64,000 nt of DNA from Magnetococcales bacterium (GTDB taxonomy: Bacteria > Pseudomonadota > Magnetococcia > Magnetococcales > Magnetaquicoccaceae), in the NCBI GenBank assembly GCA_015233035.1, contig JADFYM010000001.1, forward strand, positions 1 through 64,000, in the 5' to 3' direction. Of the stretch, positions 1 through 64,000 are shown one piece after another. How positions within the stretch are numbered: position 1 is the stretch's first letter; each line of letters opens with the position of its first letter. The position numbers were made by a program, and so were the translations under genes. A model generated the notes under the pieces. That model was given only the letters and a program-made list of their open reading frames with translations. It was not told the origin of the DNA and made no database searches.

Positions 1-42
1 CACAGACTCTTAGGGTTAGGGTTGGCCCTGTAAAACGAACAA

Positions 43-105
43 CCCACCTCCAGCCAGGGACGGGTAATGAAACGTGATCCAATCGTGGATGACGGTATCG
101 GGAGG
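43..105 (+). promoter_or_regulatory. Flagellin-type leader, copy A (box, hairpin, SD)
   Basis: This leader precedes a decayed flagellin start at 114. It contains the box CCCACCTCCAGCCAGGGA at 43-60. A hairpin follows with arms 73-81 and 86-94 (CGTGATCCA against TGGATGACG, one internal mismatch) and the tetraloop ATCG. The SD site GGGAGG is at 100-105, five bases after the hairpin. The same order of parts occurs at 491-553 and 2621-2682 upstream of the two intact flagellins. The function, probably post-transcriptional control, is inferred. Confidence 0.6.
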
Positions 106-113
106 TAACGCAC

Positions 114-242
114 ATGTCTGTCATCAATCAATCCCCTCGGGCTTTGTTTGGCCCACCCTCGGTCGCAGTGCTTCTTCGCACCCTGAAGCCAGCGGCCACC
201 CGATACACTCAGCCGGAATGCCCTTGTTTGGTCTTTGCCTGA
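114..242 (+). pseudogene. Remnant 5' end of a third flagellin gene
   Basis: An ATG at 114, eight bases after a strong GGGAGG, opens a 42-codon frame. Its first residues, MSVINQS, look like the start of a flagellin (families begin MSVINTN or MALVINSN). After about seven codons all resemblance to flagellin stops: the rest is Pro/Arg/Cys-containing and lacks the conserved helix with LSSGLRIN. The leader upstream is the one used by the two intact flagellins downstream. The simplest reading is a flagellin copy that lost almost all of its coding sequence but kept its leader. A real short peptide cannot be excluded. Confidence 0.5.
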
Positions 243-490
243 TCTGAAACAGCCCAGTTTTTCTGCGCCAGTGCCGATATTGGTCGGTTGCTGCCGGAGG
301 AGAGGATGTTTTGGGCAATTTAGATTAGTTATGTTTTTAATTTTGCGGCTTTTTTGGCTGAATGGGATTTTTTGACGCATTTGCATAACTTAAGTTTGGG
401 ATGATGGATGATCCCCGACTGTTGGCAGCAGCGGACACACAAATTGATTTGTGTGATGGGCCGGGCCGGCCCTGTAAACAGAATGAATGG
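243..490. other. Non-coding stretch upstream of flagellin 1
   Basis: No believable gene is seen here. The stretch contains an AT-rich part (about 325-400), which may hold the flagellin promoter, and the perfect palindrome at 436-455. I could not recognise a convincing sigma-28 or sigma-54 promoter by eye. Confidence 0.4.
436..455. promoter_or_regulatory. Perfect 9-bp inverted repeat upstream of flagellin 1
   Basis: The arms CACACAAAT (436-444) and ATTTGTGTG (447-455) are perfectly complementary with a 2-base centre. The site lies about 107 bases before the flagellin start and just upstream of the conserved leader box. A dimeric-regulator operator fits better than a terminator, because no T-run follows. 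No known binding consensus was matched. Confidence 0.45.
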
Positions 491-553
491 CCCACCTCCA
501 ACCAGGGACGGAATGATTTTATGGAATACCAAGAGGTATTCTTGACAAGGAGG
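491..553 (+). promoter_or_regulatory. Flagellin-type leader, copy B
   Basis: The box CCCACCTCCAACCAGGGA at 491-508 is followed by a hairpin with arms GAATACC (524-530) and GGTATTC (535-541) and the tetraloop AAGA. The SD site AAGGAGG is at 547-553, five bases after the hairpin. The stem sequence differs completely from copies A and C while the pairing is kept, which points to selection on RNA structure. Confidence 0.6.
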
Positions 554-561
554 ATTTACCC

Positions 562-1413
562 ATGGCTCTCGTAATTAATTCCAATATCGCGTCGTTGAAT
601 GCCCAACGTAATCTGGCGAGCAGCACCAGAGCGTTGTCGAAATCGTACCAGAGATTGTCTTCTGGTTTGCGTATCAACACGGCATCAGATGACGCGGCTG
701 GTTTGGCGATATCGCAGCGGATGACGGCCCAGATCAACGGCTTGAACCAGGCAGTGAGCAACGCCAACGATGCCATTTCGGTGATTCAGATTGGAGATGG
801 TGCCCTGTCGCAGACCACCGACAATTTGCAGCGGATGCGTGAGTTGGCGGTTCAGGCGGCCAATGACACCAATGTGACGAGCGACCGGACGGATTTGCAG
901 AAAGAGATCAACCAGTTGGCTCTTGAAATCAGCCGGATTGCCAACACATCGCAGTTCAACAATCAGAATTTGTTGAGTGGCGGTGTGGCGGGTGGCATCA
1001 CCTTCCAGGTGGGTGCCAATCAGAACCAGACCATCACGGTGTCTATTGGTGCCATGGGTGCTTCGGCGTTGGGTGTGGATACCATGAATATGGCGAGTTT
1101 CACCATGGGTACCACCCAGTCTGCCAACCAGGCGGCCGCCGAATCGGCGATTAGCAAGATTGACCATGCCATTGATTCCGTGACGAGTATGCGGGCCACG
1201 TTGGGTGCCATGCAGAATCGTTTTGAGGCGGTGGTTTCCAATCTGAGCAATATCTCCTTGAATACCTCGACGGCTCGGTCGCGGATCATGGATGCGGACA
1301 TCGCGGCGGAAACGGCGAACATGACCCAGAATAACATCATGCAGCAGGCGGGAACGGCGGTCCTGGCGCAAGCGAATCAGCAGCCTGCCCTGATCCTGAA
1401 GTTGTTGCAATAG
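562..1413 (+). CDS. Flagellin (short type)
   Basis: This 283-residue flagellin is the filament subunit exported by the flagellar type III system. The N-terminal D0/D1 helices are plain: MALVINSNIASLN at the start, then LSSGLRINTASDDAAGLAIS near residues 32-51. The C-terminal D0/D1 part ends in a Gln/Ala-rich helix with VLAQANQQP and Leu-rich last residues. Between them is only a small variable segment, so the outer D2/D3 domains of long flagellins are missing. The start follows AAGGAGG by eight bases. It is a paralogue of the flagellin at 2690. The gene has its own structured leader and is separated from the next flagellin by about 1.3 kb rich in repeats, so it is probably a separate transcript. 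Confidence 0.97.
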   Translation: MALVINSNIASLNAQRNLASSTRALSKSYQRLSSGLRINTASDDAAGLAISQRMTAQINGLNQAVSNANDAISVIQIGDGALSQTTDNLQRMRELAVQAANDTNVTSDRTDLQKEINQLALEISRIANTSQFNNQNLLSGGVAGGITFQVGANQNQTITVSIGAMGASALGVDTMNMASFTMGTTQSANQAAAESAISKIDHAIDSVTSMRATLGAMQNRFEAVVSNLSNISLNTSTARSRIMDADIAAETANMTQNNIMQQAGTAVLAQANQQPALILKLLQ

Positions 1414-1462
1414 GCTGTAGTGTCCTGATCCTGAAATGAATAAAAAAAAAGGGTGGAGGGGT

Positions 1463-1490
1463 CTGGGGAGGCGGTTCTCCGCCTCCCCAG
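1463..1490. repeat. GC-rich 12-bp stem hairpin (repeat module 1)
   Basis: The arms CTGGGGAGGCGG (1463-1474) and CCGCCTCCCCAG (1479-1490) are perfect, with a TTCT loop. The same hairpin, with CTGGGGAGGC arms, occurs in inverse orientation at 45257-45284. A run of nine A lies before it, so on the minus strand it looks like a hairpin followed at a distance by a T-run. It may also stop flagellin transcription, but no T-run follows on the plus strand. Confidence 0.6.
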
Positions 1491-1652
1491 GGGGGGCCCA
1501 CAGACGGTTGGCGTATAAAAATTGGGCGGGATTGTTCGTTCCGTGTGGTCGATAATAGTTATTGTCATGAACACCTTTGGGTTGGTCATGGCGCGGACGG
1601 GTGCAGGTCAATCGTGAGTTTGTTGTTGTGGCAGGGAGTTTGTGGCGGGCGG

Positions 1653-1790
1653 GCCTTGATCATCGTTTCGGCCATGCCAGTCAGAACCCTGGATTCCCGC
1701 CTTCGCGGGAATGACGAGCGATCCCTATTTCCGTCATGCCCGCGAAGGCGGGCATCCAGGAGAGTTCGTGGACGAAACGATCATCAAGGC
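1653..1790. repeat. MITE-like element, copy 1
   Basis: The ends GCCTTGATCATCGTTTCG (1653-1670) and CGAAACGATCATCAAGGC (1773-1790) are inverted repeats with one mismatch. The inside holds two facing long palindromes based on ATTCCC-N8-GGGAAT (1693-1712) and its GCCCGC variant. The 9-base direct repeat TGGCGGGCG flanks it at 1643-1651 and 1795-1803, as expected for a target duplication. It encodes no transposase. The inner palindrome matches the form of the Neisseria dRS3 repeat (ATTCCC-N8-GGGAAT). Confidence 0.7.
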
Positions 1791-2142
1791 TGGCTGGCGG
1801 GCGTGCCCGCGATCCCAGGCGAGACGATTGGCACGGGCGAGGTCTGGTGTTGACATACTCGGAGGGTGTGCGCGGTGATTTTTGCCTCCTGCGGTAGGGG
1901 AGGCGTATGGCGAATATTCTGCCGGGAGCGCGCTGGACAAACCGCTTATGGTCTATCCGGGCGAACTGCGGACCGTGTGTCGGGATGGGTTGCTGACAGC
2001 CTGAGCACCGGTTTGGATGGGGATGCCATGGACATCCATTGGTATCAATCAACGGTATGATAGGAGGAATGTGCCGGTTTGACAGGATGATGGAATGATA
2101 CAGACAGCATCTTGGCAGGCCTTGATCATCTGTTTGGCCAGT

Positions 2143-2210
2143 GGGGGCTTTGCCCCCAACCCCACCAGGGGCTTTGCCCCTGGACCCCACCAGGGGGATG
2201 ATCCCCCTGG
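2143..2210. repeat. Triple stem-loop repeat (module 3), copy 1
   Basis: Three consecutive hairpins are present. GGGGGC/GCCCCC is at 2143-2157, CCAGGGGC/GCCCCTGG at 2165-2183, and CCAGGGGG/CCCCCTGG at 2190-2210. The same three in reverse order and orientation are at 45147-45214. No protein is encoded. Confidence 0.75.
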
Positions 2211-2620
2211 ACCCGCGAATATTTAAAAAGAAACGGGTGCAAGGGCTGGAGCGGCGGTTTTTCGTCGCCCCAGTGGCTGGATGATCCATGCCTCGTGGTA
2301 GACAGGCAATGCGTGCCGCGCTGCCGACGTAGACCGTCGGGAGGCCATGGCAACGCAGGTCAGAGACAGTCTCTTGGCGGGCATTTCTATGCCCGGGAGA
2401 ATCCAGGCCGGTTGCGTCGACGTGTTCCCAGACGTTGACAAAGCGGTCAACACCGGTTGCGTGAGTAGAGCAGCCTGGGCGTTACACTGTTCTGGTCCCG
2501 CCTCGTTTACAGGATGATGATTAAGCGTAATCCGCGATACATTCGTCTGTTGAGAATGCCGCGTTAGCCCCTGGGTTGTCGGGGCGCGAGTGATCGGACC
2601 GGTCACTTTAAACGAACGGT

Positions 2621-2682
2621 CCACCTCCAGCCAGGGATGGATTTTAATGTGCATATCATGAGATATGCACAAATTTGGGAGG
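2621..2682 (+). promoter_or_regulatory. Flagellin-type leader, copy C
   Basis: The box CCACCTCCAGCCAGGGA at 2621-2637 is followed by a perfect hairpin, GTGCATATC (2649-2657) with GATATGCAC (2662-2670) and loop ATGA. The SD GGGAGG is at 2677-2682, six bases after the hairpin and seven before the ATG at 2690. Upstream, a near-palindrome GTGATCGG-A-CCGGTCAC lies at 2590-2606. Confidence 0.6.
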
Positions 2683-2689
2683 AACGACA

Positions 2690-3541
2690 ATGGCTTTAAC
2701 AATCAACTCCAACATTGCATCACTGAACGCACAACGCAACTTGGCGACCAGCAGTGCCTCGCTGGGCAGCACGTACAGAAGATTGTCTTCCGGCTTGCGG
2801 ATCAACAGCTCGGCGGATGATGCCGCCGGTCTGGCGATCAGCGATCGGATGGCCTCGCAGATTCGTGGTTTCAACCAGTCGATCAGCGATGCCAACGACA
2901 CCGTTTCGTTGATTCAGGTGGCAGACAGTGCCCTGTCGCAGACCACGGATGATTTGCAACGGATGCGTGAGTTGTCGGTCCAGGCCGCCAACGACACCAA
3001 CATCACCAGTGACCGCAAGGACATGCAGTTGGAGATGAACCAGTTGGTGCAGGAGATTGACCGGCTGGCGAACAACACGCAGTTCAACAATCAGCATCTG
3101 TTGCAGGGCAGCTTTGGCCTGGGCAAGCAGTTCCAGGTGGGTGCCAACACGAATCAGACCATCACGGTGACCATCCAGAGCATGGGTGCCAACGCGCTGG
3201 GAATGAATTCCGGACAGATGCTCAGTTTTGGTGCAGGTACCACCGGGTCGGCCAACCAGGCGGCGGCGGAGTCGGCGATTCAGCGGATCGACAATGCCAT
3301 CGGTTCGGTGACCTCCATGCGGGCCACCTTGGGTGCGATGCAGAATCGTTTCACGGCGGCGATCACCAGCATGACCAGCATGTCCACGAATGTGTCGAGT
3401 GCCAAGGCGGCCATCACGGATGCGGACATGGCGTCGGAAACGGCCAACATGACCAAGAACAGCATCCTGCAACAGGCGGGTGCGGCGGTCTTGGCCCAAG
3501 CCAATCAGCAGCCGTCTATCGTCTTGACGTTGCTCAAGTAG
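2690..3541 (+). CDS. Flagellin (short type), second copy
   Basis: This 283-residue filament protein is a close paralogue of the one at 562. Conserved pieces are MALTINSNIASLN, LSSGLRINSSADDAAGLAIS, the central repeat-like segment FQVGANTNQTITV, and the C-terminal VLAQANQQP. The ATG at 2690 is preferred over the in-frame TTG at 2675, because the SD GGGAGG lies between them at the right distance from 2690. The outer domains are absent. flaG follows 138 bases downstream on the same strand after a hairpin. Confidence 0.97.
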   Translation: MALTINSNIASLNAQRNLATSSASLGSTYRRLSSGLRINSSADDAAGLAISDRMASQIRGFNQSISDANDTVSLIQVADSALSQTTDDLQRMRELSVQAANDTNITSDRKDMQLEMNQLVQEIDRLANNTQFNNQHLLQGSFGLGKQFQVGANTNQTITVTIQSMGANALGMNSGQMLSFGAGTTGSANQAAAESAIQRIDNAIGSVTSMRATLGAMQNRFTAAITSMTSMSTNVSSAKAAITDADMASETANMTKNSILQQAGAAVLAQANQQPSIVLTLLK

Positions 3542-3577
3542 GTTTGAGCAACCTCGGCCGAATTGTTCGGCATCCGT

Positions 3578-3610
3578 CCCCCATCGCCATGGTTTGGTGG
3601 CGATTGGGGG
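3578..3610 (+). terminator. Hairpin between flagellin 2 and flaG
   Basis: The arms CCCCCATCGCCA (3578-3589) and TGGCGATTGGGGG (3598-3610) pair over 12 bases with one bulged T. No T-run follows, so it could be a weak terminator, an mRNA 3' protecting hairpin or an intercistronic attenuator. Confidence 0.4.
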
Positions 3611-3639
3611 GCGGTAGACCTTACCGTGTACGTCGCCAT

Positions 3640-3655
3640 CCTCGTGTACACGAGG
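3640..3655. promoter_or_regulatory. 16-bp perfect palindrome upstream of flaG
   Basis: CCTCGTGTACACGAGG reads the same on both strands. It lies 24 bases before the flaG start, just upstream of the SD AGGAGGAG. It suits a dimeric regulator site or a small hairpin; no known consensus was matched. Confidence 0.4.
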
Positions 3656-3679
3656 GTGGCGGTGTCAGGAGGAGATGCG

Positions 3680-4069
3680 ATGGAGAATATCGCCGCCTAT
3701 GGGATGAACACGGTGCAAATGGAGTCGGTTAATGCAGGGGCACGGATCTTTTCCGAACGACCCGCTCTGGAACAGTCTGCGTCAGGAGCTTTTGACGCAC
3801 AACTGGCCAAGGCCGAGTTGGCATTTTGGGATGATCAATTGGGATCGACGCAACCGGGTTTGAAAAATCTGGCTGAGGAGATCACCCACACATTGTCCGG
3901 CCTCAAGAGTCTGCATCTGAGTATGGATCAAGAGAGGCAGCATGTCGTGGTTCGTGTGGTAGACAGGGAGACCAACAAGGTTGTTCGGCAACTGCCCAGT
4001 CGGCAGATGGTGGATCTGGTCAAACAGATGCGCGATCTGGAGGGTTTGTTGTTCAAGGCCTCTTCCTGA
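3680..4069 (+). CDS. flaG: FlaG family flagellar protein
   Basis: This 129-residue protein has the FlaG fold signature in its second half: a beta strand with HVVVRVVDRETNKVVRQLP, then a helix with LVKQMRDLEGLL. FlaG proteins in polar flagellates are coded next to flagellin and affect filament length; the molecular role is poorly defined. The N-terminal half is variable, as usual in the family. The start at 3680 follows AGGAGGAG and gives a normal family length. It lies directly after the second flagellin, a standard order for flaA-flaG pairs. Confidence 0.88.
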   Translation: MENIAAYGMNTVQMESVNAGARIFSERPALEQSASGAFDAQLAKAELAFWDDQLGSTQPGLKNLAEEITHTLSGLKSLHLSMDQERQHVVVRVVDRETNKVVRQLPSRQMVDLVKQMRDLEGLLFKASS

Positions 4070-4098
4070 GACCCAGGCAATGGCACGTACCATCCGCT

Positions 4099-4119
4099 TT
4101 GGGGGCTTATGGCCCCCAA
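4099..4119. terminator. Hairpin between convergent flaG and nuclease genes
   Basis: TTGGGGGC (4099-4106) pairs perfectly with GCCCCCAA (4112-4119) around a 5-base loop. It sits 30 bases after the flaG stop, in the gap between convergent genes, and so may serve both strands. No long T-run is present. Confidence 0.45.
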
Positions 4120-4268
4120 GGCTTTGCCACCTGACGCTCTCATCGGCGGCACACACAACGGTTCTCCAGTTTTCATCACGTTAAATATGGACTATACAGT
4201 TTCCAGATCCTCCTCCAGGATCCTGGCACCCTGGCCCGCAAGTTCTGTTGATGGCATCCTGACCCCGC

Positions 4269-5189
4269 TCAGGCAGCAAACACCTCTTCCAGAGACTGGG
4301 CGAACAGAATATTTTCACTCCACACGCCAATGCGTTCCAGATCGGCCGTGTTGACCTTGGCGGTTGCCCACTCTGGCAGGGGTACAAATTTGCGCCGGAG
4401 CAGTCTGGTCAACAAGGCAGCGGCCTCTTCCTGGCGGCCTTCCTGGCGGCCTTCCTGGCGGCCTTCCTGGTGGCCTCTCTGTTCCGCAAACATAATGGCG
4501 CCACGCTGATCCTGGATAAAAATCTCCCGCCTCTCCTGGTCATCCAACTCTTCCGGGGTCAGACTTGCCTTGTTGGCGATTGCAAAGGCTTTGTTGATCG
4601 CCGGTTCCTCGGCCAACGTTTTGGGCACCATCTCCAAATCACCGGCATGTTGCATAAAATAGAACCACTTATCCACGACACTTTCCAACTGATCTTCCTG
4701 TTTGTGGAATTTTGGTAATTCAGCGAAGACCAACTCCAGATCATCCATGGCCACCTCCGGGTTGGCAGCGGCCCGCAGCATGAAGCGGTTGATTTGGCTG
4801 GCCAACTCGCCAAACATGACAAAGTCCGTGATGGTGATCGCCACCACACTCGTCAACAAATAATACTGCTCCCCCTGCTGGAGCTGGTTGGCATAGGCCT
4901 TACAGATATTGTACAGGAGCCTCTTTTCCAGTCCCGCCACATTGAGAACCTGCATCTCAACGATGTAGTCCCGACCGTTCTGGTCTTTGACCCGGACATC
5001 CAGATAGGTGTCTTTCATCCCCCTGATTTTCGGTGCCAGATAGGGATCCAGAATCTGCACCGAAGTGATCAGGTGGGGGGGCTGGAGAGAGAGCAGGGCA
5101 TTCAAAAAACTGATCAGAATGTCGCCGCTCTCCTTGGAGCCGAAGATCTTTTTGAAAGCAAAATCCGTTTTTGGATTTAAGAATCGCAT
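4269..5189 (-). CDS. Rpn/PD-(D/E)XK family nuclease (transposase-like)
   Basis: This 306-residue protein of the Rpn/PDDEXK_2 group begins MRFLNPKTDFAFKKIFG, the hallmark of the family. Family members are DNA endonucleases linked to recombination. Probable catalytic residues are D64 (in YLDVRV) and E78-x-Q80 (in IVEMQ). Near the C-terminus the four-residue unit EGRQ/QEGR is repeated three to four times, from 12-base direct repeats near 4430-4475 that could change copy number by slippage. The gene starts 25 bases after the stop of the giant surface-protein gene on the same strand, so it may be read through from it. Such genes are scattered and mobile, so the link with the giant gene may be accidental. 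Confidence 0.85.
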   Translation of the reverse strand: MRFLNPKTDFAFKKIFGSKESGDILISFLNALLSLQPPHLITSVQILDPYLAPKIRGMKDTYLDVRVKDQNGRDYIVEMQVLNVAGLEKRLLYNICKAYANQLQQGEQYYLLTSVVAITITDFVMFGELASQINRFMLRAAANPEVAMDDLELVFAELPKFHKQEDQLESVVDKWFYFMQHAGDLEMVPKTLAEEPAINKAFAIANKASLTPEELDDQERREIFIQDQRGAIMFAEQRGHQEGRQEGRQEGRQEEAAALLTRLLRRKFVPLPEWATAKVNTADLERIGVWSENILFAQSLEEVFAA

Positions 5190-5214
5190 CTGAAATGCCT
5201 CTCTGGGATACCCA

Positions 5215-8200
5215 TCAATGCAGCAGATTCAACACCACCTCCGTATCCACCAGCAAGGTATGCAAACCATCCACACTCCTGTGGACCACATAGGTATCCG
5301 CCCCAATTGTCGCATGGCCAGCGGCATCGGTCGTATGGCTGACCCCATCCACCACCACTGAGCTGTTCACACTCAGCATGGTATCAATCGCATGTTGGAC
5401 ATTGACCACGTCTCCGGCATCGCCGTTGACCAGGAGTGGATGTTCGCTGCCGGACAAATCCAAAATATCATGGATGTTCAGGGTGTTATGACCCCCACTC
5501 CGCATGTCCACCTTGTCGGTACCGGACAATGACTGATTGGCCAGCAGGTTGGACAGGTCCAGCGAAGAACCGGTGCTGACCATGGTCAGGGAATCGCCAT
5601 TATGTTGCAGGGCGACGCCGTCCCAGTTCAGAATATTGGCCAAGTGGCTGTAATCCGGCTGAGTGCTGCCGGTGCCACTCCCCGCAGTGTCCGTACTGGG
5701 CGCAGCCGAGCCGCTCGGGGTGGTGGTCTGATAGGCCAGTTGCACCTCGGCCATGGTCCCGGTATGGCCATCGGCATACTGCACCTGGGCAGCCCCCTCC
5801 ACGGTGTTGCCGTGCATGGTCGTCGCCCCGCTCGTATCCAGGGTGAGACCCAAGCCGGTGATACCCAACTGGGAGAGGGTGTGCAACTCGGGGGATTGGG
5901 CCACACCATCCTGATTCTGGTCCACCCAGACCTTCAGTTGGTTGAAGGCGGTGTCGCCCGCATCCAGCCAGCCATTGTGGTTGCTGTCCAGGGTGGTCAG
6001 GGCCCCCAGGCTCGAGGTGGCGTTGGGGACACTGTAGGGGGAGACCAGATTCTGGATGCCCTGCACATGACCATCCCCATGCGGGTCGAAGACCAACAGG
6101 CCATCCTGCGCCCCGACCCAACCGGTCGATTCGGCAATGCCATCGCCATTCATGTCAAAGTTGGGACCGGCACCAGGGGCGGTGAGGTGGATGCCGTTCC
6201 CGCTCAGGTCCAAGACCAGCGGGTCAGCCCCGGCACAGGTGACCCAATTGACACCACTGCCCACTATGGTGCCCGGCAGCGCATGGCTGCTGGAATTATC
6301 CGCAACCGCAGTGCCCGTTTGTACATCAAAATTCCCCCAATATCCCACCAGACCGGCCTCGTTGCCGGTGAGCGGGGTCACCTCATGCGCCTGAATCTGC
6401 GTTTGATTCAGCGAAATATTCCACAGAGAGATATTGTCGAGTTCGCCATTAAATCCCACCCCGCCATTCCCGGTTGGTGATGTGGTACCGTTATACTCAG
6501 CTCCCAGAACCAAGTGAGAAGCCGTTGTCGACGTGCTGGTGGGCACCGAACCCAGGAAGGAAAGCGTTTCGAGCTGTCCATCCACATAAAGCTGCAATTT
6601 GCTCGCATCCGTACTCTGCGTACCGTCATAGACGATGGCAATATTATGCCATTGATTGAGAGTCAGGTTGAGATTGGTCGTATGGGCATAGCCACCATTC
6701 ACCGCTATGGCAAGGTCACCGTGGTTGGGATCATAAACCTGCAACACCAGGGCACGGTCAGAATCGCCGGTACGCTTGCACAGCACGGTTTCATACATGT
6801 TGAACGCATTGAAATTGACATCGCTGGCCAGAGTATAGTGCGACGTACCATCCAGGGCGGCCACGTCGCCCAAATCCACCAGACCACCCGAACCATCGAA
6901 ACTCAGCGCGGTTCTGGTGGGGGGTGACGGCGGCGTATAGAGAAGATTGCCAAAATCGCTGTTCAGTGTCGTCAGATCACCGCCAGAGGGAGAATCCGTG
7001 GCCACCACCGTCACCGCCGCAACGATGTGTTGGGACACCAGGTTGGTCAGGAATTCCCCGGTCAGGCCAGCGGCATAGTCCGCCTCCAGGTTGGCCGTTG
7101 TGCCAGACAGCGATAGCGTCACGTGATTGTTCGCCGCCAGTTCTCCCAGCAGGGTGTGCAGTGCGGCACCCTCCGTCCCGGTCACGGTATAGGACAAGGT
7201 CACCGCACTGGCATCCGTCAAGGCCAGGCTGCTGATGTGGCTGGTGTTGGCGATCAGGTTGGACAGTACGGTCTGATTCACATCAGCCACGATGTCCGCC
7301 ACCGCCACAGGTTGCAAGACAGAGCCAAAATCGGCGACCAATGGTGCCATATCAGCGGCATGGACAGCATCTGTGATGCACAGACTGTTGATATGACTGC
7401 TATTGGCAGAGAGATCAGTCAAGTGGTTCTGCACATCGGCCACGGTGCCTGCAACCGCTACATTTTGTAGCTGACCAAAGTTAACCAACAACGGAACCAC
7501 ATCACCGGCATGGACAGCATCCGTGATGCACAGACTGCTGATGTGCGTGTTACCCAACAGAGAGTTCCAATGGACCTGCACACTGGTCAAAGTATCCGCA
7601 ACGGCCACACTTTGATCGGTACCAAACCCGGCGGCCAGGAAAGTGGCAACCGAATAGGAAACGGTGGAGTGCTCCAGGGTGGCCCCGAGATAGTTCAGGT
7701 AGGTTCCCGACGAGTTCAGAGAAGTCGTCGTCAGATCAAAACTATCCAATACCCTGCTACCGTCCACTGCGATGCGATATCCGAATACGGTAAATCCATT
7801 GTCTGATCCAGAGAGGGGAATCTCACTGGGATTCTCGAATATCCCATCCTGTGCGTTATACCATCCCATGGTATCGATCAGGTCGTAAGAGGTGACGCCG
7901 GTAGGTTCGGATGGGCGGTGAGTCGTATCATTGGCCCAGTCCGCGACATTAACCGTGTATGTTGTAGGTGTTCCACCGGCATAGTGCAGTGTAACCTGAA
8001 ACGCACTGGATCCGTTGGTAGAGGATGCGAAAATATTCAGATCACTGTAGGCTCCCGGAGTCACACTCAGAGAATGGGGGGTGGCACTCACAACTTTGTC
8101 CTGCAATACGTTGTTACCAGCATTGCCGTTGGTGGCGAGCAACTGCACGTCAGGATGGTTGCCGTTCGCCGCATAATAACCATCATCTGTCAACCCCACT

Positions 8201-11200
8201 GTTTGGGTATCGAACAGATCCGAGTTGCTGGCAACGCTTTGCGTTACAAACAAACTACCATTAAAATCAGCGGCAGTGGTTTGTGAATTGGTGAATCCGT
8301 TTGGTGTGTTATCCAATTCGCTGCTGACGATCACCACATCGGCGTTGGCAACGCCACTGAAATTCACCTGCACCGGTGCAGGCGTGATCGTTTCCGCGAC
8401 ATGCAATACCGCCTGGCCATCGGTATAGACATGATACAGGGCACTGGTGGTGCCATCCATCCAGGTGCCGCCATTCATCCACGTACCATTCAGTTCGACC
8501 GCGTCCCCGGTATTCCCTTTGAGCGTCAAGGTATGACCGGCACCGGCAATATTCAGCACATCCAACGCTGTCAAGGATAACGTATTACCACCAGTGCCCA
8601 GGTCGATGGTCTCGATGGATTGGATATGTCCCCGCTCCGCCCCCAGATCCAGGTTCAAGCCAGATCCCGACAAGGACAGGGTATTATGGCCACTGCCACC
8701 ATCCACCAGGCGGAAGGTCGTGTCGGAGACAATGATGGTATCGTTACCCGCCCCGCCATGAAACACATCCGCTCCACCGTTACCGGTCATCGTGGTGTCA
8801 CTGCTGGAACCGGCCACGAAGACATCCGCCCCCGAGGTACCGGTCAGGGTGTGGACGGTGCTGGAACCGATGATATGGTTCGCCGCACCCGTAAAATCAC
8901 CACCGAACAGGACATAACTGGTGTCGGAGTTTGGATCTCCCACAATCAGGTCGGCAAACCCATCCCCATTGATGTCCCCTGCCGCACTGACGGCAATGGC
9001 ATCACTTGCGCCAGCCAGACGGAAACCGTTGCTGCCGTTGAGATTGGCCAGGTCAATTCCGGTTCCAAAAGTTCCTGAATGACCAAACACCAGATAGCTG
9101 GCAGCCGCGCCATTGTCGCCCCCCCTCTCTCCAACAATCAGGTCAGCAAACCCATCCCCATTGACATCCCCCGCTGAACTGACCGCAAATCCCGCACCAT
9201 GCAGTTGAAAACCGTTGCTGCCATTCAGGTTGGCCAGATCAATTCCGGTACCGAAAGACCCCGCATGGCCGAAAACCACGTAACTGGCACCCTCATAGCC
9301 ATTGGTCCACCTTGCCCCGACGATCAGGTCGGCAAAACCATCACCGTTGACATCTCCCGCCGCACTGACTGACCAGCCTGCCTCGTCACCCTGTTCCACC
9401 CCATTCAGACAAAAACCGGTCGTGCCCGACATACTGTCCAGAGTGATGGTGGGTGCAAAGCCTCCCGCATGACCAAAGACCACATAGCTGGATCCAACAT
9501 AGTTATTGTGTCCATAGGCACCCACGATCAAGTCGGCAAAACCATCCCCATTGACATCCCCCGCCGAACTAACCGAGCAGCCCACATAATCGGAGCCAGA
9601 GTTACCATCCAGACGGAAACCGGTCGTGCCATCCAGATTGTCTAGATTGACCGCAGAAGCAAAGCCGCCCGAATGACCAAAGAGCACATAGCTGTAACCG
9701 GTTGAACCACTGGCACGTGGTGCGCCTACAATCAGGTCGGCAAACCCATCACCGTTGATATCCCCGGCTGTACTGACTGAATAGCCCGCTTTCCCCTCCG
9801 TGCCATCCAGACGGAAACCGGTCGTGCCATCCAGACTGGACAGAGTGAGCGCAGGAGCAAACCCGCCGGTATGACCGAACACCACATAGCTGGAACCATT
9901 GCCATCATTGGTATCGGGTGCCCCGATGAGCAGGTCCGCCACACCATCGCCGTTGACATCTCCTGCCGCACCGACCGAATAGCCCGCACTACTCCATGAT
10001 GTACCATCCAGACGAAAACCGGTCGTACCATCCAGACTGGCCAGGTTGACCGTAGCCGCAAAACTGCCCGAATGACCAAACACCACAAAGCTGGAGCCGC
10101 TGCTATAGTTGGTATCAGGTGCCCCGATGATCAGATCGGCAAAACCATCGCCGTTGATGTCTCCTGCAGCATGGACCGATTGACCCGCCCCCGTACCTTG
10201 TTCACCAACCAGTTGAAAACCGGTCACGGCTGTGGTGGTAATCGCCGTCGCTACCTCCAATGTGGCCAATCCCTGCGTATAAATATGGTACCCACCATGG
10301 TCCATACCGTCCGTCGTCCAGCCAACTCCCGCATAGACCGTATCCCCGGTGTTGCCATTCACCGTCAAGGTGTGGCTGGTATCGGAGATATTGAGCAGAT
10401 CCAACGCCGTCAGGTGCAAGGTATTGCCCGTGCCGAGATTGATGGTCTCGATGGAGTGGATATGTCCACGTTCGGTTGTCAGATTCAGGTTCATGCCAGA
10501 TCCCGACAACGCCAAGGTATCGATGCCGCTGCCACCATCCACCAACTGGAAGCCCAGGTTGGAGACCTGAATGGTGTCATTGCCCGCCCCGCCATGGAAG
10601 GCTTCCGTCCCACCAGTGCCGATCAGGGTGTCATTACCACTGGTGCCGACATGGACCTCTGCACCCGTAAAATTGCCGCCAAACAGGATGTAGCTGGAGC
10701 CGGGATCCTCCTGATTATTGCCTGGTTGTCCGACAATCAGATCGGCAAAACCATCCCCATTGACATCCCCGGCCGCACTGACCGAACCCCCTGCCCCATC
10801 CAGCCGGAAACCGTCGTGGCTGTTGAGATTGGACAGGTCGAGTCCGGTACCATCGACACCAAAAGATCCTGAATGACCAAACACCACATAACTGTGACCG
10901 GCACCATCCCCGACAATCAGGTCAGCAAAACCATCGCCATTGACATCTCCCGCTGCACTGACCGCAGTTACCGCACCATTCAAACGAAAACCGGTGCTGG
11001 CATTCAGATTGTCAGGGGTCCAGAAATTAAAGGAACCCGAATGACCAAACACCACATAACTGGTATCAGCCCCTGGGGCCCCGATAATCAGATCGGCAAA
11101 ACCATCGCCGTTGATATCCCCCGCTGAACTGACCGACTGCCCAAACGCACCAGGAGCGGACAGACGGAAACCGCTGTTACTAGAGAAGTCGTCAAGATAA

Positions 11201-14200
11201 ATGGAATCAAAGGCACCCGAATGACCAAACACCACATAGCTGTTACCAGCCCCCGTCCCGACAATCAGGTCGGCAAAGCCATCCCCGTTGACATCCCCTG
11301 CTGAACTGACCGAGAAGCCTGCGTGTTCATTCCAGCCACCCTGCAAAGAGAACCCAGCGGTGCCCAGGTTGCCAAGATCGACCGGGTCAAATGTTCCCGA
11401 ATGACCAAACACCACATAGCTGCGACCATAACCATTATCGGCATAGGGTGCCCCCACGATCAGGTCGGCATAACCGTCCCCATTGATATCTCCCGCCGAA
11501 TGGACCGAAGCACCCGAGAGGCTCGATGATTCACCACTCATACGGAAACCGAGACCAGTGGTGCCCAGGTCGGAGAGGGCGACAGTATCAATGAGACTCG
11601 TATGACCAAACACCACATAGCTGGCCCCGTTGAAATCATTGGTATGGGGTGCTCCGACAATCAGGTCAGCCAAACCATCGCCATTGATATCCCCCGCCGA
11701 ACTGACCGAAAAGCCCGACGCACTGCCTCCCCCACCATCCAGACGGAACCCGAGAGTACCGTCGAGATTATCGGGGGTGATCGGCGTCATAAAGGTTCCT
11801 GGATGACCGAGGACCACATAGCTGGACCCATCACCCGCATTGGCCGCTGGTGCCCCGATGATCAGGTCAGCAAACCCATCGCCGTTGACATCCCCCGCCG
11901 AACCGACCGAAGTACCCGCCTGGTCTCCCCAGAAATAAGAACCCTCGCCATCACCCAGAAACTGCTGTTCGCCAATCAGTTGGAAACCGTTGTGGCCATC
12001 CAGAGCGGCCACGTTGATGACGCTGTGGTTACTGATGCCAATCGTCACGTTCTGCGCGACGGTATGGCCATGCCCGTCATTGGCCACCACCTGGAATGTG
12101 TAGGACGACTGGGTTCCGTCCGGGGCAGACTTGAAAGTCACTTCACCCTGGTGACCTGTGGCCATGTTGATGTTGAAGTCATTGCTGTCGACACCTGACA
12201 AGGTCCAGGTGAGCGTATCCCCGTCTGGATCCGTACCGGTGGCAGTATAGACCACCGTCGTCGTGGCAACATTTTCCAGCACACCGCCGCCTGTTCCCGA
12301 CAGAATGGTCGGGTGATAGTTGGCAGGCAAATGCGCGTGTTGCGCATCGCTGACACCGGCAAGAGAGGTCGCCCCCGCTATGGCTGTGGCGGCACTACTT
12401 ACAGCGGTTACCATGCCAGAGGGTAGACCACCCGCAGTCAGATCGGTCGTATTCGTCAAATCCAGCGGATGCCCACTATTGAAAGTCCCGTTGTCGATCA
12501 GGGTGGCAAGGGTTGCCAGGAAACCGTTGCCCAAGGGAGTGGATCCCAGATTGTCCACCAGGGTGGCCGCTGTGCCCAGTGCCGCAATCACCTTCTGTAC
12601 CTGCAAAGCGGTGGTGGCATCGGTATTGGTGGCAGCCAGCGGGTCATAGGTCATCAGGTCGACGCTGCTCCCAAGGCCCAGGGCAGCATGGACAGTGGCT
12701 TCGGCCGTGCTGGCCGACATGCCTGAGTGTTGCTCCATATAGTCCTGGATCAACGTCGTGATGGGGTTGACCACCGTTGCTCCTTCGGGAGCCATCAAAG
12801 TCACGGTGTTCGGCGCACCAGTGCTGACATCGACACCACCGACCGCCAGGATGGTGCCGTGCTGGGGGTTGGTGTCGGTGAATACGCCGTTCGCATCCGT
12901 GGTGATACCCGCATATTCATTGGGATCGGCCACGCCGTTGTTGTTCGCATCGATATAGATCCGGGCCCCCTGAATGTGTCCATCGGCCACAACACCGGTG
13001 ATCACCGGAGCAGTCGCACTCAGGGTATACGTGCCTGTATTTCCGGAAAATCCACTGGCATCCAGATAATAGATCCCGTCCGCTGTCGGTGTGTAAGCAA
13101 TATGGGAGTCGGCCGAAATATAATCATTATTTGATCTGATGACGTTGCCCCCGTCATCTCTCAGGTAGAGAACCGCATCCGGCAGTGTGCCATGACCATC
13201 GGGGGCACCTTGCAGATCGAAGGTATAGGAGATGCCGGTATGCAGAGAAATCGCAAACCAGTCGTGGTTTCCAGATGGCGTAATCACACCATGCACGGAA
13301 CTGCCGACGGCCAGGCTGCCCGCCGTAGTCGTTGTATTGCCAGCATCAACGGCTGTACTGACATCCAGGGTGTATCCGCCCGTACCCTGAGCACCGACAT
13401 AATAGGTGCCGCCAGAACCAGCAGATATCCAGGTATCCCCATTGAATCCGGTCGTGTTGGCGACAACATTCCCGGCACCATCCATCACGACCAGGTGCGC
13501 GGTGGCGGCGGTCCCAGTGTTGTGCATATCGAAGGCATAAGATGTACCAGCCGCCAAGGTAACCGAAAACCAATCGGTCTCACCAGACAGCGTCATGGTC
13601 GTGGGGGAATCCAGATTCACAGGCGATGGTGTTGCCATCACCTTGTTCAGGGTATACGCACCAGTCCCCCCATAATTGCCCCCGACATCCAGATAATAGG
13701 AGCCACCGGAGGACGGGACATAAAACACCTGGGCACTCCCCCCTTCCGACATGGGTGATGCAGCGACGACGGCACCGGTATTGTCCAACAGTGCGAGATG
13801 CGGCGCATAGAGTGTCCCACCCATGTTGTTGGAAGAGGATCCCACATTGAAGGTATAGATCGCGCCCTGTTGCAAGGAAACAGCGAACAGATCATTCTCG
13901 CCAGAAGTTTGCAGCGCACCAGACACGGTGGACACCGTCGGGTCGCTGAAAGCTGAACTCACCGCAGGGAGTGTGCCACTCAGGGTATACGAACCAGTAC
14001 AATGCGAGGTTCCGCCAATGCCATTGGGCTGATCGGCCGTGACATCCAGATAATAGTCGGCGGTGGCCGTTGCCGTGTAAACAATATGGGTATCCCCGGT
14101 GCCGTTGGAATTTTGCTCCCGGAGGACCGTACCATCAGAGGTTGTCAACTTCAGGTCCGAATAGGGGAGCGTCCCATTGCCACCGTAGCTGCCCAACACA

Positions 14201-17200
14201 TCAAAGTCGTAGAGCATCCCGCTCGTTAAATGGACCTTGAACTGTTCGACCGTGTCAGATTGCGTCATCACACTGTGGACGGTACTGCCGATGGTCAGGC
14301 TCCCCGTTGTGCCGGATGCGCTGCCCGCACTCACATTCAGGGTATAGCCGCCCGTCTCCGAACCCATACCCTGGACGCTGACATAATGGATTCCGCTCGT
14401 GTCAGACAGAGGGTCATAAAAATTCCAGACTCCTCCTCCAGACGATTTCACAAAACTGCCCACCGTGTTGCCACTGCTGTCCAGCAACACCAAATGGGGA
14501 TCCGGCAATGCCAGCGAGGAAGATCCGTGCAGGTCAAAGGTATAAGCCGTCCCACCCGTCAGGGAAACCGCAAACCAATCGGTTTCACCGGGCAGCGCAA
14601 TGGTTGTACCTGTGGTGGGAGCACCGACAGTCAACGGGTTTACCGCCGTCGCACTCAGCGTGTATGTGCCTGTCGCACCGCCTTTGACAGCGAGAAAATC
14701 GGTCTCGTTGGATCCCGGTGTATAAAAAAGATGGGAACCCATTCTGTACCCCATGGGAGCAGACTCCTCGCCAGAGATGGGAGAGCCCCCACTATTCAGC
14801 AGCGCAAGATCCGTATGATACAGCCCAAGAGCATCCGAAGTTCCCTCCAGATCGAAGGCATAGGTTACCCCTTGATTCAAGGCAATCTGGAACCAGTCGC
14901 CGCTGTCATTCGCAGCCATCATACCATGCACGGCACTGCCGACGGTCAAACCGGTGCTCGCCGTCGTCGTGGTATTACCGACATCAGAGGGCGTGCTTAC
15001 ACTCAGGGTGTAGCCACCTGTTTCCGAACCCATACCCTGTACACCGATATAATAGGTTCCGGTGCCATAGTTCGATGCCGGGTCAAGGAAGGTCCAGGCA
15101 TCGCCCGCCGTTCCCACCAGATTGTCCATCATGTTGCCAGAACTGTTCAACAACACCAGGTGCGGATCCGGCAGTGCACCCTGGCTACTGGATGATCCGT
15201 GCAAATCAAAGGCATAGACTGACCCTGCCGTCAGGGAAACCGCGAACCAGTCGGCCTCGCCAGCGGTATGGATCTGACTGGAGACGGATACAGCCGGGCC
15301 ATCAGTCACCAACGCAGGCACGGCAGACAGGGACGCACCGTCGACCGCAACAGCGTTCAGTGTATATGTCCCCAGGGCAGAACCTTCTCCTCGAACTTGC
15401 AGATAATCGGTTTCGTTGGCTCCCGGATGATACAGAAGATAAGAACCGGTTCCACTGCCATAAGCCATTTGACTGCTTCCGGAATGCATAAACGTCAGAT
15501 CCGCATGGAAAGACGTTCCAGACCCCGCACTGGACGGTATCTCCAGATCGAAGAGGTAGGTCGTGTTGGCCGACAGGGTCACCGCAAACCAATCAAGCTC
15601 TCCCGATGCGGTCATGGTATTCGTTATGGGGGTACCGAGGGCCAGGTTACCCGCCGTATCCTGCGTGTGACCAATGGAAACCGTGTCGGTCAAGGTATAT
15701 CCGCCCGTCTCCGCGTGCAGGGCCTGAACGTCCAGATAATACTGGGAACTGCTCCCCGTCGGGGTATACACCATCTGCGCATTGTTCCCCGTGCCCGTGG
15801 CATCCCACACCTGGTTACCATTGGCATCCCGCAAAATCAGATGCGGATCGGTCAGCGTGCCGCCATTGCCTTGCAGAGTGAAGGTATAGGCAGTCCCCGC
15901 CGTCAAAGTGACGGCATACCAGTCACTGTCACCCACATAAGAGATGGTATCGTTCGCAGAGCTGGTCGTGGCCAATTGTTGACTGGCCGTTGCCATCGTG
16001 TTGTTGACATCATAAACAACAGCCGCACTGGTCACTTTTTCGGTGATCCCGATGCCGTCAGTATAATTTGCCACCACATGCAGATAACCCAGATCCGTTG
16101 CGGACAAGGACAACGTATTGGAGGTGGCGAGGTTGATGTTGGTCCAATTGTTCCCGTCCGGTGACGTTTGCCATTGGTAACTGATACCAGACCCCGCGAT
16201 ACCATCGGCATCGGCTATTGTGTTACTCGCCGTCAGTGTGCTGCCTGGTATGACAGACCCGCTGATCGTGACCGTGCCACTGGGCAAATGATCCAACACG
16301 CCTGCCGAGTTCAACTCCAGCACAAAGGCCTGTTTCCCATTCCCCACCGCACCCTTGTTCAAAGTGCCAGAACCCGGATCCAGATCCGCCGAATCCGTCA
16401 CCGAACCGGTCACATAGACCGTACCGGCGGCATCCACCGTGATGGAGCCAGCTGTATCCAGCCCTGCCCCGCCCACAGAACGCGCCCAGAGCGGATGACC
16501 GTCCTGGTCAAACTTGGCAATAAAAATATCCTGGCTGGATACGGAGCCGTTCAGCGCACTGTTCAGGGTTTGACCCAACATGGCCACGCCCGCATACGAA
16601 CCCGTCACGTACAGATTGCCACTGCTGTCCGTGGTCATGGCCACATGGGAGTCCAGGCCGCCCACCTGGTATTGTTGCGTCCACTGCTCATGCCCGGAGG
16701 CATCCATATTTTCGATAAAGAGCGTACCATTGGAGAAGGTTCCAGATGTTGTACCGGGCGTGCCACTCACCACATAAATATTGCCGGACCGGCCCACCGT
16801 CACGGCAGAACCCCAGGATTCACTGCCAGATGAGCCATTGTTGAAATTGTTGAGGGTGCTATACCAACTGCTGCCGTCCGGGGCCACCTTCTCGACAAAG
16901 GGCAGATTGCCCTTGGTGGTATCTGTGTGCATTCCGGTGAAGATGACATCATCCGTCACCGGATCCAGCACCACATCCTGTACCGCATCTGCCGCAGCAA
17001 AGACGACCGGGGTGGACAATACGGGCGTGCTGACCGGGTTGCCATTGGTATCCAATGCCGCACTCAGCTTATCCACATGGGAACCCGAAGTGGGATCGTT
17101 CTTGGTCCCCCAATCTACCCAGACACCGGTGGCATCGGCATAGAGGATTCTCCCGTCTTCGTTGCCGGAACCACCCATCTGCGCTGCCCACAGGATATGC

Positions 17201-20200
17201 CCTGCCGTATCCAGCTTTTCAACAAAGAAATCCGTGCCACCCGCGCTGTTCAAGGTATGCGTCACACTGCTTTGATCTGTCCAGGAGATCGTCCCGGAAA
17301 AAGATCCGCCGACATACAACGCACCACCGCCCAACTCGATGCTGCTGATGTCAACCGTATCAGTCGTACTAGTTGGGACAGAGGCAGTCGCCCACGAGGG
17401 GGAACCTGCGAAGCTTCTTTCCTCGATAAATCCGCCTTGACTCCCAGAAAAGCTCAACAAACTACCCGAGAAAGCGGGGTCGATCGTACCGGCAAAGTCA
17501 CCCACGATAAACACATTGCCATTGGCATCCGCCACCAGATCGGTACCACTCGAATTACCGGTGGAACCGGCCTCCGGCATAAAGAGCTTCGCCCAACCGA
17601 TTGGGTCCGTAGCGGGATCCAGCGTCGTGGTGGCGGCTACTGGAGACCAGGTGGTCCCATCGTAGGCCTCCCAACTGAAATGGGTGGGTGCCGTCCAGGC
17701 GGCTGTGGTGTTGGCAACCGTTATGGCCGCCAGGCTGGCCGCATCATTGCCGGTTGTTTTGTCCTGTATGGCATTGAGATCATTGCCAGTGGTCGGGTCG
17801 GCATAGGCCACCGTAACCACCTGGCCGCTGGTAACCGCGTGGGCCAAGGTCAGGGTGACCGTATGGGCGTTGCCATTTTCCATGACGGCGATGACGGCAT
17901 CGGCCACGCCATTGACTGTCACAGTAAAGGCACCGATTCCCGGCAGATTGGCCGCGTCCAGAGGGTTGACATCGGCATAAGTCATCACCAGAAGATTGCT
18001 GTTGACTGCGGCCGAGACAAAGACCGGCGTACCGGTGGCATTGGTGGTGTTGATGACCGGTATGGCAGCGGTAAAATTGGCCACATCCTGGCCGGAGATG
18101 TCCTGTATGGCATGGACATAATTATCCGTGGACGGGTCGCTGTAGTTCACCGTGACCACCTGACCACTGGTGACGGCCGCAGCCAATGTCAGGGTAACAG
18201 TGTGGGCGGCGGCGTTCACCGCGACGGCGGTAACGGCATCGCTCCCACCATTGCTGGTAACGGTAAAGGCACCGACTCCCGGCAGATGGGTTGCATCCAG
18301 CAACGCGGTGCCAGAAAAGGAGATCACCAGGGCGTTGCCATGCACCGTGGCCGAGGCCAATGTGGGCGTGGGCGAATGGGGCACAAACACCAGTTGATCG
18401 AGATCGGCAACCGCAATCTCTTGCCCGACGGTCACCGGCACGGGTGCGCCGTTCACGCCATTCAGCAGTTCCAGGGTGCCCGCATCCGGCAGAGCGGTCA
18501 CCTTGATCTTGACCAGAGTGTCGCCGAGATCTTGATCCGTCGTGTGATTGACAAAAGATTTGGCGGACAGGTGCAACCAGTCGCTCCCATTGCCGCTGCG
18601 CGTAAAATCCTGCGCCACCGGCGCATGGTCGAGTGCGGTGACCAGGGCTGTGGGGGTACTGGACAGAACATGCGTTCCGGTGCTGTCCGTATAGCTGACT
18701 TTAACGTGAATTTCTTTGCCCACATCCCCGCTGCCCACGATATATTGCGACTGATAGGCATTGGAGATCTGGGTCCATGTGGTACCTGTGGCAGACTCCT
18801 CCCACTGATAAGAAAGCGATGTTCCGGTCGGCACACCGTCCAGCGTGGTCACCGCCGTCAGGGTATCGCCTCGGTTGGCCGCACCGGTCACCGCAACCGA
18901 GTTCCCGGAGGTATTGATCAGTTGGCCCGATGCCCCATCCAGTTTGAGGACAAACAGGCTGCTCGAGGAGGTATTGCCAATTACATGCTGATCGCTTGAC
19001 CCGTTGGCAGAAAAATTGATATCACCAGAGGTATTGCCCGTGACGAGCAGATTGCCATTGCTGTCCTCTGCCAGTGCCTTGGCCTGAATATCACCCGTTC
19101 CGCCCACCTCCTGTTGCCAGAGTTTGTTGCCATTGGCATCCAGCGTCATCACCAGGAGATTTTTGTGGTCCGACAACTGAGTGCCTGTCGACGTGGTCAC
19201 CCAATTCTTCACTGTAGCCGCCAGATGCAAACCATTCGCATCCAGCGTCATGGAGAGATCCTCTTGCACGTCAAACCCGCCCGTCCCGTTCGTGTTCCCG
19301 GTACCAAAACTCTTGGCCCAGAGAATGGTCCCATCCACGCCGAGCTTGGCCACAAACAGCTTTGCACCACCGTTGGTATCATTGTCCGTCAGCGTGACGC
19401 CATTGCCAAGAGTGAGGGTGCCCGTAAATTTGCCCGCCACATAGGTATTGCCCGCCGCATCCGTCACCAGTGCGGAACTGGCAGCCGTGCTGCCCGCATT
19501 GTAGGAATAGCTGCCACCCGCCATAGGATTGGCAAACTGCTCGCTCCAAATGACCTGTCCTGATGCCAGGTTGATCTTGTCGACAAACGCCACCGAGGTA
19601 CTCAAATTGACCGCATGTTGACCAGTCAGCAAAAGATAACCGTCATTGGTCATGAGTGCCCCATTGATCTCATCGGAGACCGACCAGGGGAGGATGACAT
19701 CACTGCTGCCCGCGACGGCATTGCCGGTTGCCGTGGCAAGGGTATGGGCAAACAGGTGCGGGGTGCGTGTACTGTCGGTATTCAAGGTCAGGGTTCGGTC
19801 CATGCCGAACACCATCGCCTGGGAATGGTCACTGTTGAAGGCAATAAAACCGCCATCCTGGTTGTCTGCATCGCCAATCGTTGCAGCCCACTCGATATGA
19901 CCGGTTGCGGCATTGGTTTTGATGACATAGACATCGTTGGAAGCCGTCCCGGCAGCGGTGGGTGTACTGGCAAGGTCGGCCACCCCATCCCCATTGAGAT
20001 CCAACGCCCCGGCAAATTTGCCAACGCTGTAGAGATATTCACCGCCCGTTTCATTGGAAACCGTCACATTGCCAGCATCGACATGGCCATTGCCGAGCAC
20101 CTGGACGGTGTCCGCCCAGAGCAGATGGCCCGCCGCATCCTGTTTTTGCAGGAAGTCCCCACCCATCCCCGGACTGACCAACTCAACCGCATGGCCGTTG

Positions 20201-23200
20201 GCATCCTGGCCCAGCAACACGGAACCCGAGAACTGGCCGGTGGTATAGACATTATTCTGTCCATCGACGGTAATATTTTCCCCTCCCGAGTTGCTGTTTC
20301 CGTTATTGCTTTCGATATTCTGGGCGACATTGATCCACGAGGTGTTCTGGAAACTGCTCCGGAAATTGGCCCAGGCGGTTTGCCCGGAAACCGGCGACCG
20401 GCTGGTCAGGACTTCTGCGCTGATCAGGGTGTTCACAAAAGTGCCCAGATCGGCATCAAAGGTGCTCGAAGCGAGGCTCAACCCAGACGAACTGGCAGCG
20501 GCCTGGGTGTTGGCATCAATCGTGATACCGTTGCTCGGGTCGTTGTCACTATCCAGGGTTTGCAACAATCTGAGCATGTGGGTGGCCGTGGAGGTGATAC
20601 CCTGCGCCAGATCGACCGGGGTGAGGACCGCATTGCCAGCGGCCTGCCCCAGCGTGATATTGCCAATGAAAAAGTGAACCGTCTCCACACCGGTCGAGCC
20701 ACTGAGATAATTAAAGGTACCCCCTGGACCGGTGACACCGGTCAAATCGACTGTGGTGGTGTTACCGATGGTCGTATAATACCCGACCCCCGCCACCGGG
20801 CTGTCCACCAGGACGCCTTGATGGACCGTAACGGATGGCAAGTTTTGCATGGTGTTGGTGAGGGGGTTGCCAGCCACGTCGGTGACCACCCCATTGGCGA
20901 GTTGTATCTGGTACGCTTTATTAAACAGCAAATCGTGGGCCGGATTGATCGTGATGGTATTGCCACTGATGGTGACTTGACTCGTATCACCCGCTGCAAT
21001 GGTCTGGGTGTCCGTCCCATTGGTGATGACAAAGCTACCCGTACCAGCGGCCACATTTTCGCTGAAGGTCAACACAATGTTGCCATTGGTCGTCATGACG
21101 GCAGAATTGCCCGGTGTGGTACTGACAACAGATTGCAGTGTGGGGGGGGTCGTATCCACCGTCACGTTCAACACACCGGACCGCCCACCGACATTACCAG
21201 CCACATCGGTCAACGTGTCCGCGAAGTGATGCGTCCCATTGCTCATGTTGGCAACGGTTACACTCCAGGTACCATTGTCGGCAACGGTGGCCGTGCCGAC
21301 ATTCGTGGTGCCATCATACAGCATGACGGTCGCGCCGACCTCACCGAGGCCAGTCAGTGTAAAAGAGGTATGGTCGGTGAGGTGACCGGTATGGGCAACG
21401 CTGGTATCGTCGTTCGGGGCCAGGATGGGAGCGACTGTTTGCAGCGACAACACCGAAACAGTGCTGTCACCCAGGTTGGTTACCAGAATATCGGCACTGC
21501 CGTCCCCGTTGAGATCCACGGTCTCAAGACCGTATGGACGCGATCCAACGCTGTAATCGACCTTGGACTGGAATGTTCCGTCGCCATTGCCCAGCAGCAC
21601 GGAAACACTACTGCTGCTGTCGTCTGATACCACGATATCGGCCTTGCCATCCCCATTCACGTCCGCCAGATTGACCCTAATAGGAGTGGTGCCGGTTGCA
21701 TAAACAGCCCCGGTCGAGAATGTCCCATTGCCATTGCCCAGCAGCACAGAAACGGTATTGGCGTACTCATCAGACACCACCAGATCGACCTTGCCGTCCC
21801 CATTCAGATCCGCTGCCGCAACCGATATGAGAGCGGAGGGATCGCCCGTGAGGATCGTGGTCTGGGGCAGAAAATGCCCAGGATTGTTCTTGTCGCCCAG
21901 CAACACGGAGACGGTTGAGGGTAAAGTGTAGTTACTACTGTCTGCCACAAGGTCGACCACGCCGTCCCCATTCACATCGACTAACGCGATGGAATATGCA
22001 AACAATCCGACGCCATAGTCAGACTTGTCCTGGAATGTCCCGTTCCCATTGCCCAGAAACACGGACGCAGTGCTTCCCCACATATTCGCCACTACCATGT
22101 CGGGGATGCCGTCTCCATTCAGGTCCGCCACTCTGATAGGACCGGGAGAACCGGGAGAAGCATAAACATTCCCGGCCACAAATGTGCCGTCCCCATGGCC
22201 CAGCATGACAGAAATGGTGTTGTCACCCTGGTTTGACACCAACATGTCGAGCTTGCCGTCCCCGTTCACATCCGCCGTCGCAACGCCGAACGGAAGGGGT
22301 CCAACAGCACAATTGACTTTGGGTTGAAATGTTCCGTCACCATTGCCCAGAAACACGGAAACGGTTCCAACAAGCTGGTCCGGATAATTTGCCACCAGCA
22401 CCTGGTCCGCATAATTTGCCACCAGCATATCCATCTTACCATCCCCATTCACATCCGCCGTCGCGATGGAGAACGGGTTGCCCCCCACGGAATAATCGGT
22501 GTGGGAGATCGTGGCGGATTGTTGCGGGGCAATGGTATCCAACAACAGGGAGGTCGTCGCTGGCACCATCGGATTGCCGGTCGTATCCACGACATGCGCC
22601 TGCACCGTGATATTGCCGTTGATCCAGGTGCTGATATCCGCCGCTGCCGTTGTCCACGTGCCATCGTTGGTCACCGTGGCCGTCTCGACCGCCGAATGCG
22701 TACCATCCGACAGCGTCACCGCCACGGTCTGACCATTGACGGCGGTCGTCGTACCGTGAATGACCACCGCATGGCTCTCCGCCGCGTTGATCATGTTATC
22801 ACCCATCTGCACGGAATCGACCGTGGTCACCGGTGACACGGTTGCCAAGGTCAGAGTGGTGTGTGCTGGCGTCGCCAGGTTGCCAGCCAGGTCCGCAACC
22901 GTTGCCTGCACCATCATGGTGCCGTTGCTCCAGGTGCTGACATCCGCCCCTGTTGCTGTCCACGCGCCATTAAGCACCGTGGCCGTCTCAGTTGCCGTAT
23001 GTGTGCCGTCGGACAACGTCACCGTCACCACCTGGCCATTCTCTGCGGTCGTCGTCCCGGTGAGGATGACGTTGTGGCTTTCCACCGCGTTGATCACGTT
23101 GTCACCCATCTGCGGGGAACCGATCGTCAGGGATGGTGCCGTGGTTTCCAACGTATACGCATGGCTGGCCACCGGACCATCCATGATGGTGGTGCTGATC

Positions 23201-26200
23201 ACCTTCATTTCGATCAGATTGCTGCCAGAGAGACAGGCTCCATCCCAGTTGATGGCGGTGCCAGAAACCTTGCTGGTAATGTCAGTCCAGGTCATACCGC
23301 CATTCACCGAGCCATACAGGCTTTGGCCTGTCGTCAGTCCCGTACTCAGCACACCCGTGATGGTCTGCGCCGCCACATTGGTGATAAAGTCGGTGGCACT
23401 GCTGCCGGAGTCAGCCGAGAGATGCATCCCACTGATGGTCGTGGCAACAGCCGGTATCTGGATGGCCGCGCTGGCCATGTTTTCTGTTGTGCCGCCCCCA
23501 TCAAGATAGCTCGCCATCACCCGGATGATCTCCTGGCTTGGCAAAGAGGGTGGCAGCATGAACGTATTGGCCGTGGTGGGGGGAGCGAAGGGCATCCAAG
23601 TGGCACCACCATTGTCAGACATCTGCCACTGGTAATTGATTGTCCCCATGCCATCGACATCGGCCAGGGTGTTGCTCGCTGTCAACAGCACCAAAGGCAT
23701 CCCGCCACTGTGGTTCACACTCCAACCGACCGTGACGTTGCCGGATGGCCCGGTATTGACATGCGTCACCGCTGCGGTCGCAGCACTCGTCACACTTTCC
23801 GGTGTGCCATATCCGTCCGTATAGCTCGCCACCACACGGAGTTGTTCACCCACCAGAGCCTGCGTCAGGGTCAGGGTATTACCGGTGGCAAGGTTAGTCC
23901 ATGTGCTGCCACCAACAGACGCCTGCCATTGATAGCTGATCGGGCCCAAACCATCGACATCGGCCAACGAGGAGTTCGCCGTCAACACCTGATACTGTGC
24001 CGTCGTCCCGGCAATCGTCACGCCACCCGTCGGCCCGGTGTTGACATGCGTCACCACCCCCGTTGTCGCCGCACTCGTCACGCTTTCCCTGGTGCCATAT
24101 CCGTCCGTGTAGCTCGCCACCACGTGAATGTGTTCACCGATCTGGGCTTGGGTCAAGGAGAGGGTGTTGGCGGTCGTCGTGTTGCCAATGTTGATCCAGT
24201 TGGAAGTGCCATCCGCCGACATCTGCCACTGATAACTCACTGGCCCCAAACCATCGATATCGGCCAGCGCGTTGTTCGCCGTCAGCGTCTGGTACTGTGT
24301 CAGTGGCCCGGTAATCGACAGCGTACCGGTCGGCAGAGTGTTGACATGCGTCACCGCCGCCGTCGCGCCACTCGTCACGCTTTCTGTTGTGTCCCATCCA
24401 TCTGTGTAGCTGGCCACCACGCGCAAATGTTCACCCACCTGGGCCAGTGTCAATTTGAAGGTGTTGGCGGTCGCATTGGCAATGGCAGTCCAGTTGGAGG
24501 TTCCATTCTCAGACATCTGCCACTGATAGTTGATCAGCCCCAAACCATCCGCATCCACCAACGTATTGTTCGCCGTCAATGTGCTGTTCTGTGCCACCGT
24601 TCCGGCAATGGTCACGGTGCCCGTCGGGGCATGGTTGATGTGGGGAACCACGCCCAGGGTGAAGGTATCCGTCGCAGTCAGGGTGGTGGAGACAACGCCT
24701 GCGGCATTTTTATCCTGCGCCGTCACCACCACGCTGTAGGTACCACCGGTCGAGGGCGATGTGCCACTGAAGGAGAGGGAACCCGAATCAAAATGCAGCC
24801 AAGTCGGCAGGGCAGACAATGTGCTGCCATCGCTCACCTGGGCCGTGATTTTGAGGGTATGACCTGGATTGGGATCGACAAAAGTCCCCGGGTCCAGGCT
24901 GAACAAAAAGGAGGTACCCTGGGTGATCGTTTGCGTGGGGGTTGTCCCTTTCGGCATGGTGGGTGCCACATCGGGGGCTTGGACCGTAATGGTAAAGGCG
25001 TCTGCCGCCGTCAAGCCGCCATGATCGGTGGCGATCACCTTGACGCTCAGGGTGCCCACGGTATCGGCCGTACTCGGTGTCCCACTGAACACGCCGGTTG
25101 CACTGTTGAACTGCAACCAACTGCCGGACAAGGGCGCGCCGGTTGCCATATTGACCGCGCTCAGGGTCAGCGTGGCGTCAGTAGTGTCCTGATCCGTGAA
25201 CAGACCAGTCGGCAAGGTAAAGCTGAAAGCCTGCCCTTCCTGAATGGTGGCTTGGCTGCCCAGAGAGCTTTGCAAAGATGGCACAGTGCCAACCCGTATA
25301 GGCGCATGATTGAGATCAGCGACGGTGATGGCAAAGGTGTCGTTCGCCGCCAATGAACCGTCCGAAGCGGAGACGGTGACATTGATCGTCCCCACATTGG
25401 CCAGCACCGGCGTACCGCTGAACACTTGGGTGTTCTGATCAAAATGCAACCAACTGGGCAGTGTACCCCCACTCTGTAACGTCGCGGTATAGGTGAGATG
25501 ATCGCCCGGATCCGGGTCGGTAAACGTCCCCGATGCCACCTGGAAACTGAACAACCCACCCACGGTGGCTTTTTGATTCAACGGTGCCTGGGCGGTATTG
25601 AACACGGGCGCATGGTTGACATGATCAACCGTCAGGTTGAAGGTATCGGAGATCGATGCCCCGGCCAGATCCGTGGCGGTGACCTTGATGCCCACCGTCC
25701 CCGCTGTGCCGACTCCCGGCGTACCACGGAAGGTGTTGGTCGTCTGATCGAATGTCAGCCAGGAGGGCAGAATGCCTCCGGCCAGCGAACTGACCGTAAA
25801 GGTCAGGTGATCGCCAGCATCCTGATCAGCAAAATGGCCCGTCGGCAGTTGATAGGTGAACAGACTGCCCTCCTGCGCATCCGCAGACGGCGTCAGGTTG
25901 ACCGCAGAAACCACCGTCGGGGCATGGTTGATCGCCTTGATCGTGAGATCAAAATCGCTGAAAGTGGACAGGCCGTTCGTCTGGTCCAGGGCCGTGACGC
26001 GAATATCCAGGGCACCACTGGTGGTGGGCGTACCGGTAAAAGTGGCGGCCTGCGCGTCGAAGGTAAGCCAGGAGGGCAAGGCCACCGTGCTGCCATCCGA
26101 CTGGACCTGGGTGGCGGTCAGCACCACCACATCGGTCGGAGAATCGACCTTGAACGCCAGTTTGATCGGCGCAATCGCCGTACCCTGCGTCGCCGTCTGA

Positions 26201-29200
26201 TTGGCAACAACACTGGTGAAGACCGGCGCGTGGGGCAGAGCCGATACCGCCAGGCTGAAACTGTCGGACACCTTGGCCCCGGCCTGATCCGTGGCCGTCA
26301 CCTTGATGGCGAGGCTGCCGACATCGGTCTGCGCTGGCGTACCGAAGAAGGTACCGGTCGAGGGATCAAAATGCAGCCAGGCAGGCAGTGCGGTGCTGCT
26401 GCTCCCGCCCGCGAGTTGGGCCGAATAGGTCAGGTGATCGCCCAGTGTGCTGATATCCACATCCCCGAAGGTGTCGGCTTGCAACTTAAAGTAGAATGCC
26501 GTCCCCTCCCTGGCGGTCGGTACGCCCTGGCTGGCGATGGCATCGATCACCGTCGGTGCATGATCAAGCGCGGAGACATTGAGACTGAACAGACCGGAGG
26601 CACTGGCTTGGGCGGTATCGGTGGCCGTCACCTTGATATTCACCGTCCCCTCACTACCAGTGGGGGTTCCGGCAAAGATGCCGGTCTGCGGGTCAAAGGA
26701 GAGCCATCCAGGCAATGCGGTGGTTCCATCGGCCAGCGTCGCGGAAAAGATCAGATGATCGCCATACTTGATGTCCGCATCACTGAAGGCATTGGCTGGC
26801 ATCTGGAACAGGAAGGACTGGGTCAGCGTGGCATTCTGTGCACTCAGGCTTCCTGCCGTAAAGGTGGGGGCATGGTTGGTGTTGTGAACGGTAATATCAA
26901 CCACCTCACTACTGCTCGCGCTGTTGGCTCCGGTCGCGGTGACCAGCACGGCCACAGAACCCACATCATTGTCACCCGGCGTGCCGCTGAACTGCCCGGT
27001 ACTCTGGTCGAAGGAGAGCCATGCCGGCAACGCCGCGCTGCCCGTCGTTTTGCCATCCAGGGAGGAAATTGTATACTGCTGCACCGTCAGACCGCTGAAC
27101 AGGATCGGATCCGGTGTGAAGAGGGTATCCTGGCTCGCGGTCAGATTTACGGTGGTGCCCGACTGGTTGGACGTGCTCGGCGGGGAGGCCACATTCAGGC
27201 TGAAGGCGTCCGAGACACTGAGTGAACCACTGTCCGTGGCCGTCACCTTGATATTGACCGTACCCACATCCCCGGATCCGGGTGTACCCACAAAGGTGTG
27301 TGTTGGCGCATCAAAATGCAGCCAGGTTGGCAAGGCATTACCCGCCATATCGGTGGCCGCATAGGTCAACGTATCGCCGTATTGGGCATCGATATCCGCA
27401 AAGGTGGCGGCGGCAAACTGATAGGTGAATGCCGTTCCCTGCACCGCGCTCTGATCCTGAATCGGATGCGCTACCGTCGGCGCATCGTTGACATTGCTCA
27501 CTACAATATTAAAGATGTCGGCAATACTGACATTACTGGTGTCGGTAGCGGTCAATTTAATGTTGAGTGTACCGACATCACTATTGCCGGGTTGACCGGT
27601 GAGGGTGAGGGTGCTTGGATCAAAATGGAGCCAGAACGTGGAAGTCGGATCGGACAAGTTGACCACCGAGCCATCCGCCAGGATGGCGGTGGCCGCGAGC
27701 GTCAGTTTGTCGCCGGTTGTCAGATCCGGATCGCCGAAGACATTCTGGACAGACTGGGAATACGCCCCGCCCTGCGCCGTCGACTGCGTTGCCACCGGAT
27801 GGTCCAGGGTGGGCGCATGATCGAGATTGGTCACCTGGAGGGTGAACGCATCATATCCCTTGGCTCCCTTGCTATCACTTGCCGTAATCGTAATGTTGGC
27901 CGTTGTGTCGTTGGTACCCGGAGTGCCGCTGAACGTCAGGGTATCGGGATCGAAGGCCAACCAACCCGGCGTTGTGGCCGACCAGGTCAAGGTGTCGCCC
28001 TTGTCTGGATCCAGGAAGGTATGGGGATCCAATTGCAACAGAAAATTGGCTCCGCGCACAACGGTCAGGGCCTGGGTTTGCTGGACGACCGGATCGACCA
28101 GAACCGGTGCGTGGTTGGTGGAATCGGTCACGGTGAGAGCGAACACATCCGAAACCGCCGCACCATGGCTGTCGGTGGCTGTCACCTTGATGTTGACCAA
28201 GCCCGAATCGTCCTGGACGGTACCATTCACCACCTGATCGATCGGGGTACCGAAAAAGGTCTGCGTGGCAGAGTCGAAATGGAGCCAACCGGGCAACGGG
28301 GAGCCGTTCTGGGCGGTCGCCGTATAGGTGAGGGTATCGCCATATGGCGTGTCCGCGTCTGCAAAGGTTCCGGTCGGCACATGATAGGTCCAGACGGCAT
28401 CCACGTTGGTACTCATGGCGGCGGGCACTGCGGTAGCCACAGTCGGCGCATGGTTGGGCGGCAATACGTTGAGCGTGACCATGTCCGAAACGGACAAGCC
28501 ACTGTTATCCGTGGCCGTCAACACAATATTCACTGGCCCCACCGTGCTGGTATCCGGTACCGCAGCCAGGGTGTCACTTGTCGCGGAGGCACTGTAAAAA
28601 CGACCGGTCGCGGCGTCAAAGTGCAGCCAACCGCCGGGCAGGGTGGACAAGGCCGCCCCGCCACTCAAGGTGGCGGTATAGGTCAGCTTGTCGCCAAAAA
28701 TGGTATCCGCATCCGTGAAATGGTCGCCCGGAATCACAAACTGGAAGGCACTGCCCTGCGTGACGGTCTGGATGATGGGGGTGGCCGTTGCGCCCAGAGT
28801 GGGGGCGTCGTTGACATTGTCGACAGTCAGGGTGAAAGAGTCGCTGGTCGACGGATGGCGCAAGTCGGTCATATCGGTCGCCGTCATTGTGACGGTAAGA
28901 CTCGCCTGATTGGCACCGGTTGTGATGCCGGCTTGGGTGTCGGCGGTCTTGAGGGCAACCAGATCGCTGCTGCTGGGTGTGCCGAAGAAGGTGTTGGTAT
29001 CGGCATCAAAATGGAGCCAACCCGGCAAGCTGGACGTGACGGCCAGGCTTAACAGGTCGTTGGTCCCTGCGGGCGGCAGAAATGTCCCCTTGGGCACCTG
29101 AAAGGTATAGGCATGATCTTGCGTCGCGACCGGGGGGGGATCGAAAGGATCCGTCAGGGCCCCAATGGGCGGCAGAATATGCAACGTAAACACATCCGAG

Positions 29201-32200
29201 ACCGACAAGTCGTCTGCATTGCCCGCAATACCGTCTGTCCCCTTGTCGGTGGCTGTCACCTTGATGACCAGGTCGACTGGGTTGGTGGGTGTCGTACCAC
29301 TCAAGGTGCCGGTATCCGCATTCACGGACAACCCGTAGTCAGCCAGCGTTTTGCCGGTTACGTTCAGAAGTGATGCCGAATAGGTCAATTTTTCCGGCGT
29401 TGCCAGCCCAGTCACATGCAGGTCGGGATCATCAAAATGGCTCACCACTGAAATGGCGTGCCCGGTGTCCACGATTTGATCGGCAATATGCTGGACCAGT
29501 ATCGGGGCATCGTTGACGTTGCCCACGACCAGGTGCAAGGTCGTGGCAGCACTGGTCCCCGCCGTATCCGTGGCCTTGACGGTCACATCCAGAGGGCCGA
29601 CATGGGCATTGTCGGGTGTGCCGACAAAGGCACCCGTACTCGAGTTGAAGATCAACCAGGAAGGCAAGGCATTCCCGTTCGCCAAGGTGGCGGAGAGCGT
29701 CAGGTGGTCGCCACTGGTCGTATCCAGATCCTGGAAGGTATCGGTGGGCAACTTGAAATAAAACAGTTGGCCCTGTGTGGGCATGGCCGGGATCGTGACG
29801 GTGGCCGGCGCAGTCGGCGCATGGTTGATGGTCAGATTGAAAATATCGGAGGCCGACAGGGAAGGGGTTGCCCCGCTGTCGGACGCATTATGGGTACCAT
29901 TGTCCGTCGCCGTCACCTTGATACTGTACGTCCCTCCTGTCACATCCGAGGTGGGCGTACCGCTGAAGGTGCCGGTGGCGGGGTCAAAATGGAGCCAGGT
30001 GGGCAACGCCGTACCATTGGCCTGCGTGGCCGACAGGGTCAAGGTCGCCTGCGGATCCACCAGCATATCCCTGTCGGTAAACGTGTGGGCATCCATCTTG
30101 TAACTGAAAGAACCGCCATTGAGCGTCACATACTGACTGGGAATCTCCCGGCCGGGCGTCAGGGTGGGGGCATCGTTGACATTGTTCACGACCAGGGAGA
30201 AGGATTCCCTGGCAGTCACACCATAGCTGTCCGTCGCGGTCACCGTGATGGCCAAGGTACCCACATCCGCATTGGTGGGTGTCCCGATAAAGGTCTGCGA
30301 GGCTGGATCAAAGGTGAGCCAGGCGGGCAAAGCATTCCCGTTCTGCGTGGCCTTCCAGGTCAGCACATCCCCCGTGCTGATATCCACATCCGTGAAGGTG
30401 TTTTTGTCCAACGGCAGGGAAAAAGCGTGCCCCTGTGTGGCAGTCTGGTTGGACGTCTGTGTGGTCAGCACCGGCGCATGGTCTGCGGCATGGACGGCAA
30501 TACTGAAAATGTCCGAGACGTGCAGACCATCGTTATCGGTGGCCGTCACCTTGACGTTATAGGTGCCCGCCTGTGCCGTGGCCAGATAGGTTGAACTGAT
30601 GTTGAATGTGCCCGTACTCCCATCAAAACTGAGCCCTGACAAAGCGGTGCCAACCGGGGCCATCGTAAAAGTCAGTTTGTCACCATAGGGAATATCCACA
30701 TCATTAAAGTTGCCTGCCACCGAAAAACCGGCGAATGACTGACCGATAAATGCCGTCTGGTTGGCAATCTGGGTCGTCAGAACCGGAGCGTCGTTGACGT
30801 TGGCAACGTTGATCTGGAAAATATTGGATTGCACCGACATTCCGGCCCAGTCGGTCGCCGTTATCCGCACGTCCAGCGGGCCGCTCAATAGTGTCACATC
30901 CGAGTTGCCGGGCGTACCGATAAACGTGTGGGTGTCAGAGTCAAATTTCAGCCACGCGGGCAGGGCACCGTTGTTGATGAGATGGCCGCTGCTGTCAACC
31001 AGTTGGGCCGAGTAGGTCAACTGATCGTTGGGAAGGTCGGCGTCATAAAAGGGCGCACCCGCGCCGGTCGCATCCTTGGCGGCTGGGGCAAGCTCCTGCA
31101 AGAAAAGCAGACCCTGCGTCGCTGCCATGTTGGTAATCGGCACACCCGCTGTGGGAGCCTTGTCCGGTTGTGTCACCAGAACCAGGAAATTGTCGGAAAC
31201 GCTCAAATGGCTGGCGTCGACCGCACTGATCGGGTGACCGTTCGCATCGACCGTTTCAGTCGCGGTGATTCTGAGCCCCAACAACAATCCCACATCACTG
31301 AGCGTTGGCGTACCGTAGAGAAAATCACCTGTTTGATCGGTACCCAAATGCAGCCAACTCAATTGGGATGCCGTGCTGGGCAGCGCGGTACCATCCTGTA
31401 GCGTGGCCGTATAAGTAAACTGCGCCTGCGAGCCTGTAATAGACGTATCCACATCCTGGAAAATGTTCAGCACGTCGGCCCATTTCAGTTCAAACGTGGG
31501 CTTGTCCGTACTGGCCGCTGCCGGAGCCAACAGGCCAGACAGGAGGTGGGCGATCGTTGGCGCATCATTGACATTGGCCACACTCAGAGTGAACTGGGCA
31601 TCGGCCTGGAGACCGGACGGCACATCGGTCGCGATGACATCAACCGTCAGAGGTGCTCCCAGGGTCACGTTGGCGTTGTGGGGTGTCCCGCTGAAGGTGC
31701 GGGTCGCCGGGTCAAACGTGAGCCAGGCAGGCAAATCGGTAGTGGTCCCGTTCACCACCAGTTTGGCACTGTAGGTCAGCGTACCGCCGACATTGGGATC
31801 CTGGAAGGCATTGGCAGAAACCTGGAAAGTGAACGGCTGATCCTGGGTGGCAGACTGCGCGGTTGACACCAGCCTGGCATAATCGTCCCCCGGCACAGGT
31901 GGATTGCTGAGCGATTGGACGTGCAGGGCAAAGGTATCAGAAACGCTCAGGCGGCCCTGATCGTAAGCGGTGACTTTGATCGCCACGGATTGGTCGAGCT
32001 GGGTCGTATCGCCGTTGGCACCCCCGTAATAAAAGGTACCCGTTGAGGTGTCAAAGTGCAGCCAACTGGGCAGAACGGTCCCATCGCTCAGGGTGGCCGT
32101 ATAGGTGAGCGTATCGCCATACTTGGTATCGGGATCCGTAAACGTGCCAGCGGGCAGCACAAACCGGAAGGGTACCCCCTGGGTGACCGTCTGGTCAGGG

Positions 32201-34926
32201 AACGGGGTGGCCACCACGGGTGGAGCATTGGTATTGGCCACCGTCAGGGTCAGTGAGGCCTGGCCACTCTCGCCCGCCAAGTCGGTGGCGACCACTTCCA
32301 CCAGAACGCTGCCCACATCGTCTTTGCCCGGCGTACCCGTCAAGGTTTGGGTGGTCGCATCAAAATGCAACCAGGTCGGCAAGGCAGCATTGTTGACCCC
32401 GGTAATCGAATAGGTCAAGGCGTTCGCGGTGTGATCCCAGGAATCCGGGTCAGTAAAAAATCCGGCGGGAATCTGCAAGGTGAACGGTGTACCTTCCGTG
32501 GCCTGGGGTGCCGCAATCGTGTTGGACGTGGGCACCGGGGCATGATCATTGATAAAGAGGGTAAACGCTTTGCTGGCATGGGCACCAAAGGTATCCGTGG
32601 CCGTCACCGCGATCGTATACATACCATCGTTGGTACCCAGGGCAGAATCGCTCAATTTTCCCAACGTGGGATCAAGACTCAGCCAACTGGGCACGGTACC
32701 GCCATTCACCGAAGTCAGCGTATAAGTCAAGCTGTCCAACGCCTTGCCACCCACCGACAGACTGGCATCCCCATCCGTGAACGAAGCCGCAATGCTCGGG
32801 GTGGTCGTGTGCGTGTCCAGCCGCACCAGACCCGTCCCGGTCCCGGTACTGGCCACGGGGGCGTCATTGACGTTGTCCACCATGAGCACATAGTTCACCG
32901 ATCCCGAACTGGCATTCACGCTGCCATAGGTAGCGGTAATCTTGATGACCGCGTCCCCGACGTTCGCATTGTGTGGCGTACCGCTCAAGGTCAGGGTGGT
33001 GGAATCAAAATGGAGCCAGGCGGGGAGAGCGGCATCCGTTGTCCCGTTCGTCAGGGAGACCGTATAGCTCAGGCTGGATCCAGTCGGGGCCGTAAAGGTA
33101 TCTTTAGGCAATACAAAACTGAACGCCTGATCCTGGACGGCAAAGAGAAAGCTGGCCGTCTGAACGTGCATATCGCTGAGTGCTGAAAGCTCCAGGATGG
33201 TCTGATTGTAGTGGGCCAAAGCGGCCTTGGCACTGATCAACCCTGTCTCATGCGGGGAGGTTGCCTGAGCGATCAACGCAGCAACGTCGCTGCTGAACTG
33301 GCTGGTCGATTCTGTGAGCGTGATCGCCTTGGCCGCTGCACCCGCCGCCAGGGTTTGCTGTGTGAGGGTAATACCGTTGGCAGGATTGCCGTCGCTGTCC
33401 AAGTTCTGCAACAAATAGGCAATATTGGTGACAGCCGTGAGTTGATCACCCGTGAGTTGCCCGCTGGTCTTGAGTACAGCAGAGGTCGCAGAAGTGGCAC
33501 CCGCCAATTTGTCCAGCGTGACAATGGGCAGACCATTGCCAGAGCGAATATCAGCCGAACTGACGGTGCCAAGAATAATGTTGCCAATGGAAAAGGTGAC
33601 CGATTCACCATCCCGGAATGAAAACCCACCACCCTGGTCTGTGACACCACTCAAAGTGGCGGTCCGGTATTGCAATCCCGCCACCGCACCATCCAGAAAG
33701 ACACCATGGGAGATACTCACCACAGGGGCCGGGGCGGGCGGCAACAAGGTCTGAATCTGTACCAGTTCATGGGACAACTCAACCATCTCAGCCTGGCTCA
33801 TCTTGCTCAGATCGATACCCACCACCCCCTTGACCACTGCCAAAGAGGCCATGGCATCCGAGCCAAGCGTGATCCCCGCCTTGGCGATTGCGCTGTAGGT
33901 GTCGAGCAGAGTCGCTTGCGACACGGTCTCATGGCTGCCAGTCGATTGATTATTTGAAGTGTCCGGCTTGTTGTCGTGCATAACCGGAGGCAACATGCCA
34001 TTGAGATGGTTCAAAATGGATTGGGGAGCCTGGAAAGCCGGTTGCGGCGAGCCATCCAGGGTGACAATCGTGGCCATGCCGGGTTGCAGCAGCGTGACCG
34101 TGCCCTGCCCATTGGCATCGGAAATGTCCAACACGCCTGCGGTATGGACCACTGTCGTCTGACCATCATCCGCCACCTCGCCTTGCAGGGCACTCCCGCG
34201 AATGCCAATCTGGGCCGTGGGCGTCTTGATGGTGGAGTGACGACCTGGTTGCTGGTGGGCAATATCACCGCTGGAATAGGCAAATGCCCCCTTCATGACC
34301 GTGGCCCCAAACTCGCCTTGGGTGGCTGCCGGGTTGTAGATAAATTTGTTCAGCACAATACGGGCACCCGTCCCCACCTGGAATTGGGTGCCGTCCAGGA
34401 AAAGCAGTTGCACCTGCCCCCCATCCGCTGTCTTGATCTCATCGCCCTCGAAAATATCGTCCCCTGCTTTCAGCGCGTGGCTCTCGCCGCCTTGACTGCG
34501 CGCCGTGGCCGAACCGGTCAGCCCTTTGATCTTGCCGATGGCTTTCCCACCGGCATGAGCTGCCTCGGCTTCTCCTGCCGGTACCGAATGTTCCGGCACC
34601 GGACCGGCTACCAATAATCCAGGCGACGCACCCGGCACCAGGAGTGCCACCGTCTCCGGCAGAAGAAATGCCCCATTGGGTGCCGTCAGGATGGGTGGCG
34701 GGTCCATGGCAAAATAATCGGCCACCACCACCTGATGCCCTCCATGGTCGACAATGACCAGGGCATTGCCATCCCTGAAAAAGTCACCATCCAGAAACAC
34801 CGCCGCATCCGCCAGCATCACCGACCCATCCTGAGCGAAAAAAGTTTCGCTCATCGAAACGACTGGCGTAGTGCTGTGCAATGACATGCCATGTACTGCC
34901 GTGGATTTGGACATTCCGGTCACCAT
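5215..34926 (-). CDS. Giant multidomain extracellular protein (9,903 aa)
   Basis: This is one uninterrupted 29.7 kb frame. Approximate order by residue: N-terminal module with VVADYF and PPP (60-110); FecR-like (130-290); adhesin-like module (400-580); about 26 cadherin/dystroglycan-like repeats ending in NDAP or NHAP (590-3410); four Ig-like repeats with YQWQ (3430-3820); Bap-like Ig repeats (3830-4135); a seven-blade FG-GAP propeller (4141-4495); Big_5-like and a second adhesin-like module (4500-4855); SBBP-like propellers (4860-5335, 5760-6210) around two SwmB-like units; nine PPC-like units (6310-7300); two more seven-blade FG-GAP propellers with RTX-like GGAGND patches (7645-8840); ITDAVHA repeats; LamG (9336-9560); an EF-hand-like segment with FDMNGDG. 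There is no Sec signal, so type I secretion through a C-terminal signal is likely, but no exporter gene is nearby. Adhesion or a surface layer is inferred. No clear SD precedes the ATG; starts at residues 5 or 10 are possible. Confidence 0.93.
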   Translation of the reverse strand: MVTGMSKSTAVHGMSLHSTTPVVSMSETFFAQDGSVMLADAAVFLDGDFFRDGNALVIVDHGGHQVVVADYFAMDPPPILTAPNGAFLLPETVALLVPGASPGLLVAGPVPEHSVPAGEAEAAHAGGKAIGKIKGLTGSATARSQGGESHALKAGDDIFEGDEIKTADGGQVQLLFLDGTQFQVGTGARIVLNKFIYNPAATQGEFGATVMKGAFAYSSGDIAHQQPGRHSTIKTPTAQIGIRGSALQGEVADDGQTTVVHTAGVLDISDANGQGTVTLLQPGMATIVTLDGSPQPAFQAPQSILNHLNGMLPPVMHDNKPDTSNNQSTGSHETVSQATLLDTYSAIAKAGITLGSDAMASLAVVKGVVGIDLSKMSQAEMVELSHELVQIQTLLPPAPAPVVSISHGVFLDGAVAGLQYRTATLSGVTDQGGGFSFRDGESVTFSIGNIILGTVSSADIRSGNGLPIVTLDKLAGATSATSAVLKTSGQLTGDQLTAVTNIAYLLQNLDSDGNPANGITLTQQTLAAGAAAKAITLTESTSQFSSDVAALIAQATSPHETGLISAKAALAHYNQTILELSALSDMHVQTASFLFAVQDQAFSFVLPKDTFTAPTGSSLSYTVSLTNGTTDAALPAWLHFDSTTLTLSGTPHNANVGDAVIKITATYGSVNASSGSVNYVLMVDNVNDAPVASTGTGTGLVRLDTHTTTPSIAASFTDGDASLSVGGKALDSLTYTLTSVNGGTVPSWLSLDPTLGKLSDSALGTNDGMYTIAVTATDTFGAHASKAFTLFINDHAPVPTSNTIAAPQATEGTPFTLQIPAGFFTDPDSWDHTANALTYSITGVNNAALPTWLHFDATTQTLTGTPGKDDVGSVLVEVVATDLAGESGQASLTLTVANTNAPPVVATPFPDQTVTQGVPFRFVLPAGTFTDPDTKYGDTLTYTATLSDGTVLPSWLHFDTSTGTFYYGGANGDTTQLDQSVAIKVTAYDQGRLSVSDTFALHVQSLSNPPVPGDDYARLVSTAQSATQDQPFTFQVSANAFQDPNVGGTLTYSAKLVVNGTTTDLPAWLTFDPATRTFSGTPHNANVTLGAPLTVDVIATDVPSGLQADAQFTLSVANVNDAPTIAHLLSGLLAPAAASTDKPTFELKWADVLNIFQDVDTSITGSQAQFTYTATLQDGTALPSTASQLSWLHLGTDQTGDFLYGTPTLSDVGLLLGLRITATETVDANGHPISAVDASHLSVSDNFLVLVTQPDKAPTAGVPITNMAATQGLLFLQELAPAAKDATGAGAPFYDADLPNDQLTYSAQLVDSSGHLINNGALPAWLKFDSDTHTFIGTPGNSDVTLLSGPLDVRITATDWAGMSVQSNIFQINVANVNDAPVLTTQIANQTAFIGQSFAGFSVAGNFNDVDIPYGDKLTFTMAPVGTALSGLSFDGSTGTFNISSTYLATAQAGTYNVKVTATDNDGLHVSDIFSIAVHAADHAPVLTTQTSNQTATQGHAFSLPLDKNTFTDVDISTGDVLTWKATQNGNALPAWLTFDPASQTFIGTPTNADVGTLAITVTATDSYGVTARESFSLVVNNVNDAPTLTPGREIPSQYVTLNGGSFSYKMDAHTFTDRDMLVDPQATLTLSATQANGTALPTWLHFDPATGTFSGTPTSDVTGGTYSIKVTATDNGTHNASDSGATPSLSASDIFNLTINHAPTAPATVTIPAMPTQGQLFYFKLPTDTFQDLDTTSGDHLTLSATLANGNALPSWLIFNSSTGAFVGTPDNAHVGPLDVTVKATDTAGTSAATTLHLVVGNVNDAPILVQHIADQIVDTGHAISVVSHFDDPDLHVTGLATPEKLTYSASLLNVTGKTLADYGLSVNADTGTLSGTTPTNPVDLVIKVTATDKGTDGIAGNADDLSVSDVFTLHILPPIGALTDPFDPPPVATQDHAYTFQVPKGTFLPPAGTNDLLSLAVTSSLPGWLHFDADTNTFFGTPSSSDLVALKTADTQAGITTGANQASLTVTMTATDMTDLRHPSTSDSFTLTVDNVNDAPTLGATATPIIQTVTQGSAFQFVIPGDHFTDADTIFGDKLTYTATLSGGAALSTLPGGWLHFDAATGRFYSASATSDTLAAVPDTSTVGPVNIVLTATDNSGLSVSDMVTLNVLPPNHAPTVATAVPAAMSTNVDAVWTYHVPTGTFADADTPYGDTLTYTATAQNGSPLPGWLHFDSATQTFFGTPIDQVVNGTVQDDSGLVNIKVTATDSHGAAVSDVFALTVTDSTNHAPVLVDPVVQQTQALTVVRGANFLLQLDPHTFLDPDKGDTLTWSATTPGWLAFDPDTLTFSGTPGTNDTTANITITASDSKGAKGYDAFTLQVTNLDHAPTLDHPVATQSTAQGGAYSQSVQNVFGDPDLTTGDKLTLAATAILADGSVVNLSDPTSTFWLHFDPSTLTLTGQPGNSDVGTLNIKLTATDTSNVSIADIFNIVVSNVNDAPTVAHPIQDQSAVQGTAFTYQFAAATFADIDAQYGDTLTYAATDMAGNALPTWLHFDAPTHTFVGTPGSGDVGTVNIKVTATDSGSLSVSDAFSLNVASPPSTSNQSGTTVNLTASQDTLFTPDPILFSGLTVQQYTISSLDGKTTGSAALPAWLSFDQSTGQFSGTPGDNDVGSVAVLVTATGANSASSSEVVDITVHNTNHAPTFTAGSLSAQNATLTQSFLFQMPANAFSDADIKYGDHLIFSATLADGTTALPGWLSFDPQTGIFAGTPTGSEGTVNIKVTATDTAQASASGLFSLNVSALDHAPTVIDAIASQGVPTAREGTAFYFKLQADTFGDVDISTLGDHLTYSAQLAGGSSSTALPAWLHFDPSTGTFFGTPAQTDVGSLAIKVTATDQAGAKVSDSFSLAVSALPHAPVFTSVVANQTATQGTAIAPIKLAFKVDSPTDVVVLTATQVQSDGSTVALPSWLTFDAQAATFTGTPTTSGALDIRVTALDQTNGLSTFSDFDLTIKAINHAPTVVSAVNLTPSADAQEGSLFTYQLPTGHFADQDAGDHLTFTVSSLAGGILPSWLTFDQTTNTFRGTPGVGTAGTVGIKVTATDLAGASISDTFNLTVDHVNHAPVFNTAQAPLNQKATVGGLFSFQVASGTFTDPDPGDHLTYTATLQSGGTLPSWLHFDQNTQVFSGTPVLANVGTINVTVSASDGSLAANDTFAITVADLNHAPIRVGTVPSLQSSLGSQATIQEGQAFSFTLPTGLFTDQDTTDATLTLSAVNMATGAPLSGSWLQFNSATGVFSGTPSTADTVGTLSVKVIATDHGGLTAADAFTITVQAPDVAPTMPKGTTPTQTITQGTSFLFSLDPGTFVDPNPGHTLKITAQVSDGSTLSALPTWLHFDSGSLSFSGTSPSTGGTYSVVVTAQDKNAAGVVSTTLTATDTFTLGVVPHINHAPTGTVTIAGTVAQNSTLTANNTLVDADGLGLINYQWQMSENGTSNWTAIANATANTFKLTLAQVGEHLRVVASYTDGWDTTESVTSGATAAVTHVNTLPTGTLSITGPLTQYQTLTANNALADIDGLGPVSYQWQMSADGTSNWINIGNTTTANTLSLTQAQIGEHIHVVASYTDGYGTRESVTSAATTGVVTHVNTGPTGGVTIAGTTAQYQVLTANSSLADVDGLGPISYQWQASVGGSTWTNLATGNTLTLTQALVGEQLRVVASYTDGYGTPESVTSAATAAVTHVNTGPSGNVTVGWSVNHSGGMPLVLLTASNTLADVDGMGTINYQWQMSDNGGATWMPFAPPTTANTFMLPPSLPSQEIIRVMASYLDGGGTTENMASAAIQIPAVATTISGMHLSADSGSSATDFITNVAAQTITGVLSTGLTTGQSLYGSVNGGMTWTDITSKVSGTAINWDGACLSGSNLIEMKVISTTIMDGPVASHAYTLETTAPSLTIGSPQMGDNVINAVESHNVILTGTTTAENGQVVTVTLSDGTHTATETATVLNGAWTATGADVSTWSNGTMMVQATVADLAGNLATPAHTTLTLATVSPVTTVDSVQMGDNMINAAESHAVVIHGTTTAVNGQTVAVTLSDGTHSAVETATVTNDGTWTTAAADISTWINGNITVQAHVVDTTGNPMVPATTSLLLDTIAPQQSATISHTDYSVGGNPFSIATADVNGDGKMDMLVANYADQVLVANYPDQLVGTVSVFLGNGDGTFQPKVNCAVGPLPFGVATADVNGDGKLDMLVSNQGDNTISVMLGHGDGTFVAGNVYASPGSPGPIRVADLNGDGIPDMVVANMWGSTASVFLGNGNGTFQDKSDYGVGLFAYSIALVDVNGDGVVDLVADSSNYTLPSTVSVLLGDKNNPGHFLPQTTILTGDPSALISVAAADLNGDGKVDLVVSDEYANTVSVLLGNGNGTFSTGAVYATGTTPIRVNLADVNGDGKADIVVSDDSSSSVSVLLGNGDGTFQSKVDYSVGSRPYGLETVDLNGDGSADILVTNLGDSTVSVLSLQTVAPILAPNDDTSVAHTGHLTDHTSFTLTGLGEVGATVMLYDGTTNVGTATVADNGTWSVTVANMSNGTHHFADTLTDVAGNVGGRSGVLNVTVDTTPPTLQSVVSTTPGNSAVMTTNGNIVLTFSENVAAGTGSFVITNGTDTQTIAAGDTSQVTISGNTITINPAHDLLFNKAYQIQLANGVVTDVAGNPLTNTMQNLPSVTVHQGVLVDSPVAGVGYYTTIGNTTTVDLTGVTGPGGTFNYLSGSTGVETVHFFIGNITLGQAAGNAVLTPVDLAQGITSTATHMLRLLQTLDSDNDPSNGITIDANTQAAASSSGLSLASSTFDADLGTFVNTLISAEVLTSRSPVSGQTAWANFRSSFQNTSWINVAQNIESNNGNSNSGGENITVDGQNNVYTTGQFSGSVLLGQDANGHAVELVSPGMGGDFLQKQDAAGHLLWADTVQVLGNGHVDAGNVTVSNETGGEYLYSVGKFAGALDLNGDGVADLASTPTAAGTASNDVYVIKTNAATGHIEWAATIGDADNQDGGFIAFNSDHSQAMVFGMDRTLTLNTDSTRTPHLFAHTLATATGNAVAGSSDVILPWSVSDEINGALMTNDGYLLLTGQHAVNLSTSVAFVDKINLASGQVIWSEQFANPMAGGSYSYNAGSTAASSALVTDAAGNTYVAGKFTGTLTLGNGVTLTDNDTNGGAKLFVAKLGVDGTILWAKSFGTGNTNGTGGFDVQEDLSMTLDANGLHLAATVKNWVTTSTGTQLSDHKNLLVMTLDANGNKLWQQEVGGTGDIQAKALAEDSNGNLLVTGNTSGDINFSANGSSDQHVIGNTSSSSLFVLKLDGASGQLINTSGNSVAVTGAANRGDTLTAVTTLDGVPTGTSLSYQWEESATGTTWTQISNAYQSQYIVGSGDVGKEIHVKVSYTDSTGTHVLSSTPTALVTALDHAPVAQDFTRSGNGSDWLHLSAKSFVNHTTDQDLGDTLVKIKVTALPDAGTLELLNGVNGAPVPVTVGQEIAVADLDQLVFVPHSPTPTLASATVHGNALVISFSGTALLDATHLPGVGAFTVTSNGGSDAVTAVAVNAAAHTVTLTLAAAVTSGQVVTVNYSDPSTDNYVHAIQDISGQDVANFTAAIPVINTTNATGTPVFVSAAVNSNLLVMTYADVNPLDAANLPGIGAFTVTVNGVADAVIAVMENGNAHTVTLTLAHAVTSGQVVTVAYADPTTGNDLNAIQDKTTGNDAASLAAITVANTTAAWTAPTHFSWEAYDGTTWSPVAATTTLDPATDPIGWAKLFMPEAGSTGNSSGTDLVADANGNVFIVGDFAGTIDPAFSGSLLSFSGSQGGFIEERSFAGSPSWATASVPTSTTDTVDISSIELGGGALYVGGSFSGTISWTDQSSVTHTLNSAGGTDFFVEKLDTAGHILWAAQMGGSGNEDGRILYADATGVWVDWGTKNDPTSGSHVDKLSAALDTNGNPVSTPVLSTPVVFAAADAVQDVVLDPVTDDVIFTGMHTDTTKGNLPFVEKVAPDGSSWYSTLNNFNNGSSGSESWGSAVTVGRSGNIYVVSGTPGTTSGTFSNGTLFIENMDASGHEQWTQQYQVGGLDSHVAMTTDSSGNLYVTGSYAGVAMLGQTLNSALNGSVSSQDIFIAKFDQDGHPLWARSVGGAGLDTAGSITVDAAGTVYVTGSVTDSADLDPGSGTLNKGAVGNGKQAFVLELNSAGVLDHLPSGTVTISGSVIPGSTLTASNTIADADGIAGSGISYQWQTSPDGNNWTNINLATSNTLSLSATDLGYLHVVANYTDGIGITEKVTSAAVVYDVNNTMATASQQLATTSSANDTISYVGDSDWYAVTLTAGTAYTFTLQGNGGTLTDPHLILRDANGNQVWDATGTGNNAQMVYTPTGSSSQYYLDVQALHAETGGYTLTDTVSIGHTQDTAGNLALGTPITNTMTASGELDWFAVTLSANTTYLFDLEIPSSAGSGTSFHADLTFMHSGSSQMAYGSGTGSYLLYHPGANETDYLQVRGEGSALGTYTLNAVAVDGASLSAVPALVTDGPAVSVSSQIHTAGEADWFAVSLTAGSVYAFDLHGSSSSQGALPDPHLVLLNSSGNMMDNLVGTAGDAWTFLDPASNYGTGTYYIGVQGMGSETGGYTLSVSTPSDVGNTTTTASTGLTVGSAVHGMMAANDSGDWFQIALNQGVTYAFDLEGTSDALGLYHTDLALLNSGGSPISGEESAPMGYRMGSHLFYTPGSNETDFLAVKGGATGTYTLSATAVNPLTVGAPTTGTTIALPGETDWFAVSLTGGTAYTFDLHGSSSLALPDPHLVLLDSSGNTVGSFVKSSGGGVWNFYDPLSDTSGIHYVSVQGMGSETGGYTLNVSAGSASGTTGSLTIGSTVHSVMTQSDTVEQFKVHLTSGMLYDFDVLGSYGGNGTLPYSDLKLTTSDGTVLREQNSNGTGDTHIVYTATATADYYLDVTADQPNGIGGTSHCTGSYTLSGTLPAVSSAFSDPTVSTVSGALQTSGENDLFAVSLQQGAIYTFNVGSSSNNMGGTLYAPHLALLDNTGAVVAASPMSEGGSAQVFYVPSSGGSYYLDVGGNYGGTGAYTLNKVMATPSPVNLDSPTTMTLSGETDWFSVTLAAGTSYAFDMHNTGTAATAHLVVMDGAGNVVANTTGFNGDTWISAGSGGTYYVGAQGTGGYTLDVSTAVDAGNTTTTAGSLAVGSSVHGVITPSGNHDWFAISLHTGISYTFDLQGAPDGHGTLPDAVLYLRDDGGNVIRSNNDYISADSHIAYTPTADGIYYLDASGFSGNTGTYTLSATAPVITGVVADGHIQGARIYIDANNNGVADPNEYAGITTDANGVFTDTNPQHGTILAVGGVDVSTGAPNTVTLMAPEGATVVNPITTLIQDYMEQHSGMSASTAEATVHAALGLGSSVDLMTYDPLAATNTDATTALQVQKVIAALGTAATLVDNLGSTPLGNGFLATLATLIDNGTFNSGHPLDLTNTTDLTAGGLPSGMVTAVSSAATAIAGATSLAGVSDAQHAHLPANYHPTILSGTGGGVLENVATTTVVYTATGTDPDGDTLTWTLSGVDSNDFNINMATGHQGEVTFKSAPDGTQSSYTFQVVANDGHGHTVAQNVTIGISNHSVINVAALDGHNGFQLIGEQQFLGDGEGSYFWGDQAGTSVGSAGDVNGDGFADLIIGAPAANAGDGSSYVVLGHPGTFMTPITPDNLDGTLGFRLDGGGGSASGFSVSSAGDINGDGLADLIVGAPHTNDFNGASYVVFGHTSLIDTVALSDLGTTGLGFRMSGESSSLSGASVHSAGDINGDGYADLIVGAPYADNGYGRSYVVFGHSGTFDPVDLGNLGTAGFSLQGGWNEHAGFSVSSAGDVNGDGFADLIVGTGAGNSYVVFGHSGAFDSIYLDDFSSNSGFRLSAPGAFGQSVSSAGDINGDGFADLIIGAPGADTSYVVFGHSGSFNFWTPDNLNASTGFRLNGAVTAVSAAGDVNGDGFADLIVGDGAGHSYVVFGHSGSFGVDGTGLDLSNLNSHDGFRLDGAGGSVSAAGDVNGDGFADLIVGQPGNNQEDPGSSYILFGGNFTGAEVHVGTSGNDTLIGTGGTEAFHGGAGNDTIQVSNLGFQLVDGGSGIDTLALSGSGMNLNLTTERGHIHSIETINLGTGNTLHLTALDLLNISDTSHTLTVNGNTGDTVYAGVGWTTDGMDHGGYHIYTQGLATLEVATAITTTAVTGFQLVGEQGTGAGQSVHAAGDINGDGFADLIIGAPDTNYSSGSSFVVFGHSGSFAATVNLASLDGTTGFRLDGTSWSSAGYSVGAAGDVNGDGVADLLIGAPDTNDGNGSSYVVFGHTGGFAPALTLSSLDGTTGFRLDGTEGKAGYSVSTAGDINGDGFADLIVGAPRASGSTGYSYVLFGHSGGFASAVNLDNLDGTTGFRLDGNSGSDYVGCSVSSAGDVNGDGFADLIVGAYGHNNYVGSSYVVFGHAGGFAPTITLDSMSGTTGFCLNGVEQGDEAGWSVSAAGDVNGDGFADLIVGARWTNGYEGASYVVFGHAGSFGTGIDLANLNGSNGFQLHGAGFAVSSAGDVNGDGFADLIVGERGGDNGAAASYLVFGHSGTFGTGIDLANLNGSNGFRLAGASDAIAVSAAGDINGDGFADLIVGDPNSDTSYVLFGGDFTGAANHIIGSSTVHTLTGTSGADVFVAGSSSDTTMTGNGGADVFHGGAGNDTIIVSDTTFRLVDGGSGHNTLSLSGSGLNLDLGAERGHIQSIETIDLGTGGNTLSLTALDVLNIAGAGHTLTLKGNTGDAVELNGTWMNGGTWMDGTTSALYHVYTDGQAVLHVAETITPAPVQVNFSGVANADVVIVSSELDNTPNGFTNSQTTAADFNGSLFVTQSVASNSDLFDTQTVGLTDDGYYAANGNHPDVQLLATNGNAGNNVLQDKVVSATPHSLSVTPGAYSDLNIFASSTNGSSAFQVTLHYAGGTPTTYTVNVADWANDTTHRPSEPTGVTSYDLIDTMGWYNAQDGIFENPSEIPLSGSDNGFTVFGYRIAVDGSRVLDSFDLTTTSLNSSGTYLNYLGATLEHSTVSYSVATFLAAGFGTDQSVAVADTLTSVQVHWNSLLGNTHISSLCITDAVHAGDVVPLLVNFGQLQNVAVAGTVADVQNHLTDLSANSSHINSLCITDAVHAADMAPLVADFGSVLQPVAVADIVADVNQTVLSNLIANTSHISSLALTDASAVTLSYTVTGTEGAALHTLLGELAANNHVTLSLSGTTANLEADYAAGLTGEFLTNLVSQHIVAAVTVVATDSPSGGDLTTLNSDFGNLLYTPPSPPTRTALSFDGSGGLVDLGDVAALDGTSHYTLASDVNFNAFNMYETVLCKRTGDSDRALVLQVYDPNHGDLAIAVNGGYAHTTNLNLTLNQWHNIAIVYDGTQSTDASKLQLYVDGQLETLSFLGSVPTSTSTTASHLVLGAEYNGTTSPTGNGGVGFNGELDNISLWNISLNQTQIQAHEVTPLTGNEAGLVGYWGNFDVQTGTAVADNSSSHALPGTIVGSGVNWVTCAGADPLVLDLSGNGIHLTAPGAGPNFDMNGDGIAESTGWVGAQDGLLVFDPHGDGHVQGIQNLVSPYSVPNATSSLGALTTLDSNHNGWLDAGDTAFNQLKVWVDQNQDGVAQSPELHTLSQLGITGLGLTLDTSGATTMHGNTVEGAAQVQYADGHTGTMAEVQLAYQTTTPSGSAAPSTDTAGSGTGSTQPDYSHLANILNWDGVALQHNGDSLTMVSTGSSLDLSNLLANQSLSGTDKVDMRSGGHNTLNIHDILDLSGSEHPLLVNGDAGDVVNVQHAIDTMLSVNSSVVVDGVSHTTDAAGHATIGADTYVVHRSVDGLHTLLVDTEVVLNLLH
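5740..6225 (-). other. EF-hand-like calcium segment of giant protein
   Basis: This codes for DLSGNGI, FDMNGDGIAE, LDSNHNGWLDAGD and VDQNQDGVAQ. These are aspartate-rich loops of the kind that bind calcium in RTX exoproteins, placed near the C-terminus before the presumed secretion signal. Confidence 0.6.
8390..8870 (-). other. RTX-like patch 2 of giant protein
   Basis: Encodes GGADVFHGGAGNDTI and a following beta-roll-like stretch with LVDGGSG. The nonapeptide repeat (GGxGxDxUx) is present in only a few copies, so this is a minimal calcium-binding roll. A sister patch is at 10220-10650. Confidence 0.6.
8900..10210 (-). repeat. FG-GAP propeller block 3 (seven blades)
   Basis: Seven repeats of about 60 codons each contain AGD(I/V)NGDGFADLI(V/I)G and YVVFGHSG. 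These are integrin-alpha-like blades with a calcium-binding DxNxDGxxD loop. Blade number is counted from the seven NGDG motifs. Confidence 0.8.
10700..11990 (-). repeat. FG-GAP propeller block 2 (seven blades)
   Basis: Seven repeats of the same type as in block 3, separated from it by an RTX-like patch. The two blocks with their patches look like a tandem duplication of a propeller-plus-roll unit. Confidence 0.8.
13020..16000 (-). repeat. PPC-like repeat block (nine units)
   Basis: Nine units of about 100 codons, each with (G/S)(E/D)xDWFAVxLxxGxxYxFDL and a later YYLDV or YYVGVQG. This is the pattern of bacterial pre-peptidase C-terminal (PPC) beta-sandwich domains. Confidence 0.75.
21440..22505 (-). 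repeat. FG-GAP/VCBS propeller block 1 (seven blades)
   Basis: Seven repeats contain AD(V/L)NGDGxxD and SV(F/L)LGNGDGTF. They are clearly different in sequence from blocks 2 and 3, so this propeller was acquired separately. Confidence 0.8.
24690..33150 (-). repeat. Cadherin/dystroglycan-like repeat array (about 26 units)
   Basis: Units of 90-130 codons share TxxxLPxWLxFDxxTxxFxGTPxxxDVGxxxIxVTATD and end in VNDAP, NHAP or DHAP linkers. They are diverged in sequence, not recent copies. Such repeats make long stiff stalks in surface adhesins. Confidence 0.85.
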
Positions 34927-35102
34927 AAAAAGATTGTTTATTTGTCACTCGTTTGAGTGGCGGATTGGAGCATCGGTCCGCTGCCGTCAACCGCCAGGAA
35001 GAAACCAGAAAGGTACGGGCGACGATAAGAGGCGTTAACACCCCAGCAACGGCCCCGCAACACGCCCCCCTGCACTCCCAGGCTGAATGCGATCCCGTCG
35101 CT

Positions 35103-35114
35103 TGCCATATGGCA
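35103..35114. promoter_or_regulatory. 12-bp palindrome just downstream of predicted promoter
   Basis: TGCCATATGGCA is a perfect palindrome about 17-28 bases after the predicted transcription start of the giant gene. That is a usual place for a repressor operator. Confidence 0.4.
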
Positions 35115-35137
35115 TAAAGATCGGGAAAACCATCCTG

Positions 35138-35166
35138 ATTCTAACACAATCGGTGCCGTTGCGCAA
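35138..35166 (-). promoter_or_regulatory. Sigma-70-like promoter for the giant gene
   Basis: On the minus strand, TTGCGC (35161-35166) is followed after exactly 17 bases by TAGAAT (35138-35143). The -35 hexamer is inside an inverted repeat (35156-35187: CCGTTG/CAACGG outside, GCGCAA/TTGCGC inside). The promoter is predicted by eye only. Confidence 0.5.
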
Positions 35167-35258
35167 GTATTTTTGCGCTGGCAACGGTTTGTCGCTGCCA
35201 GCATGGGGGGAGGGGGAGCGGGATGGAAACCTGCAAAAAAAGTGTGTCCCTGCCCCCG

Positions 35259-36368
35259 TTATTGGCGCAGGGTGATGGTGATGGTGGTACCATCCTGCTC
35301 GGAACTGTGCAGGCTGATGTGGCCTTGTTGCGTTTCCGCCATCAGGCGGGAGGAATAGGTACCCAGACCGGTGCCCCCTTTCTTGCCGTGGGTGACATAT
35401 TTTTCAAAAAAAGTGTCCCGGATGACCTCCGGCACCACCCCCGGATTGTGGATCGCAATGGTGGCCATGCTCCCTTGCTGCAAGGCAATGGTCACGGTCT
35501 GACCCACCTCGGTGGCCTCCAAGGCATTTTTAAACAGATTGGCCAGCATGGTGTAGCACAGGGTTTCATCCCCCAACACGGTAAACACCTGCTGCTCCTG
35601 AACCGGTTGACCGTTTACCGTGATGCACGTCTGAATCTGTTTGCGGTTGATCCAACTCTGCTGATCGACCAGGATGCGCCGCAGGATGGGCAGCAGCGAA
35701 ATGGACTGCAACGTGGCTGCATACCGACCCTGCTCCATATTGAGCAGATTCAGGGACATGTTGACCATTTCCCGCAGTTGACTGGCCGATTCACGGATCA
35801 ACCGATAAAATTTATGCAGATCGGCCGGAGGTAATGTCTCTTCCTGCAGCAGCAGATCCACACAACCCAGAATGCCGTTGATGGGGGATTTCAGATCATG
35901 ACGGGAGATGGCCTCCACATCCTTGCGCAGCTTGTCCATCTCCTGCAAGGCAACATATTGTTGTTTGAGTTGCACATGGGCCGCGTGCATGGCCAGATGG
36001 GTGGCCACCCGGGCGATGACCACCGGGGTGCTGAACGGTTTGGAAATATAATCGACCGCACCGGTCTTGAAGGCCTTGGTCTCATCCGCCACCTTGTCCT
36101 TGGCGGTAATAAAAATGACTGGAATCTCCCGCAAGACCGGATTCGCCTTCAACCGACTGCATACCTCAAACCCATCCATCTCCGGCATCATGATATCCAG
36201 CAGGATAAGATCGGGCGGGGGCGTGGCTTCGGCCCGTTTCAACCCCATCTTTCCGTTGATGGCAATGTTCAACGAATAGTCAGTCTCCAGAATGCTGCGC
36301 AAAATGTTGATGTCCATGGGATCATCATCAATGATCAATATTTTTTGCGCGGATGGCGTGGCAGTCAT
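35259..36368 (-). CDS. Receiver-histidine kinase (response regulator with kinase output)
   Basis: The product has 369 residues. A receiver domain comes first (about 8-125) with the acidic pocket IIDDD, phospho-Asp D58 and the KPFS lysine. A short coiled linker and a dimerisation helix follow with the phospho-His H157 in SRHDLKSPI. The ATP-binding domain has the N box NLFKNALEA, the HNPGVVP variant of the G1 box, and GGTGLGTY. There is no membrane segment, so it is cytoplasmic. The start at 36368 is chosen because the 50 residues before it are translated repeat DNA. It is the last regulatory gene before the giant gene and may control it or connect to chemotaxis; this is an inference from position. 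Confidence 0.88.
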   Translation of the reverse strand: MTATPSAQKILIIDDDPMDINILRSILETDYSLNIAINGKMGLKRAEATPPPDLILLDIMMPEMDGFEVCSRLKANPVLREIPVIFITAKDKVADETKAFKTGAVDYISKPFSTPVVIARVATHLAMHAAHVQLKQQYVALQEMDKLRKDVEAISRHDLKSPINGILGCVDLLLQEETLPPADLHKFYRLIRESASQLREMVNMSLNLLNMEQGRYAATLQSISLLPILRRILVDQQSWINRKQIQTCITVNGQPVQEQQVFTVLGDETLCYTMLANLFKNALEATEVGQTVTIALQQGSMATIAIHNPGVVPEVIRDTFFEKYVTHGKKGGTGLGTYSSRLMAETQQGHISLHSSEQDGTTITITLRQ

Positions 36369-36404
36369 GGTTGGTATTCCCCGATGTCGTCCATTCTCAA
36401 AACA

Positions 36405-36553
36405 GCCTTGATCATCGTTTCGGCCAGCCCAGTCAGAACCCTGGATTCCCGCCTTCGCGGGAATGACGAGCGAATTTCGTGTTATACCCATTCCCGTCAT
36501 GCCCGCGAAGGCGGGCATCCAGGAGAGTTCGTGGACGAAACGATGATCAAGGC
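36405..36553. repeat. MITE-like element, copy 2 (perfect ends)
   Basis: The ends GCCTTGATCATCGTTTCG (36405-36422) and CGAAACGATGATCAAGGC (36536-36553) are perfect 18-bp inverted repeats. The 8-base direct repeat CTCAAAAC lies one base outside each end (36396-36403 and 36555-36562), as for a target duplication. It fills most of the gap between two kinase genes. The inner palindrome ATTCCC-N8-GGGAAT is at 36445-36464. Confidence 0.8.
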
Positions 36554-36565
36554 CCTCAAAACGAT

Positions 36566-39500
36566 CTATTCCAACAAAACCCCGACGGTTTGTGCAATCT
36601 CCAGCAACCCATGCAAGGCACTCTCATAGTCATACTGTTTGAGATGTTGGGTCATGGCATGGCACAACGGTTGTGCCTTATGGCCCTGCAACAGAACAGA
36701 CAAGGGCTCCAGCAGGGTATCGGCCTTGGAGTCTTGTTCCCGCAGCAGGATTGCCAATTGTTGCAGCAAAGGCGCGAGATCTGTCCCATCTCCTGCCTGC
36801 GCGGCAACCGGCACAGCCACCGCAGACGGCTGGCAAGACCAGGTGGCCAGCGCAGAGATGACCTCTGCCAAGGCATCGGCAAATCCTTGCATGAGTGACT
36901 CAATCTGCCCACTCTCCTGGGCAATTCCCTCCTCCAGATTTCTGGCTGCCTTGTGGAGCGCGTGGGCACCCAGTTGCCCGGCAATACTCTTGAGGGTGTG
37001 GGCCAACCGTTCGGCCCGGGCATGATCCTGCTCGGCCCAGGCCTGCGCAATCCGTTCGGCATCCTGGGCATGGTCCTCGTACAATTGGTGCAACAGTTTC
37101 CTGTACAACGCGCGGTTACCCGCCAACCGCTCCAGACCGACGGCAGTATCCACGCCCGGCAAATCGGGAAAAGGGTCTGCGTCGCCGGGTGCAACCGGCA
37201 CAGGCAGATCATCGGACGACAGTTCCGCCGTGGCCCATTTGGCCAACGTGCGGTACAACTCTTTCAGGTCAATGGGCTTGCCGATATGATCGTTCATGCC
37301 GACTTCCAGACATTTTTGTTTGTCTTCCTCCATGGCATGGGCGGTCATGGCAATGATCGGCAAGGTATCAAACTGCCGGTTGCTCCGAATAATCCGCGTG
37401 GCGGTCAAACCATCCATCTCCGGCATTTGCACATCCATCAACACGAGGTCATAGGACGCAGTCTGCAACAGGCGCAAGGCCGTTCCGCCATGGTTGGCCT
37501 CTTCGACGGTGACCCCCACCCGCTCCAGCAATTCGCGAATGACCTGGCGATTGATGGGATTGTCTTCGACGACCAGCACCCGAATGCCACCAAGCACGCT
37601 TTTGAAGGGGTTGTCCGTGTTGGCCAGACCATCGGCGGACGCGCTGTACACCGCTGTGACGCCAAAGAGGGTCAGCAGGGTATTGAACAGCAAAGATCGC
37701 TTGACGGGTTGGCTAAAACAGGCCTGAATCCCGGCATCCCGCGCCCTCTGTTCCGTCTGCGCATCCACACCACTCAGCAACAGGATGGACTTGGGCATGG
37801 CCAACGGCGGGGAGAGTCCCTGCAACGCCTGGGCAATCCCGGTAAACAGGGTCACCCCCTCCTGCCCGGGAGCCTGTTGATGCAACAGGAGAAGCGCGTA
37901 GGGAGCATCCGCCACATGAGCGACCTGCAATGCGGCGACACTGCCTGCCAAATCCGACACCGTGGTGATCACAAAAGTCAGGGAGTGCAAGATTTTTTCG
38001 ATGGCCAGCAGGGCCGGACCGGGTTCCCCCACCAGTAACACCTTCAACCGGTGCAGACCGGTGGTCGGTTGCAAGCCTTGTCCCTGTTGGTCGGATTGGG
38101 GTTCAAAGACCGCCGTAAAGTGGAACGTGCTGCCAACACCTTCGCAACTCTCGACCCCGATCTCCCCGCCCATCATGTTGACGATACGTTTGCAGATGAC
38201 CAGCCCCAAGCCGGTCCCCCCATATTTGCGGGTGATGGAACCATCGGCCTGCACAAACGGCTCGAACAACTCCGTCACCCGGGCCGGGGCAATACCGATG
38301 CCGCTGTCACGGACCGTAAATTCGATGACAACCCGCCGAGTATACTGTTCCCGCAGCTGGGCCTGGACCACAATTTCGCCCCGCTCGGTAAACTTGAGCG
38401 CATTGCCGACCAGATTGGTCAATACCTGTTCCAGGCGCATGGCATCCCCCCACAAAGGGGGCATATCCTGGGCAATGGACCATTGCAGCACCATGCCCTT
38501 GGCCGAGATCTGGTGGGCAAACATGTCGTGCAGGTGATCGAACACAGCCTGCAACTGAAACGCCACCGGCGTCAGGCGCATTTTGCCAGCCTCAATGCGG
38601 GAAAAATCCAGAATATCGTTGATAATACCCAACATGGAATGGGAGGATTGATCAATCTTGAGCAGATAATCCTGCAATTTGGGCGTCAACTCAGCCTTCA
38701 GGGCCAAGTGCGTCAAACCGATGATGGCATTCATGGGGGTCCGAATTTCATGGCTCATATTGGCCAAAAATTCACTTTTGGCCCGATTGGCCACTTCGGC
38801 TGCCTTCAATGTTTGATTGAGCGAGTCCAGCAGGATGCGCCGTTCGGTAATATCGTGAATAAAGGCGGTAAAGGTCACCTCCTGGCCCGTATGGGAACCG
38901 ACCAGGGCAATCTCCACATCAATACGATCGCCGTCGCTGCGCATGGCCGTCGACTCAAAACGTCGCTTGAGTGTATCCGCCGCCTTGGCATGTTGGACAA
39001 AATGGTGCATCTTGCCCAGATGTTGCTCCCGCCATTCCGGCGGCACAATCAGACTGGAGACCTCCCGCCCTCTTGAGCCATGCTCGGAATAGCCAAACAA
39101 ATGTTCCGCCGCCAGATTGAGATCCAGAATTCTGCCTGCGGCATCTGTGGTGATGATGGCGTCCATGGCATTGTCCAGGATGGAACGCAGATGATTTTCC
39201 CGTTCCCGCAATTGCGCAAACGTGTGGATTAAATTCAGATGGGTCTGGATCCGCGCCTTGACAATCGGCGGATTGAAGGGTTTGGTAATAAAATCCACCG
39301 CCCCCAGGGCCAGGCCGTGGGTCTCATCCTGCACATCATTTTTGGACGTGATAAAGATGACCGGAATATGCCGGGTCTCTTCCATCGCCTTCAAGCGGGT
39401 ACACACGGCAAACCCGTCCAGTTCCGGCATGACAATATCCAGCAGAATCAAATCTGGCGGATTGGTCGCCGCCGCTTCCAGGGCATCCTGGCCATTCAAG

Positions 39501-39604
39501 GCGAAAAAAAATTTATACTCTGGGCTCAAAAAATGCCGCAACAGTCGGATGTTATCCGACACATCATCCACAATGAGAATTCTGGGCTTGGCCATATCCA
39601 TCAT
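36566..39604 (-). CDS. Hybrid histidine kinase REC-PAS-HK-pseudoREC-REC-HPt
   Basis: This 1,012-residue cytoplasmic phosphorelay protein starts with a receiver (D56) and a PAS domain (about 135-260). The kinase core follows with H285 in MSHEIRTPM, N box LVGNALKFTE and GTGLGLVI. Next is a receiver-like domain that has lost its phospho-Asp (LLLLHQQAPGQEG), then a normal receiver (LVLMDVQMPEMDG). An HPt domain with H869 in AHTLKSIAGQLGA comes last. The ATG at 39604 overlaps the stop of the upstream kinase gene (ATGA) and has GGAGGG four bases before it, so the two are translationally coupled. A second ATG three bases on is equally possible. The signal it senses is not visible. Confidence 0.93.
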   Translation of the reverse strand: MMDMAKPRILIVDDVSDNIRLLRHFLSPEYKFFFALNGQDALEAAATNPPDLILLDIVMPELDGFAVCTRLKAMEETRHIPVIFITSKNDVQDETHGLALGAVDFITKPFNPPIVKARIQTHLNLIHTFAQLRERENHLRSILDNAMDAIITTDAAGRILDLNLAAEHLFGYSEHGSRGREVSSLIVPPEWREQHLGKMHHFVQHAKAADTLKRRFESTAMRSDGDRIDVEIALVGSHTGQEVTFTAFIHDITERRILLDSLNQTLKAAEVANRAKSEFLANMSHEIRTPMNAIIGLTHLALKAELTPKLQDYLLKIDQSSHSMLGIINDILDFSRIEAGKMRLTPVAFQLQAVFDHLHDMFAHQISAKGMVLQWSIAQDMPPLWGDAMRLEQVLTNLVGNALKFTERGEIVVQAQLREQYTRRVVIEFTVRDSGIGIAPARVTELFEPFVQADGSITRKYGGTGLGLVICKRIVNMMGGEIGVESCEGVGSTFHFTAVFEPQSDQQGQGLQPTTGLHRLKVLLVGEPGPALLAIEKILHSLTFVITTVSDLAGSVAALQVAHVADAPYALLLLHQQAPGQEGVTLFTGIAQALQGLSPPLAMPKSILLLSGVDAQTEQRARDAGIQACFSQPVKRSLLFNTLLTLFGVTAVYSASADGLANTDNPFKSVLGGIRVLVVEDNPINRQVIRELLERVGVTVEEANHGGTALRLLQTASYDLVLMDVQMPEMDGLTATRIIRSNRQFDTLPIIAMTAHAMEEDKQKCLEVGMNDHIGKPIDLKELYRTLAKWATAELSSDDLPVPVAPGDADPFPDLPGVDTAVGLERLAGNRALYRKLLHQLYEDHAQDAERIAQAWAEQDHARAERLAHTLKSIAGQLGAHALHKAARNLEEGIAQESGQIESLMQGFADALAEVISALATWSCQPSAVAVPVAAQAGDGTDLAPLLQQLAILLREQDSKADTLLEPLSVLLQGHKAQPLCHAMTQHLKQYDYESALHGLLEIAQTVGVLLE

Positions 39605-42444
39605 GCACCCTCCGTCTGGACAATCCCCAGGTCGCCTGCCAACCGTTCCAGGGTAATTCTGGCCGTTGGATAATCCAATTGCTCGATCTGTATTTCCAGT
39701 TGTTGCAGGGTTTCCTGCCAACGCTCTCCAGGGAGAACACCCCTTAAATCCGCCAGCCCCAGTTCCGCATCGGTATCACGGGTGCGCAAATAACCGGACA
39801 AGGTTTGCACACGGGAGGCGATGTCGGCCAGATTCGGACTGCCGTCCGCAGGGACCATCTCGTGCGCCTCGCCAACCGGTTGCGGTACCGCATCCAGGCG
39901 ACGAACCGTTTCGAGAACGCGCTGCAACTCGGTCGTAAACTGGACCATCACTTCGGGTTCCTGCGCCATTCTACCCTCATCAATGGCGGTTTCCAAAGCA
40001 TCAGCCGCCTGGTACAACGCCATGGCTGCCAGACTGCCCGCCATCCCTTTCATGGCATGGACCATATCCCTGGCCGCACCCCACTCCCGTTGTGCCACCG
40101 CCTGTTGGATAGCATCCGCCGTGCTGGCATAGCGCGTGATGCCCAACACCATTTTCTTGAAAAACAGCAATTTTCCTTGAAAGCGTTCCAGGATGATCGC
40201 CCGATCAAAGCCATCCATATGGTCGGGCAACAGGGATGCATCGGTTGGCGAGGTATCCGCCGCCCCCTGTTCTCCCAGACCGGCGCGGTCCCCCTGTGGA
40301 TTGAGCCATTGGATGAGGGTGGCATACAGTTGGCGGATGTCAATCGGTTTGGCAATATAGCCATTCATGCCCACGGACTGGGTCTTTTCGATGGCGTCGG
40401 TCAGGGCATGGGCCGTCATGGCAATGATCGGCAGGTGTGCCAGGCGCGCCTCCCGCCGAATGTGCAGGGTGGCCTCATAGCCGTCCATTTCAGGCATTTG
40501 GACATCCATCAAGACCAGATCCGGGATGGGCGGATTGGCCAGCTGGCACAAGGCCTCCTTGCCATTGTTGGCGATCTCCACGACGATTCCCACCCGGCGC
40601 AACAATTCCTGCGCCACCTGCTGATTGATGGGATTGTCCTCCACCAGCAAAACCTGAGCCCCACTGATCCGCGCCATCACGACCGATTCCTCGGTCAAGA
40701 CCTGTTCCAACGGGTTTTGCTTGGGCACCCCCTTGCCAAACACCTCCAGAATGGTATTGAACAAGTGTGTCCGGGTGACCGGTTTGTGCAGAAACAGATC
40801 AACGCCCGCGTTCCGGGCAAAATTTTGAATGGTGGCTTTGCCAAAAGCGGTCAACATCACGATTTTTGGCTGTACTGTTTTTGGAGTCAAGACAGACAAC
40901 CTGTCACGTATCATAATGGTCGTCTCTATGCCGTCCATACCGGGCATCCGCCAGTCCATGAAAATGAGATCAAACGGTCGCCCGGCGGTCTGGGCGGCCA
41001 ATATTTCAGCCAGGGCGGATTCTCCCGAGGTGGTGGAAGCGGGGGAGAGGCCCAAACCACGGAGCATCTCTTCCATGACTTCCCGGGTCAGGTCATGATC
41101 ATCCACCACCAGGACACGAATATCCTGCAAATAGTTCGGCACAATCCAGCGGGTATCGGTTTGGGATTGGCAATCCAGGACCACGGTGAAATGGAAGATA
41201 CTGCCCACACCCAGGGTGCTCTCCACCCAGATTTGCCCTCCCATCATTTCGATCAACCGTTTGCAAATGTTCAGTCCCAACCCGGAACCGCCATAGCGTA
41301 TGGCAATGGAGGGGTCGGACTGGGCGAAGGGGTTGAACAGCTTATTGATCCGCTCCGCATCAATACCAATGCCCGTATCCTGTACAGAAAAGTGCAGACT
41401 GACCGGTTCGCTGTTGGCAGTATGGGGATAGGCCTTGACAATAACGGTACCCCGGTCGGTAAACTTGACGGCGTTGCGCAACAGGTTGATAAACACCTGT
41501 TGCAATCGCTTGGTATCGCCGACCAGGGTGGCAAAATAGTCGGACGGGATCGAAAAAACCAATTCGAGTCCCTTGTCCGCCGCCTGATCACCGAACATGT
41601 CGGCCAGATTGTTGAACAGATCATGCAGGTTGAACGGCTCTGGATACAATTCCATCTTGCCCGCCTCAATCTTGGAAAAATCCAGGATATCATTGAGGCA
41701 TCCCATCAAGGTATTGGAGGCTTTTTCCACCTTTTCCAGATAATCCCGGATGTGGGGATTGGGTTCAGCCCGCAGGGCCAGGTCGGTGAAACCCATGATG
41801 GCGTTCATGGGGGTACGAATTTCATGACTCAGATTGGCGATAAACTCACTCTTGGCCCGACTGGCCGCCTGGATGGTCTCGATCAGCAAGGCATCTTTTT
41901 CCCGCACAATGGTCTGGGCCTGGACCAACTCCCGATTTTTGCGTACCGCATTTTCGTAGGTGGAGAGCAGCAGGTTCATGGTTTGCCGACGACCGGCCCG
42001 AATCGAATAGTTCTCGCCGCCGAAGGAGACGGTCATCCCCTCCGGGCCACCCGCTCCGCGTTCCTCTTCGGACAGGCCCAGCAAAAAGCGAATTTGTTCC
42101 AAGAGATAAGGATCGTCCACCGGCTTGGTCAGATAACAATCCGCCCCGGCCACCAAACCATGGATCACCTCTCTGGAATCATCCAGACCCGTGAGGAGCA
42201 ACACAGGAATATGGCGCAAGTCGGGATCCTGCTTGATCGCCTGGCACAGCGCGTAACCATCCATGTTGGGCATGGTAATGTCGCTGATCACGAGCGAAGG
42301 GCGGTGTATACGCACCAGGGCCAATCCTTCCAACCCATCCTTGGCCGACAGGAGGTGGTACCCGGATCGTTTCAATAATCGTTGCAAGACCACCCGCTGG
42401 ACGGCACTGTCTTCCGCAATCAGAAGGGTGTGTGTTTTTTCCAT
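39601..42444 (-). CDS. Hybrid histidine kinase REC-HK-REC-REC-HPt
   Basis: The 947-residue product has a receiver (D55 in LVISDITMPNMDG), then a kinase core with H207 in LSHEIRTPM, N box LLRNAVKFTD and GSGLGLNI. Two normal receivers follow (FIFMDW-type and LVLMDVQMPEMDG), then an HPt domain with the phospho-His in MVHAMKGMAGSLAA. No membrane segment is seen. The ATG at 42444 is preferred over a GTG twelve codons upstream, because the receiver begins at once (EKTHTLLIAED). It overlaps the next kinase gene by four bases. It resembles BarA- or TorS-type relay cores without the sensor part, so its input probably comes through the N-terminal receiver. Confidence 0.93.
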   Translation of the reverse strand: MEKTHTLLIAEDSAVQRVVLQRLLKRSGYHLLSAKDGLEGLALVRIHRPSLVISDITMPNMDGYALCQAIKQDPDLRHIPVLLLTGLDDSREVIHGLVAGADCYLTKPVDDPYLLEQIRFLLGLSEEERGAGGPEGMTVSFGGENYSIRAGRRQTMNLLLSTYENAVRKNRELVQAQTIVREKDALLIETIQAASRAKSEFIANLSHEIRTPMNAIMGFTDLALRAEPNPHIRDYLEKVEKASNTLMGCLNDILDFSKIEAGKMELYPEPFNLHDLFNNLADMFGDQAADKGLELVFSIPSDYFATLVGDTKRLQQVFINLLRNAVKFTDRGTVIVKAYPHTANSEPVSLHFSVQDTGIGIDAERINKLFNPFAQSDPSIAIRYGGSGLGLNICKRLIEMMGGQIWVESTLGVGSIFHFTVVLDCQSQTDTRWIVPNYLQDIRVLVVDDHDLTREVMEEMLRGLGLSPASTTSGESALAEILAAQTAGRPFDLIFMDWRMPGMDGIETTIMIRDRLSVLTPKTVQPKIVMLTAFGKATIQNFARNAGVDLFLHKPVTRTHLFNTILEVFGKGVPKQNPLEQVLTEESVVMARISGAQVLLVEDNPINQQVAQELLRRVGIVVEIANNGKEALCQLANPPIPDLVLMDVQMPEMDGYEATLHIRREARLAHLPIIAMTAHALTDAIEKTQSVGMNGYIAKPIDIRQLYATLIQWLNPQGDRAGLGEQGAADTSPTDASLLPDHMDGFDRAIILERFQGKLLFFKKMVLGITRYASTADAIQQAVAQREWGAARDMVHAMKGMAGSLAAMALYQAADALETAIDEGRMAQEPEVMVQFTTELQRVLETVRRLDAVPQPVGEAHEMVPADGSPNLADIASRVQTLSGYLRTRDTDAELGLADLRGVLPGERWQETLQQLEIQIEQLDYPTARITLERLAGDLGIVQTEGA

Positions 42445-42744
42445 GGTCCGCCCCGCCTGGTGTGAATCGCCTGTTGTCACTCAAATCCTGGACAGGGGCG
42501 AGGAAGGAGTCTCCTCCCCTACCCCTCCTGTCCAGGAAAAGAGAATCTCCTTAACGGAATGAGGTGTCAACCTTTTTCAATGCATGACCTGGTGGGAGGT
42601 TGCCCCCATGTCCCCGCCAGGGGGCGGTTTATCCCGTTCTGACCAAAAGAACCACATTGTGTGCAATATTCTGCTGGTCTATCTGGCCAGGGTCATGTAC
42701 CATCCCCGCTTGGGCATGGCAATTGTGCAACGACAATACGTTGA
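42445..42744. other. Divergent promoter region between kinase and receptor genes
   Basis: These 300 bases hold the large inverted repeat 42487-42536 and no gene. Promoters for both directions are expected; none was identified with confidence. Confidence 0.4.
42487..42536. repeat. 50-bp imperfect palindrome
   Basis: The outer arms CCTGGACAGG (42487-42496) and CCTGTCCAGG (42527-42536) are perfect. The inner part (GGGGCGAGGA against TCCTCCCCT) pairs imperfectly. It resembles the other GC-rich hairpins of the window in composition. It lies about 40 bases upstream of the kinase gene, so it would form in that gene's leader if transcribed. Confidence 0.5.
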
Positions 42745-45111
42745 ATGAAAGAAAAAATGATGCGTGTAACAACATTAAAAATCCGGGACAAAATTATCCT
42801 GGCCATATTTGTGCCATCGGTTCTCCTGATTGGTCTGGGAATTCTTGCCGTCTATACCCATGATCCGGCACAGATGGCAACGGTGTTCGCCTGGCTGCTC
42901 CCCCTCATCGGTATTTGGTTGCTGGCTGTTGGCGGATTGTTTATCCATTTCACGCTGCGCACCCTCAAACAAATCCGCGTCACCGTACAGGAAATGACCC
43001 AAGGCCGTTTGACCGCACGGGTTCCCCTGGCGGATCCCTCCGCAGGTGGGGATGAAATCAGCCAACTGGGCGCGCAGATCAATGCCCTGGCGGACAAAAT
43101 GGCCCATGTCATGACCATTGTCTCGCTCCATTCGGGCGGGGTCGTGGCCTGTGCCGCCGAACTGATGAAAGTGCGCGATTGGGTGAACGAGGACGCCCGC
43201 AATGCGCAGCAGGTGGTCCAAACGGTCTTGACACACAACACCATCCTGTCCCAGGAAATTGTCGGGGTCAAAGACTCGGTGACTCGCGCCACCCAAAGCA
43301 TCGAAAATATTTCCCTGGCCGCGAACGAAGTGGCCGAGAGTGTCTTTACCATTGCCTCCGGTACCGAAGAGGCCAGCGTCAACATTACCGCCATGGCAGC
43401 GGCCGCCGAAGAGATTACTGGCAACATTGGCGGAGTCAACCGGAGCCTCAGTCAGGTGGACGGTGCTGTCCGGGATGTCGCCACGGCGGTGCAGGACATG
43501 ACCCAGGCGTTGGGTGAAGTGCGCGAACGGTGTCAGGAAGCCAGTGAGGCCTCGGCCCAAACCGACAAGCGTGTCCGCGACAGCCAGGCCGTCATGGACA
43601 AATTATCCCTCGCGGCCAGGGAAATTGGCAAATTTGTCAAAATTATCAAAAATATTGCCGACCAGACCAGTCTGTTGGCCCTGAATGCCTCGGTCGAGGC
43701 TGCCGGAGCCGGTGAAGCGGGCAAAAGTTTTGCCGTGGTGGCCAACGAGGTCAAGGAACTGTCGCGCCAGACCGAGCAGGCCACCCGGATCATCCGGGAA
43801 AAGACGGAAGATATTACCGAAATCGCCGCCTCGGTGGCCATTGCCAACAAGGAAATTATTGCGGGCGTCAACAGCATCAACCAGGCCAACCAGGTCATCG
43901 CCTATGGGGTGGATGAGCAGACCACCGCCATTCGTGGCATTGCCGACTCCATGACCCGGGTCACGGGTGCAGCGGAGGAGGTCACCCGCAATGCCCAGGA
44001 ACTGGGGGTGGCGGCCCAGGATGTGGCCAGGGCGGCGTCCGAAGCCGCCCTGGGCACCTCGGAAGTGGCCCGTTCCGTCTCTGTGGTCTCTGTGTCGGCC
44101 TCGACGGTGGCCCAGGACAGCAGACGCGCCCTGGAACTGGCCCATACGGTCCTTCGTTCCGCCGAAAAAACCTACCAGGTTTCTTGTCTGGTGGACGAAC
44201 AGATGGTGGAGGCGGGGCGCACGGCCCATGTGATGCGCGCCTCTTCCTTGCAGTTTGACCGCATGGGTACTGTGTTGCAAGATGTCAGTGGTGCGCTCTA
44301 TGCGGCCCAAATGGAGGTGGAAATCGGCGCGCCCCTGTTCAACATCCGGGCCGCCAAAGACACCTGTTTGCAATGGCAAAGCAAGTTGGAACAGGCCATC
44401 GCGGGCAGAATCCCTCTCTCACCGGAAGAGGTGAGCCGTATCGACCAGACGGAATTCCAGCAATGGTTGCAAACGAAGGGCAAAAAACAGTTCAAGCACG
44501 CGCCGGTATTTCAGGCCTTGCTGACGGCACAAGAAACTTTGCACGGTGCCATCCGGCAGATTCTGGCAGCCCTGCAAGGCAAGGGTGGGGCGGACCACAA
44601 AAAGGCCGAGGGACATCTGCTCGAATTTTTGGCCGCCCGCCGCACCGTGTTTGGGTTGATGGATCAATTATACCAGGGCACTACCGAGTTGCATGCCGCA
44701 GAACAGCCCTTCATGGTATGGAGTGATTCATTCAACACCGGATTGCGGGATGTAGATAACGACCATCGCAAACTGGTCGATATGGTCAACCATCTCCACG
44801 TGGCCATGAAAAGAGGGGCCAGCAAGGAAGAGATGCAGGATATTCTGCAAAAATTGGCGGATTATACGGTGTTCCACTTTCAGCGTGAGGAAGAATATTT
44901 CGACAGGACCGGTTACCCGGAACGGGTGGCACACAAGGAGGAGCACAAAAAACTGGTGGGCTTGGCGGTGGACTTTATCCAACGTTTTGCAGCCGGGGAT
45001 TTCGCCATTGTCATCGACCTGATGGGTGCCTTGAAGGGGTGGCTGATTGGTCACATTCTGCATTCCGATGCCGCCTATGCGCCCTACCTGAAAGAGCATG
45101 GGATTCGCTAG
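42745..45111 (+). CDS. Methyl-accepting chemotaxis protein with CZB-like and hemerythrin domains
   Basis: The 788-residue product has two membrane segments (about 17-37 and 46-69) joined by only about eight residues, so it has no periplasmic sensor. A HAMP domain follows, then the signalling hairpin with its tip near 315 (LALNASVEAAGAGEAG). Residues about 500-648 look like a chemoreceptor zinc-binding (CZB) domain that has lost ligands: C541 replaces the first His before W544, Q596 replaces the first His of HxxxH, and H600 is kept. The C-terminus (about 657-788) is a complete bacteriohemerythrin with NDHRKL, FHFQREEEYF, HKEEH and HILHSD. It should sense oxygen or redox through a di-iron site in the cytoplasm. 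The ATG at 42745 is used; starts at 42757 or 42760 are possible. Confidence 0.93.
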   Translation: MKEKMMRVTTLKIRDKIILAIFVPSVLLIGLGILAVYTHDPAQMATVFAWLLPLIGIWLLAVGGLFIHFTLRTLKQIRVTVQEMTQGRLTARVPLADPSAGGDEISQLGAQINALADKMAHVMTIVSLHSGGVVACAAELMKVRDWVNEDARNAQQVVQTVLTHNTILSQEIVGVKDSVTRATQSIENISLAANEVAESVFTIASGTEEASVNITAMAAAAEEITGNIGGVNRSLSQVDGAVRDVATAVQDMTQALGEVRERCQEASEASAQTDKRVRDSQAVMDKLSLAAREIGKFVKIIKNIADQTSLLALNASVEAAGAGEAGKSFAVVANEVKELSRQTEQATRIIREKTEDITEIAASVAIANKEIIAGVNSINQANQVIAYGVDEQTTAIRGIADSMTRVTGAAEEVTRNAQELGVAAQDVARAASEAALGTSEVARSVSVVSVSASTVAQDSRRALELAHTVLRSAEKTYQVSCLVDEQMVEAGRTAHVMRASSLQFDRMGTVLQDVSGALYAAQMEVEIGAPLFNIRAAKDTCLQWQSKLEQAIAGRIPLSPEEVSRIDQTEFQQWLQTKGKKQFKHAPVFQALLTAQETLHGAIRQILAALQGKGGADHKKAEGHLLEFLAARRTVFGLMDQLYQGTTELHAAEQPFMVWSDSFNTGLRDVDNDHRKLVDMVNHLHVAMKRGASKEEMQDILQKLADYTVFHFQREEEYFDRTGYPERVAHKEEHKKLVGLAVDFIQRFAAGDFAIVIDLMGALKGWLIGHILHSDAAYAPYLKEHGIR

Positions 45112-45146
45112 AGATCTCTTGGGGGGTACTGTACATTGGCAGGGGT

Positions 45147-45214
45147 CCAGGGGGATTATCCCCCTGGTGGGGTCCAGGGGCAAAGCCCCTGGTGGGGTGC
45201 GGGGCGAAGCCCCG
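45147..45214. repeat. Triple stem-loop repeat (module 3), copy 2
   Basis: The hairpins CCAGGGGG/CCCCCTGG (45147-45167), CCAGGGGC/GCCCCTGG (45174-45192) and CGGGGC/GCCCCG (45200-45214) mirror those at 2143-2210 in inverse orientation. They begin 36 bases after the receptor stop codon and may end its transcript. Confidence 0.75.
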
Positions 45215-45256
45215 GAATGAGGTTGCCGGGGCAAGCGGGGTTACTGGACACCTCTT

Positions 45257-45284
45257 CTGGGGAGGCAAAGAACCGCCTCCCCAG
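45257..45284. repeat. GC-rich hairpin (module 1), copy 2
   Basis: The arms CTGGGGAGGC (45257-45266) and GCCTCCCCAG (45275-45284) are the inverse-oriented match of the hairpin at 1463-1490. The flanking bases ACCCCTCCACC also match the other copy. Confidence 0.7.
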
Positions 45285-45294
45285 ACCCCTCCAC

Positions 45295-45450
45295 CTTGTT
45301 TCGGCCATTCCAGTCAGAACCCTGGATTCCCGCCTTCGCGGGAATGACGAGCGAATTTCGTGTCATACCCATTCCCGTCATGCCCGCGAAGGCGGGCATC
45401 CAGGAGAGTTCAAAGGTTTAGCTGGATTCCCGCTTTCGCGGGAATGACGG
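45295..45450. repeat. Truncated MITE-like element, copy 3
   Basis: The left end reads CCTTGTTTCGGCC and lacks the middle of the inverted-repeat end. The inner palindromes are kept (ATTCCC-N8-GGGAAT at 45326-45345), and a further ATTCCC-N8-GGGAAT lies at 45426-45445. The right end seen in the other two copies is missing. Confidence 0.65.
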
Positions 45451-45499
45451 AATCAGGCATTTTGCAATTACCTCTCATTCCATGTGTTCGTCAATACGC

Positions 45500-45844
45500 T
45501 CACGTCCCCTTCTCTTTGACCCGCATTTTATTCAACAACCCGTGAAACACATCATGGGAGATGGCCATGCCAAACTTGGCGGGATGATCGGTAATCTGCA
45601 AGGCCAACCCTTCGGCTGTTTTGCGCACCACCTGACAGGAAAAGAGATGAACCTCGTCTCCCGATGTCAACTGCAAAGTTCCCTTTTCCCCGATCATCAC
45701 ATCCGGCCCCGCCTCTTCCGGCACAAAAAACAGACCGGTCAGTGAGACATCTCTGGAAGAACCATAAAACTGCCGCTCCTCGTCAATTTCCAGCTTCAGT
45801 GATTTGTTGTGCGTATAGCGTTCTTTCTCGCGATTACCGTTCAT
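45500..45844 (-). CDS. PilZ domain protein
   Basis: The 114-residue product is a single PilZ domain, the common c-di-GMP receptor. The N-terminal RxxxR motif appears as REKERY, and the second motif (D/N-x-S-x-x-G) as DVSLTG. The ATG at 45844 is chosen over the one two codons earlier, because GAGGAA lies six bases before it. It follows a single-domain receiver gene by 24 bases, so the two probably form one transcript that ties c-di-GMP level to motility or adhesion. The partner is unknown. Confidence 0.85.
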   Translation of the reverse strand: MNGNREKERYTHNKSLKLEIDEERQFYGSSRDVSLTGLFFVPEEAGPDVMIGEKGTLQLTSGDEVHLFSCQVVRKTAEGLALQITDHPAKFGMAISHDVFHGLLNKMRVKEKGT

Positions 45845-45868
45845 AAGCATTTCCTCTTCGATGTGGCA

Positions 45869-46285
45869 TCATGCTGGATTGCTTGGCCCGCAATCCAGCT
45901 TGTATTCCCGCAGCTTGTCAAACAACACACTTTGACGGACGGGTTTGGTAATATAATCCGTGCAGCGGCCTTTGAAAAATGCCTCCACAACCTGGGACTC
46001 GGTATCCAGAGCGGACACCATGAAGATCACGACCTCCTGGGTATCCGTCACGCCGTGTTCCTGCTCATAGGCTCGAATGCTTTTCAGGGCATCCTGCCCG
46101 TTCATCTCCGGCATCATGATATCCAGCAGCACCAGATCATAGGGCAACCCATCATCCAATGCCACCATGAAGGCCTCCACCGCCTCCCGACCATCCACCG
46201 CCAGATCGCACTCCCCAACCGACTTCAGCATTTGCTGCAACAATATTCTGTTGTGTGGTTCATCGTCCACAATCAGGATGCGCAT
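45869..46285 (-). CDS. Single-domain response regulator (CheY-like)
   Basis: The 138-residue product has only a receiver domain: acidic pocket VDDE, phospho-Asp in LVLLDIMMPEMNG, Ser in MVSALD, and Lys in ITKPVRQS. The C-terminal residues after the last helix are short and carry no DNA-binding output. It is the middle gene of a minus-strand group with the CheZ-like coiled-coil protein upstream and PilZ downstream. It is a likely phosphorylation target for the hybrid kinases nearby and a possible substrate of the upstream CheZ-like protein; both are inferences. Confidence 0.9.
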   Translation of the reverse strand: MRILIVDDEPHNRILLQQMLKSVGECDLAVDGREAVEAFMVALDDGLPYDLVLLDIMMPEMNGQDALKSIRAYEQEHGVTDTQEVVIFMVSALDTESQVVEAFFKGRCTDYITKPVRQSVLFDKLREYKLDCGPSNPA

Positions 46286-46345
46286 ACAGTCCTCCTTCTC
46301 TTTTGTGCCAGCCTATAATGGGGGTTGGATCTCGGTCGTGACGGC

Positions 46346-48055
46346 CTAGAACATTTCAAACCCATCACCATCCTCTTCCACAACCTCCCCGCCCAGCACG
46401 GCCCCATGCGCCTTGCGCTCTCTGGCCATGGTATAGAGACTGGCCAAATCTGAAAACTCCTCAGTCAGACTGGAAAGATCCCCCTCCACGCTACTCAAGA
46501 CCTCGCCACCGACCATTTCCGGCAACAGTTCCTGTACACGATGGATGACATGGTCTGTCCCTTTCTTGATGGGATCGTGAAAATCCATCCCCGCTACCAG
46601 CAGTCTGATCTGGACAATAATGGACTGGGTCTCGCTGATAATTTCGTTGAATATGGTCAACACGTCCCCATGGTCGGCATCCATTTGTTGTGCCCGCAAC
46701 GGCACGCGACGCAGCAAAGTGATCGCCCGCATGATTCTTGGCGTGGATTTTTCCGAATAACTCAACCCGATATCCTGCAACTGGGTGGTTACATCGAGCA
46801 GACGATGATTTTGCACGACCCCTTCGCTTTGGATCCGGGCCATCAACCGACTGATGGTCGTCGTCAGCGTGGCCACCCGTTGATTGTTTTTGCTCTCCAG
46901 AGTGGCCAATAATTTATCCAGACGGTGTGCGGTCAGGATCAACATTTCAAAAGCCCGCTTGGTCTGGAAAAAGGTGTTTTCTGTCTTGGAAAAGTTGCGC
47001 AGCAATTCGATGGAAAAATTGTCGTCAAAGATGCTCAAACGCAACAATGCCCCCAGCAGGTAGGAGAGATCCGCACTGTTCCCGCTAAAAATCATGGCAT
47101 CGTCACGGGTGGCAATCATCCCTTTTTTCCGTTCCCCGGCAATCTCTTCTATGCGTCCCAGGTGCTGGTGTAACGAGAGAACCGCCTCCACCAGATCCTT
47201 GCAGAGATCTTCCAGTTGTTCCATGGCAATACGGGCCGCAATGGCTGCCCAGCGTTTGTCCGCCACTTTCAGTTTGGCAGCACTCAGACGCTGTTCAATC
47301 CGTCCCATGGTGGCGAGCACATGTTCCAGCCTTTGGGCTGTGATGTCATCAAATTGAATGGCCTGCATCATGTCAAAAATAATACGATTGACTTGAGAGG
47401 CCTGACCTTCCAATCCTTCGCAACTGTGACTCATGGTCTGAATCTGGTCGGTCATCTGCTTCATGAGGGCGGTGGAACGGGCCTTGAGCGTGAAAAAATA
47501 GTGCTCGGAGGTCTCCAGATCGGCTGACAAACGACGGGAGGTACTGCCCAGCAACGTGGCGGATTCCTGAGTGGAAAGAATAATCTCTCGAATCAAGGTG
47601 CGAATCTGGGCGACCAGACTGTCCACAATGGTACCCAGCGTCTGCCGTTCCAACTCGGCCCCAACCTGCATCTTGATCTGATCAGCCATGGCGGGCAGCA
47701 AGGCATCCTGTTCCAGATCCAGGGCCCAGGAGGTGATCTGGTGCAACTGTTCTTGAATCGTGGACTGCTGTTCAACCAACTCCGCAATCCCTTGCAGCAC
47801 GGCCTTGGTTTCCTGGTCGATGCGGCGATAATCTTCCTGTAACTGTTTGATGCCCAAATTGTTATCACGCGGAGACAACCGTTCCTGCACCGAGAAGGCC
47901 TGCGTGGCCGCCGAGGCGAAACCGACGGAAAAATTGCCCATTTGTTCGGTCACCTGCGCAAAGCCCGCTTTGCTGACGCCGGACAACTTTTCCAACAGGC
48001 TTTTCAGCTTCTGAAACCGGGCAATGGGGGTTGGGCCAGCATCGGATATCGTCAT
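46346..48055 (-). CDS. Coiled-coil protein with CheZ-like motif
   Basis: The 569-residue product is almost wholly helical and lacks membrane segments. I do not recognise a named family for the full length. Around residues 230-250 the segment IQFDDITAQRLEHV has the spacing of the CheZ active site (FQDLTGQ, catalytic Asp and Gln four apart), giving D237 and Q241. A related segment in the second half (MDFHDPIKKGTDHV) has the Asp but not the Gln, which suggests an internal duplication. The C-terminus is acidic and ends GFEMF, similar in style to the CheY-binding tail of CheZ. Upstream of a CheY-like gene on the same strand, it could dephosphorylate that receiver. The function is an inference. Confidence 0.6.
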   Translation of the reverse strand: MTISDAGPTPIARFQKLKSLLEKLSGVSKAGFAQVTEQMGNFSVGFASAATQAFSVQERLSPRDNNLGIKQLQEDYRRIDQETKAVLQGIAELVEQQSTIQEQLHQITSWALDLEQDALLPAMADQIKMQVGAELERQTLGTIVDSLVAQIRTLIREIILSTQESATLLGSTSRRLSADLETSEHYFFTLKARSTALMKQMTDQIQTMSHSCEGLEGQASQVNRIIFDMMQAIQFDDITAQRLEHVLATMGRIEQRLSAAKLKVADKRWAAIAARIAMEQLEDLCKDLVEAVLSLHQHLGRIEEIAGERKKGMIATRDDAMIFSGNSADLSYLLGALLRLSIFDDNFSIELLRNFSKTENTFFQTKRAFEMLILTAHRLDKLLATLESKNNQRVATLTTTISRLMARIQSEGVVQNHRLLDVTTQLQDIGLSYSEKSTPRIMRAITLLRRVPLRAQQMDADHGDVLTIFNEIISETQSIIVQIRLLVAGMDFHDPIKKGTDHVIHRVQELLPEMVGGEVLSSVEGDLSSLTEEFSDLASLYTMARERKAHGAVLGGEVVEEDGDGFEMF

Positions 48056-48210
48056 GGTGTCTCTCCTCGGTCACTCATTCAATACGGCGTTGCGCAAAAA
48101 GCCTCTCTCTTGTGAGAGACTCTACCGCGTTACCTCGCGCGAGTAAAGCGTGCTCATTCACAATCGGAATCCAACAGGCAAGAAAATGCCTGTTGGGGGG
48201 GCACGCACGA

Positions 48211-48236
48211 CCAGGGCAATCCAACTTTTGCCCTGG
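48211..48236. promoter_or_regulatory. Inverted repeat between divergent genes
   Basis: CCAGGGCAA (48211-48219) and TTGCCCTGG (48228-48236) are perfect arms with an 8-base centre. The site lies in the 281-base region between the CheZ-like gene and the Hsp70-like gene and could be an operator for either. Confidence 0.4.
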
Positions 48237-48336
48237 TGCAATGACAGTTTCCTCTTCTAATCCCCCCTGTGGATGGTGTACACTGGCCGCCTGCCGTTGG
48301 TCGTTTGCTGTGGTCTCTACCGTCGAGGACAAGGAT

Positions 48337-51291
48337 ATGAAAGTACAGAAGGTCTGGGTTCGTCACACACACTTGGCCCAACCCACGCCAGCCCGTACCC
48401 ATGCGGGATTGGAAAACCGACAACGTCTCCTGCGACAGGAAATCCTGGATCTGTTGTTGCGCGACCGTTTTGTCTCTTTTATCAAATATCCCGATATTGT
48501 TTTCGATAATCAGTTAAACTGCCTGTGGTGGCTGCGGGGTTTCCAGGCCCCGGAGAGCGCGGTCTTTGAACAGGTTGCCCGGCTCAAGGTGCATACCTTC
48601 CAGCATTGGGAGGTGCCCACCGCCGAAGAACTGCGCCTCATCCTGCATCAACCATTGATCAAAAAAAATATCGCATTGCAAAATAAAATGGTCTGTTCAT
48701 CCACCCTGGACCACACGCAACACCATTATCAAACGCTCGCCATCGGTCGCGGTCCTCAACACGATTCAACACAAAAAGCGGCCAGCAACGAAGAGGTCGA
48801 TTTGTTGATCATTCCCGTGCATCATATTTCGCAACGGGATATTTTTTCCTTTATCGTCTCCTCGGCCCTGTTTCCCATGGGCATTCCCGCCTTGCAAGAA
48901 AAATTGAGCACCCTCTATCAGTTGACCATGGCCTGCAACAATGAGCGGAAAGAGTTGACCACCCCTTCGCAAGCCGAGTTGAAACGTTATTTTCTGGAAG
49001 GAGATTTTGTCCGCGCCCGTTTGCCTGTTCTGGAAGAAGCCTATTTGCAGGACACCAAGAAAGGTTTGTGGGAGTTATACCAGCCCAGACCGCCCCTGGG
49101 CAAAGATTGGTTGGAAATCCGCCTGCAGGAATCCTGGGAGGCACGCAACCCGGAACGGGATGTGCGCAAAGGGGCCGTGGCCATCGATTTTGGAACCAGT
49201 TCCACCGTGGTGGCCTGTCGCGAACAGGGCAAAACCACCCTGTTGCGGGTCGGCATGGCCGACTTTTTCCGCAAGCCCACCCCGGAAGATTATCAAAATC
49301 CGACCATCATGGAGTGGATCAATCTGCCCAATTTGATGGCCGCCTGGAACGCCGAGGCCTATCGGCCCCTGGTGCGTTGGGATGATTTTCATTTTTCCCA
49401 CGCGGCACTGGCCAGTTATCGGCAAAACGAGGCCGACCAGCGCATTGCCGCCAGCATCCTGACCAATATCAAGCAGGGACCGCTCCTGGACAAAGGCAAC
49501 CAGCCCCCCCCCCGCATCACCGATCAGACCACCGGGGCCGACATCGAACTGTGTGCCACCGCATCGCAAATGCCCGTCCACGGACAGCGCATTTCGGTCT
49601 CCAACAGCGACCCTCTGGATCCGATCGAACTGTACGCCTACTACCTGGGCCTGTTTATCAACAACCGTTCCAGCGGCCTGTTTCTGGAATATTATATGAC
49701 ATTTCCGGTCACTTATCCCAAAAAGGTCAAACGGCGTATCCTGACCTCCTTTGCCCGTGGCCTGATGCGCAGTCTGCCCCTTTCCTTGATGGACAGTCCC
49801 GTCATTCAGATGTTTTCCGTGCGGGAAGAGGCCTCCGAACCCACCGCCTATGCCGCCTGTGCCCTGGCAGAACTGGGGATCCAGCCCACGGCAACCGGAA
49901 CGGCCTTTGCCGTGTTTGACTTTGGGGGGGGCAGCACCGATTTTGACTTCGGTCTCTACCGGTTGCCCACAGCCAAGGAGGGCGAACGGGGGTATGAACA
50001 GGTCATCGAACATTTTGGTGCCAGCGGTGATATGTACCTGGGCGGAGAAAATCTGGTCCACCATATCGCCTTCCTGACCTTTATCCACAATCTGGATGTG
50101 TGCCGGAAGTTGCAGGTTTCCTTTACCTCTCCCCCGGAAGCGGAAAGCTTTCCCGGTCATGAACTCTTCATCGACCGTTCCCATACCGCCCAGACCAATA
50201 CCACCCTGTTGATGGCCAAGGTACGCCATCTGTGGGAAAATTTTCAGTGGCCCACCGCCAGCGAATCGGCCAACGGCCAAAAGATCGGTCGTCGCCGGGA
50301 ATCGGATCTCATCGGCGATGTGCTGCATCACGCCATCATCGACACCGACTTCACCCTGGACCACGCCATTCCCTGTTTCGCCGAAGCGGACAATCGGCTC
50401 CCCATCACGCTGGAATTGTTAAACCGCAAACGGGAAAAGGTGTCCGCCCAGTTGGTCGTTGACCGGAACGCCATCAACCAGTTTTTGGTCAAAAGAGTCG
50501 GCAAGGGCATTTATCCCTTTTTCATCGCCATGCACCAAGCCTTTGCCCGTCGAGGGGCCTTGCCGAAAGAGATCCATATCCTCCAGGCAGGCAACGCCAG
50601 TCGGGCACTGCTGGTACAGGCACTCTACGCCATGCTGTTGCAACAAAACATGTTTCGTTGGACACCGCCCACCGAGGGGACCAAGGCGAACCCGGTCATG
50701 GAAGAGATCCGCAACTCTCTGCCTCTGTTTGATCCCTCGGCCCGGGTCCAGTTTATCGTGCATCGACCGCCAGCCGGTGATCCCAATGATCCCTACCGGC
50801 CCACGGCCAAGACCGGTGTCGCCATTGGTCTGCTCAAGTTGATCCCCGGCGAGACATTGCTGGCTCTCCATACCACCAGCAGACACCGCCCCACGGAGAA
50901 GGGCAAACCGGGAAGCTCTGCTCCCATCGTCGAAAGTCTCCAGGAGTCGCCCTTCCATCTGTATGTGGGCCGCCTGAAAAAAGGATGTTTCCAGCCGGTA
51001 TTGCTGCAAAATGATCCCTATGGGGAATGGCGTGAACTCGGAACGCCCACCCGGCGGGCCTTCACCCTGGTCTTTTCCACCTCTCCCCGGTCTGTCTTTG
51101 GCGCACTGCCACGCGGTACCCCGGAATTGCGCGAGAAAACCCTGACCTTTCGCATGGGCCTGGAGCGGAAACAGTTGTTCATCCAGGCGGTGGCACCGAC
51201 TTCTGTAGAAATATGCCTGGCCGACTCCCTGGAACAGCTCCTCCAGCGACCCGAAGAAGCACTCGCACGACAGGTGATGGATCTGACCTGA
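48337..51291 (+). CDS. Large Hsp70/actin-fold ATPase, function unknown
   Basis: The 984-residue product carries the ATP-binding signatures of the Hsp70/actin/sugar kinase fold. Phosphate 1 is AIDFGTSSTVVA (about 282-293), phosphate 2 FDFGGGSTDFDFG (about 526-538), and an adenosine-type motif LQAGNASRALL lies near 748. The first 275 residues and the C-terminal 200 are not Hsp70-like and unknown to me. It is longer than DnaK (about 640) and lacks the substrate-binding domain pattern. The ATG at 48337 follows GAGGACAAGG; the frame is open upstream but without a good start. It stands alone between a CheZ-like gene and the chemotaxis cluster and converges with the next gene two bases away. A chaperone, filament or assembly role cannot be decided. 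Confidence 0.75.
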   Translation: MKVQKVWVRHTHLAQPTPARTHAGLENRQRLLRQEILDLLLRDRFVSFIKYPDIVFDNQLNCLWWLRGFQAPESAVFEQVARLKVHTFQHWEVPTAEELRLILHQPLIKKNIALQNKMVCSSTLDHTQHHYQTLAIGRGPQHDSTQKAASNEEVDLLIIPVHHISQRDIFSFIVSSALFPMGIPALQEKLSTLYQLTMACNNERKELTTPSQAELKRYFLEGDFVRARLPVLEEAYLQDTKKGLWELYQPRPPLGKDWLEIRLQESWEARNPERDVRKGAVAIDFGTSSTVVACREQGKTTLLRVGMADFFRKPTPEDYQNPTIMEWINLPNLMAAWNAEAYRPLVRWDDFHFSHAALASYRQNEADQRIAASILTNIKQGPLLDKGNQPPPRITDQTTGADIELCATASQMPVHGQRISVSNSDPLDPIELYAYYLGLFINNRSSGLFLEYYMTFPVTYPKKVKRRILTSFARGLMRSLPLSLMDSPVIQMFSVREEASEPTAYAACALAELGIQPTATGTAFAVFDFGGGSTDFDFGLYRLPTAKEGERGYEQVIEHFGASGDMYLGGENLVHHIAFLTFIHNLDVCRKLQVSFTSPPEAESFPGHELFIDRSHTAQTNTTLLMAKVRHLWENFQWPTASESANGQKIGRRRESDLIGDVLHHAIIDTDFTLDHAIPCFAEADNRLPITLELLNRKREKVSAQLVVDRNAINQFLVKRVGKGIYPFFIAMHQAFARRGALPKEIHILQAGNASRALLVQALYAMLLQQNMFRWTPPTEGTKANPVMEEIRNSLPLFDPSARVQFIVHRPPAGDPNDPYRPTAKTGVAIGLLKLIPGETLLALHTTSRHRPTEKGKPGSSAPIVESLQESPFHLYVGRLKKGCFQPVLLQNDPYGEWRELGTPTRRAFTLVFSTSPRSVFGALPRGTPELREKTLTFRMGLERKQLFIQAVAPTSVEICLADSLEQLLQRPEEALARQVMDLT

Positions 51292-51293
51292 TA

Positions 51294-53423
51294 CTATCTT
51301 TTATCCTCTTTCCCGGAGCCATCGGCTTTTTTCTTGCCCTTTTTCGGTTTGTCTGGCCTGTCCAGCTTGATCTGGTCGGGGTCGCGGACGACATGCTCGC
51401 GAACCAGGGTGGCGGTCGGCAATAAATCTTTGAATATGGACTGAAAATCACGGACAACATTCTTGGGAGCCGGGGCCACGGTGGGCCTCCCTTCCATAAT
51501 GTCGTCCACTTGCACGATAACCGGCTCTGTCTCCTCCGGCGCAGCCAATGCTGCTGCCTCGGCTACCGCATCCGGCACAACCTCGACAACATGCTCCGCC
51601 GCTGCCACCGGGGTTTTTATCATAACCAGTTCGGCGGCCTCCTCCAGAACCCGTTCCACCTCCTCTGTCACCACATCTGGCACATCTGGCACATCTGCCT
51701 CAACAGCCCGCTCTTCCGCTGCCACCGGGGTTTTTATCATAACCAGTTCGGCGGCCTCCTCCAGAACCAATTCTATCCCCTCTGCCACCACATCTGCCAC
51801 AACCGCCTCGACAGCAAGCTCCGCCGCCAGCACAATCGGTTCGGCGGCCTCTTCCAGAACCAGTTCCATCCCCTCATCCACCACATCTGGCACAACGGCA
51901 ATAGCCAGTTCTGCCTCTGCCACAGCGGTTTTTATCATAACCGGTTCAGCGGTCTCCTCCAGAATCAGTTCTATCCCCTCATCCACCGTATCTGGCACAA
52001 CGGCAACAGCCAGTTCTGCCGCTGCCGCAGGGGGGAGGATCATGACCGGTTCGGCGGTCTCCTCCAGAATCAGCTCTATCCCCTCATCCACCGTATCTGG
52101 CACAACAACAAGTTCTTCCGCTACTTCCGTGCTTGCCAGCACAATCGGTTCGGCCACCAACGCTGCAGCCTCAGCGTCCGGCACAACAGCCGCAGACGCC
52201 TCCTCCTCTGCTGCTATGCTTGCCAGCACAATCGGCTCAGCCACCTCCGCCTCGGGCGCAGCGTCTGGTACAACGGCAGCAGACGCCTCCTCCTCCTCCT
52301 CTGCTGCCAGGCCTGCCAGCACAATCGGCTCAGCCACCTCCGCCTCGGGCGCAGCGTCTGGTACAACGGCAGCAGACGCCTCCTCCTCTGCTGCCAGGCC
52401 TGCCAGCACAACCGGCTCAGCCACCTCCGCCTCGGGCGCAGCGTCTGGTACAACGGCAGCAGACAACTCCTCCTCCTCTGCTGCCAAGCTCGCTGGCACA
52501 ACCGGTTCGACCGCCAGCACCTCGTCCGCAGCGTCTGGTGCAACGACCGCAGACGGCTCCTCCTCCGCTGTCGTGCCTGCCAGCAGTATCACATCGGGCA
52601 AAATCCCGGTAACCATCGTCTCCTCGGCCGCAACAGTTTCCTCCACAGCCGATTCGATGATTTCTGCCACATCCCACAAACCCCAGACCGATCCCTCACC
52701 CGTATCCTCTTGTAACACCTCGGTGGCAGTCACAGGATCTCCTGCGGCGGGCTCCACCACAGCCACCGGCGATTCCTCCGCCAAGACCTGTGGCACCCTC
52801 GCCGGGACAGCATCAGACAACACCGGTACGGCACTCTTGTTGACCACCCCCACCGGTTTAACCCCTGGTTCCCGTTGGTCCGCAAAGGCACTCGGCATCG
52901 GGGGCAAGACCACCCGTTTGGTCTCAGCGGGTTTGTTTTTGCCCACATCCTGCGGGTGTGCATACAACAACGAATCCACATCCAGAATAAGCAACGTGGT
53001 CGCGTTATACTTGCCAACCCCCTGCAAACAGGCACGCTTCATCCCGGACGGTGGCGGCTCATTAATGTTACTTTCATCCAGCTCAACCACTTCATGCACC
53101 GAATCCACGACCACGCCAATCCAGGTCGCCACATCGTCGCGCTCTCCTTCCGCACGATACGAACCATCCAGGATCACAATACGGGATTGAACGGTGGGTT
53201 CCACCCGTTCCATACCCAACTTTTGTCGCAGGTCACTGACCGGAATGACATAGCCCCGCAAGTTGATCACCCCCCACAGATCCGCACTGGTACGGGGCAC
53301 GGGGGTAATCTTGGTGGCACGTGACTCGGTGTTCGTATCGGTCAACAGCTCGATAACCTCCCGGACCAAGACCAGATCCACGGCATACAGATCCGCATCC
53401 AATTGCAAAGTCAAGACCTTCAT
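51294..53423 (-). CDS. CheW-domain protein with long repetitive acidic tail
   Basis: The 709-residue product starts with a CheW domain (about 1-165) with VREVIELL, WGVINLRGYVIPV and LLILDVDSLL. The remainder is low-complexity. One type of about 30 residues (AAVVPDAAPEAEVAEP) is repeated about five times. Another type (VVPDTVDEGIELILEE) is repeated six to seven times, sometimes followed by VMIKTPVAA. The last 25 residues are Lys-rich (KPKKGKKK). The ATG at 53423 begins the CheW domain directly (MKVLTLQL); a GTG seven codons earlier is less likely. A normal CheW is about 160 residues. The tail could be an extended linker that holds the coupling protein to something else in the array or at the pole. 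Confidence 0.85.
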   Translation of the reverse strand: MKVLTLQLDADLYAVDLVLVREVIELLTDTNTESRATKITPVPRTSADLWGVINLRGYVIPVSDLRQKLGMERVEPTVQSRIVILDGSYRAEGERDDVATWIGVVVDSVHEVVELDESNINEPPPSGMKRACLQGVGKYNATTLLILDVDSLLYAHPQDVGKNKPAETKRVVLPPMPSAFADQREPGVKPVGVVNKSAVPVLSDAVPARVPQVLAEESPVAVVEPAAGDPVTATEVLQEDTGEGSVWGLWDVAEIIESAVEETVAAEETMVTGILPDVILLAGTTAEEEPSAVVAPDAADEVLAVEPVVPASLAAEEEELSAAVVPDAAPEAEVAEPVVLAGLAAEEEASAAVVPDAAPEAEVAEPIVLAGLAAEEEEEASAAVVPDAAPEAEVAEPIVLASIAAEEEASAAVVPDAEAAALVAEPIVLASTEVAEELVVVPDTVDEGIELILEETAEPVMILPPAAAAELAVAVVPDTVDEGIELILEETAEPVMIKTAVAEAELAIAVVPDVVDEGMELVLEEAAEPIVLAAELAVEAVVADVVAEGIELVLEEAAELVMIKTPVAAEERAVEADVPDVPDVVTEEVERVLEEAAELVMIKTPVAAAEHVVEVVPDAVAEAAALAAPEETEPVIVQVDDIMEGRPTVAPAPKNVVRDFQSIFKDLLPTATLVREHVVRDPDQIKLDRPDKPKKGKKKADGSGKEDKR

Positions 53424-53636
53424 AGGGCACCCCCCGGCAGACACAAAAGTACAATGCTTGGCAATACCATACGATCAACCACCGTTCACATCTCCTTTGA
53501 CAAAAGTGCAGGATGGCAAAAAAGCCACTTTACCAACGTATCCACGAAAAAGCATGGCAAAAAAAAACAGTGTATGGCATTATGGCCCGACAGGTAGGGG
53601 TGTGGTGGTTAAAATTTTTGAACAGGGGAACTCAAA

Positions 53637-54581
53637 ATGGCAAATGAATCCGTACTGGATGAGGTGTTTCAACGGTCCAACCTTGCATACAGCAACGAGA
53701 TGGAAATGTTGACCTTCTATCTGACTGACGATCAACTGTATGGGATCAATGTCTTCAAAATCATAGAAATCATGGAATGCCCGAAGGTGGTCACCAAAAC
53801 GCCCCACTCTCATCCCGTGGTCAAAGGCAACATTGACTTTCGCGGCCATCCCATCTCACTGTTCGATCTGGCCGATGGCCTGGGCTTGACGCCCATCGAT
53901 TATCGCAACACCCTCAGCTACATTCTGGTCTGTGAATACAGCAACACCATCCAGGGCTTTCTGGTCTCTCGCCCCAATATGCTCATTAATAAAAGCTGGA
54001 GCGACATTATCAAGCCGGAAGGCACCCTGTACGACCAGAGCTACCTGACTGCCATCGCCTACCACAACTCTGTTTCCATCCAAATTCTGGATGTCGAAAA
54101 ACTGTTGGTCGAAATTATCGGTATGGATACCTCCGTCTCAGAGGAGTTGATCCAGCAGAGCAAGAACTTGTCCGCCGATCAACACCAGGTACTGCTGGTG
54201 GACGACTCCAAGGCCGCCTGCAGCATGTTGGGAGCCGCCCTGAATCAGATGAACATCGCGCACACCATCCTGAACAGTGCTCAGGAGGCTCTGAACCTGT
54301 TGAACAAAACCCTGAAGGAGAATAATGGCAAATGCCCGTATTCCCTTATCTTTACCGATCTGGAAATGCCCGGCATGGACGGTTTCACCTTTACCCGCAA
54401 GATACGGGAAATCGCGGCCCTCGCCAATGTGCGCCTGGTGGTCCACAGTTCGTTGAGCAACAAGTCCAACTGGGAAAAGGCACAGGAAATGGGTGCAGAC
54501 GACTTTATTCCCAAGTTTTCCCCAGACCGCTTTGCCGAAACCATCTTGAAGCAGTTGGAGAGATCTACGCTGCCGCGCTAG
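53637..54581 (+). CDS. cheV: CheV coupling protein (CheW-receiver)
   Basis: The 314-residue product has a CheW domain (about 15-165, with YGINVFKIIEIMECP, VVKGNIDFRGHPISLFDL and ISIQILDVEKLL-like strands). A receiver follows (about 180-305) with LLVDDS, phospho-Asp in LIFTDLEMPGMDGF and a Lys near IPKF. CheV links receptors to CheA and can take phosphate as a sink or for adaptation. The start at 53637 follows GGGGAA. It diverges from the tailed CheW gene and converges with an MCP-like gene nine bases away. Confidence 0.93.
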   Translation: MANESVLDEVFQRSNLAYSNEMEMLTFYLTDDQLYGINVFKIIEIMECPKVVTKTPHSHPVVKGNIDFRGHPISLFDLADGLGLTPIDYRNTLSYILVCEYSNTIQGFLVSRPNMLINKSWSDIIKPEGTLYDQSYLTAIAYHNSVSIQILDVEKLLVEIIGMDTSVSEELIQQSKNLSADQHQVLLVDDSKAACSMLGAALNQMNIAHTILNSAQEALNLLNKTLKENNGKCPYSLIFTDLEMPGMDGFTFTRKIREIAALANVRLVVHSSLSNKSNWEKAQEMGADDFIPKFSPDRFAETILKQLERSTLPR

Positions 54582-54590
54582 GGCCTGGCA

Positions 54591-55604
54591 CTAAAACAGC
54601 TCGATATCCCCTTCGTCCATGCTCTCCTGCATCACCGGCTTGTGACTGACGGAGTTGAGCAATTGCCGCTGTTCCTGGAGCCGTTGCTGGGTGCGCACAA
54701 CACGCTCCTTTCTGGGTATTGTGTCATCCAGGAACAAATCCAGGTCGAAGATGTGGTCAAATTTTTCTACCACCGAGGTCTTTTTATCGATCCCTTGGGT
54801 GATTTGAGTGACCATGTCCTCAAACTGAAGCGAAAGGACGGCCAGACCGATATTGTTGTGGATCTCTTTGGTGATCCCGGACACCTGTTGCAGCATTCTG
54901 GTCGTGAGCCGGTCATTCTCGCTGATCTGGGCCATCATGGCGTCCACTTTGTTTTTGGATTCCATGGAAAAGCTCATATCTTTGGAGGCCATCTCCTTGA
55001 CCACCTCTTTGGCGGTATCGACCTGATTGCTGGTCTCTACCACCACATCGCTGATCAAGTCACTGACTTCGCGGGAAGCGATGGCCAACCGGCGCACCTC
55101 CGCCGCCACAACGGAAAAGGCCCCACTGGCCTGCCCTTCCCGTGCCGCCACAATACGCGCATTCAGGCCGAGCACTTTGGTCAAGTCGGCGATGGCGTTG
55201 ATCTTGCCCAGAGACTCTTCCACCTGCAGCATTTCCGCAGAAACATCATCGATACGATACATCATCGCCATGCTCTGCTGACTGACCGCCACAATATGTT
55301 CCACGAAGGCTTGCAGAATGGCATCGGTCGCCGTGGTAAACTCACCAATGGTGATATGGCTCTTTTTGTCCGCTTTCTGGCTGCCGCCCTGTTTTTCCAT
55401 ACTGGCCACCACACCGGCCACCAGTTCGCTCTGTTGCCCGGTCTGTTGCCGTAGCAGGTTGAACCGTTCGCTCAGCTTGCCCACCGCCTCCTGCACCATC
55501 TGACGGACCTGCGCACCATCCGCACGCAGGCTCGCCAACTCCCGGCGGAGTTCGTCGCGTATGCCCTGAGAAATTTTTACTGCATCCAGCTTATCTTTTG
55601 CCAT
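54591..55604 (-). CDS. Soluble MCP-like protein with CheZ-like motif
   Basis: The 337-residue product has no membrane segment. Residues about 130-210 match the receptor signalling hairpin, with a tip at LGLNARIVAAREGQASGAF and VVAAEVRRLA. Both arms are much shorter than in receptors. After the hairpin, LQFEDMVTQITQ places D263 and Q267 exactly as in the CheZ catalytic motif. The C-terminus is acidic and ends DIELF. It is the last gene of a minus-strand group with a paralogue (33 bases upstream) and CheW. It may sit in the array through the hairpin and act on CheY-P. Alternatively it is only a small cytoplasmic receptor. Confidence 0.75.
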   Translation of the reverse strand: MAKDKLDAVKISQGIRDELRRELASLRADGAQVRQMVQEAVGKLSERFNLLRQQTGQQSELVAGVVASMEKQGGSQKADKKSHITIGEFTTATDAILQAFVEHIVAVSQQSMAMMYRIDDVSAEMLQVEESLGKINAIADLTKVLGLNARIVAAREGQASGAFSVVAAEVRRLAIASREVSDLISDVVVETSNQVDTAKEVVKEMASKDMSFSMESKNKVDAMMAQISENDRLTTRMLQQVSGITKEIHNNIGLAVLSLQFEDMVTQITQGIDKKTSVVEKFDHIFDLDLFLDDTIPRKERVVRTQQRLQEQRQLLNSVSHKPVMQESMDEGDIELF

Positions 55605-55637
55605 TTGCTCACCACACCAAACACTGTGCTGCGTGCC

Positions 55638-56603
55638 TTAAGCCGCATCAAACGCCTGTCGCTGCTGCAACAAATTGTTTTGCAACCTGGCCAACCGCTC
55701 TTTTTGAGAAAGGGAATCGTTCATCAACATGTCCAAATCCACCACCCGGGCAAACCGTTCCAACACCGCCAATTTGCGCTCGATCCGCTTGAGTACCAGC
55801 GTGACGGTCTCTTCAAACTGCAAGAGAGAAACCGCAACGTCCACATTGCCACCAATCTCCTCGGTAATACCAGACACCTGGCGGAGGGTCCGGGCCCGGA
55901 AGGAGTTGATCTCACTGATATCCGTCATCATGGCATTCACCTGGCCTTTGGCATTCATGGCAAAGCCCATATCCTTGGAGGCCATCTCTTTGACAATATC
56001 CCGCACCGAACGAATATTGGCACTGGTCTCTTCTACCGCCAAACTGATCTGGTCGCTCACCTGACGGGAAGAAGAGGCCAACTGGTGTATCTCCGTTGCC
56101 ACAAATGTGAAGGCCTCCCCGGACCGTCCGGCCCGCGCCGCCACAATACGGGCATTGAGGGCGAGACCCTTGGTCAGTTCGACCACCGTGTTAATCTTGC
56201 CGAGATGTTCCTGCACCCGCAACATGTAGGCCGCCACATCATCCATACGATAGACCATCCGCATGCTTTCCTGGCTGATTTGCGAGATCCGATCCACAAA
56301 AGTGCGCAAAATCTCATCCGTGGCCTGCACAAACTCTTGGATATTGACCGAATCTGCCTGGCCTTTTTTCGGCTCAACCACCTGTTCATGCCCAATAGAC
56401 TGTTCGTCCAGGTCGGCAGCCAGGCCAATCACCAAATCCTGCTGCTCTTCCGCCTGTTGCCGCAAACCGTTAAAGCTGTTGTCCAGTTTGACCACAGAAT
56501 CACGGACCAGAGAGCGGATCTGCCCGCCCACGGTACGCAAATCCTCCAGTTGCTTGCCAAACTCAACCTGGACTTCCCGATTCAGTAAAGTTGCATCGTT
56601 CAC
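55638..56603 (-). CDS. Soluble MCP-like protein (paralogue without CheZ-like residues)
   Basis: The 321-residue product is built like the protein at 54591: a hairpin tip LALNARIVAARAGRSGEAF, then VSGITEEIGGN and LLQFEETVTLVL. In the last piece the CheZ-like Asp and Gln are Glu265 and Leu269, and the C-terminus ends FDAA without the acidic ELF tail. It starts with GTG at 56603. It lies between cheW (63 bases upstream) and its paralogue. The pair could form heterodimers or one could be a structural partner; this is inferred from position and similarity. Confidence 0.75.
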   Translation of the reverse strand: MNDATLLNREVQVEFGKQLEDLRTVGGQIRSLVRDSVVKLDNSFNGLRQQAEEQQDLVIGLAADLDEQSIGHEQVVEPKKGQADSVNIQEFVQATDEILRTFVDRISQISQESMRMVYRMDDVAAYMLRVQEHLGKINTVVELTKGLALNARIVAARAGRSGEAFTFVATEIHQLASSSRQVSDQISLAVEETSANIRSVRDIVKEMASKDMGFAMNAKGQVNAMMTDISEINSFRARTLRQVSGITEEIGGNVDVAVSLLQFEETVTLVLKRIERKLAVLERFARVVDLDMLMNDSLSQKERLARLQNNLLQQRQAFDAA

Positions 56604-56666
56604 GGGTCATTCAATCCTGCTTAAAAAGGAGGGCCATTACACCATTTTCCACGGGCTGTTTTGCGG

Positions 56667-57173
56667 TCAGGCCGCTTCGCGGTTACCACCCGCATTGACA
56701 TCCAGCGCATGTTCCAACTCTTCGGTAGAAAACACCTTGTTGGTATCCAGAATGATGATGAAGTGATCACCCTGCTTGCCCATGCCACGGATAAAATCGG
56801 TGCGCAATTTGGCACCGATCTTGGGTGGCGGGTCGATTTGATCCGGATCCAGGCTCATGACCTCCTTCACCGAATCGGCCATGGCCCCCAACACCGTCTT
56901 GCCCTCGTCCACGGTCACCTCAATGATGATGATGCAGGTATTGACTGTCCGTTCGGATTGGGACATGCCAAACTTCAGGCGCATGTCCATGACCGGCACG
57001 ACACTCCCGCGCAGATTGATGACACCACACATGGACTTGGGGGTACGGGGCACTTTGGTCAGTGCAGTATACTCCAAGACCTCTTTCACCCGCCCAATAT
57101 CCACGGCAAACACCTCGTCCGCCAGGGTAAAGGTTAGAAACTGCGTTGTTTCCGTGATATCCGTTGTCCCCAT
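56667..57173 (-). CDS. cheW: CheW coupling protein
   Basis: The 168-residue product is a single CheW domain: FLTFTLADEVFAVDIGRVKEVLEY, CGVINLRGSVVPVMDMRLKFGM, and a C-terminal strand FIIILDTNKVFS. It joins receptors to CheA in the signalling array. The start follows GAGAGGAG at a normal distance. It leads a minus-strand group with the two soluble MCP-like genes and diverges from the STAS-cheY-cheA-cheB group. Confidence 0.95.
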   Translation of the reverse strand: MGTTDITETTQFLTFTLADEVFAVDIGRVKEVLEYTALTKVPRTPKSMCGVINLRGSVVPVMDMRLKFGMSQSERTVNTCIIIIEVTVDEGKTVLGAMADSVKEVMSLDPDQIDPPPKIGAKLRTDFIRGMGKQGDHFIIILDTNKVFSTEELEHALDVNAGGNREAA

Positions 57174-57462
57174 CGCACTCGCTCCTCTCGTTGATGCCTA
57201 CCCCGTTTTACACCGGACTGGAAGATTCTCTCGGTCTGATGGTGCAGATCAAGGCTTCCCCAAGACCACCAGCGCGAGTTTATCTAAAAAAAATCGCTCC
57301 GTCTACCGAATCTGTGCATCCACTGATCATAAAAGAAGGTTGATTATTGGTTCAAACTGTTGTAGAGGTTAGGGGATGGTATGGGTGGGTGCCACGGGGA
57401 CGTGTGTTTTGTCCCCTCATGCAAGGGGAAGATGGGCGAACCTCTGATCAATAGGAGTGGAA

Positions 57463-57801
57463 ATGATTGATTTTTCTCTGGATGACTCCGGTGCCAGTGG
57501 CACGCTGCTGCTGTCGGGTGCGTTGACCATCCAGCAGGCATTGCCATTGAAAGAGACCCTCTTGCGTGCCGTTGGAGAGGTCAATCAACTGAAGATCAAC
57601 CTGGAACACGTTGAGGGTATGGATCTGACCGCCCTGCAACTGCTTTGTGCCGCCCACCGGGATTGGATCAAAAACGGTAAAAAGGTAACCCGTGAGGGGG
57701 CCATACCGGAGATCGTGCACCGAATTGTCCGGGAGTCCGGCTTTTCCGGCTGTGTGGGTGATGATGATGACATCGGACTTTGGACGGGAGCAAGCAATTA
57801 A
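57463..57801 (+). CDS. STAS domain protein
   Basis: The 112-residue STAS domain protein (anti-sigma antagonist fold) has the conserved loop as MDLTALQLL, where a Thr stands at the usual phosphorylated Ser position. The ATG at 57463 is five bases after GGAG; the GTG two codons earlier is less likely. Its stop overlaps the cheY start by one base (TAATG), so the two are coupled. STAS genes before cheY/cheA occur in several proteobacterial chemotaxis operons; the exact role there is not settled. Confidence 0.88.
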   Translation: MIDFSLDDSGASGTLLLSGALTIQQALPLKETLLRAVGEVNQLKINLEHVEGMDLTALQLLCAAHRDWIKNGKKVTREGAIPEIVHRIVRESGFSGCVGDDDDIGLWTGASN

Positions 57802-58166
57802 TGGCTAAAACAATCATGACCGTAGATGACTCCTCCAGCGTCAGGCAGATGGTTGGCTTGACACTGAAAGGAGAAGGATACCAAGTGGTGGAGGCGGTGG
57901 ATGGCAAGGATGCCCTCACGAAGGTGGGGGGGGCGACCATTGATATGGTCATTACAGATCTGAACATGCCCAACATGGATGGCATCACCTTGATCCGGGA
58001 ATTGCGCAAATTACCGGCTTTCAAGTTTGTGCCGATTATCATGCTGACGACCGAATCCCAGGCCGATCGCAAGCAAGAGGGCAAGGATGCCGGTGCAACC
58101 GGGTGGATTGTCAAACCGTTCAAGCCAGAACAACTGATCGGTGTCATCAAGAAAGTGCTCGGCTAA
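57801..58166 (+). CDS. cheY: CheY response regulator
   Basis: This 121-residue receiver has the acidic pocket VDDS, phospho-Asp D53 in MVITDLNMPNMDG, Thr in MLTTES and Lys in GWIVKPFKPEQL. CheY-P binds the flagellar switch and sets rotation. It is coupled to the STAS gene upstream and followed by cheA after 35 bases. The start is fixed by the one-base overlap and GGGAG upstream. Confidence 0.95.
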   Translation: MAKTIMTVDDSSSVRQMVGLTLKGEGYQVVEAVDGKDALTKVGGATIDMVITDLNMPNMDGITLIRELRKLPAFKFVPIIMLTTESQADRKQEGKDAGATGWIVKPFKPEQLIGVIKKVLG

Positions 58167-58201
58167 GCCATCCCAGACCTCATCGAACGGAGATCCAAGC
58201 C

Positions 58202-60307
58202 ATGGCTGTAGAGATTGATACCAGTGCCTTCACCGAAGAGGCCTACGAGTTGCTCTCTGAATTGGAGGACTCGCTGCTGGAACTGGAAGAGACCCCGACC
58301 GATATGGAGTTGATCGGTCGGGTCTTCCGGGCCATGCACACCATCAAAGGGTCCGGAGCCATGTTTGGCTTCGACGAGGTGGCCAAGTTTACCCACGAAG
58401 TGGAAACAGTTTTTGACAAGGCGCGTTCCGGGACTTTGCCGGTCACCAAGGCGTTGATCGATCTGACCCTGGCGGCCCGGGATCAGATTCGCACCATTCT
58501 GGACGCCTCCCGGGGGGGACCGCCCGCCGACCAGGACAATGCCAACCGCATTATTGCCGGGCTGCGTGGACTGACCCCCCAGAAAGAGTCCGCCGCCGCA
58601 CCGGTCGCCGTCCAGGCGGTTGCCCCGGTTGTCCCGGAGGGACCGCACGTCTATCGCGTCCGTTTTGAACCCAGGCCGGAAATTTTTTCATCCGGGACCA
58701 ACCCCTTGTTGTTGATCAACGAAATGAGGGATCTGGGGCATTGCCGCGTCATTGCCATCACAAATGCCTTTCCCTCTCTGGAAGAGTTGGATCCAGAACG
58801 GTGCTATACCTCCTGGGAAATTTTTCTGACTACCACGGAGGGAGAAAATGCTATCCGGGATATTTTTATCTTTGTGGAAGATGATTGTACCCTGAATATT
58901 CGCCTCCTGGATCGGGAGGAAGAGCCGGATGAAATGGCGCAGCCCAAAAAATTGGGTGAAATTCTGGTTGAACGGGGTGATATCAGCGCGGAAGCCCTGG
59001 ACAAGGCTTTGACGCCACTGGGCGACCGGTTGGTCACCTCTGGTGTGGTCCCCGCCGACAAGGTACGTGCGGCACTGACCGAGCAACGGGTTGTACAAGA
59101 GCAACGCCAACAACAGGGCAAGGCCGCAGAAGTGGATGCTGTGGTCCGCGTCCCCTCCACCAAACTGGACAAACTGGTCAATCTGGTGGGCGAAATGGTG
59201 ACGGTGCAGGCGCGGCTGAACCAGATTGCCACCCAGTTCAGCAATCAACATTTGCAACTGGTTGCCGAAGAGATTGAGCACCTCACTGCCGAACTGCGCG
59301 ACAACACCATGAGCATCCGCATGTTGGCCATCGGCTCCACTTTTAACAAATTCAAGCGTCTGGTCCGGGATCTTTCCACAGAGTTGGGCAAACAGATCGA
59401 ACTGACCACCTCTGGGGCCGACACAGAACTGGACAAGACCGTCATCGATCAGTTGAATGATCCGCTGGTTCACATTATTCGCAACAGCATTGACCATGGT
59501 ATCGAAAAACCGGATGTGCGACAAGCCACCGGCAAACCTTTGGTCGGGCAGATTCATTTGTCTGCCGTTCATTCCGGGACCAGCGTTTTGATTCAGGTCA
59601 GAGACGACGGCAAGGGTCTCGACCCGCAACTGCTGCGGCGCAAAGCAGTGGAAAAGGGTGTTTTGTCGCCGGATGCGGTATTGTCCGACCACGAGGCTTA
59701 CCAGTTGATTTTTGCTGCCGGTTTCTCTACTGCCGAAAAGATCACCAATGTCTCCGGGCGTGGCGTGGGCATGGATGTGGTACGCAAATCCATTGAAGGG
59801 CTGCGCGGCTCCATCGACACCCAAAGCGAACTGGGCAAAGGGACGAGCATTACCCTCAAACTGCCCCTGACACTGGCCATTATCGAAGGGTTGCTCGTCA
59901 GCGTCAATCAAAACTATTTTGTTGTTCCCCTGGCGGCCGTGGAAGAGTGTGTGGAACTGGCCCCCAAAGATATTGCCAACTCGCATGGTCGGCGCATCGT
60001 CAATGTGCGCGGTGAAATTGTCCCCTTTATCCGTATTCGCGAACGGTTTGACATGTCCGGCGAGCGGCCCACCATCGAACAGATTGTCATTGCCAATGTC
60101 GATGGCAAGCGGGTTGGCTTCGGGGTGGACTCGGTCGTCGGGCAACATCAGACGGTCATCAAAAATCTGGGTAACAGCTTTGAATACTCGGACGAATTTT
60201 CCGGTGCCACCATCCTGGGCGACGGAACGGTCGCGCTGCTCCTGGACTTGGCCAGAATGGTGCGTTATGTCGAGATACAAGAGTCCAAAGAGACGGGAGG
60301 ATCTTGA
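58202..60307 (+). CDS. cheA: CheA chemotaxis histidine kinase
   Basis: The product has 701 residues. The P1/HPt domain has phospho-His H46 in MHTIKGSGAMFGF. A middle part (about 150-240) has RVRFEPRPEIF and a mixed alpha/beta pattern. Then come two copies of a short motif (KLGEILVERGDIS and a weaker second) at about 255-300, found in some other CheA proteins. The dimerisation helices start near 315 (STKLDKLVNLVGEM). The ATP-binding domain has HIIRNSIDHGIE, DDGKGLD and GRGVGMDVV. The C-terminal CheW-like P5 domain lies at about 563-690. The ATG at 58202 follows GGAG. cheB follows after three bases. Confidence 0.96.
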   Translation: MAVEIDTSAFTEEAYELLSELEDSLLELEETPTDMELIGRVFRAMHTIKGSGAMFGFDEVAKFTHEVETVFDKARSGTLPVTKALIDLTLAARDQIRTILDASRGGPPADQDNANRIIAGLRGLTPQKESAAAPVAVQAVAPVVPEGPHVYRVRFEPRPEIFSSGTNPLLLINEMRDLGHCRVIAITNAFPSLEELDPERCYTSWEIFLTTTEGENAIRDIFIFVEDDCTLNIRLLDREEEPDEMAQPKKLGEILVERGDISAEALDKALTPLGDRLVTSGVVPADKVRAALTEQRVVQEQRQQQGKAAEVDAVVRVPSTKLDKLVNLVGEMVTVQARLNQIATQFSNQHLQLVAEEIEHLTAELRDNTMSIRMLAIGSTFNKFKRLVRDLSTELGKQIELTTSGADTELDKTVIDQLNDPLVHIIRNSIDHGIEKPDVRQATGKPLVGQIHLSAVHSGTSVLIQVRDDGKGLDPQLLRRKAVEKGVLSPDAVLSDHEAYQLIFAAGFSTAEKITNVSGRGVGMDVVRKSIEGLRGSIDTQSELGKGTSITLKLPLTLAIIEGLLVSVNQNYFVVPLAAVEECVELAPKDIANSHGRRIVNVRGEIVPFIRIRERFDMSGERPTIEQIVIANVDGKRVGFGVDSVVGQHQTVIKNLGNSFEYSDEFSGATILGDGTVALLLDLARMVRYVEIQESKETGGS

Positions 60308-60310
60308 ACG

Positions 60311-61483
60311 GTGGCGAAAATTCGCGTCCTGATCATTGATGATTCCGCCGTGGTACGTCAAACACTGACCCAGATTCTGGAATCAGATGAAGACATTGAG
60401 GTGGTGGGATCGGCTCAGGATCCTTTTGTGGCGGCGGAAAAACTGCGGACCACCGTACCGGATGTGATCACTCTGGATGTGGAAATGCCCCGCATGGATG
60501 GCATCACCTTTCTGCGCAAGATTATGACGCAGCATCCCATCCCTGTGGTCATGTGTTCTTCGCTGACTGAAGAGGGCTCGGCCACGGCTTTGAAGGCGTT
60601 GGAGTATGGTGCGGTGGATATTATCACCAAACCCAGAATGGGCACCAAAACCTTTCTGGAAGAGTCGCGCATCCGCATTTGTGATGCCGTCAAGGCGGCC
60701 GCTCTGGCCCGGATGCCGCGATTTGCGTTGCGTCCGGTCGAAAGGGCACGTCCCACCGAAGAAGCCCGTCCGGTCGAAAAGAGCTACACGACTGAAGAAG
60801 GCCCCACGACCAACCGGTTTGTTGCCGCCACCCAGGCGGGCTACAAAGTGCCACCCAAGTTGACGGCGGATGCCATGCTGCCCCCACCCGATGCCCGTGC
60901 CATGATTCAGACCACGGAAAAGGTGGTCATCGTGGGGGCTTCGACGGGCGGTACGGAGGCACTGCGCATCTTTCTGGAGGCACTGCCAGCGGACGCGCCG
61001 GGCATGGTCATTGTGCAGCATATGCCGGAAAATTTTACCACGGCCTTTGCCAACCGTCTCAACACCTTGTGCCAGGTGACCGTCAAGGAGGCCGCCCATG
61101 ATGATTCGGTCGTGCGGGGTCGGGTCTTGATTGCACCAGGCAACAAACACACCCTCCTCAAAAGAAGCGGTGCCCGTTATATGGTCGAAGTCAAAGAGGG
61201 ACCGCTGGTCAGTCGCCATCGGCCTTCCGTGGATGTTTTGTTCCGTTCTGCCGCCCGGTATGCCGGGAAAAATGCCGTGGGCGTCATTATGACCGGCATG
61301 GGCGATGACGGGGCGCGGGGCATGTTGGAGATGAAACAGGCGGGTGCCACCACGATTGCCCAGGACGAACAAAGTTGCGTCGTCTTCGGGATGCCGAAAG
61401 AGGCGATCAAGCACGGCGGGGTGGATATTGTCAAGCCGCTGGACAAGATTGCAGCGGAAGTGATTCGGTTGTGCGGGGGGTGA
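60311..61483 (+). CDS. cheB: CheB methylesterase/deamidase
   Basis: The 390-residue product has an N-terminal receiver (D56 in [11 protein letters not shown]), then a Pro/Arg-rich linker of about 60 residues. The methylesterase domain has the catalytic triad S211 (GASTGG), H237 (QHMPENFT) and D332 (MGDDGARG). It removes receptor methyl groups in adaptation. The start is GTG at 60311, with GGGAGG upstream overlapping the end of cheA. The C-terminal codons and stop lie inside a 16-bp inverted repeat. Confidence 0.96.
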
Positions 61484-61539
61484 GAAAACCTTCGCACAAC
61501 CGAATCACTGAACGGCGGACTTCGCGGTGGAAGTCTGCC
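61460..61539. terminator. Two hairpins between convergent cheB and cheD
   Basis: The first has perfect 16-bp arms at 61460-61475 and 61493-61508 (GTGATTCGGTTGTGCG and its complement) and spans the cheB stop. The second pairs 61514-61523 (GGCGGACTTC) with 61530-61539 (GAAGTCTGCC). A short A-rich run follows. The pair probably acts as a terminator for both strands. Confidence 0.55.
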
Positions 61540-61554
61540 TGACTGGGAAAAAAG

Positions 61555-62031
61555 CTACTGTCCCGACTGGGACCGCTTCATCAGGATGGAGCCATCCTGG
61601 GTGTTGAAAATCACCTTCCGGCTCACCTCTCCCCCCATATCCGAGGCGATGATCGGGATTTGTGCCTGCGCCAAAAATTCGTGGGCGACCTCAATATTGC
61701 GTTGCCCCACATTGAGAAAACCGGAAGAACTTTGCAGGACGGCCCCCCCCCCGAACACCTTGGCCTTGAGTTCTCTTTTGGAGCACCCCATTTCCAGCAT
61801 GTGTTCGATCAGTTTGACAATGGCAATATTGCCAAACTTGGGCGATGGCAAACCATCCCCATTCCAGAGGGGCAACTTGTAATGGTTCATCCCCCCCTTG
61901 CGCAAACGCGGATCCCAAAGGCAAACGGCAATACAGGAACCCAAAACCGTGGTGATGACATAATCCCCATCCTTGGCAAATAATGCGCCGGGCAATAGGA
62001 AAGGCTTGCTGGTCTCTGGTTCATTCACCAT
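61555..62031 (-). CDS. cheD: CheD receptor glutamine deamidase
   Basis: The 158-residue CheD has its catalytic Cys in TTVLGSCIAVCLWD and its His in GGMNHYKLP, with the family's Thr before the Cys. CheD deamidates Gln residues of receptors and in some bacteria is controlled by CheC or CheY-P. The ATG lies two bases after the stop of the upstream kinase-like gene, so they form one transcript. The family's usual partner CheC is not in the window. Confidence 0.95.
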   Translation of the reverse strand: MVNEPETSKPFLLPGALFAKDGDYVITTVLGSCIAVCLWDPRLRKGGMNHYKLPLWNGDGLPSPKFGNIAIVKLIEHMLEMGCSKRELKAKVFGGGAVLQSSSGFLNVGQRNIEVAHEFLAQAQIPIIASDMGGEVSRKVIFNTQDGSILMKRSQSGQ

Positions 62032-62033
62032 GG

Positions 62034-62960
62034 CTAAAACAACTCGGTCTGATCATCGCTAAAGAAAAACTCATTACCATCCACAGAGAACGTGTCGGCC
62101 TCGGCATCGGTTTCCACAAACGGAATGGAGAGCGTCACCGTACACCCCTCCCCCGGTTTGGCGTTGACCAATACCGTACCCTCCATCATGTCAACCACCG
62201 CCTTGGTGATACTCAAACCCAACCCATGCCCCTTGTGCGACTTGCGAATGCCGGTTTCCAATTGGGCAAAACGGTCAAAAATACGCCCCAACTGATCGGT
62301 ATCCAGACCCACACCCGTGTCCGTTACCGAAAGCACTAGGCGATCATCGACCACACTGATATCCAGATCAATGCGTCCACCCGGATTGTTGAATTCAATG
62401 GCATTGGAGAGCAGGTTTTGCACGACCAATTCCAGTTTTTCTGAATCGGACTGGAACAGCAACCGCTCACCCTCCTGCACCACCGGCGCAGAACCGAGCA
62501 CCAGCTTTTTGCCCAGAAAATAGACATCCAACCCCTTCGCCCGGATCAGATGGGCAAAATCGTTGACAGCATGGATCAGCAAGGCATGTCCATCCACCGT
62601 GGCGGATTGCAGCATGGTCGCCCCATCCTCCAACTCCGCAGCGGCAAAAATATTGCGCAACTGAAAGTCCAGACTGAACGCCTCCGCAAAGATGGAACTG
62701 GCAATCTCAATCGTCGTGGCCCGGTCCGCATCATGGGACAACAACTGCTGCGTCAAGCCCAAAATACAGGAGAGTGGATTATTGATCTCATTTTTCATAT
62801 GAGAAACAAAATTGCTTTTCACCTGCTCCGAAATTTGCAGCTTCCGGTTGACCTCTTCCAGTCTTCTGCTGACAATTTTCAGATCATACAAAGTTTGTTT
62901 TGTATGAAAAAATCTTGTTTTCAACTCATTGAGCAAATCATCGTCACTCAGATCAGCCAC
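62034..62960 (-). CDS. Histidine-kinase-like protein lacking the phospho-His
   Basis: The 308-residue soluble protein has an N-terminal coiled coil (about 1-45). Its dimerisation helix reads FVSHMKNEINNPLSCILG. Aligned with the usual FLANMSHEIRTPL, Asn57 stands at the phospho-His position and Asn also replaces the Arg. The ATP-binding domain is intact: N box NLLSNAIEFNN, DTGVGL and GHGLGLSI. The last residues are acidic and end DQTELF, like the tails of the CheZ-like proteins nearby. It is coupled to cheD. It may bind ATP without normal autophosphorylation and act as a scaffold or phosphatase. An alternative is use of H54, three residues earlier. Confidence 0.8.
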   Translation of the reverse strand: MADLSDDDLLNELKTRFFHTKQTLYDLKIVSRRLEEVNRKLQISEQVKSNFVSHMKNEINNPLSCILGLTQQLLSHDADRATTIEIASSIFAEAFSLDFQLRNIFAAAELEDGATMLQSATVDGHALLIHAVNDFAHLIRAKGLDVYFLGKKLVLGSAPVVQEGERLLFQSDSEKLELVVQNLLSNAIEFNNPGGRIDLDISVVDDRLVLSVTDTGVGLDTDQLGRIFDRFAQLETGIRKSHKGHGLGLSITKAVVDMMEGTVLVNAKPGEGCTVTLSIPFVETDAEADTFSVDGNEFFFSDDQTELF

Positions 62961-63184
62961 ATCGCCACTCCCTCTGTCTGCCTTATGGGAACAAGCCCCC
63001 CACTTACCGCCCTTGATTCTAGCTCCAATCCAGTCAAATCACCACCCCGGTCGTGCATCCATACGCATTTTTTTTGGCCAACGCGCTGGCGTTCTCTGGT
63101 GGTTTTTTCTTTGACTTTACGGTCGAAGAATGTCATGTTTGCAGAGTGCAGCACTGGATTGATGTCAAACGAGCCGCCCATTCC

Positions 63185-64000
63185 ATGAATGATTCCGACA
63201 TTCCCGTTTCCATTACCCTGTCCGACAAGGATTTCCAACGCCTGAGTGTATTCATCGAATCCACGAGTGGTATTCAGATGCCCTTGTCCAAAAAATCCAT
63301 GTTAACGGCGCGGATTCAAAAACGGCTGCGTCTGTTAAAATTGCACTCTTTTACCGAGTATGTGGATTGGGTGCTGGATCCACACGACACAACGCAGGAA
63401 CTGATCCATTTTCTCGATATTGTCACCACGAACAAAACCGATTTTTTCCGGGAACCCAACCATTTCACCTTCATGACGGAAACCGCCATTCCCGCCCTGA
63501 TCCAGAGTGGGGGAGCCGGTACCAGCAGGCCGTTGCGCATCTGGAGTGCCCCCTGTTCCACCGGGGAAGAGCCTTACACCATGGCCATGGTCATCAAAGA
63601 ATTCGCTGCCCAACGCAACAACGGCTTCAAGGCCACCATACTGGGAACAGACCTGTCCACACGTGCCTTGCAACATGCCGAAAATGCCGTGTACGACATG
63701 GACAAAACCGAACCGGTACCACTGCCCCTCAAACGTAAATATATGTTGAAAAGCAAAGATCAAGCCACACCACGGGCACGCATGACACCGGAAATCCGCG
63801 AAATGGTCAAGTTCCAGCACTTAAATTTTATGGATAGCGAATACCATATTCCGCAACCCATGGACATTATCTTCTGTCGCAACTGCCTGATCTATTTTGA
63901 CCGGCCAACAGCAGAAAAAATTGTCAACAAGCTGTGCCGCCACTTGATCCCCGGCGGATACTTTTTTATCGGCCACTCCGAGACACTCAACAAGCTGCAA
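63185..64000 (+). CDS. cheR: CheR receptor methyltransferase (cut by window end)
   Basis: The first 272 residues are present. The N-terminal helical domain has ITLSDKDFQRLSVFIES, then TTNKTDFFREPNHF, the CheR signature. The SAM-binding motif is SAPCSTGEEPYTMAM, followed by LGTDLSTRALQHA and IIFCRNCLIYFD, where Cys stands for the usual Val. GYFFIGHSETL is near the end. It methylates receptor Glu residues with S-adenosylmethionine. The ATG at 63185 fits the family length. The frame is open upstream without a good start and has no strong SD. It diverges from the pseudo-kinase/cheD pair. Confidence 0.93.
   Translation, partial: MNDSDIPVSITLSDKDFQRLSVFIESTSGIQMPLSKKSMLTARIQKRLRLLKLHSFTEYVDWVLDPHDTTQELIHFLDIVTTNKTDFFREPNHFTFMTETAIPALIQSGGAGTSRPLRIWSAPCSTGEEPYTMAMVIKEFAAQRNNGFKATILGTDLSTRALQHAENAVYDMDKTEPVPLPLKRKYMLKSKDQATPRARMTPEIREMVKFQHLNFMDSEYHIPQPMDIIFCRNCLIYFDRPTAEKIVNKLCRHLIPGGYFFIGHSETLNKLQ

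Follow-up and report, generated by a model that had tools for sequence, protein, structure and literature searches.

Candidate CheZ-type phosphatases with a shared C-terminal peptide in Magnetococcales, including a McpA-like receptor

The window analysed here is a stretch of 64,000 nucleotides from Magnetococcales bacterium (contig JADFYM010000001.1, positions 1 to 64,000). It encodes three proteins of interest, here called P1, P2 and P3, together with several chemotaxis proteins:

46346–48055, minus strand: P1, a helical protein of 569 aa with a CheZ-like N-terminal half (approximately aa 60–290), an unrelated C-terminal half and a tail resembling a CheY-docking peptide
47333–47356, minus strand: P1 motif QFDDITAQ (aa 234–241), in which D237 and Q241 align with the catalytic D and Q of CheZ
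46349–46372, minus strand: P1 C-terminal tail DGDGFEMF (aa 562–569)
54591–55604, minus strand: P2, a soluble MCP-like protein of 337 aa (McpA-like family) with an MCP hairpin and motif helix, a linker and a tail
54804–54827, minus strand: P2 motif QFEDMVTQ (aa 260–267), with D263 and Q267
54594–54623, minus strand: P2 C-terminal tail SMDEGDIELF (aa 328–337), disordered in the structure model
55638–56603, minus strand: P3, a tandem duplicate of P2 confined to the genus, in which the D/Q pair (QFEETVTL) and the tail are lost
45869–46285, minus strand: single receiver domain protein, on the same strand as P1 and 60 bp downstream of it
57780–58166, plus strand: CheY, the likely substrate
58196–60307, plus strand: CheA, in the same cluster as CheY
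60311–61483, plus strand: CheB, in the same cluster as CheY and CheA
61555–62031, minus strand: CheD, lacking the tail borne by the CheD of gammaproteobacterial P2 operons

The three ORFs, their motifs and their tails lie where a preliminary description had placed them, and P3, which reads QFEETVTL at aa 262–269 and ends in QAFDAA, carries neither feature. Of four other loci compared within the genus, three keep this receiver protein next to P1, and in genome G014 (locus L029) an orthologue of the window CheY (80% identical) is encoded immediately after P1. The histidine kinase at 62034, with the C-terminal end DQTELF, was considered as a further bearer of the tail; this ending is restricted to the genus, orthologues mostly end in xEAF or similar, and it is not clearly the same element.

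P2 matches the Pfam MCPsignal profile with an E-value of 1.3e-13, and its family has hundreds of members from Gammaproteobacteria, Magnetococcales and others. The window protein starts directly with a helix (residues 8–73), with no predicted transmembrane region and no hydrophobic N-terminus, and its structure model places the D/Q pair of the motif in a helix; a fold search with this model returned only MCPs and generic coiled coils. Motif and tail occur together in 154 of 160 family members, both are missing from five (all of them genus-only P3 copies), and one has the motif only; a recount with a profile of the N-terminal half on ORFs gave 150, five and one, respectively. Across the phylum, searches with the N-terminal and with the C-terminal region recover nearly identical sets of proteins. 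All P2 orthologues within the order combine QFEDMVTQ or QFEDMVSQ with a tail of the ...MDEG[DEG][IV]ELF type. The D and Q are invariant (149/149 P2 members), and in the P3-type copies E stands in place of D and the Q is mostly gone, exactly where the tail is gone. Among 48 ordinary MCPs at the compared loci the tail was found in none and the motif in one, a chance match, and a DNA pattern for the P2-type tail occurs a single time in the entire 4.5 Mb genome, at P2 itself. The tail was also considered as a CheR-binding pentapeptide and rejected: it has no aromatic residue at position two, neighbouring receptors bear a true WExF end, and x-[HFYW]-x2-[HFYW] is present at the C-terminus of 0/160 P2-family members versus 42/48 other MCPs.

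P1 is found order-wide in Magnetococcales, and both D..xxxQ and [IF]E[LM]F are present in all 30 orthologues examined; its gene lies mostly outside che clusters, and both features are nevertheless kept. The proposal that motif and tail are gained or lost together, which many single-feature homologues would have spoken against, holds across approximately 190 proteins of several architectures, with one such homologue among the 160 of the P2 family and none among P1.

The likeness to CheZ suggested in the preliminary description proved measurable as homology for P1. In profile comparison, the N-terminal half of P1 matched CheZ with an E-value of 6.9e-7, against 0.19 for the reversed control and 0.009–0.024 for ordinary MCPs, and alphaproteobacterial CheZ alone with 3.3e-7; the motif regions of P1 and P2 matched each other with 6.3e-7. 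An internal tandem duplication of P1, suggested by MDFHD occurring again at aa 490, was rejected: this second element is not conserved, and the C-terminal half of P1 shows no similarity to its N-terminal half, to CheZ or to P2. Single-sequence structure prediction for P1 was uninformative (pLDDT 41). The NCBIfam CheZ model recognises P1 weakly (E = 0.0025) in the right place, aa 198–293, and under its cut-off (17.3 bits versus 350). Weak Pfam CheZ matches in two genomes (G044 and G047) fall on P1 orthologues, and no protein anywhere in the order exceeds the Pfam cut-off. That no protein of the P1 or P2 kinds reaches a curated CheZ cut-off counts against a CheZ-type assignment, as do the P2 fold search, with hits to MCPs and generic coiled coils alone, and the marginal match between the C-terminal region of P2 and CheZ (1e-3 versus 0.007 for the reversed profile). 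Six P2 members that lack the receptor tip (148–194 aa), encoded directly upstream of cheY-cheA, gave a profile match to CheZ of 7.5e-5, versus 0.013–0.031 reversed, with no CheZ match in the curated libraries. In the alignments of CheZ with these tip-less members and with the P1 N-terminal half, the D and Q are in register.

The CheZ signature has been described as AXXFQ-DXXXQ (PMC7750401), in which AXX[FY]Q immediately precedes the catalytic D. Pseudomonas-type P2 proteins (L237–L240) match it exactly with ALQFQDMxxQ, and AIQFDD in P1 and SLQFED in the window P2 match AXX[FY]Q-D in part. The combination of motif and tail occurs in P1, in McpA-like receptors, in tip-less proteins of 150–190 aa beside cheY, and in a type of 188 aa from tubeworm symbionts. 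The MCP hairpin, first proposed as the means of seating in receptor arrays, is dispensable, since P1 is not MCP-like and several P2 members retain motif and tail without a receptor tip; for McpA-like proteins, a place in an array agrees with the clustering of SO_2117 at the pole with CheA3 (PMC9855816).

By synteny, tail and published description, P2 is assigned to the "McpA-like" receptors, along with PA0180/CttP, VCA1088/Mlp44 and SO_2117. These MCP-like proteins of F7 clusters are encoded beside cheR-cheD-cheB or cheY-cheA-cheW-aer2; P2 homologues occur in the orders mcp-cheR-cheD-cheB-P2 and P2-cheY-cheA-cheW-aer2. Ancestral F7 clusters encode a CheY of their own and no cheZ. McpA-like receptors have been described as puzzling: they are always linked to F7 clusters and dispensable for the F7 array, and their C-terminus was noted for its "striking conservation" and "unclear biological role" (PMC7184735). 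It likewise has no CheR pentapeptide, and the valine published for its second position recalls the EVELF ends seen here; published members differ from the window P2 in having a predicted transmembrane region. We found no phosphatase role for McpA-like proteins in the open-licence literature, and deletion of the receptor in S. oneidensis left swimming unchanged (PMC9855816), which we count against such a role.

Based on these observations, we propose that P1 and P2 are candidate phosphatases of the CheZ type that would act on CheY-P and be tethered through a C-terminal peptide, a reading to which we assign a probability of roughly 0.6. Both would form a dimeric bundle in which a single long helix displays the Asp–Gln pair with its spacing of four (P1: D237/Q241; P2: D263/Q267). 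The roles would be those known from CheZ: Gln places the attacking water, Asp touches the Lys/Mg of the receiver active site, and the acidic-aromatic C-terminal peptide, on its flexible linker, captures the receiver, probably CheY, and raises its local concentration. The MCP hairpin could place P2 in or near the receptor array, with P1 representing a separate, non-receptor version. P1 and P2 share with CheZ the D/Q spacing in a helix, AxxF/Y before the motif (in P1 and part of P2), a helical hairpin region that aligns by profile (in P1 and the tip-less members) and a linker with an acidic-hydrophobic C-terminal peptide; the tip-less members also adjoin cheY. They differ from it in falling below every curated cut-off (Pfam PF04344; NCBIfam NF041271), in the unrelated C-terminal half of the 569-aa P1 and the signalling hairpin of P2, in the tail (xxIELF versus DDLLxSLGF) and in the Q before the catalytic D, replaced by D or E in most members. 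A comparable case is CheT of Sinorhizobium meliloti, described as carrying DXXXQ and dephosphorylating CheY; its sequence lies outside the CheZ family and its predicted fold is CheZ-like (cited in PMC12654446). No MCP hairpin is described for it.

Other phosphatases bear on this proposal. The preliminary description saw no cheZ, cheC or cheX, which holds within the window; genome-wide, CheZ is absent by Pfam but three CheX-family proteins are encoded, so no phosphatase is missing and P1 and P2 cannot be argued for on that ground. CheC, CheX and FliY phosphatases also dephosphorylate CheY, with a motif and fold that differ from the CheZ type; no CheC or CheX domain was matched in P1, P2 or P3. 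Almost every genome of the order encodes CheX, often in the same che cluster as P2, which counts against the phosphatase reading, and so does the presence of CheZ in many P2 genomes. Two lineages, the order itself and family f18, have no CheZ match and keep P2 with both features.

The tail requires a reading of its own. In P1 and P2 it is conserved, disordered in the P2 model and similar to CheZ tails such as DDIDALFD. The CheD encoded beside P2-family genes ends in exactly the same tail in 54 of 69 cases, and most of the others carry one to three additional residues. Because CheD of the same operons shares it, the tail is best read as a docking peptide and not as the mark of a phosphatase. 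Tail-bearing CheD has no D/Q helix, a further point against the phosphatase reading. It is conceivable, if unlikely, that the tail and the helix hold CheY or a different receiver without catalysis, as a scaffold localising it in the array or as a sink buffering it: no feature is as rigid as the tail, which CheD, a protein that is not a phosphatase, also has, and CheX supplies catalysis elsewhere in the genome. Binding alone, however, hardly explains why D and Q are invariant or why their loss coincides exactly with that of the tail.

Rather improbable is a role in adaptation, in which the tail recruits CheB, CheR or CheD, or vice versa, P2 is a receptor of the usual kind apart from its special tether, and the QFxDxxxQ helix is structural. 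The order mcp-cheR-cheD-cheB-P2, with a CheD bearing the same tail, fits this, as does the receptor-like place of the S. oneidensis protein in the Che3 array (PMC9855816). However, the P. aeruginosa McpA tail is reported to bind none of the four CheR (PMC7184735), the tip-less members adjoin cheY and cheA with no tail-bearing CheD seen in the surrounding stretch, and P1 retains both features mostly away from che clusters. Coiled coils carrying DxxxQ and an acidic aromatic end by accident are very improbable and already disfavoured by the feature counts: two short elements on helices of low complexity could arise in this way, but the features are exactly and jointly conserved in approximately 190 proteins of four architectures, none of the 48 ordinary MCPs compared has both, and the profile similarity to CheZ is well past the reversed and MCP controls.

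Returning to P1 and P2 as phosphatases, a wider reading is possible, which we hold tentatively and below even odds: they may belong to a large unrecognised CheZ-like branch of several architectures that provides F7 systems with their missing enzyme of signal termination, and CheD, sharing the receiver-docking peptide, may let CheY-P couple termination to adaptation, for which CheC-CheD-CheY-P of Bacillus is an analogue. The puzzle of the McpA-like family is now testable, with a CheZ-type active site coupled to the conserved tail. If the proposal is true, a receptor-like protein would be the F7 phosphatase, one answer to both the conserved C-terminus and the missing cheZ, and fewer species than now counted would be "without a CheY phosphatase". 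A receptor-shaped protein would then remove the signal at the place of its making, and if the CheD copy of the tail also binds CheY, a single docking site would serve both termination and adaptation.

The three proteins, with their motifs and tails, are encoded exactly where and as the preliminary description had placed them. The adjoining genes encode CheW, CheV-like, STAS, CheY, CheA, CheB and CheD proteins, and the genome is a draft of 434 contigs (4.5 Mb, completeness 97%).

46346–48055, minus strand: P1, 569 residues, no Pfam domain
54591–55604, minus strand: P2, 337 residues, MCP signalling domain (E about 1e-13)
55638–56603, minus strand: P3, 321 residues, MCP signalling domain (E about 1e-13)

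P1 and P2 share a helical QFxDxxxQ motif with Asp and Gln four apart, as in CheZ (D237/Q241 and D263/Q267, respectively), and an acidic-aromatic C-terminal tail (GFEMF and DIELF). The window also contains a 1086-residue protein opposite P1 (48031–51291) that also adjoins P1 elsewhere in the genus; it belongs to no Pfam family and has only weak matches to HscA/DnaK-type ATPases (E 0.002). The CheW-domain protein at 51294–53444 carries a repetitive, acidic Ala/Glu/Val-rich extension of ~500 residues. The MCP at 42745–45111, with a C-terminal bacteriohemerythrin domain and a weak zinc-binding (CZB) match, is possibly an oxygen-sensing receptor. The histidine kinase beside cheD (62034–62960) ends in DDQTELF in the window's genus, and its orthologues across the order Magnetococcales retain an acidic end, mostly xEAF.

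The relationship to CheZ was assessed by one-to-one profile comparisons with reversed controls. The N-terminal half of P1 matched CheZ with an E value of 6.9e-7 (reversed, 0.19) and alphaproteobacterial CheZ alone with 3.3e-7; its second half showed no relation to the first half or to CheZ. P1 and P2 matched each other at 6.3e-7. Short P2-family members that lack the MCP tip matched CheZ at 7.5e-5 (reversed, 0.013–0.031), the P2 C-terminus at only 1e-3 (reversed, 0.007) and ordinary MCPs at 0.009–0.024. In both P1 and the tip-less members, the D and Q align onto the catalytic D and Q of CheZ. Based on these E values and this register, P1 links the P2 and CheZ families, and a direct link between P2 and CheZ is suggestive only. 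Pseudomonas-type P2 proteins (L237–L240) match both published CheZ signatures, DXXXQ and AXX[FY]Q (PMC7750401), and the tails of P1 and P2 resemble those of alphaproteobacterial CheZ, for example DDIDALFD. Because P1 and P2 proteins do not reach the curated CheZ cut-offs, we class them outside that family.

P1 scored strongly in 34 genomes of the order. All 30 orthologues examined read Q[FYVM]DDIxxQR around D237/Q241 and end in [IF]E[LM]F, and the linker preceding the tail is variable. The receiver at 45869 comes after P1 in the window's genus.

P2 is present across the order, and its homologues are common outside it, with 485 confirmed matches in the named collection (80 kept), which also include several Magnetococcales genomes whose sequences lie very close to those of the window's order; its profile matches 101 of 399 phylum genomes, some weakly. 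QFxDxxxQ occurs in all 149 P2 loci, and the tail [IV][ED][LF]F in all but L139 (AEVF) and L251 (none). A model of P2 built from 36 sequences (mean pLDDT 76.5) has chemoreceptors as its nearest solved structures and consists of two long helices, a short helix (298–319) and a disordered tail, with D263 and Q267 inside helix 86–289. Two homologues (L101, L103) have lost the receptor tip and kept motif and tail, and six members of 148–194 residues (L246, L249, L250, L255–L257) lack the tip altogether and remain clear P2 relatives (profile E 1.3e-22). What is conserved as a unit is thus the helix together with the tail; the MCP tip is not part of it. P3 is a tandem copy confined to the window's genus; none of the five sequences read retains the D/Q pair or the tail, one of them keeping Q with E in place of D. 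An internal TAA in the P3 frame of one relative (G006:C23:16809-17762) suggests that P3 is decaying. In another, a single open frame of 674 residues spans P3 and P2 (G001:C52:77341-79299).

The gene orders at L237 (P2, cheY, cheA, cheW, aer2-like receptor) and L100 (receptor, cheR, cheD, cheB, P2, STAS) match those of F7 chemosensory clusters, where an McpA-like receptor occupies the P2 slot (PMC7184735). McpA does not bind CheR, has valine as the second position of its pentapeptide, in agreement with the EVELF ends of the P2 family, and has a highly conserved C-terminus whose role was described as unclear; stage 1–2 F7 clusters contain cheY and lack cheZ (PMC7184735). The Shewanella oneidensis homologue clusters at the pole with CheA3; its overproduction increased swimming, as with other MCPs, and its deletion had no visible effect (PMC9855816). 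Identification of the P2 family as McpA-like receptors rests on synteny and the published description of the named proteins.

The preliminary description had also argued from a missing phosphatase. This is true of the window but fails for the genome: CheZ (Pfam) has no match there, nor any over cut-off in the order, but three CheX-family proteins are present, of which one is a PilZ fusion and another is encoded next to a CheY, and several relatives carry a CheX gene within the P2 cluster itself (L097, L098, L099, L106). Two of the genome's own CheX genes lie at G000:C71 (L001) and G000:C415 (L002), one with an N-terminal PilZ domain and the other directly 3' of cheY. We consider it unlikely that tail and helix bind a receiver without catalysis.

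CheD proteins of P2 operons share the tail in 54 of 69 cases, most others having it plus 1–3 extra residues, and for this reason the tail is probably a docking peptide. The form is [DE][IV][DE]LF (L100:3490-4146, L101:7235-7894 and most CheD genes in L109–L236); the window's CheD lacks it. CheY is the best candidate partner, given the likeness to CheZ tails, cheY directly downstream of all six tip-less members (then cheA in five) and, in G014, an orthologue with 80% identity to the CheY of the window directly 3' of P1. CheB is a possible partner, and docking for adaptation is a reading slightly less likely than receiver binding without catalysis.

The proposed joint gain and loss of motif and tail held among 160 distinct P2-profile ORFs: 154 have both, five, all P3 copies, have neither, and one has the motif only. 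Because the full profile itself contains both features, an N-terminal region lacking them was also searched, giving 150, five and one in the same ORF set and, in the 399 genomes, essentially the proteins of the C-terminal search plus two marginal matches. Among 48 ordinary MCPs, none had the tail, one had the motif (a chance match) and 42 had a CheR-type pentapeptide end. Another 34 ORFs match both patterns: 28 P1 proteins (two more fail the strict pattern only), two CheD proteins whose motif looks like chance, and four copies of a 188-residue tubeworm-symbiont protein (FQFYDKLSQR ... DDIELF), which adds one more type of protein that combines motif and tail. The latter lies between a parA-type gene and cheR (L138:1767-2330; also L143, L146, L163). 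Set beside these counts, coincidence is very improbable. We favour P1 and P2 as candidate CheZ-type phosphatases that would be tethered by a docking tail, with a probability of about 0.6, and rate this higher for P1 than for P2.

Follow-up and report, generated by a model that had tools for sequence, protein, structure and literature searches.

ParP links chemosensory arrays to the cell pole by means of a ParC-binding part at its N-terminus and a long linker rich in Pro (PMC5706961). FrzCD of Myxococcus binds DNA by a basic N-terminal tail (PMC5716589). Within the Magnetococcales, strain IT-1 was seen to keep its arrays close beside the bundles of flagella (PMC5088516). The UR-1 genome paper states that magnetotactic cocci commonly carry two such bundles and, in its accessible part, names Che proteins only in general terms (PMC6783814). 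Our search of the open-access literature, with subscription papers mostly outside it, found no report of a CheW protein with a tail of the kind described here. To our knowledge, array placement without ParC-type systems is known for few bacterial groups. The C-terminal linkers of FtsZ and SSB provide a further model, in which a folded domain is followed by a hypervariable disordered linker and a conserved terminal binding peptide.

A CheW protein with an acidic repeat tail and a conserved tip is encoded at 51294..53423 (709 aa) of the window, the whole stretch of 64,000 nucleotides of Magnetococcales DNA analysed here. In these magnet-sensing cocci it may tether the chemosensory array to one set position within the cell. 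The gene and all its parts given below lie on the reverse strand. Its open frame, 51294-53444 (716 aa), is longer than the called gene; the start is set at 53423, as the sequence-only reading had it, since a MKVL(T/S)LQL start is common to all 5 orthologues. The reading frame is taken as correct because both protein ends are conserved in the orthologues. The CheW domain (aa 1-158, 52950..53423) matches Pfam PF01584 with E 7e-27 and 94.2 bits against a curated cut-off of 23.5, over residues 10-161 of the 716-aa frame, and no other domain is found in this frame at E≤0.001. NLRG, the receptor-contact motif of CheW, is intact (GVINLRGYVIPVSDLR in the translation). Pfam, the translation and Tandem Repeats Finder bear out the earlier description of CheW fused to a long repeat tail and a Lys-rich end; the CheW domain is intact, and the tail is acidic with about 490 aa. 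There are 20 CheW matches in the source genome. An antisense frame at 51463-53190 (forward strand, 575 aa, Ser/Thr/Ala-rich) lies over the repeats and is probably a by-product of the GC-rich repeats.

The layout is the same as in FtsZ and SSB, whose folds are unrelated and whose linkers are as a rule much shorter. CheV is also a CheW domain with a C-terminal addition, and a true CheV is encoded next door; however, its addition is a receiver domain, and none is found in the tailed CheW (Pfam, E≤0.001). By analogy, the tailed CheW would work like ParP, but it differs in build. Both have a CheW-like array domain, a long low-complexity linker and a small anchor-binding part, putative in the tailed CheW, and the gene of the proposed partner is adjacent, here in loci outside this genus. 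In ParP the array domain is C-terminal and the ParC-binding part N-terminal (PMC5706961), whereas the order is reversed here, with CheW at 10-161 of 716. Furthermore, the linker is acidic and repetitive here, and the neighbour is a tail-anchored coiled-coil protein, called cl1 below, instead of ParC. No parC lies directly upstream, where the neighbour is CheV, and no ParA/MinD-type ATPase is found among the 16 window proteins scanned with Pfam. The likeness to FrzCD is that a chemosensory part is placed, in the tailed CheW putatively, by a basic peptide at one chain end; FrzCD is a receptor rather than a CheW, and its basic end lies at the N-terminus with no acidic repeat linker of such length behind it (PMC5716589).

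Following residue 158 there are 551 residues, 493 of which form an acidic low-complexity linker (aa 159-651, 51471..52949) with 21% Ala, 18% Val, 18% Glu, 9% Pro and a net charge of -101. The two repeat classes noted earlier behind CheW, and then KPKKGKKK, are all present. With anchors set by eye, class B has 5 copies at a spacing of 31-39 aa (51594..52109) and class A has 5 copies of about 29-31 aa (52131..52568). Tandem Repeats Finder gives five rows: periods of 87 nt (5.1 copies, 83% match), 93 nt (4.1 copies, 86%) and 180 nt (2.5 copies) for the first array, 105 nt (2.6 copies, 88%) for the second array, and a short 9-nt run. Three adjoining class A copies look recent, with 1-4 differences per 60 nt among them, and the outer two are set apart from the others by 14-18 per 60 nt. 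Judged from these differences, the array seems to turn over, and the repeats seem, as proposed, alike enough for a change of copy number.

Orthologues were searched in 61 genomes, one per species, namely the source genome and 60 relatives. Besides the source genome, four genomes have a CheW domain 68-71% identical to that of the source, the next best being at most 48%. All 5 orthologues are tailed and belong to the genus of Ca. Magnetaquicoccus. Two of them (G001 and G004) are split within the repeats by the end of a contig, and a second contig carries the C-terminal half of the protein. No orthologue is among the matches in G002 (75% complete) or G005 (96%). A contig search with the full source protein gave no relative, and the alignment gave four. 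Pairwise identity among the three complete proteins is 68-77% in CheW, 30-36% in the tail and 63-81% in a 27-residue module, m2, which lies behind the tail. The source tail is 30.5% identical to that of G003, a value reached by 11 of 30 shuffles, and 29.9% identical to that of G006 (10 of 30). The linker is not wholly free, since 0 of 30 shuffles are as high as the identity between the G003 and G006 tails (35.7%) or between the middles of the source and G003 tails (35.1%). Some repeat periods recur, 48 nt in G003 and G004 and 105 nt in the source and G006. A fixed repeat number together with tailless orthologues, which would have spoken against the sequence-only reading, is not what the genus presents, as all five proteins are tailed and the repeat sequences differ between species by eye.

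The charge of the tail is kept. All 5 orthologues, two of them with partial tails, have a net charge of -0.205 to -0.222 per residue, and in the three complete ones the tail carries -96 to -138 and the end +4 to +6, in agreement with the earlier remark that the end is charged opposite to the tail. In this comparison of five orthologues, linker charge and rough length are kept and the sequence changes by repeat gain and loss, which makes the protein a clear natural example of a linker with these two properties retained and most of its sequence replaced. Of the suggestion that the tail acts as a spacer or a polar anchor, what is supported is a linker that varies in length, keeps its charge and joins two conserved ends. 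Composition makes disorder likely for four of the 5 tails, which lie on the disordered side of the charge-hydropathy line; the source tail itself, richer in Val and unusually hydrophobic, comes out on the folded side. AlphaFold gives a mean pLDDT of 35 for the tailed CheW (five sequences), is poor even for the CheW domain, and is uninformative on disorder.

Module m2 (aa 652-678, 51390..51470, APKNVVRDFQSIFKDLLPTATLVREHV) was absent from the earlier description. It is amphipathic helix-like, is conserved in 5 of 5 orthologues and precedes the Lys-rich end (aa 679-709, 51297..51389), which in the source protein contains KPKKGKKK. Its consensus is [NS][IV]V.DFQS[IM]F[KR]DLLP....R, with D, F, Q, S, F, D, L, L, P and R invariant in all five, and its helical hydrophobic moment exceeds that of 98.8-99.7% of shuffles in three CheW-tail variants. 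The last 58 residues of the protein are basic overall (+6). A profile of the five m2 copies, run against 48 genomes of the order, recovers the five by construction (E≤1.2e-23) and weakly matches three mutually orthologous proteins named SBP (0.003-0.013) and one unrelated-looking frame (0.033). No PDB match to the tip is found up to E 5. Tip-profile matches at E 0.05-0.09 occur in many genomes and are taken as chance, two translated ones being, as we take them by eye, RecA-like; one match at 0.003 lies on contig C25 of G044.

SBP is a small Lys-rich protein without CheW that ends in m2, and it is present in 6 of 7 genomes of the genus. In the source genome, G001 and G005 it is flanked by cl1 and by an endonuclease IV-like gene, and a MobA-like gene precedes this group. 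In the source genome SBP and cl1 are on contig C169, at about 3490-4327 (reverse strand), outside the window. In G004 (550 contigs, 95% complete) the tailed CheW is present and neither cl1 nor SBP was found. An hhalign comparison of the cores of the CheW and SBP tips scores 35.0; none of 300 column shuffles exceeds 16.6. Single-profile HMMER of the 28-aa tip against the six whole SBPs gives weak scores of 7.9, 7.1, 5.5, 4.6, 4.6 and -0.6 bits, the best shuffles reaching 2.9-7.8. The likeness is convincing only by profile-profile comparison. A joint profile of the 11 m2 copies finds its sources at E≤6.1e-15 by construction, the next match being at 0.022, and no twelfth copy in the 7 genus genomes. 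The same terminal peptide is thus shared by two proteins of the genus that are unlike in other respects.

The protein encoded before SBP, cl1, is a small membrane protein with a hydrophobic 19-aa segment that ends 1-3 residues from the C-terminus and with acidic first 50 residues (11 copies examined). Its AlphaFold model is one long helix (pLDDT 82, 11 sequences). It has no convincing family, the best being TIGR04211 'SH3_and_anchor' with 23.3 bits against a cut-off of 65. A cl1 profile matches 39 of the 48 genomes of the order, 38 after a match in G014 without membrane segment was dropped as false, with one copy each. Among 299 genomes drawn from the phylum, all 38 matches are within the order and none is in the other 251. 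We call the gene position directly after cl1 the slot. In the 38 genomes the slot holds a CheW-domain protein in 15 and a CheW-less protein with a basic end in 19 (6 in this genus, 8 in its sister genus, 4 in family f8 and 1 in f12); it holds a CheW-less protein without Lys-rich end in 3 (f11) and nothing before the nuclease in 1 (f10), the CheW-less assignments being made by eye from the nearest frames. Two of the 15 CheW proteins are cut by contig ends (G025 and G032), with about 170 bp in between in G025. In other families of the order, the thirteen CheW frames read (325-807 aa) also encode tailed CheWs, and cl1 lies directly before all of them. No che cluster surrounds these 13 in stretches of 7-19 kb searched by BLAST with the Che proteins of the window; single matches are a receptor near one and a weak CheY-like and a weak kinase-like match near two others. 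Five further CheW frames of 367-432 aa (G019, G022, G023, G026 and G028; L140-L144) are double-CheW proteins and not tailed. In four of the five families examined, they have receptors or CheR-like genes close by.

The slot proteins appear to share the tip in part. Among 11 measured slot tailed CheWs, the tail is acidic in all and the end is net positive in nine. A profile of eight tips from f8, f13 and f12 matches the end of 4 of 13 complete or nearly complete slot tailed CheWs, all of f13 (G029, G042, G044 and G047), three of them lying in the profile itself and the fourth, G044, being a near copy of G047. This profile finds its eight and G044 at E≤1.2e-12, and no other slot protein, including the other nine tailed CheWs, at E≤0.2. 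Seven measured ends without m2 match are basic in five cases (one a zinc ribbon) and not basic in two (G021 and G040). When profiles are compared with 100 column shuffles, the pairs CheW tips-SBP, SBP-g2, SBP-f8, f8-f13 and f13-g2 (probability only 10%) stand above all shuffles, as do CheW and SBP tips combined with f8 and with g2. The genus CheW tips do not stand above shuffles with g2, f8 or f13 (1, 6 and 42 of 100 as high), nor do SBP-f13 (8), f8-g2 (12) and the combined tips with f13 (24). By this measure SBP is the only direct match of the genus CheW tips. A second motif, m1 (DEQ..GL), in SBP, g2 and f13 slot proteins was rejected, with 15, 61 and 9 of 150 column shuffles as high. The slot tailed CheW of G018 (L131:7473-9491, reverse strand) ends in a zinc ribbon (PF13717, E 2.9e-10) and has no Lys tip. 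An f12 slot protein (G028, L180) ends in many KEKKAD/KEKKAG repeats, so Lys-rich ends also grow by repeats.

In a tree of 50 CheW domains (55 less 5 duplicates, one of them a slot CheW), the tailed CheWs of the genus group with the f13 slot CheWs (93/84) and apart from the ordinary CheW of their cluster. This grouping fits the tips, since the slot tails with m2 all belong to f13. The simplest account, which we favour, is that the tailed CheW arose at the cl1 locus and now lies in the che cluster, and that SBP keeps the old place. The relocation is favoured rather than demonstrated because long branches meet and the tree alternatives stand: neither slot CheWs as one clade (p 0.355) nor slot and tailed CheWs as one clade (p 0.437) is rejected. 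Alternatively, CheW may have been joined independently to the same tip.

We tentatively propose, at somewhat below even chance, that the protein serves as a tethered adaptor of the array. Given the intact domain and the surrounding full che cluster, we infer that CheW would take its place in the receptor-CheA-CheW array. The acidic tail of about 490 aa would serve as a flexible spacer, and m2 with the Lys-rich end would dock at a fixed site in the cell, for which the best candidate is a membrane site marked by cl1, found in Magnetococcales only. Its gene lies directly before CheW-domain (15) or small basic-ended (19) proteins in 34 of 38 genomes, and in this genus, where the tailed CheW is in the che cluster, the same tip without CheW is at the cl1 locus. 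The Lys-rich peptide could bind the acidic half of cl1, the membrane or DNA. The adjacency of cl1 and slot gene could also be plain linkage, and because cl1 also has CheW-less partners its role cannot be array anchoring alone. We take f11 to be the family of strain IT-1. As IT-1 has positioned arrays, and f11 shows no tailed CheW among matches at E≤1e-20 and no Lys-rich slot protein, this family counts against the docking account. So do G004, where a tailed CheW is present but cl1 and SBP were not found, the m2 match in only 4 of 13 slot tailed CheWs, and the two slot ends that are not basic. If the account is right, tailed CheW and cl1 would be a candidate adaptor-anchor pair for array placement outside ParC-type systems. 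A wider reading is more doubtful: the Magnetococcales would own an array-placing module apart from ParP/ParC, made of cl1 and a docking-tip partner with or without CheW on an acidic tether; in one genus the CheW form would have moved to the che cluster, with the bare tip staying behind at the old locus, and the tether would be selected mainly for charge and length through repeat birth and death.

Docking at the nucleoid instead of the membrane is unlikely. The Lys-rich end would bind DNA without sequence preference and hold CheW and its partners on the chromosome, following FrzCD, whose basic tail is kept in charge but not in sequence (PMC5716589). The four slot proteins examined have Lys-rich, histone-like ends (44-115 residues, +17 to +30), and the slot adjoins an endonuclease IV-like gene in many genomes, both in line with such binding. 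However, the source protein has a short end of low positive charge (+4 in its last 29 residues), the stretch ahead of this end keeps its sequence and not its charge alone, a 490-residue acidic tail is expected to repel DNA, and the gene conserved next to the slot gene encodes a membrane protein.

It is improbable that the tail is mostly tolerated low-complexity growth on a CheW of ordinary function, its end being kept for stability or solubility. The repeats differ between species and some copies are young, two of the 7 genus genomes gave no orthologue (one of them 75% complete), and m2 is often missing from slot tailed CheWs, all as such growth would have it. Against this, the far end shows 63-81% identity within the genus, with a poorly conserved tail ahead of it, net charge stays constant, and the same end is present on SBP. 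The constant charge would also suit a condensate or exclusion body, in which the acidic tails of many array-bound CheWs make a zone analogous to that of PopZ and organise the pole or exclude large complexes, and acidic tails in 11 of 11 measured slot tailed CheWs agree with it. We regard this as quite improbable, since the end carries no other domain (Pfam gives only CheW, E≤0.001) and a single conserved tip fits docking better.

A full chemotaxis cluster surrounds the gene. CheV (CheW and receiver, 53637..54581, forward strand) is the divergent neighbour of the tailed CheW and stands beside it in 5 of 5 orthologues. It is followed by two short MCP-signal proteins (54591..56603, reverse strand; Pfam, profile matches), the ordinary CheW (56667..57173, reverse), CheA (57944..60304, forward, open frame from stop to stop) and, within 60308..64000, CheB (forward), CheD (reverse), a histidine kinase (reverse) and CheR (forward, running off the window). 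STAS and CheY also belong to the cluster, and CheV, ordinary CheW, STAS, CheY and CheA are kept neighbours in all 5 genomes with tailed CheW. Although ordinary CheW and CheV in the same cluster in 5 of 5 genomes would suit a signal modulator, in which the tailed CheW competes with the ordinary CheW (56667-57173) and its bulky tail limits array size or kinase activation, this leaves the conserved tip and SBP unexplained and is very improbable.

Several other proteins of the region deserve mention. A 1086-aa protein inside the che region (48031-51291, forward), convergent with the tailed CheW, has weak DnaK/HscA matches (E 0.002-0.06) and is presumably SrfB-like; an orthologue lies near the tailed CheW in G003 and G004 too. 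Between CheY and an Hsp70-like gene, a 569-aa protein (46346-48055, reverse) has a weak CheZ match (E 0.0025) and ends in DGFEMF, and the MCP-like protein at 54591-55604 ends in GDIELF. From this resemblance the former, taken with the latter, may be a CheZ-like phosphatase. A receptor at 42745-45108 (forward) has a C-terminal hemerythrin domain and is perhaps an oxygen sensor.
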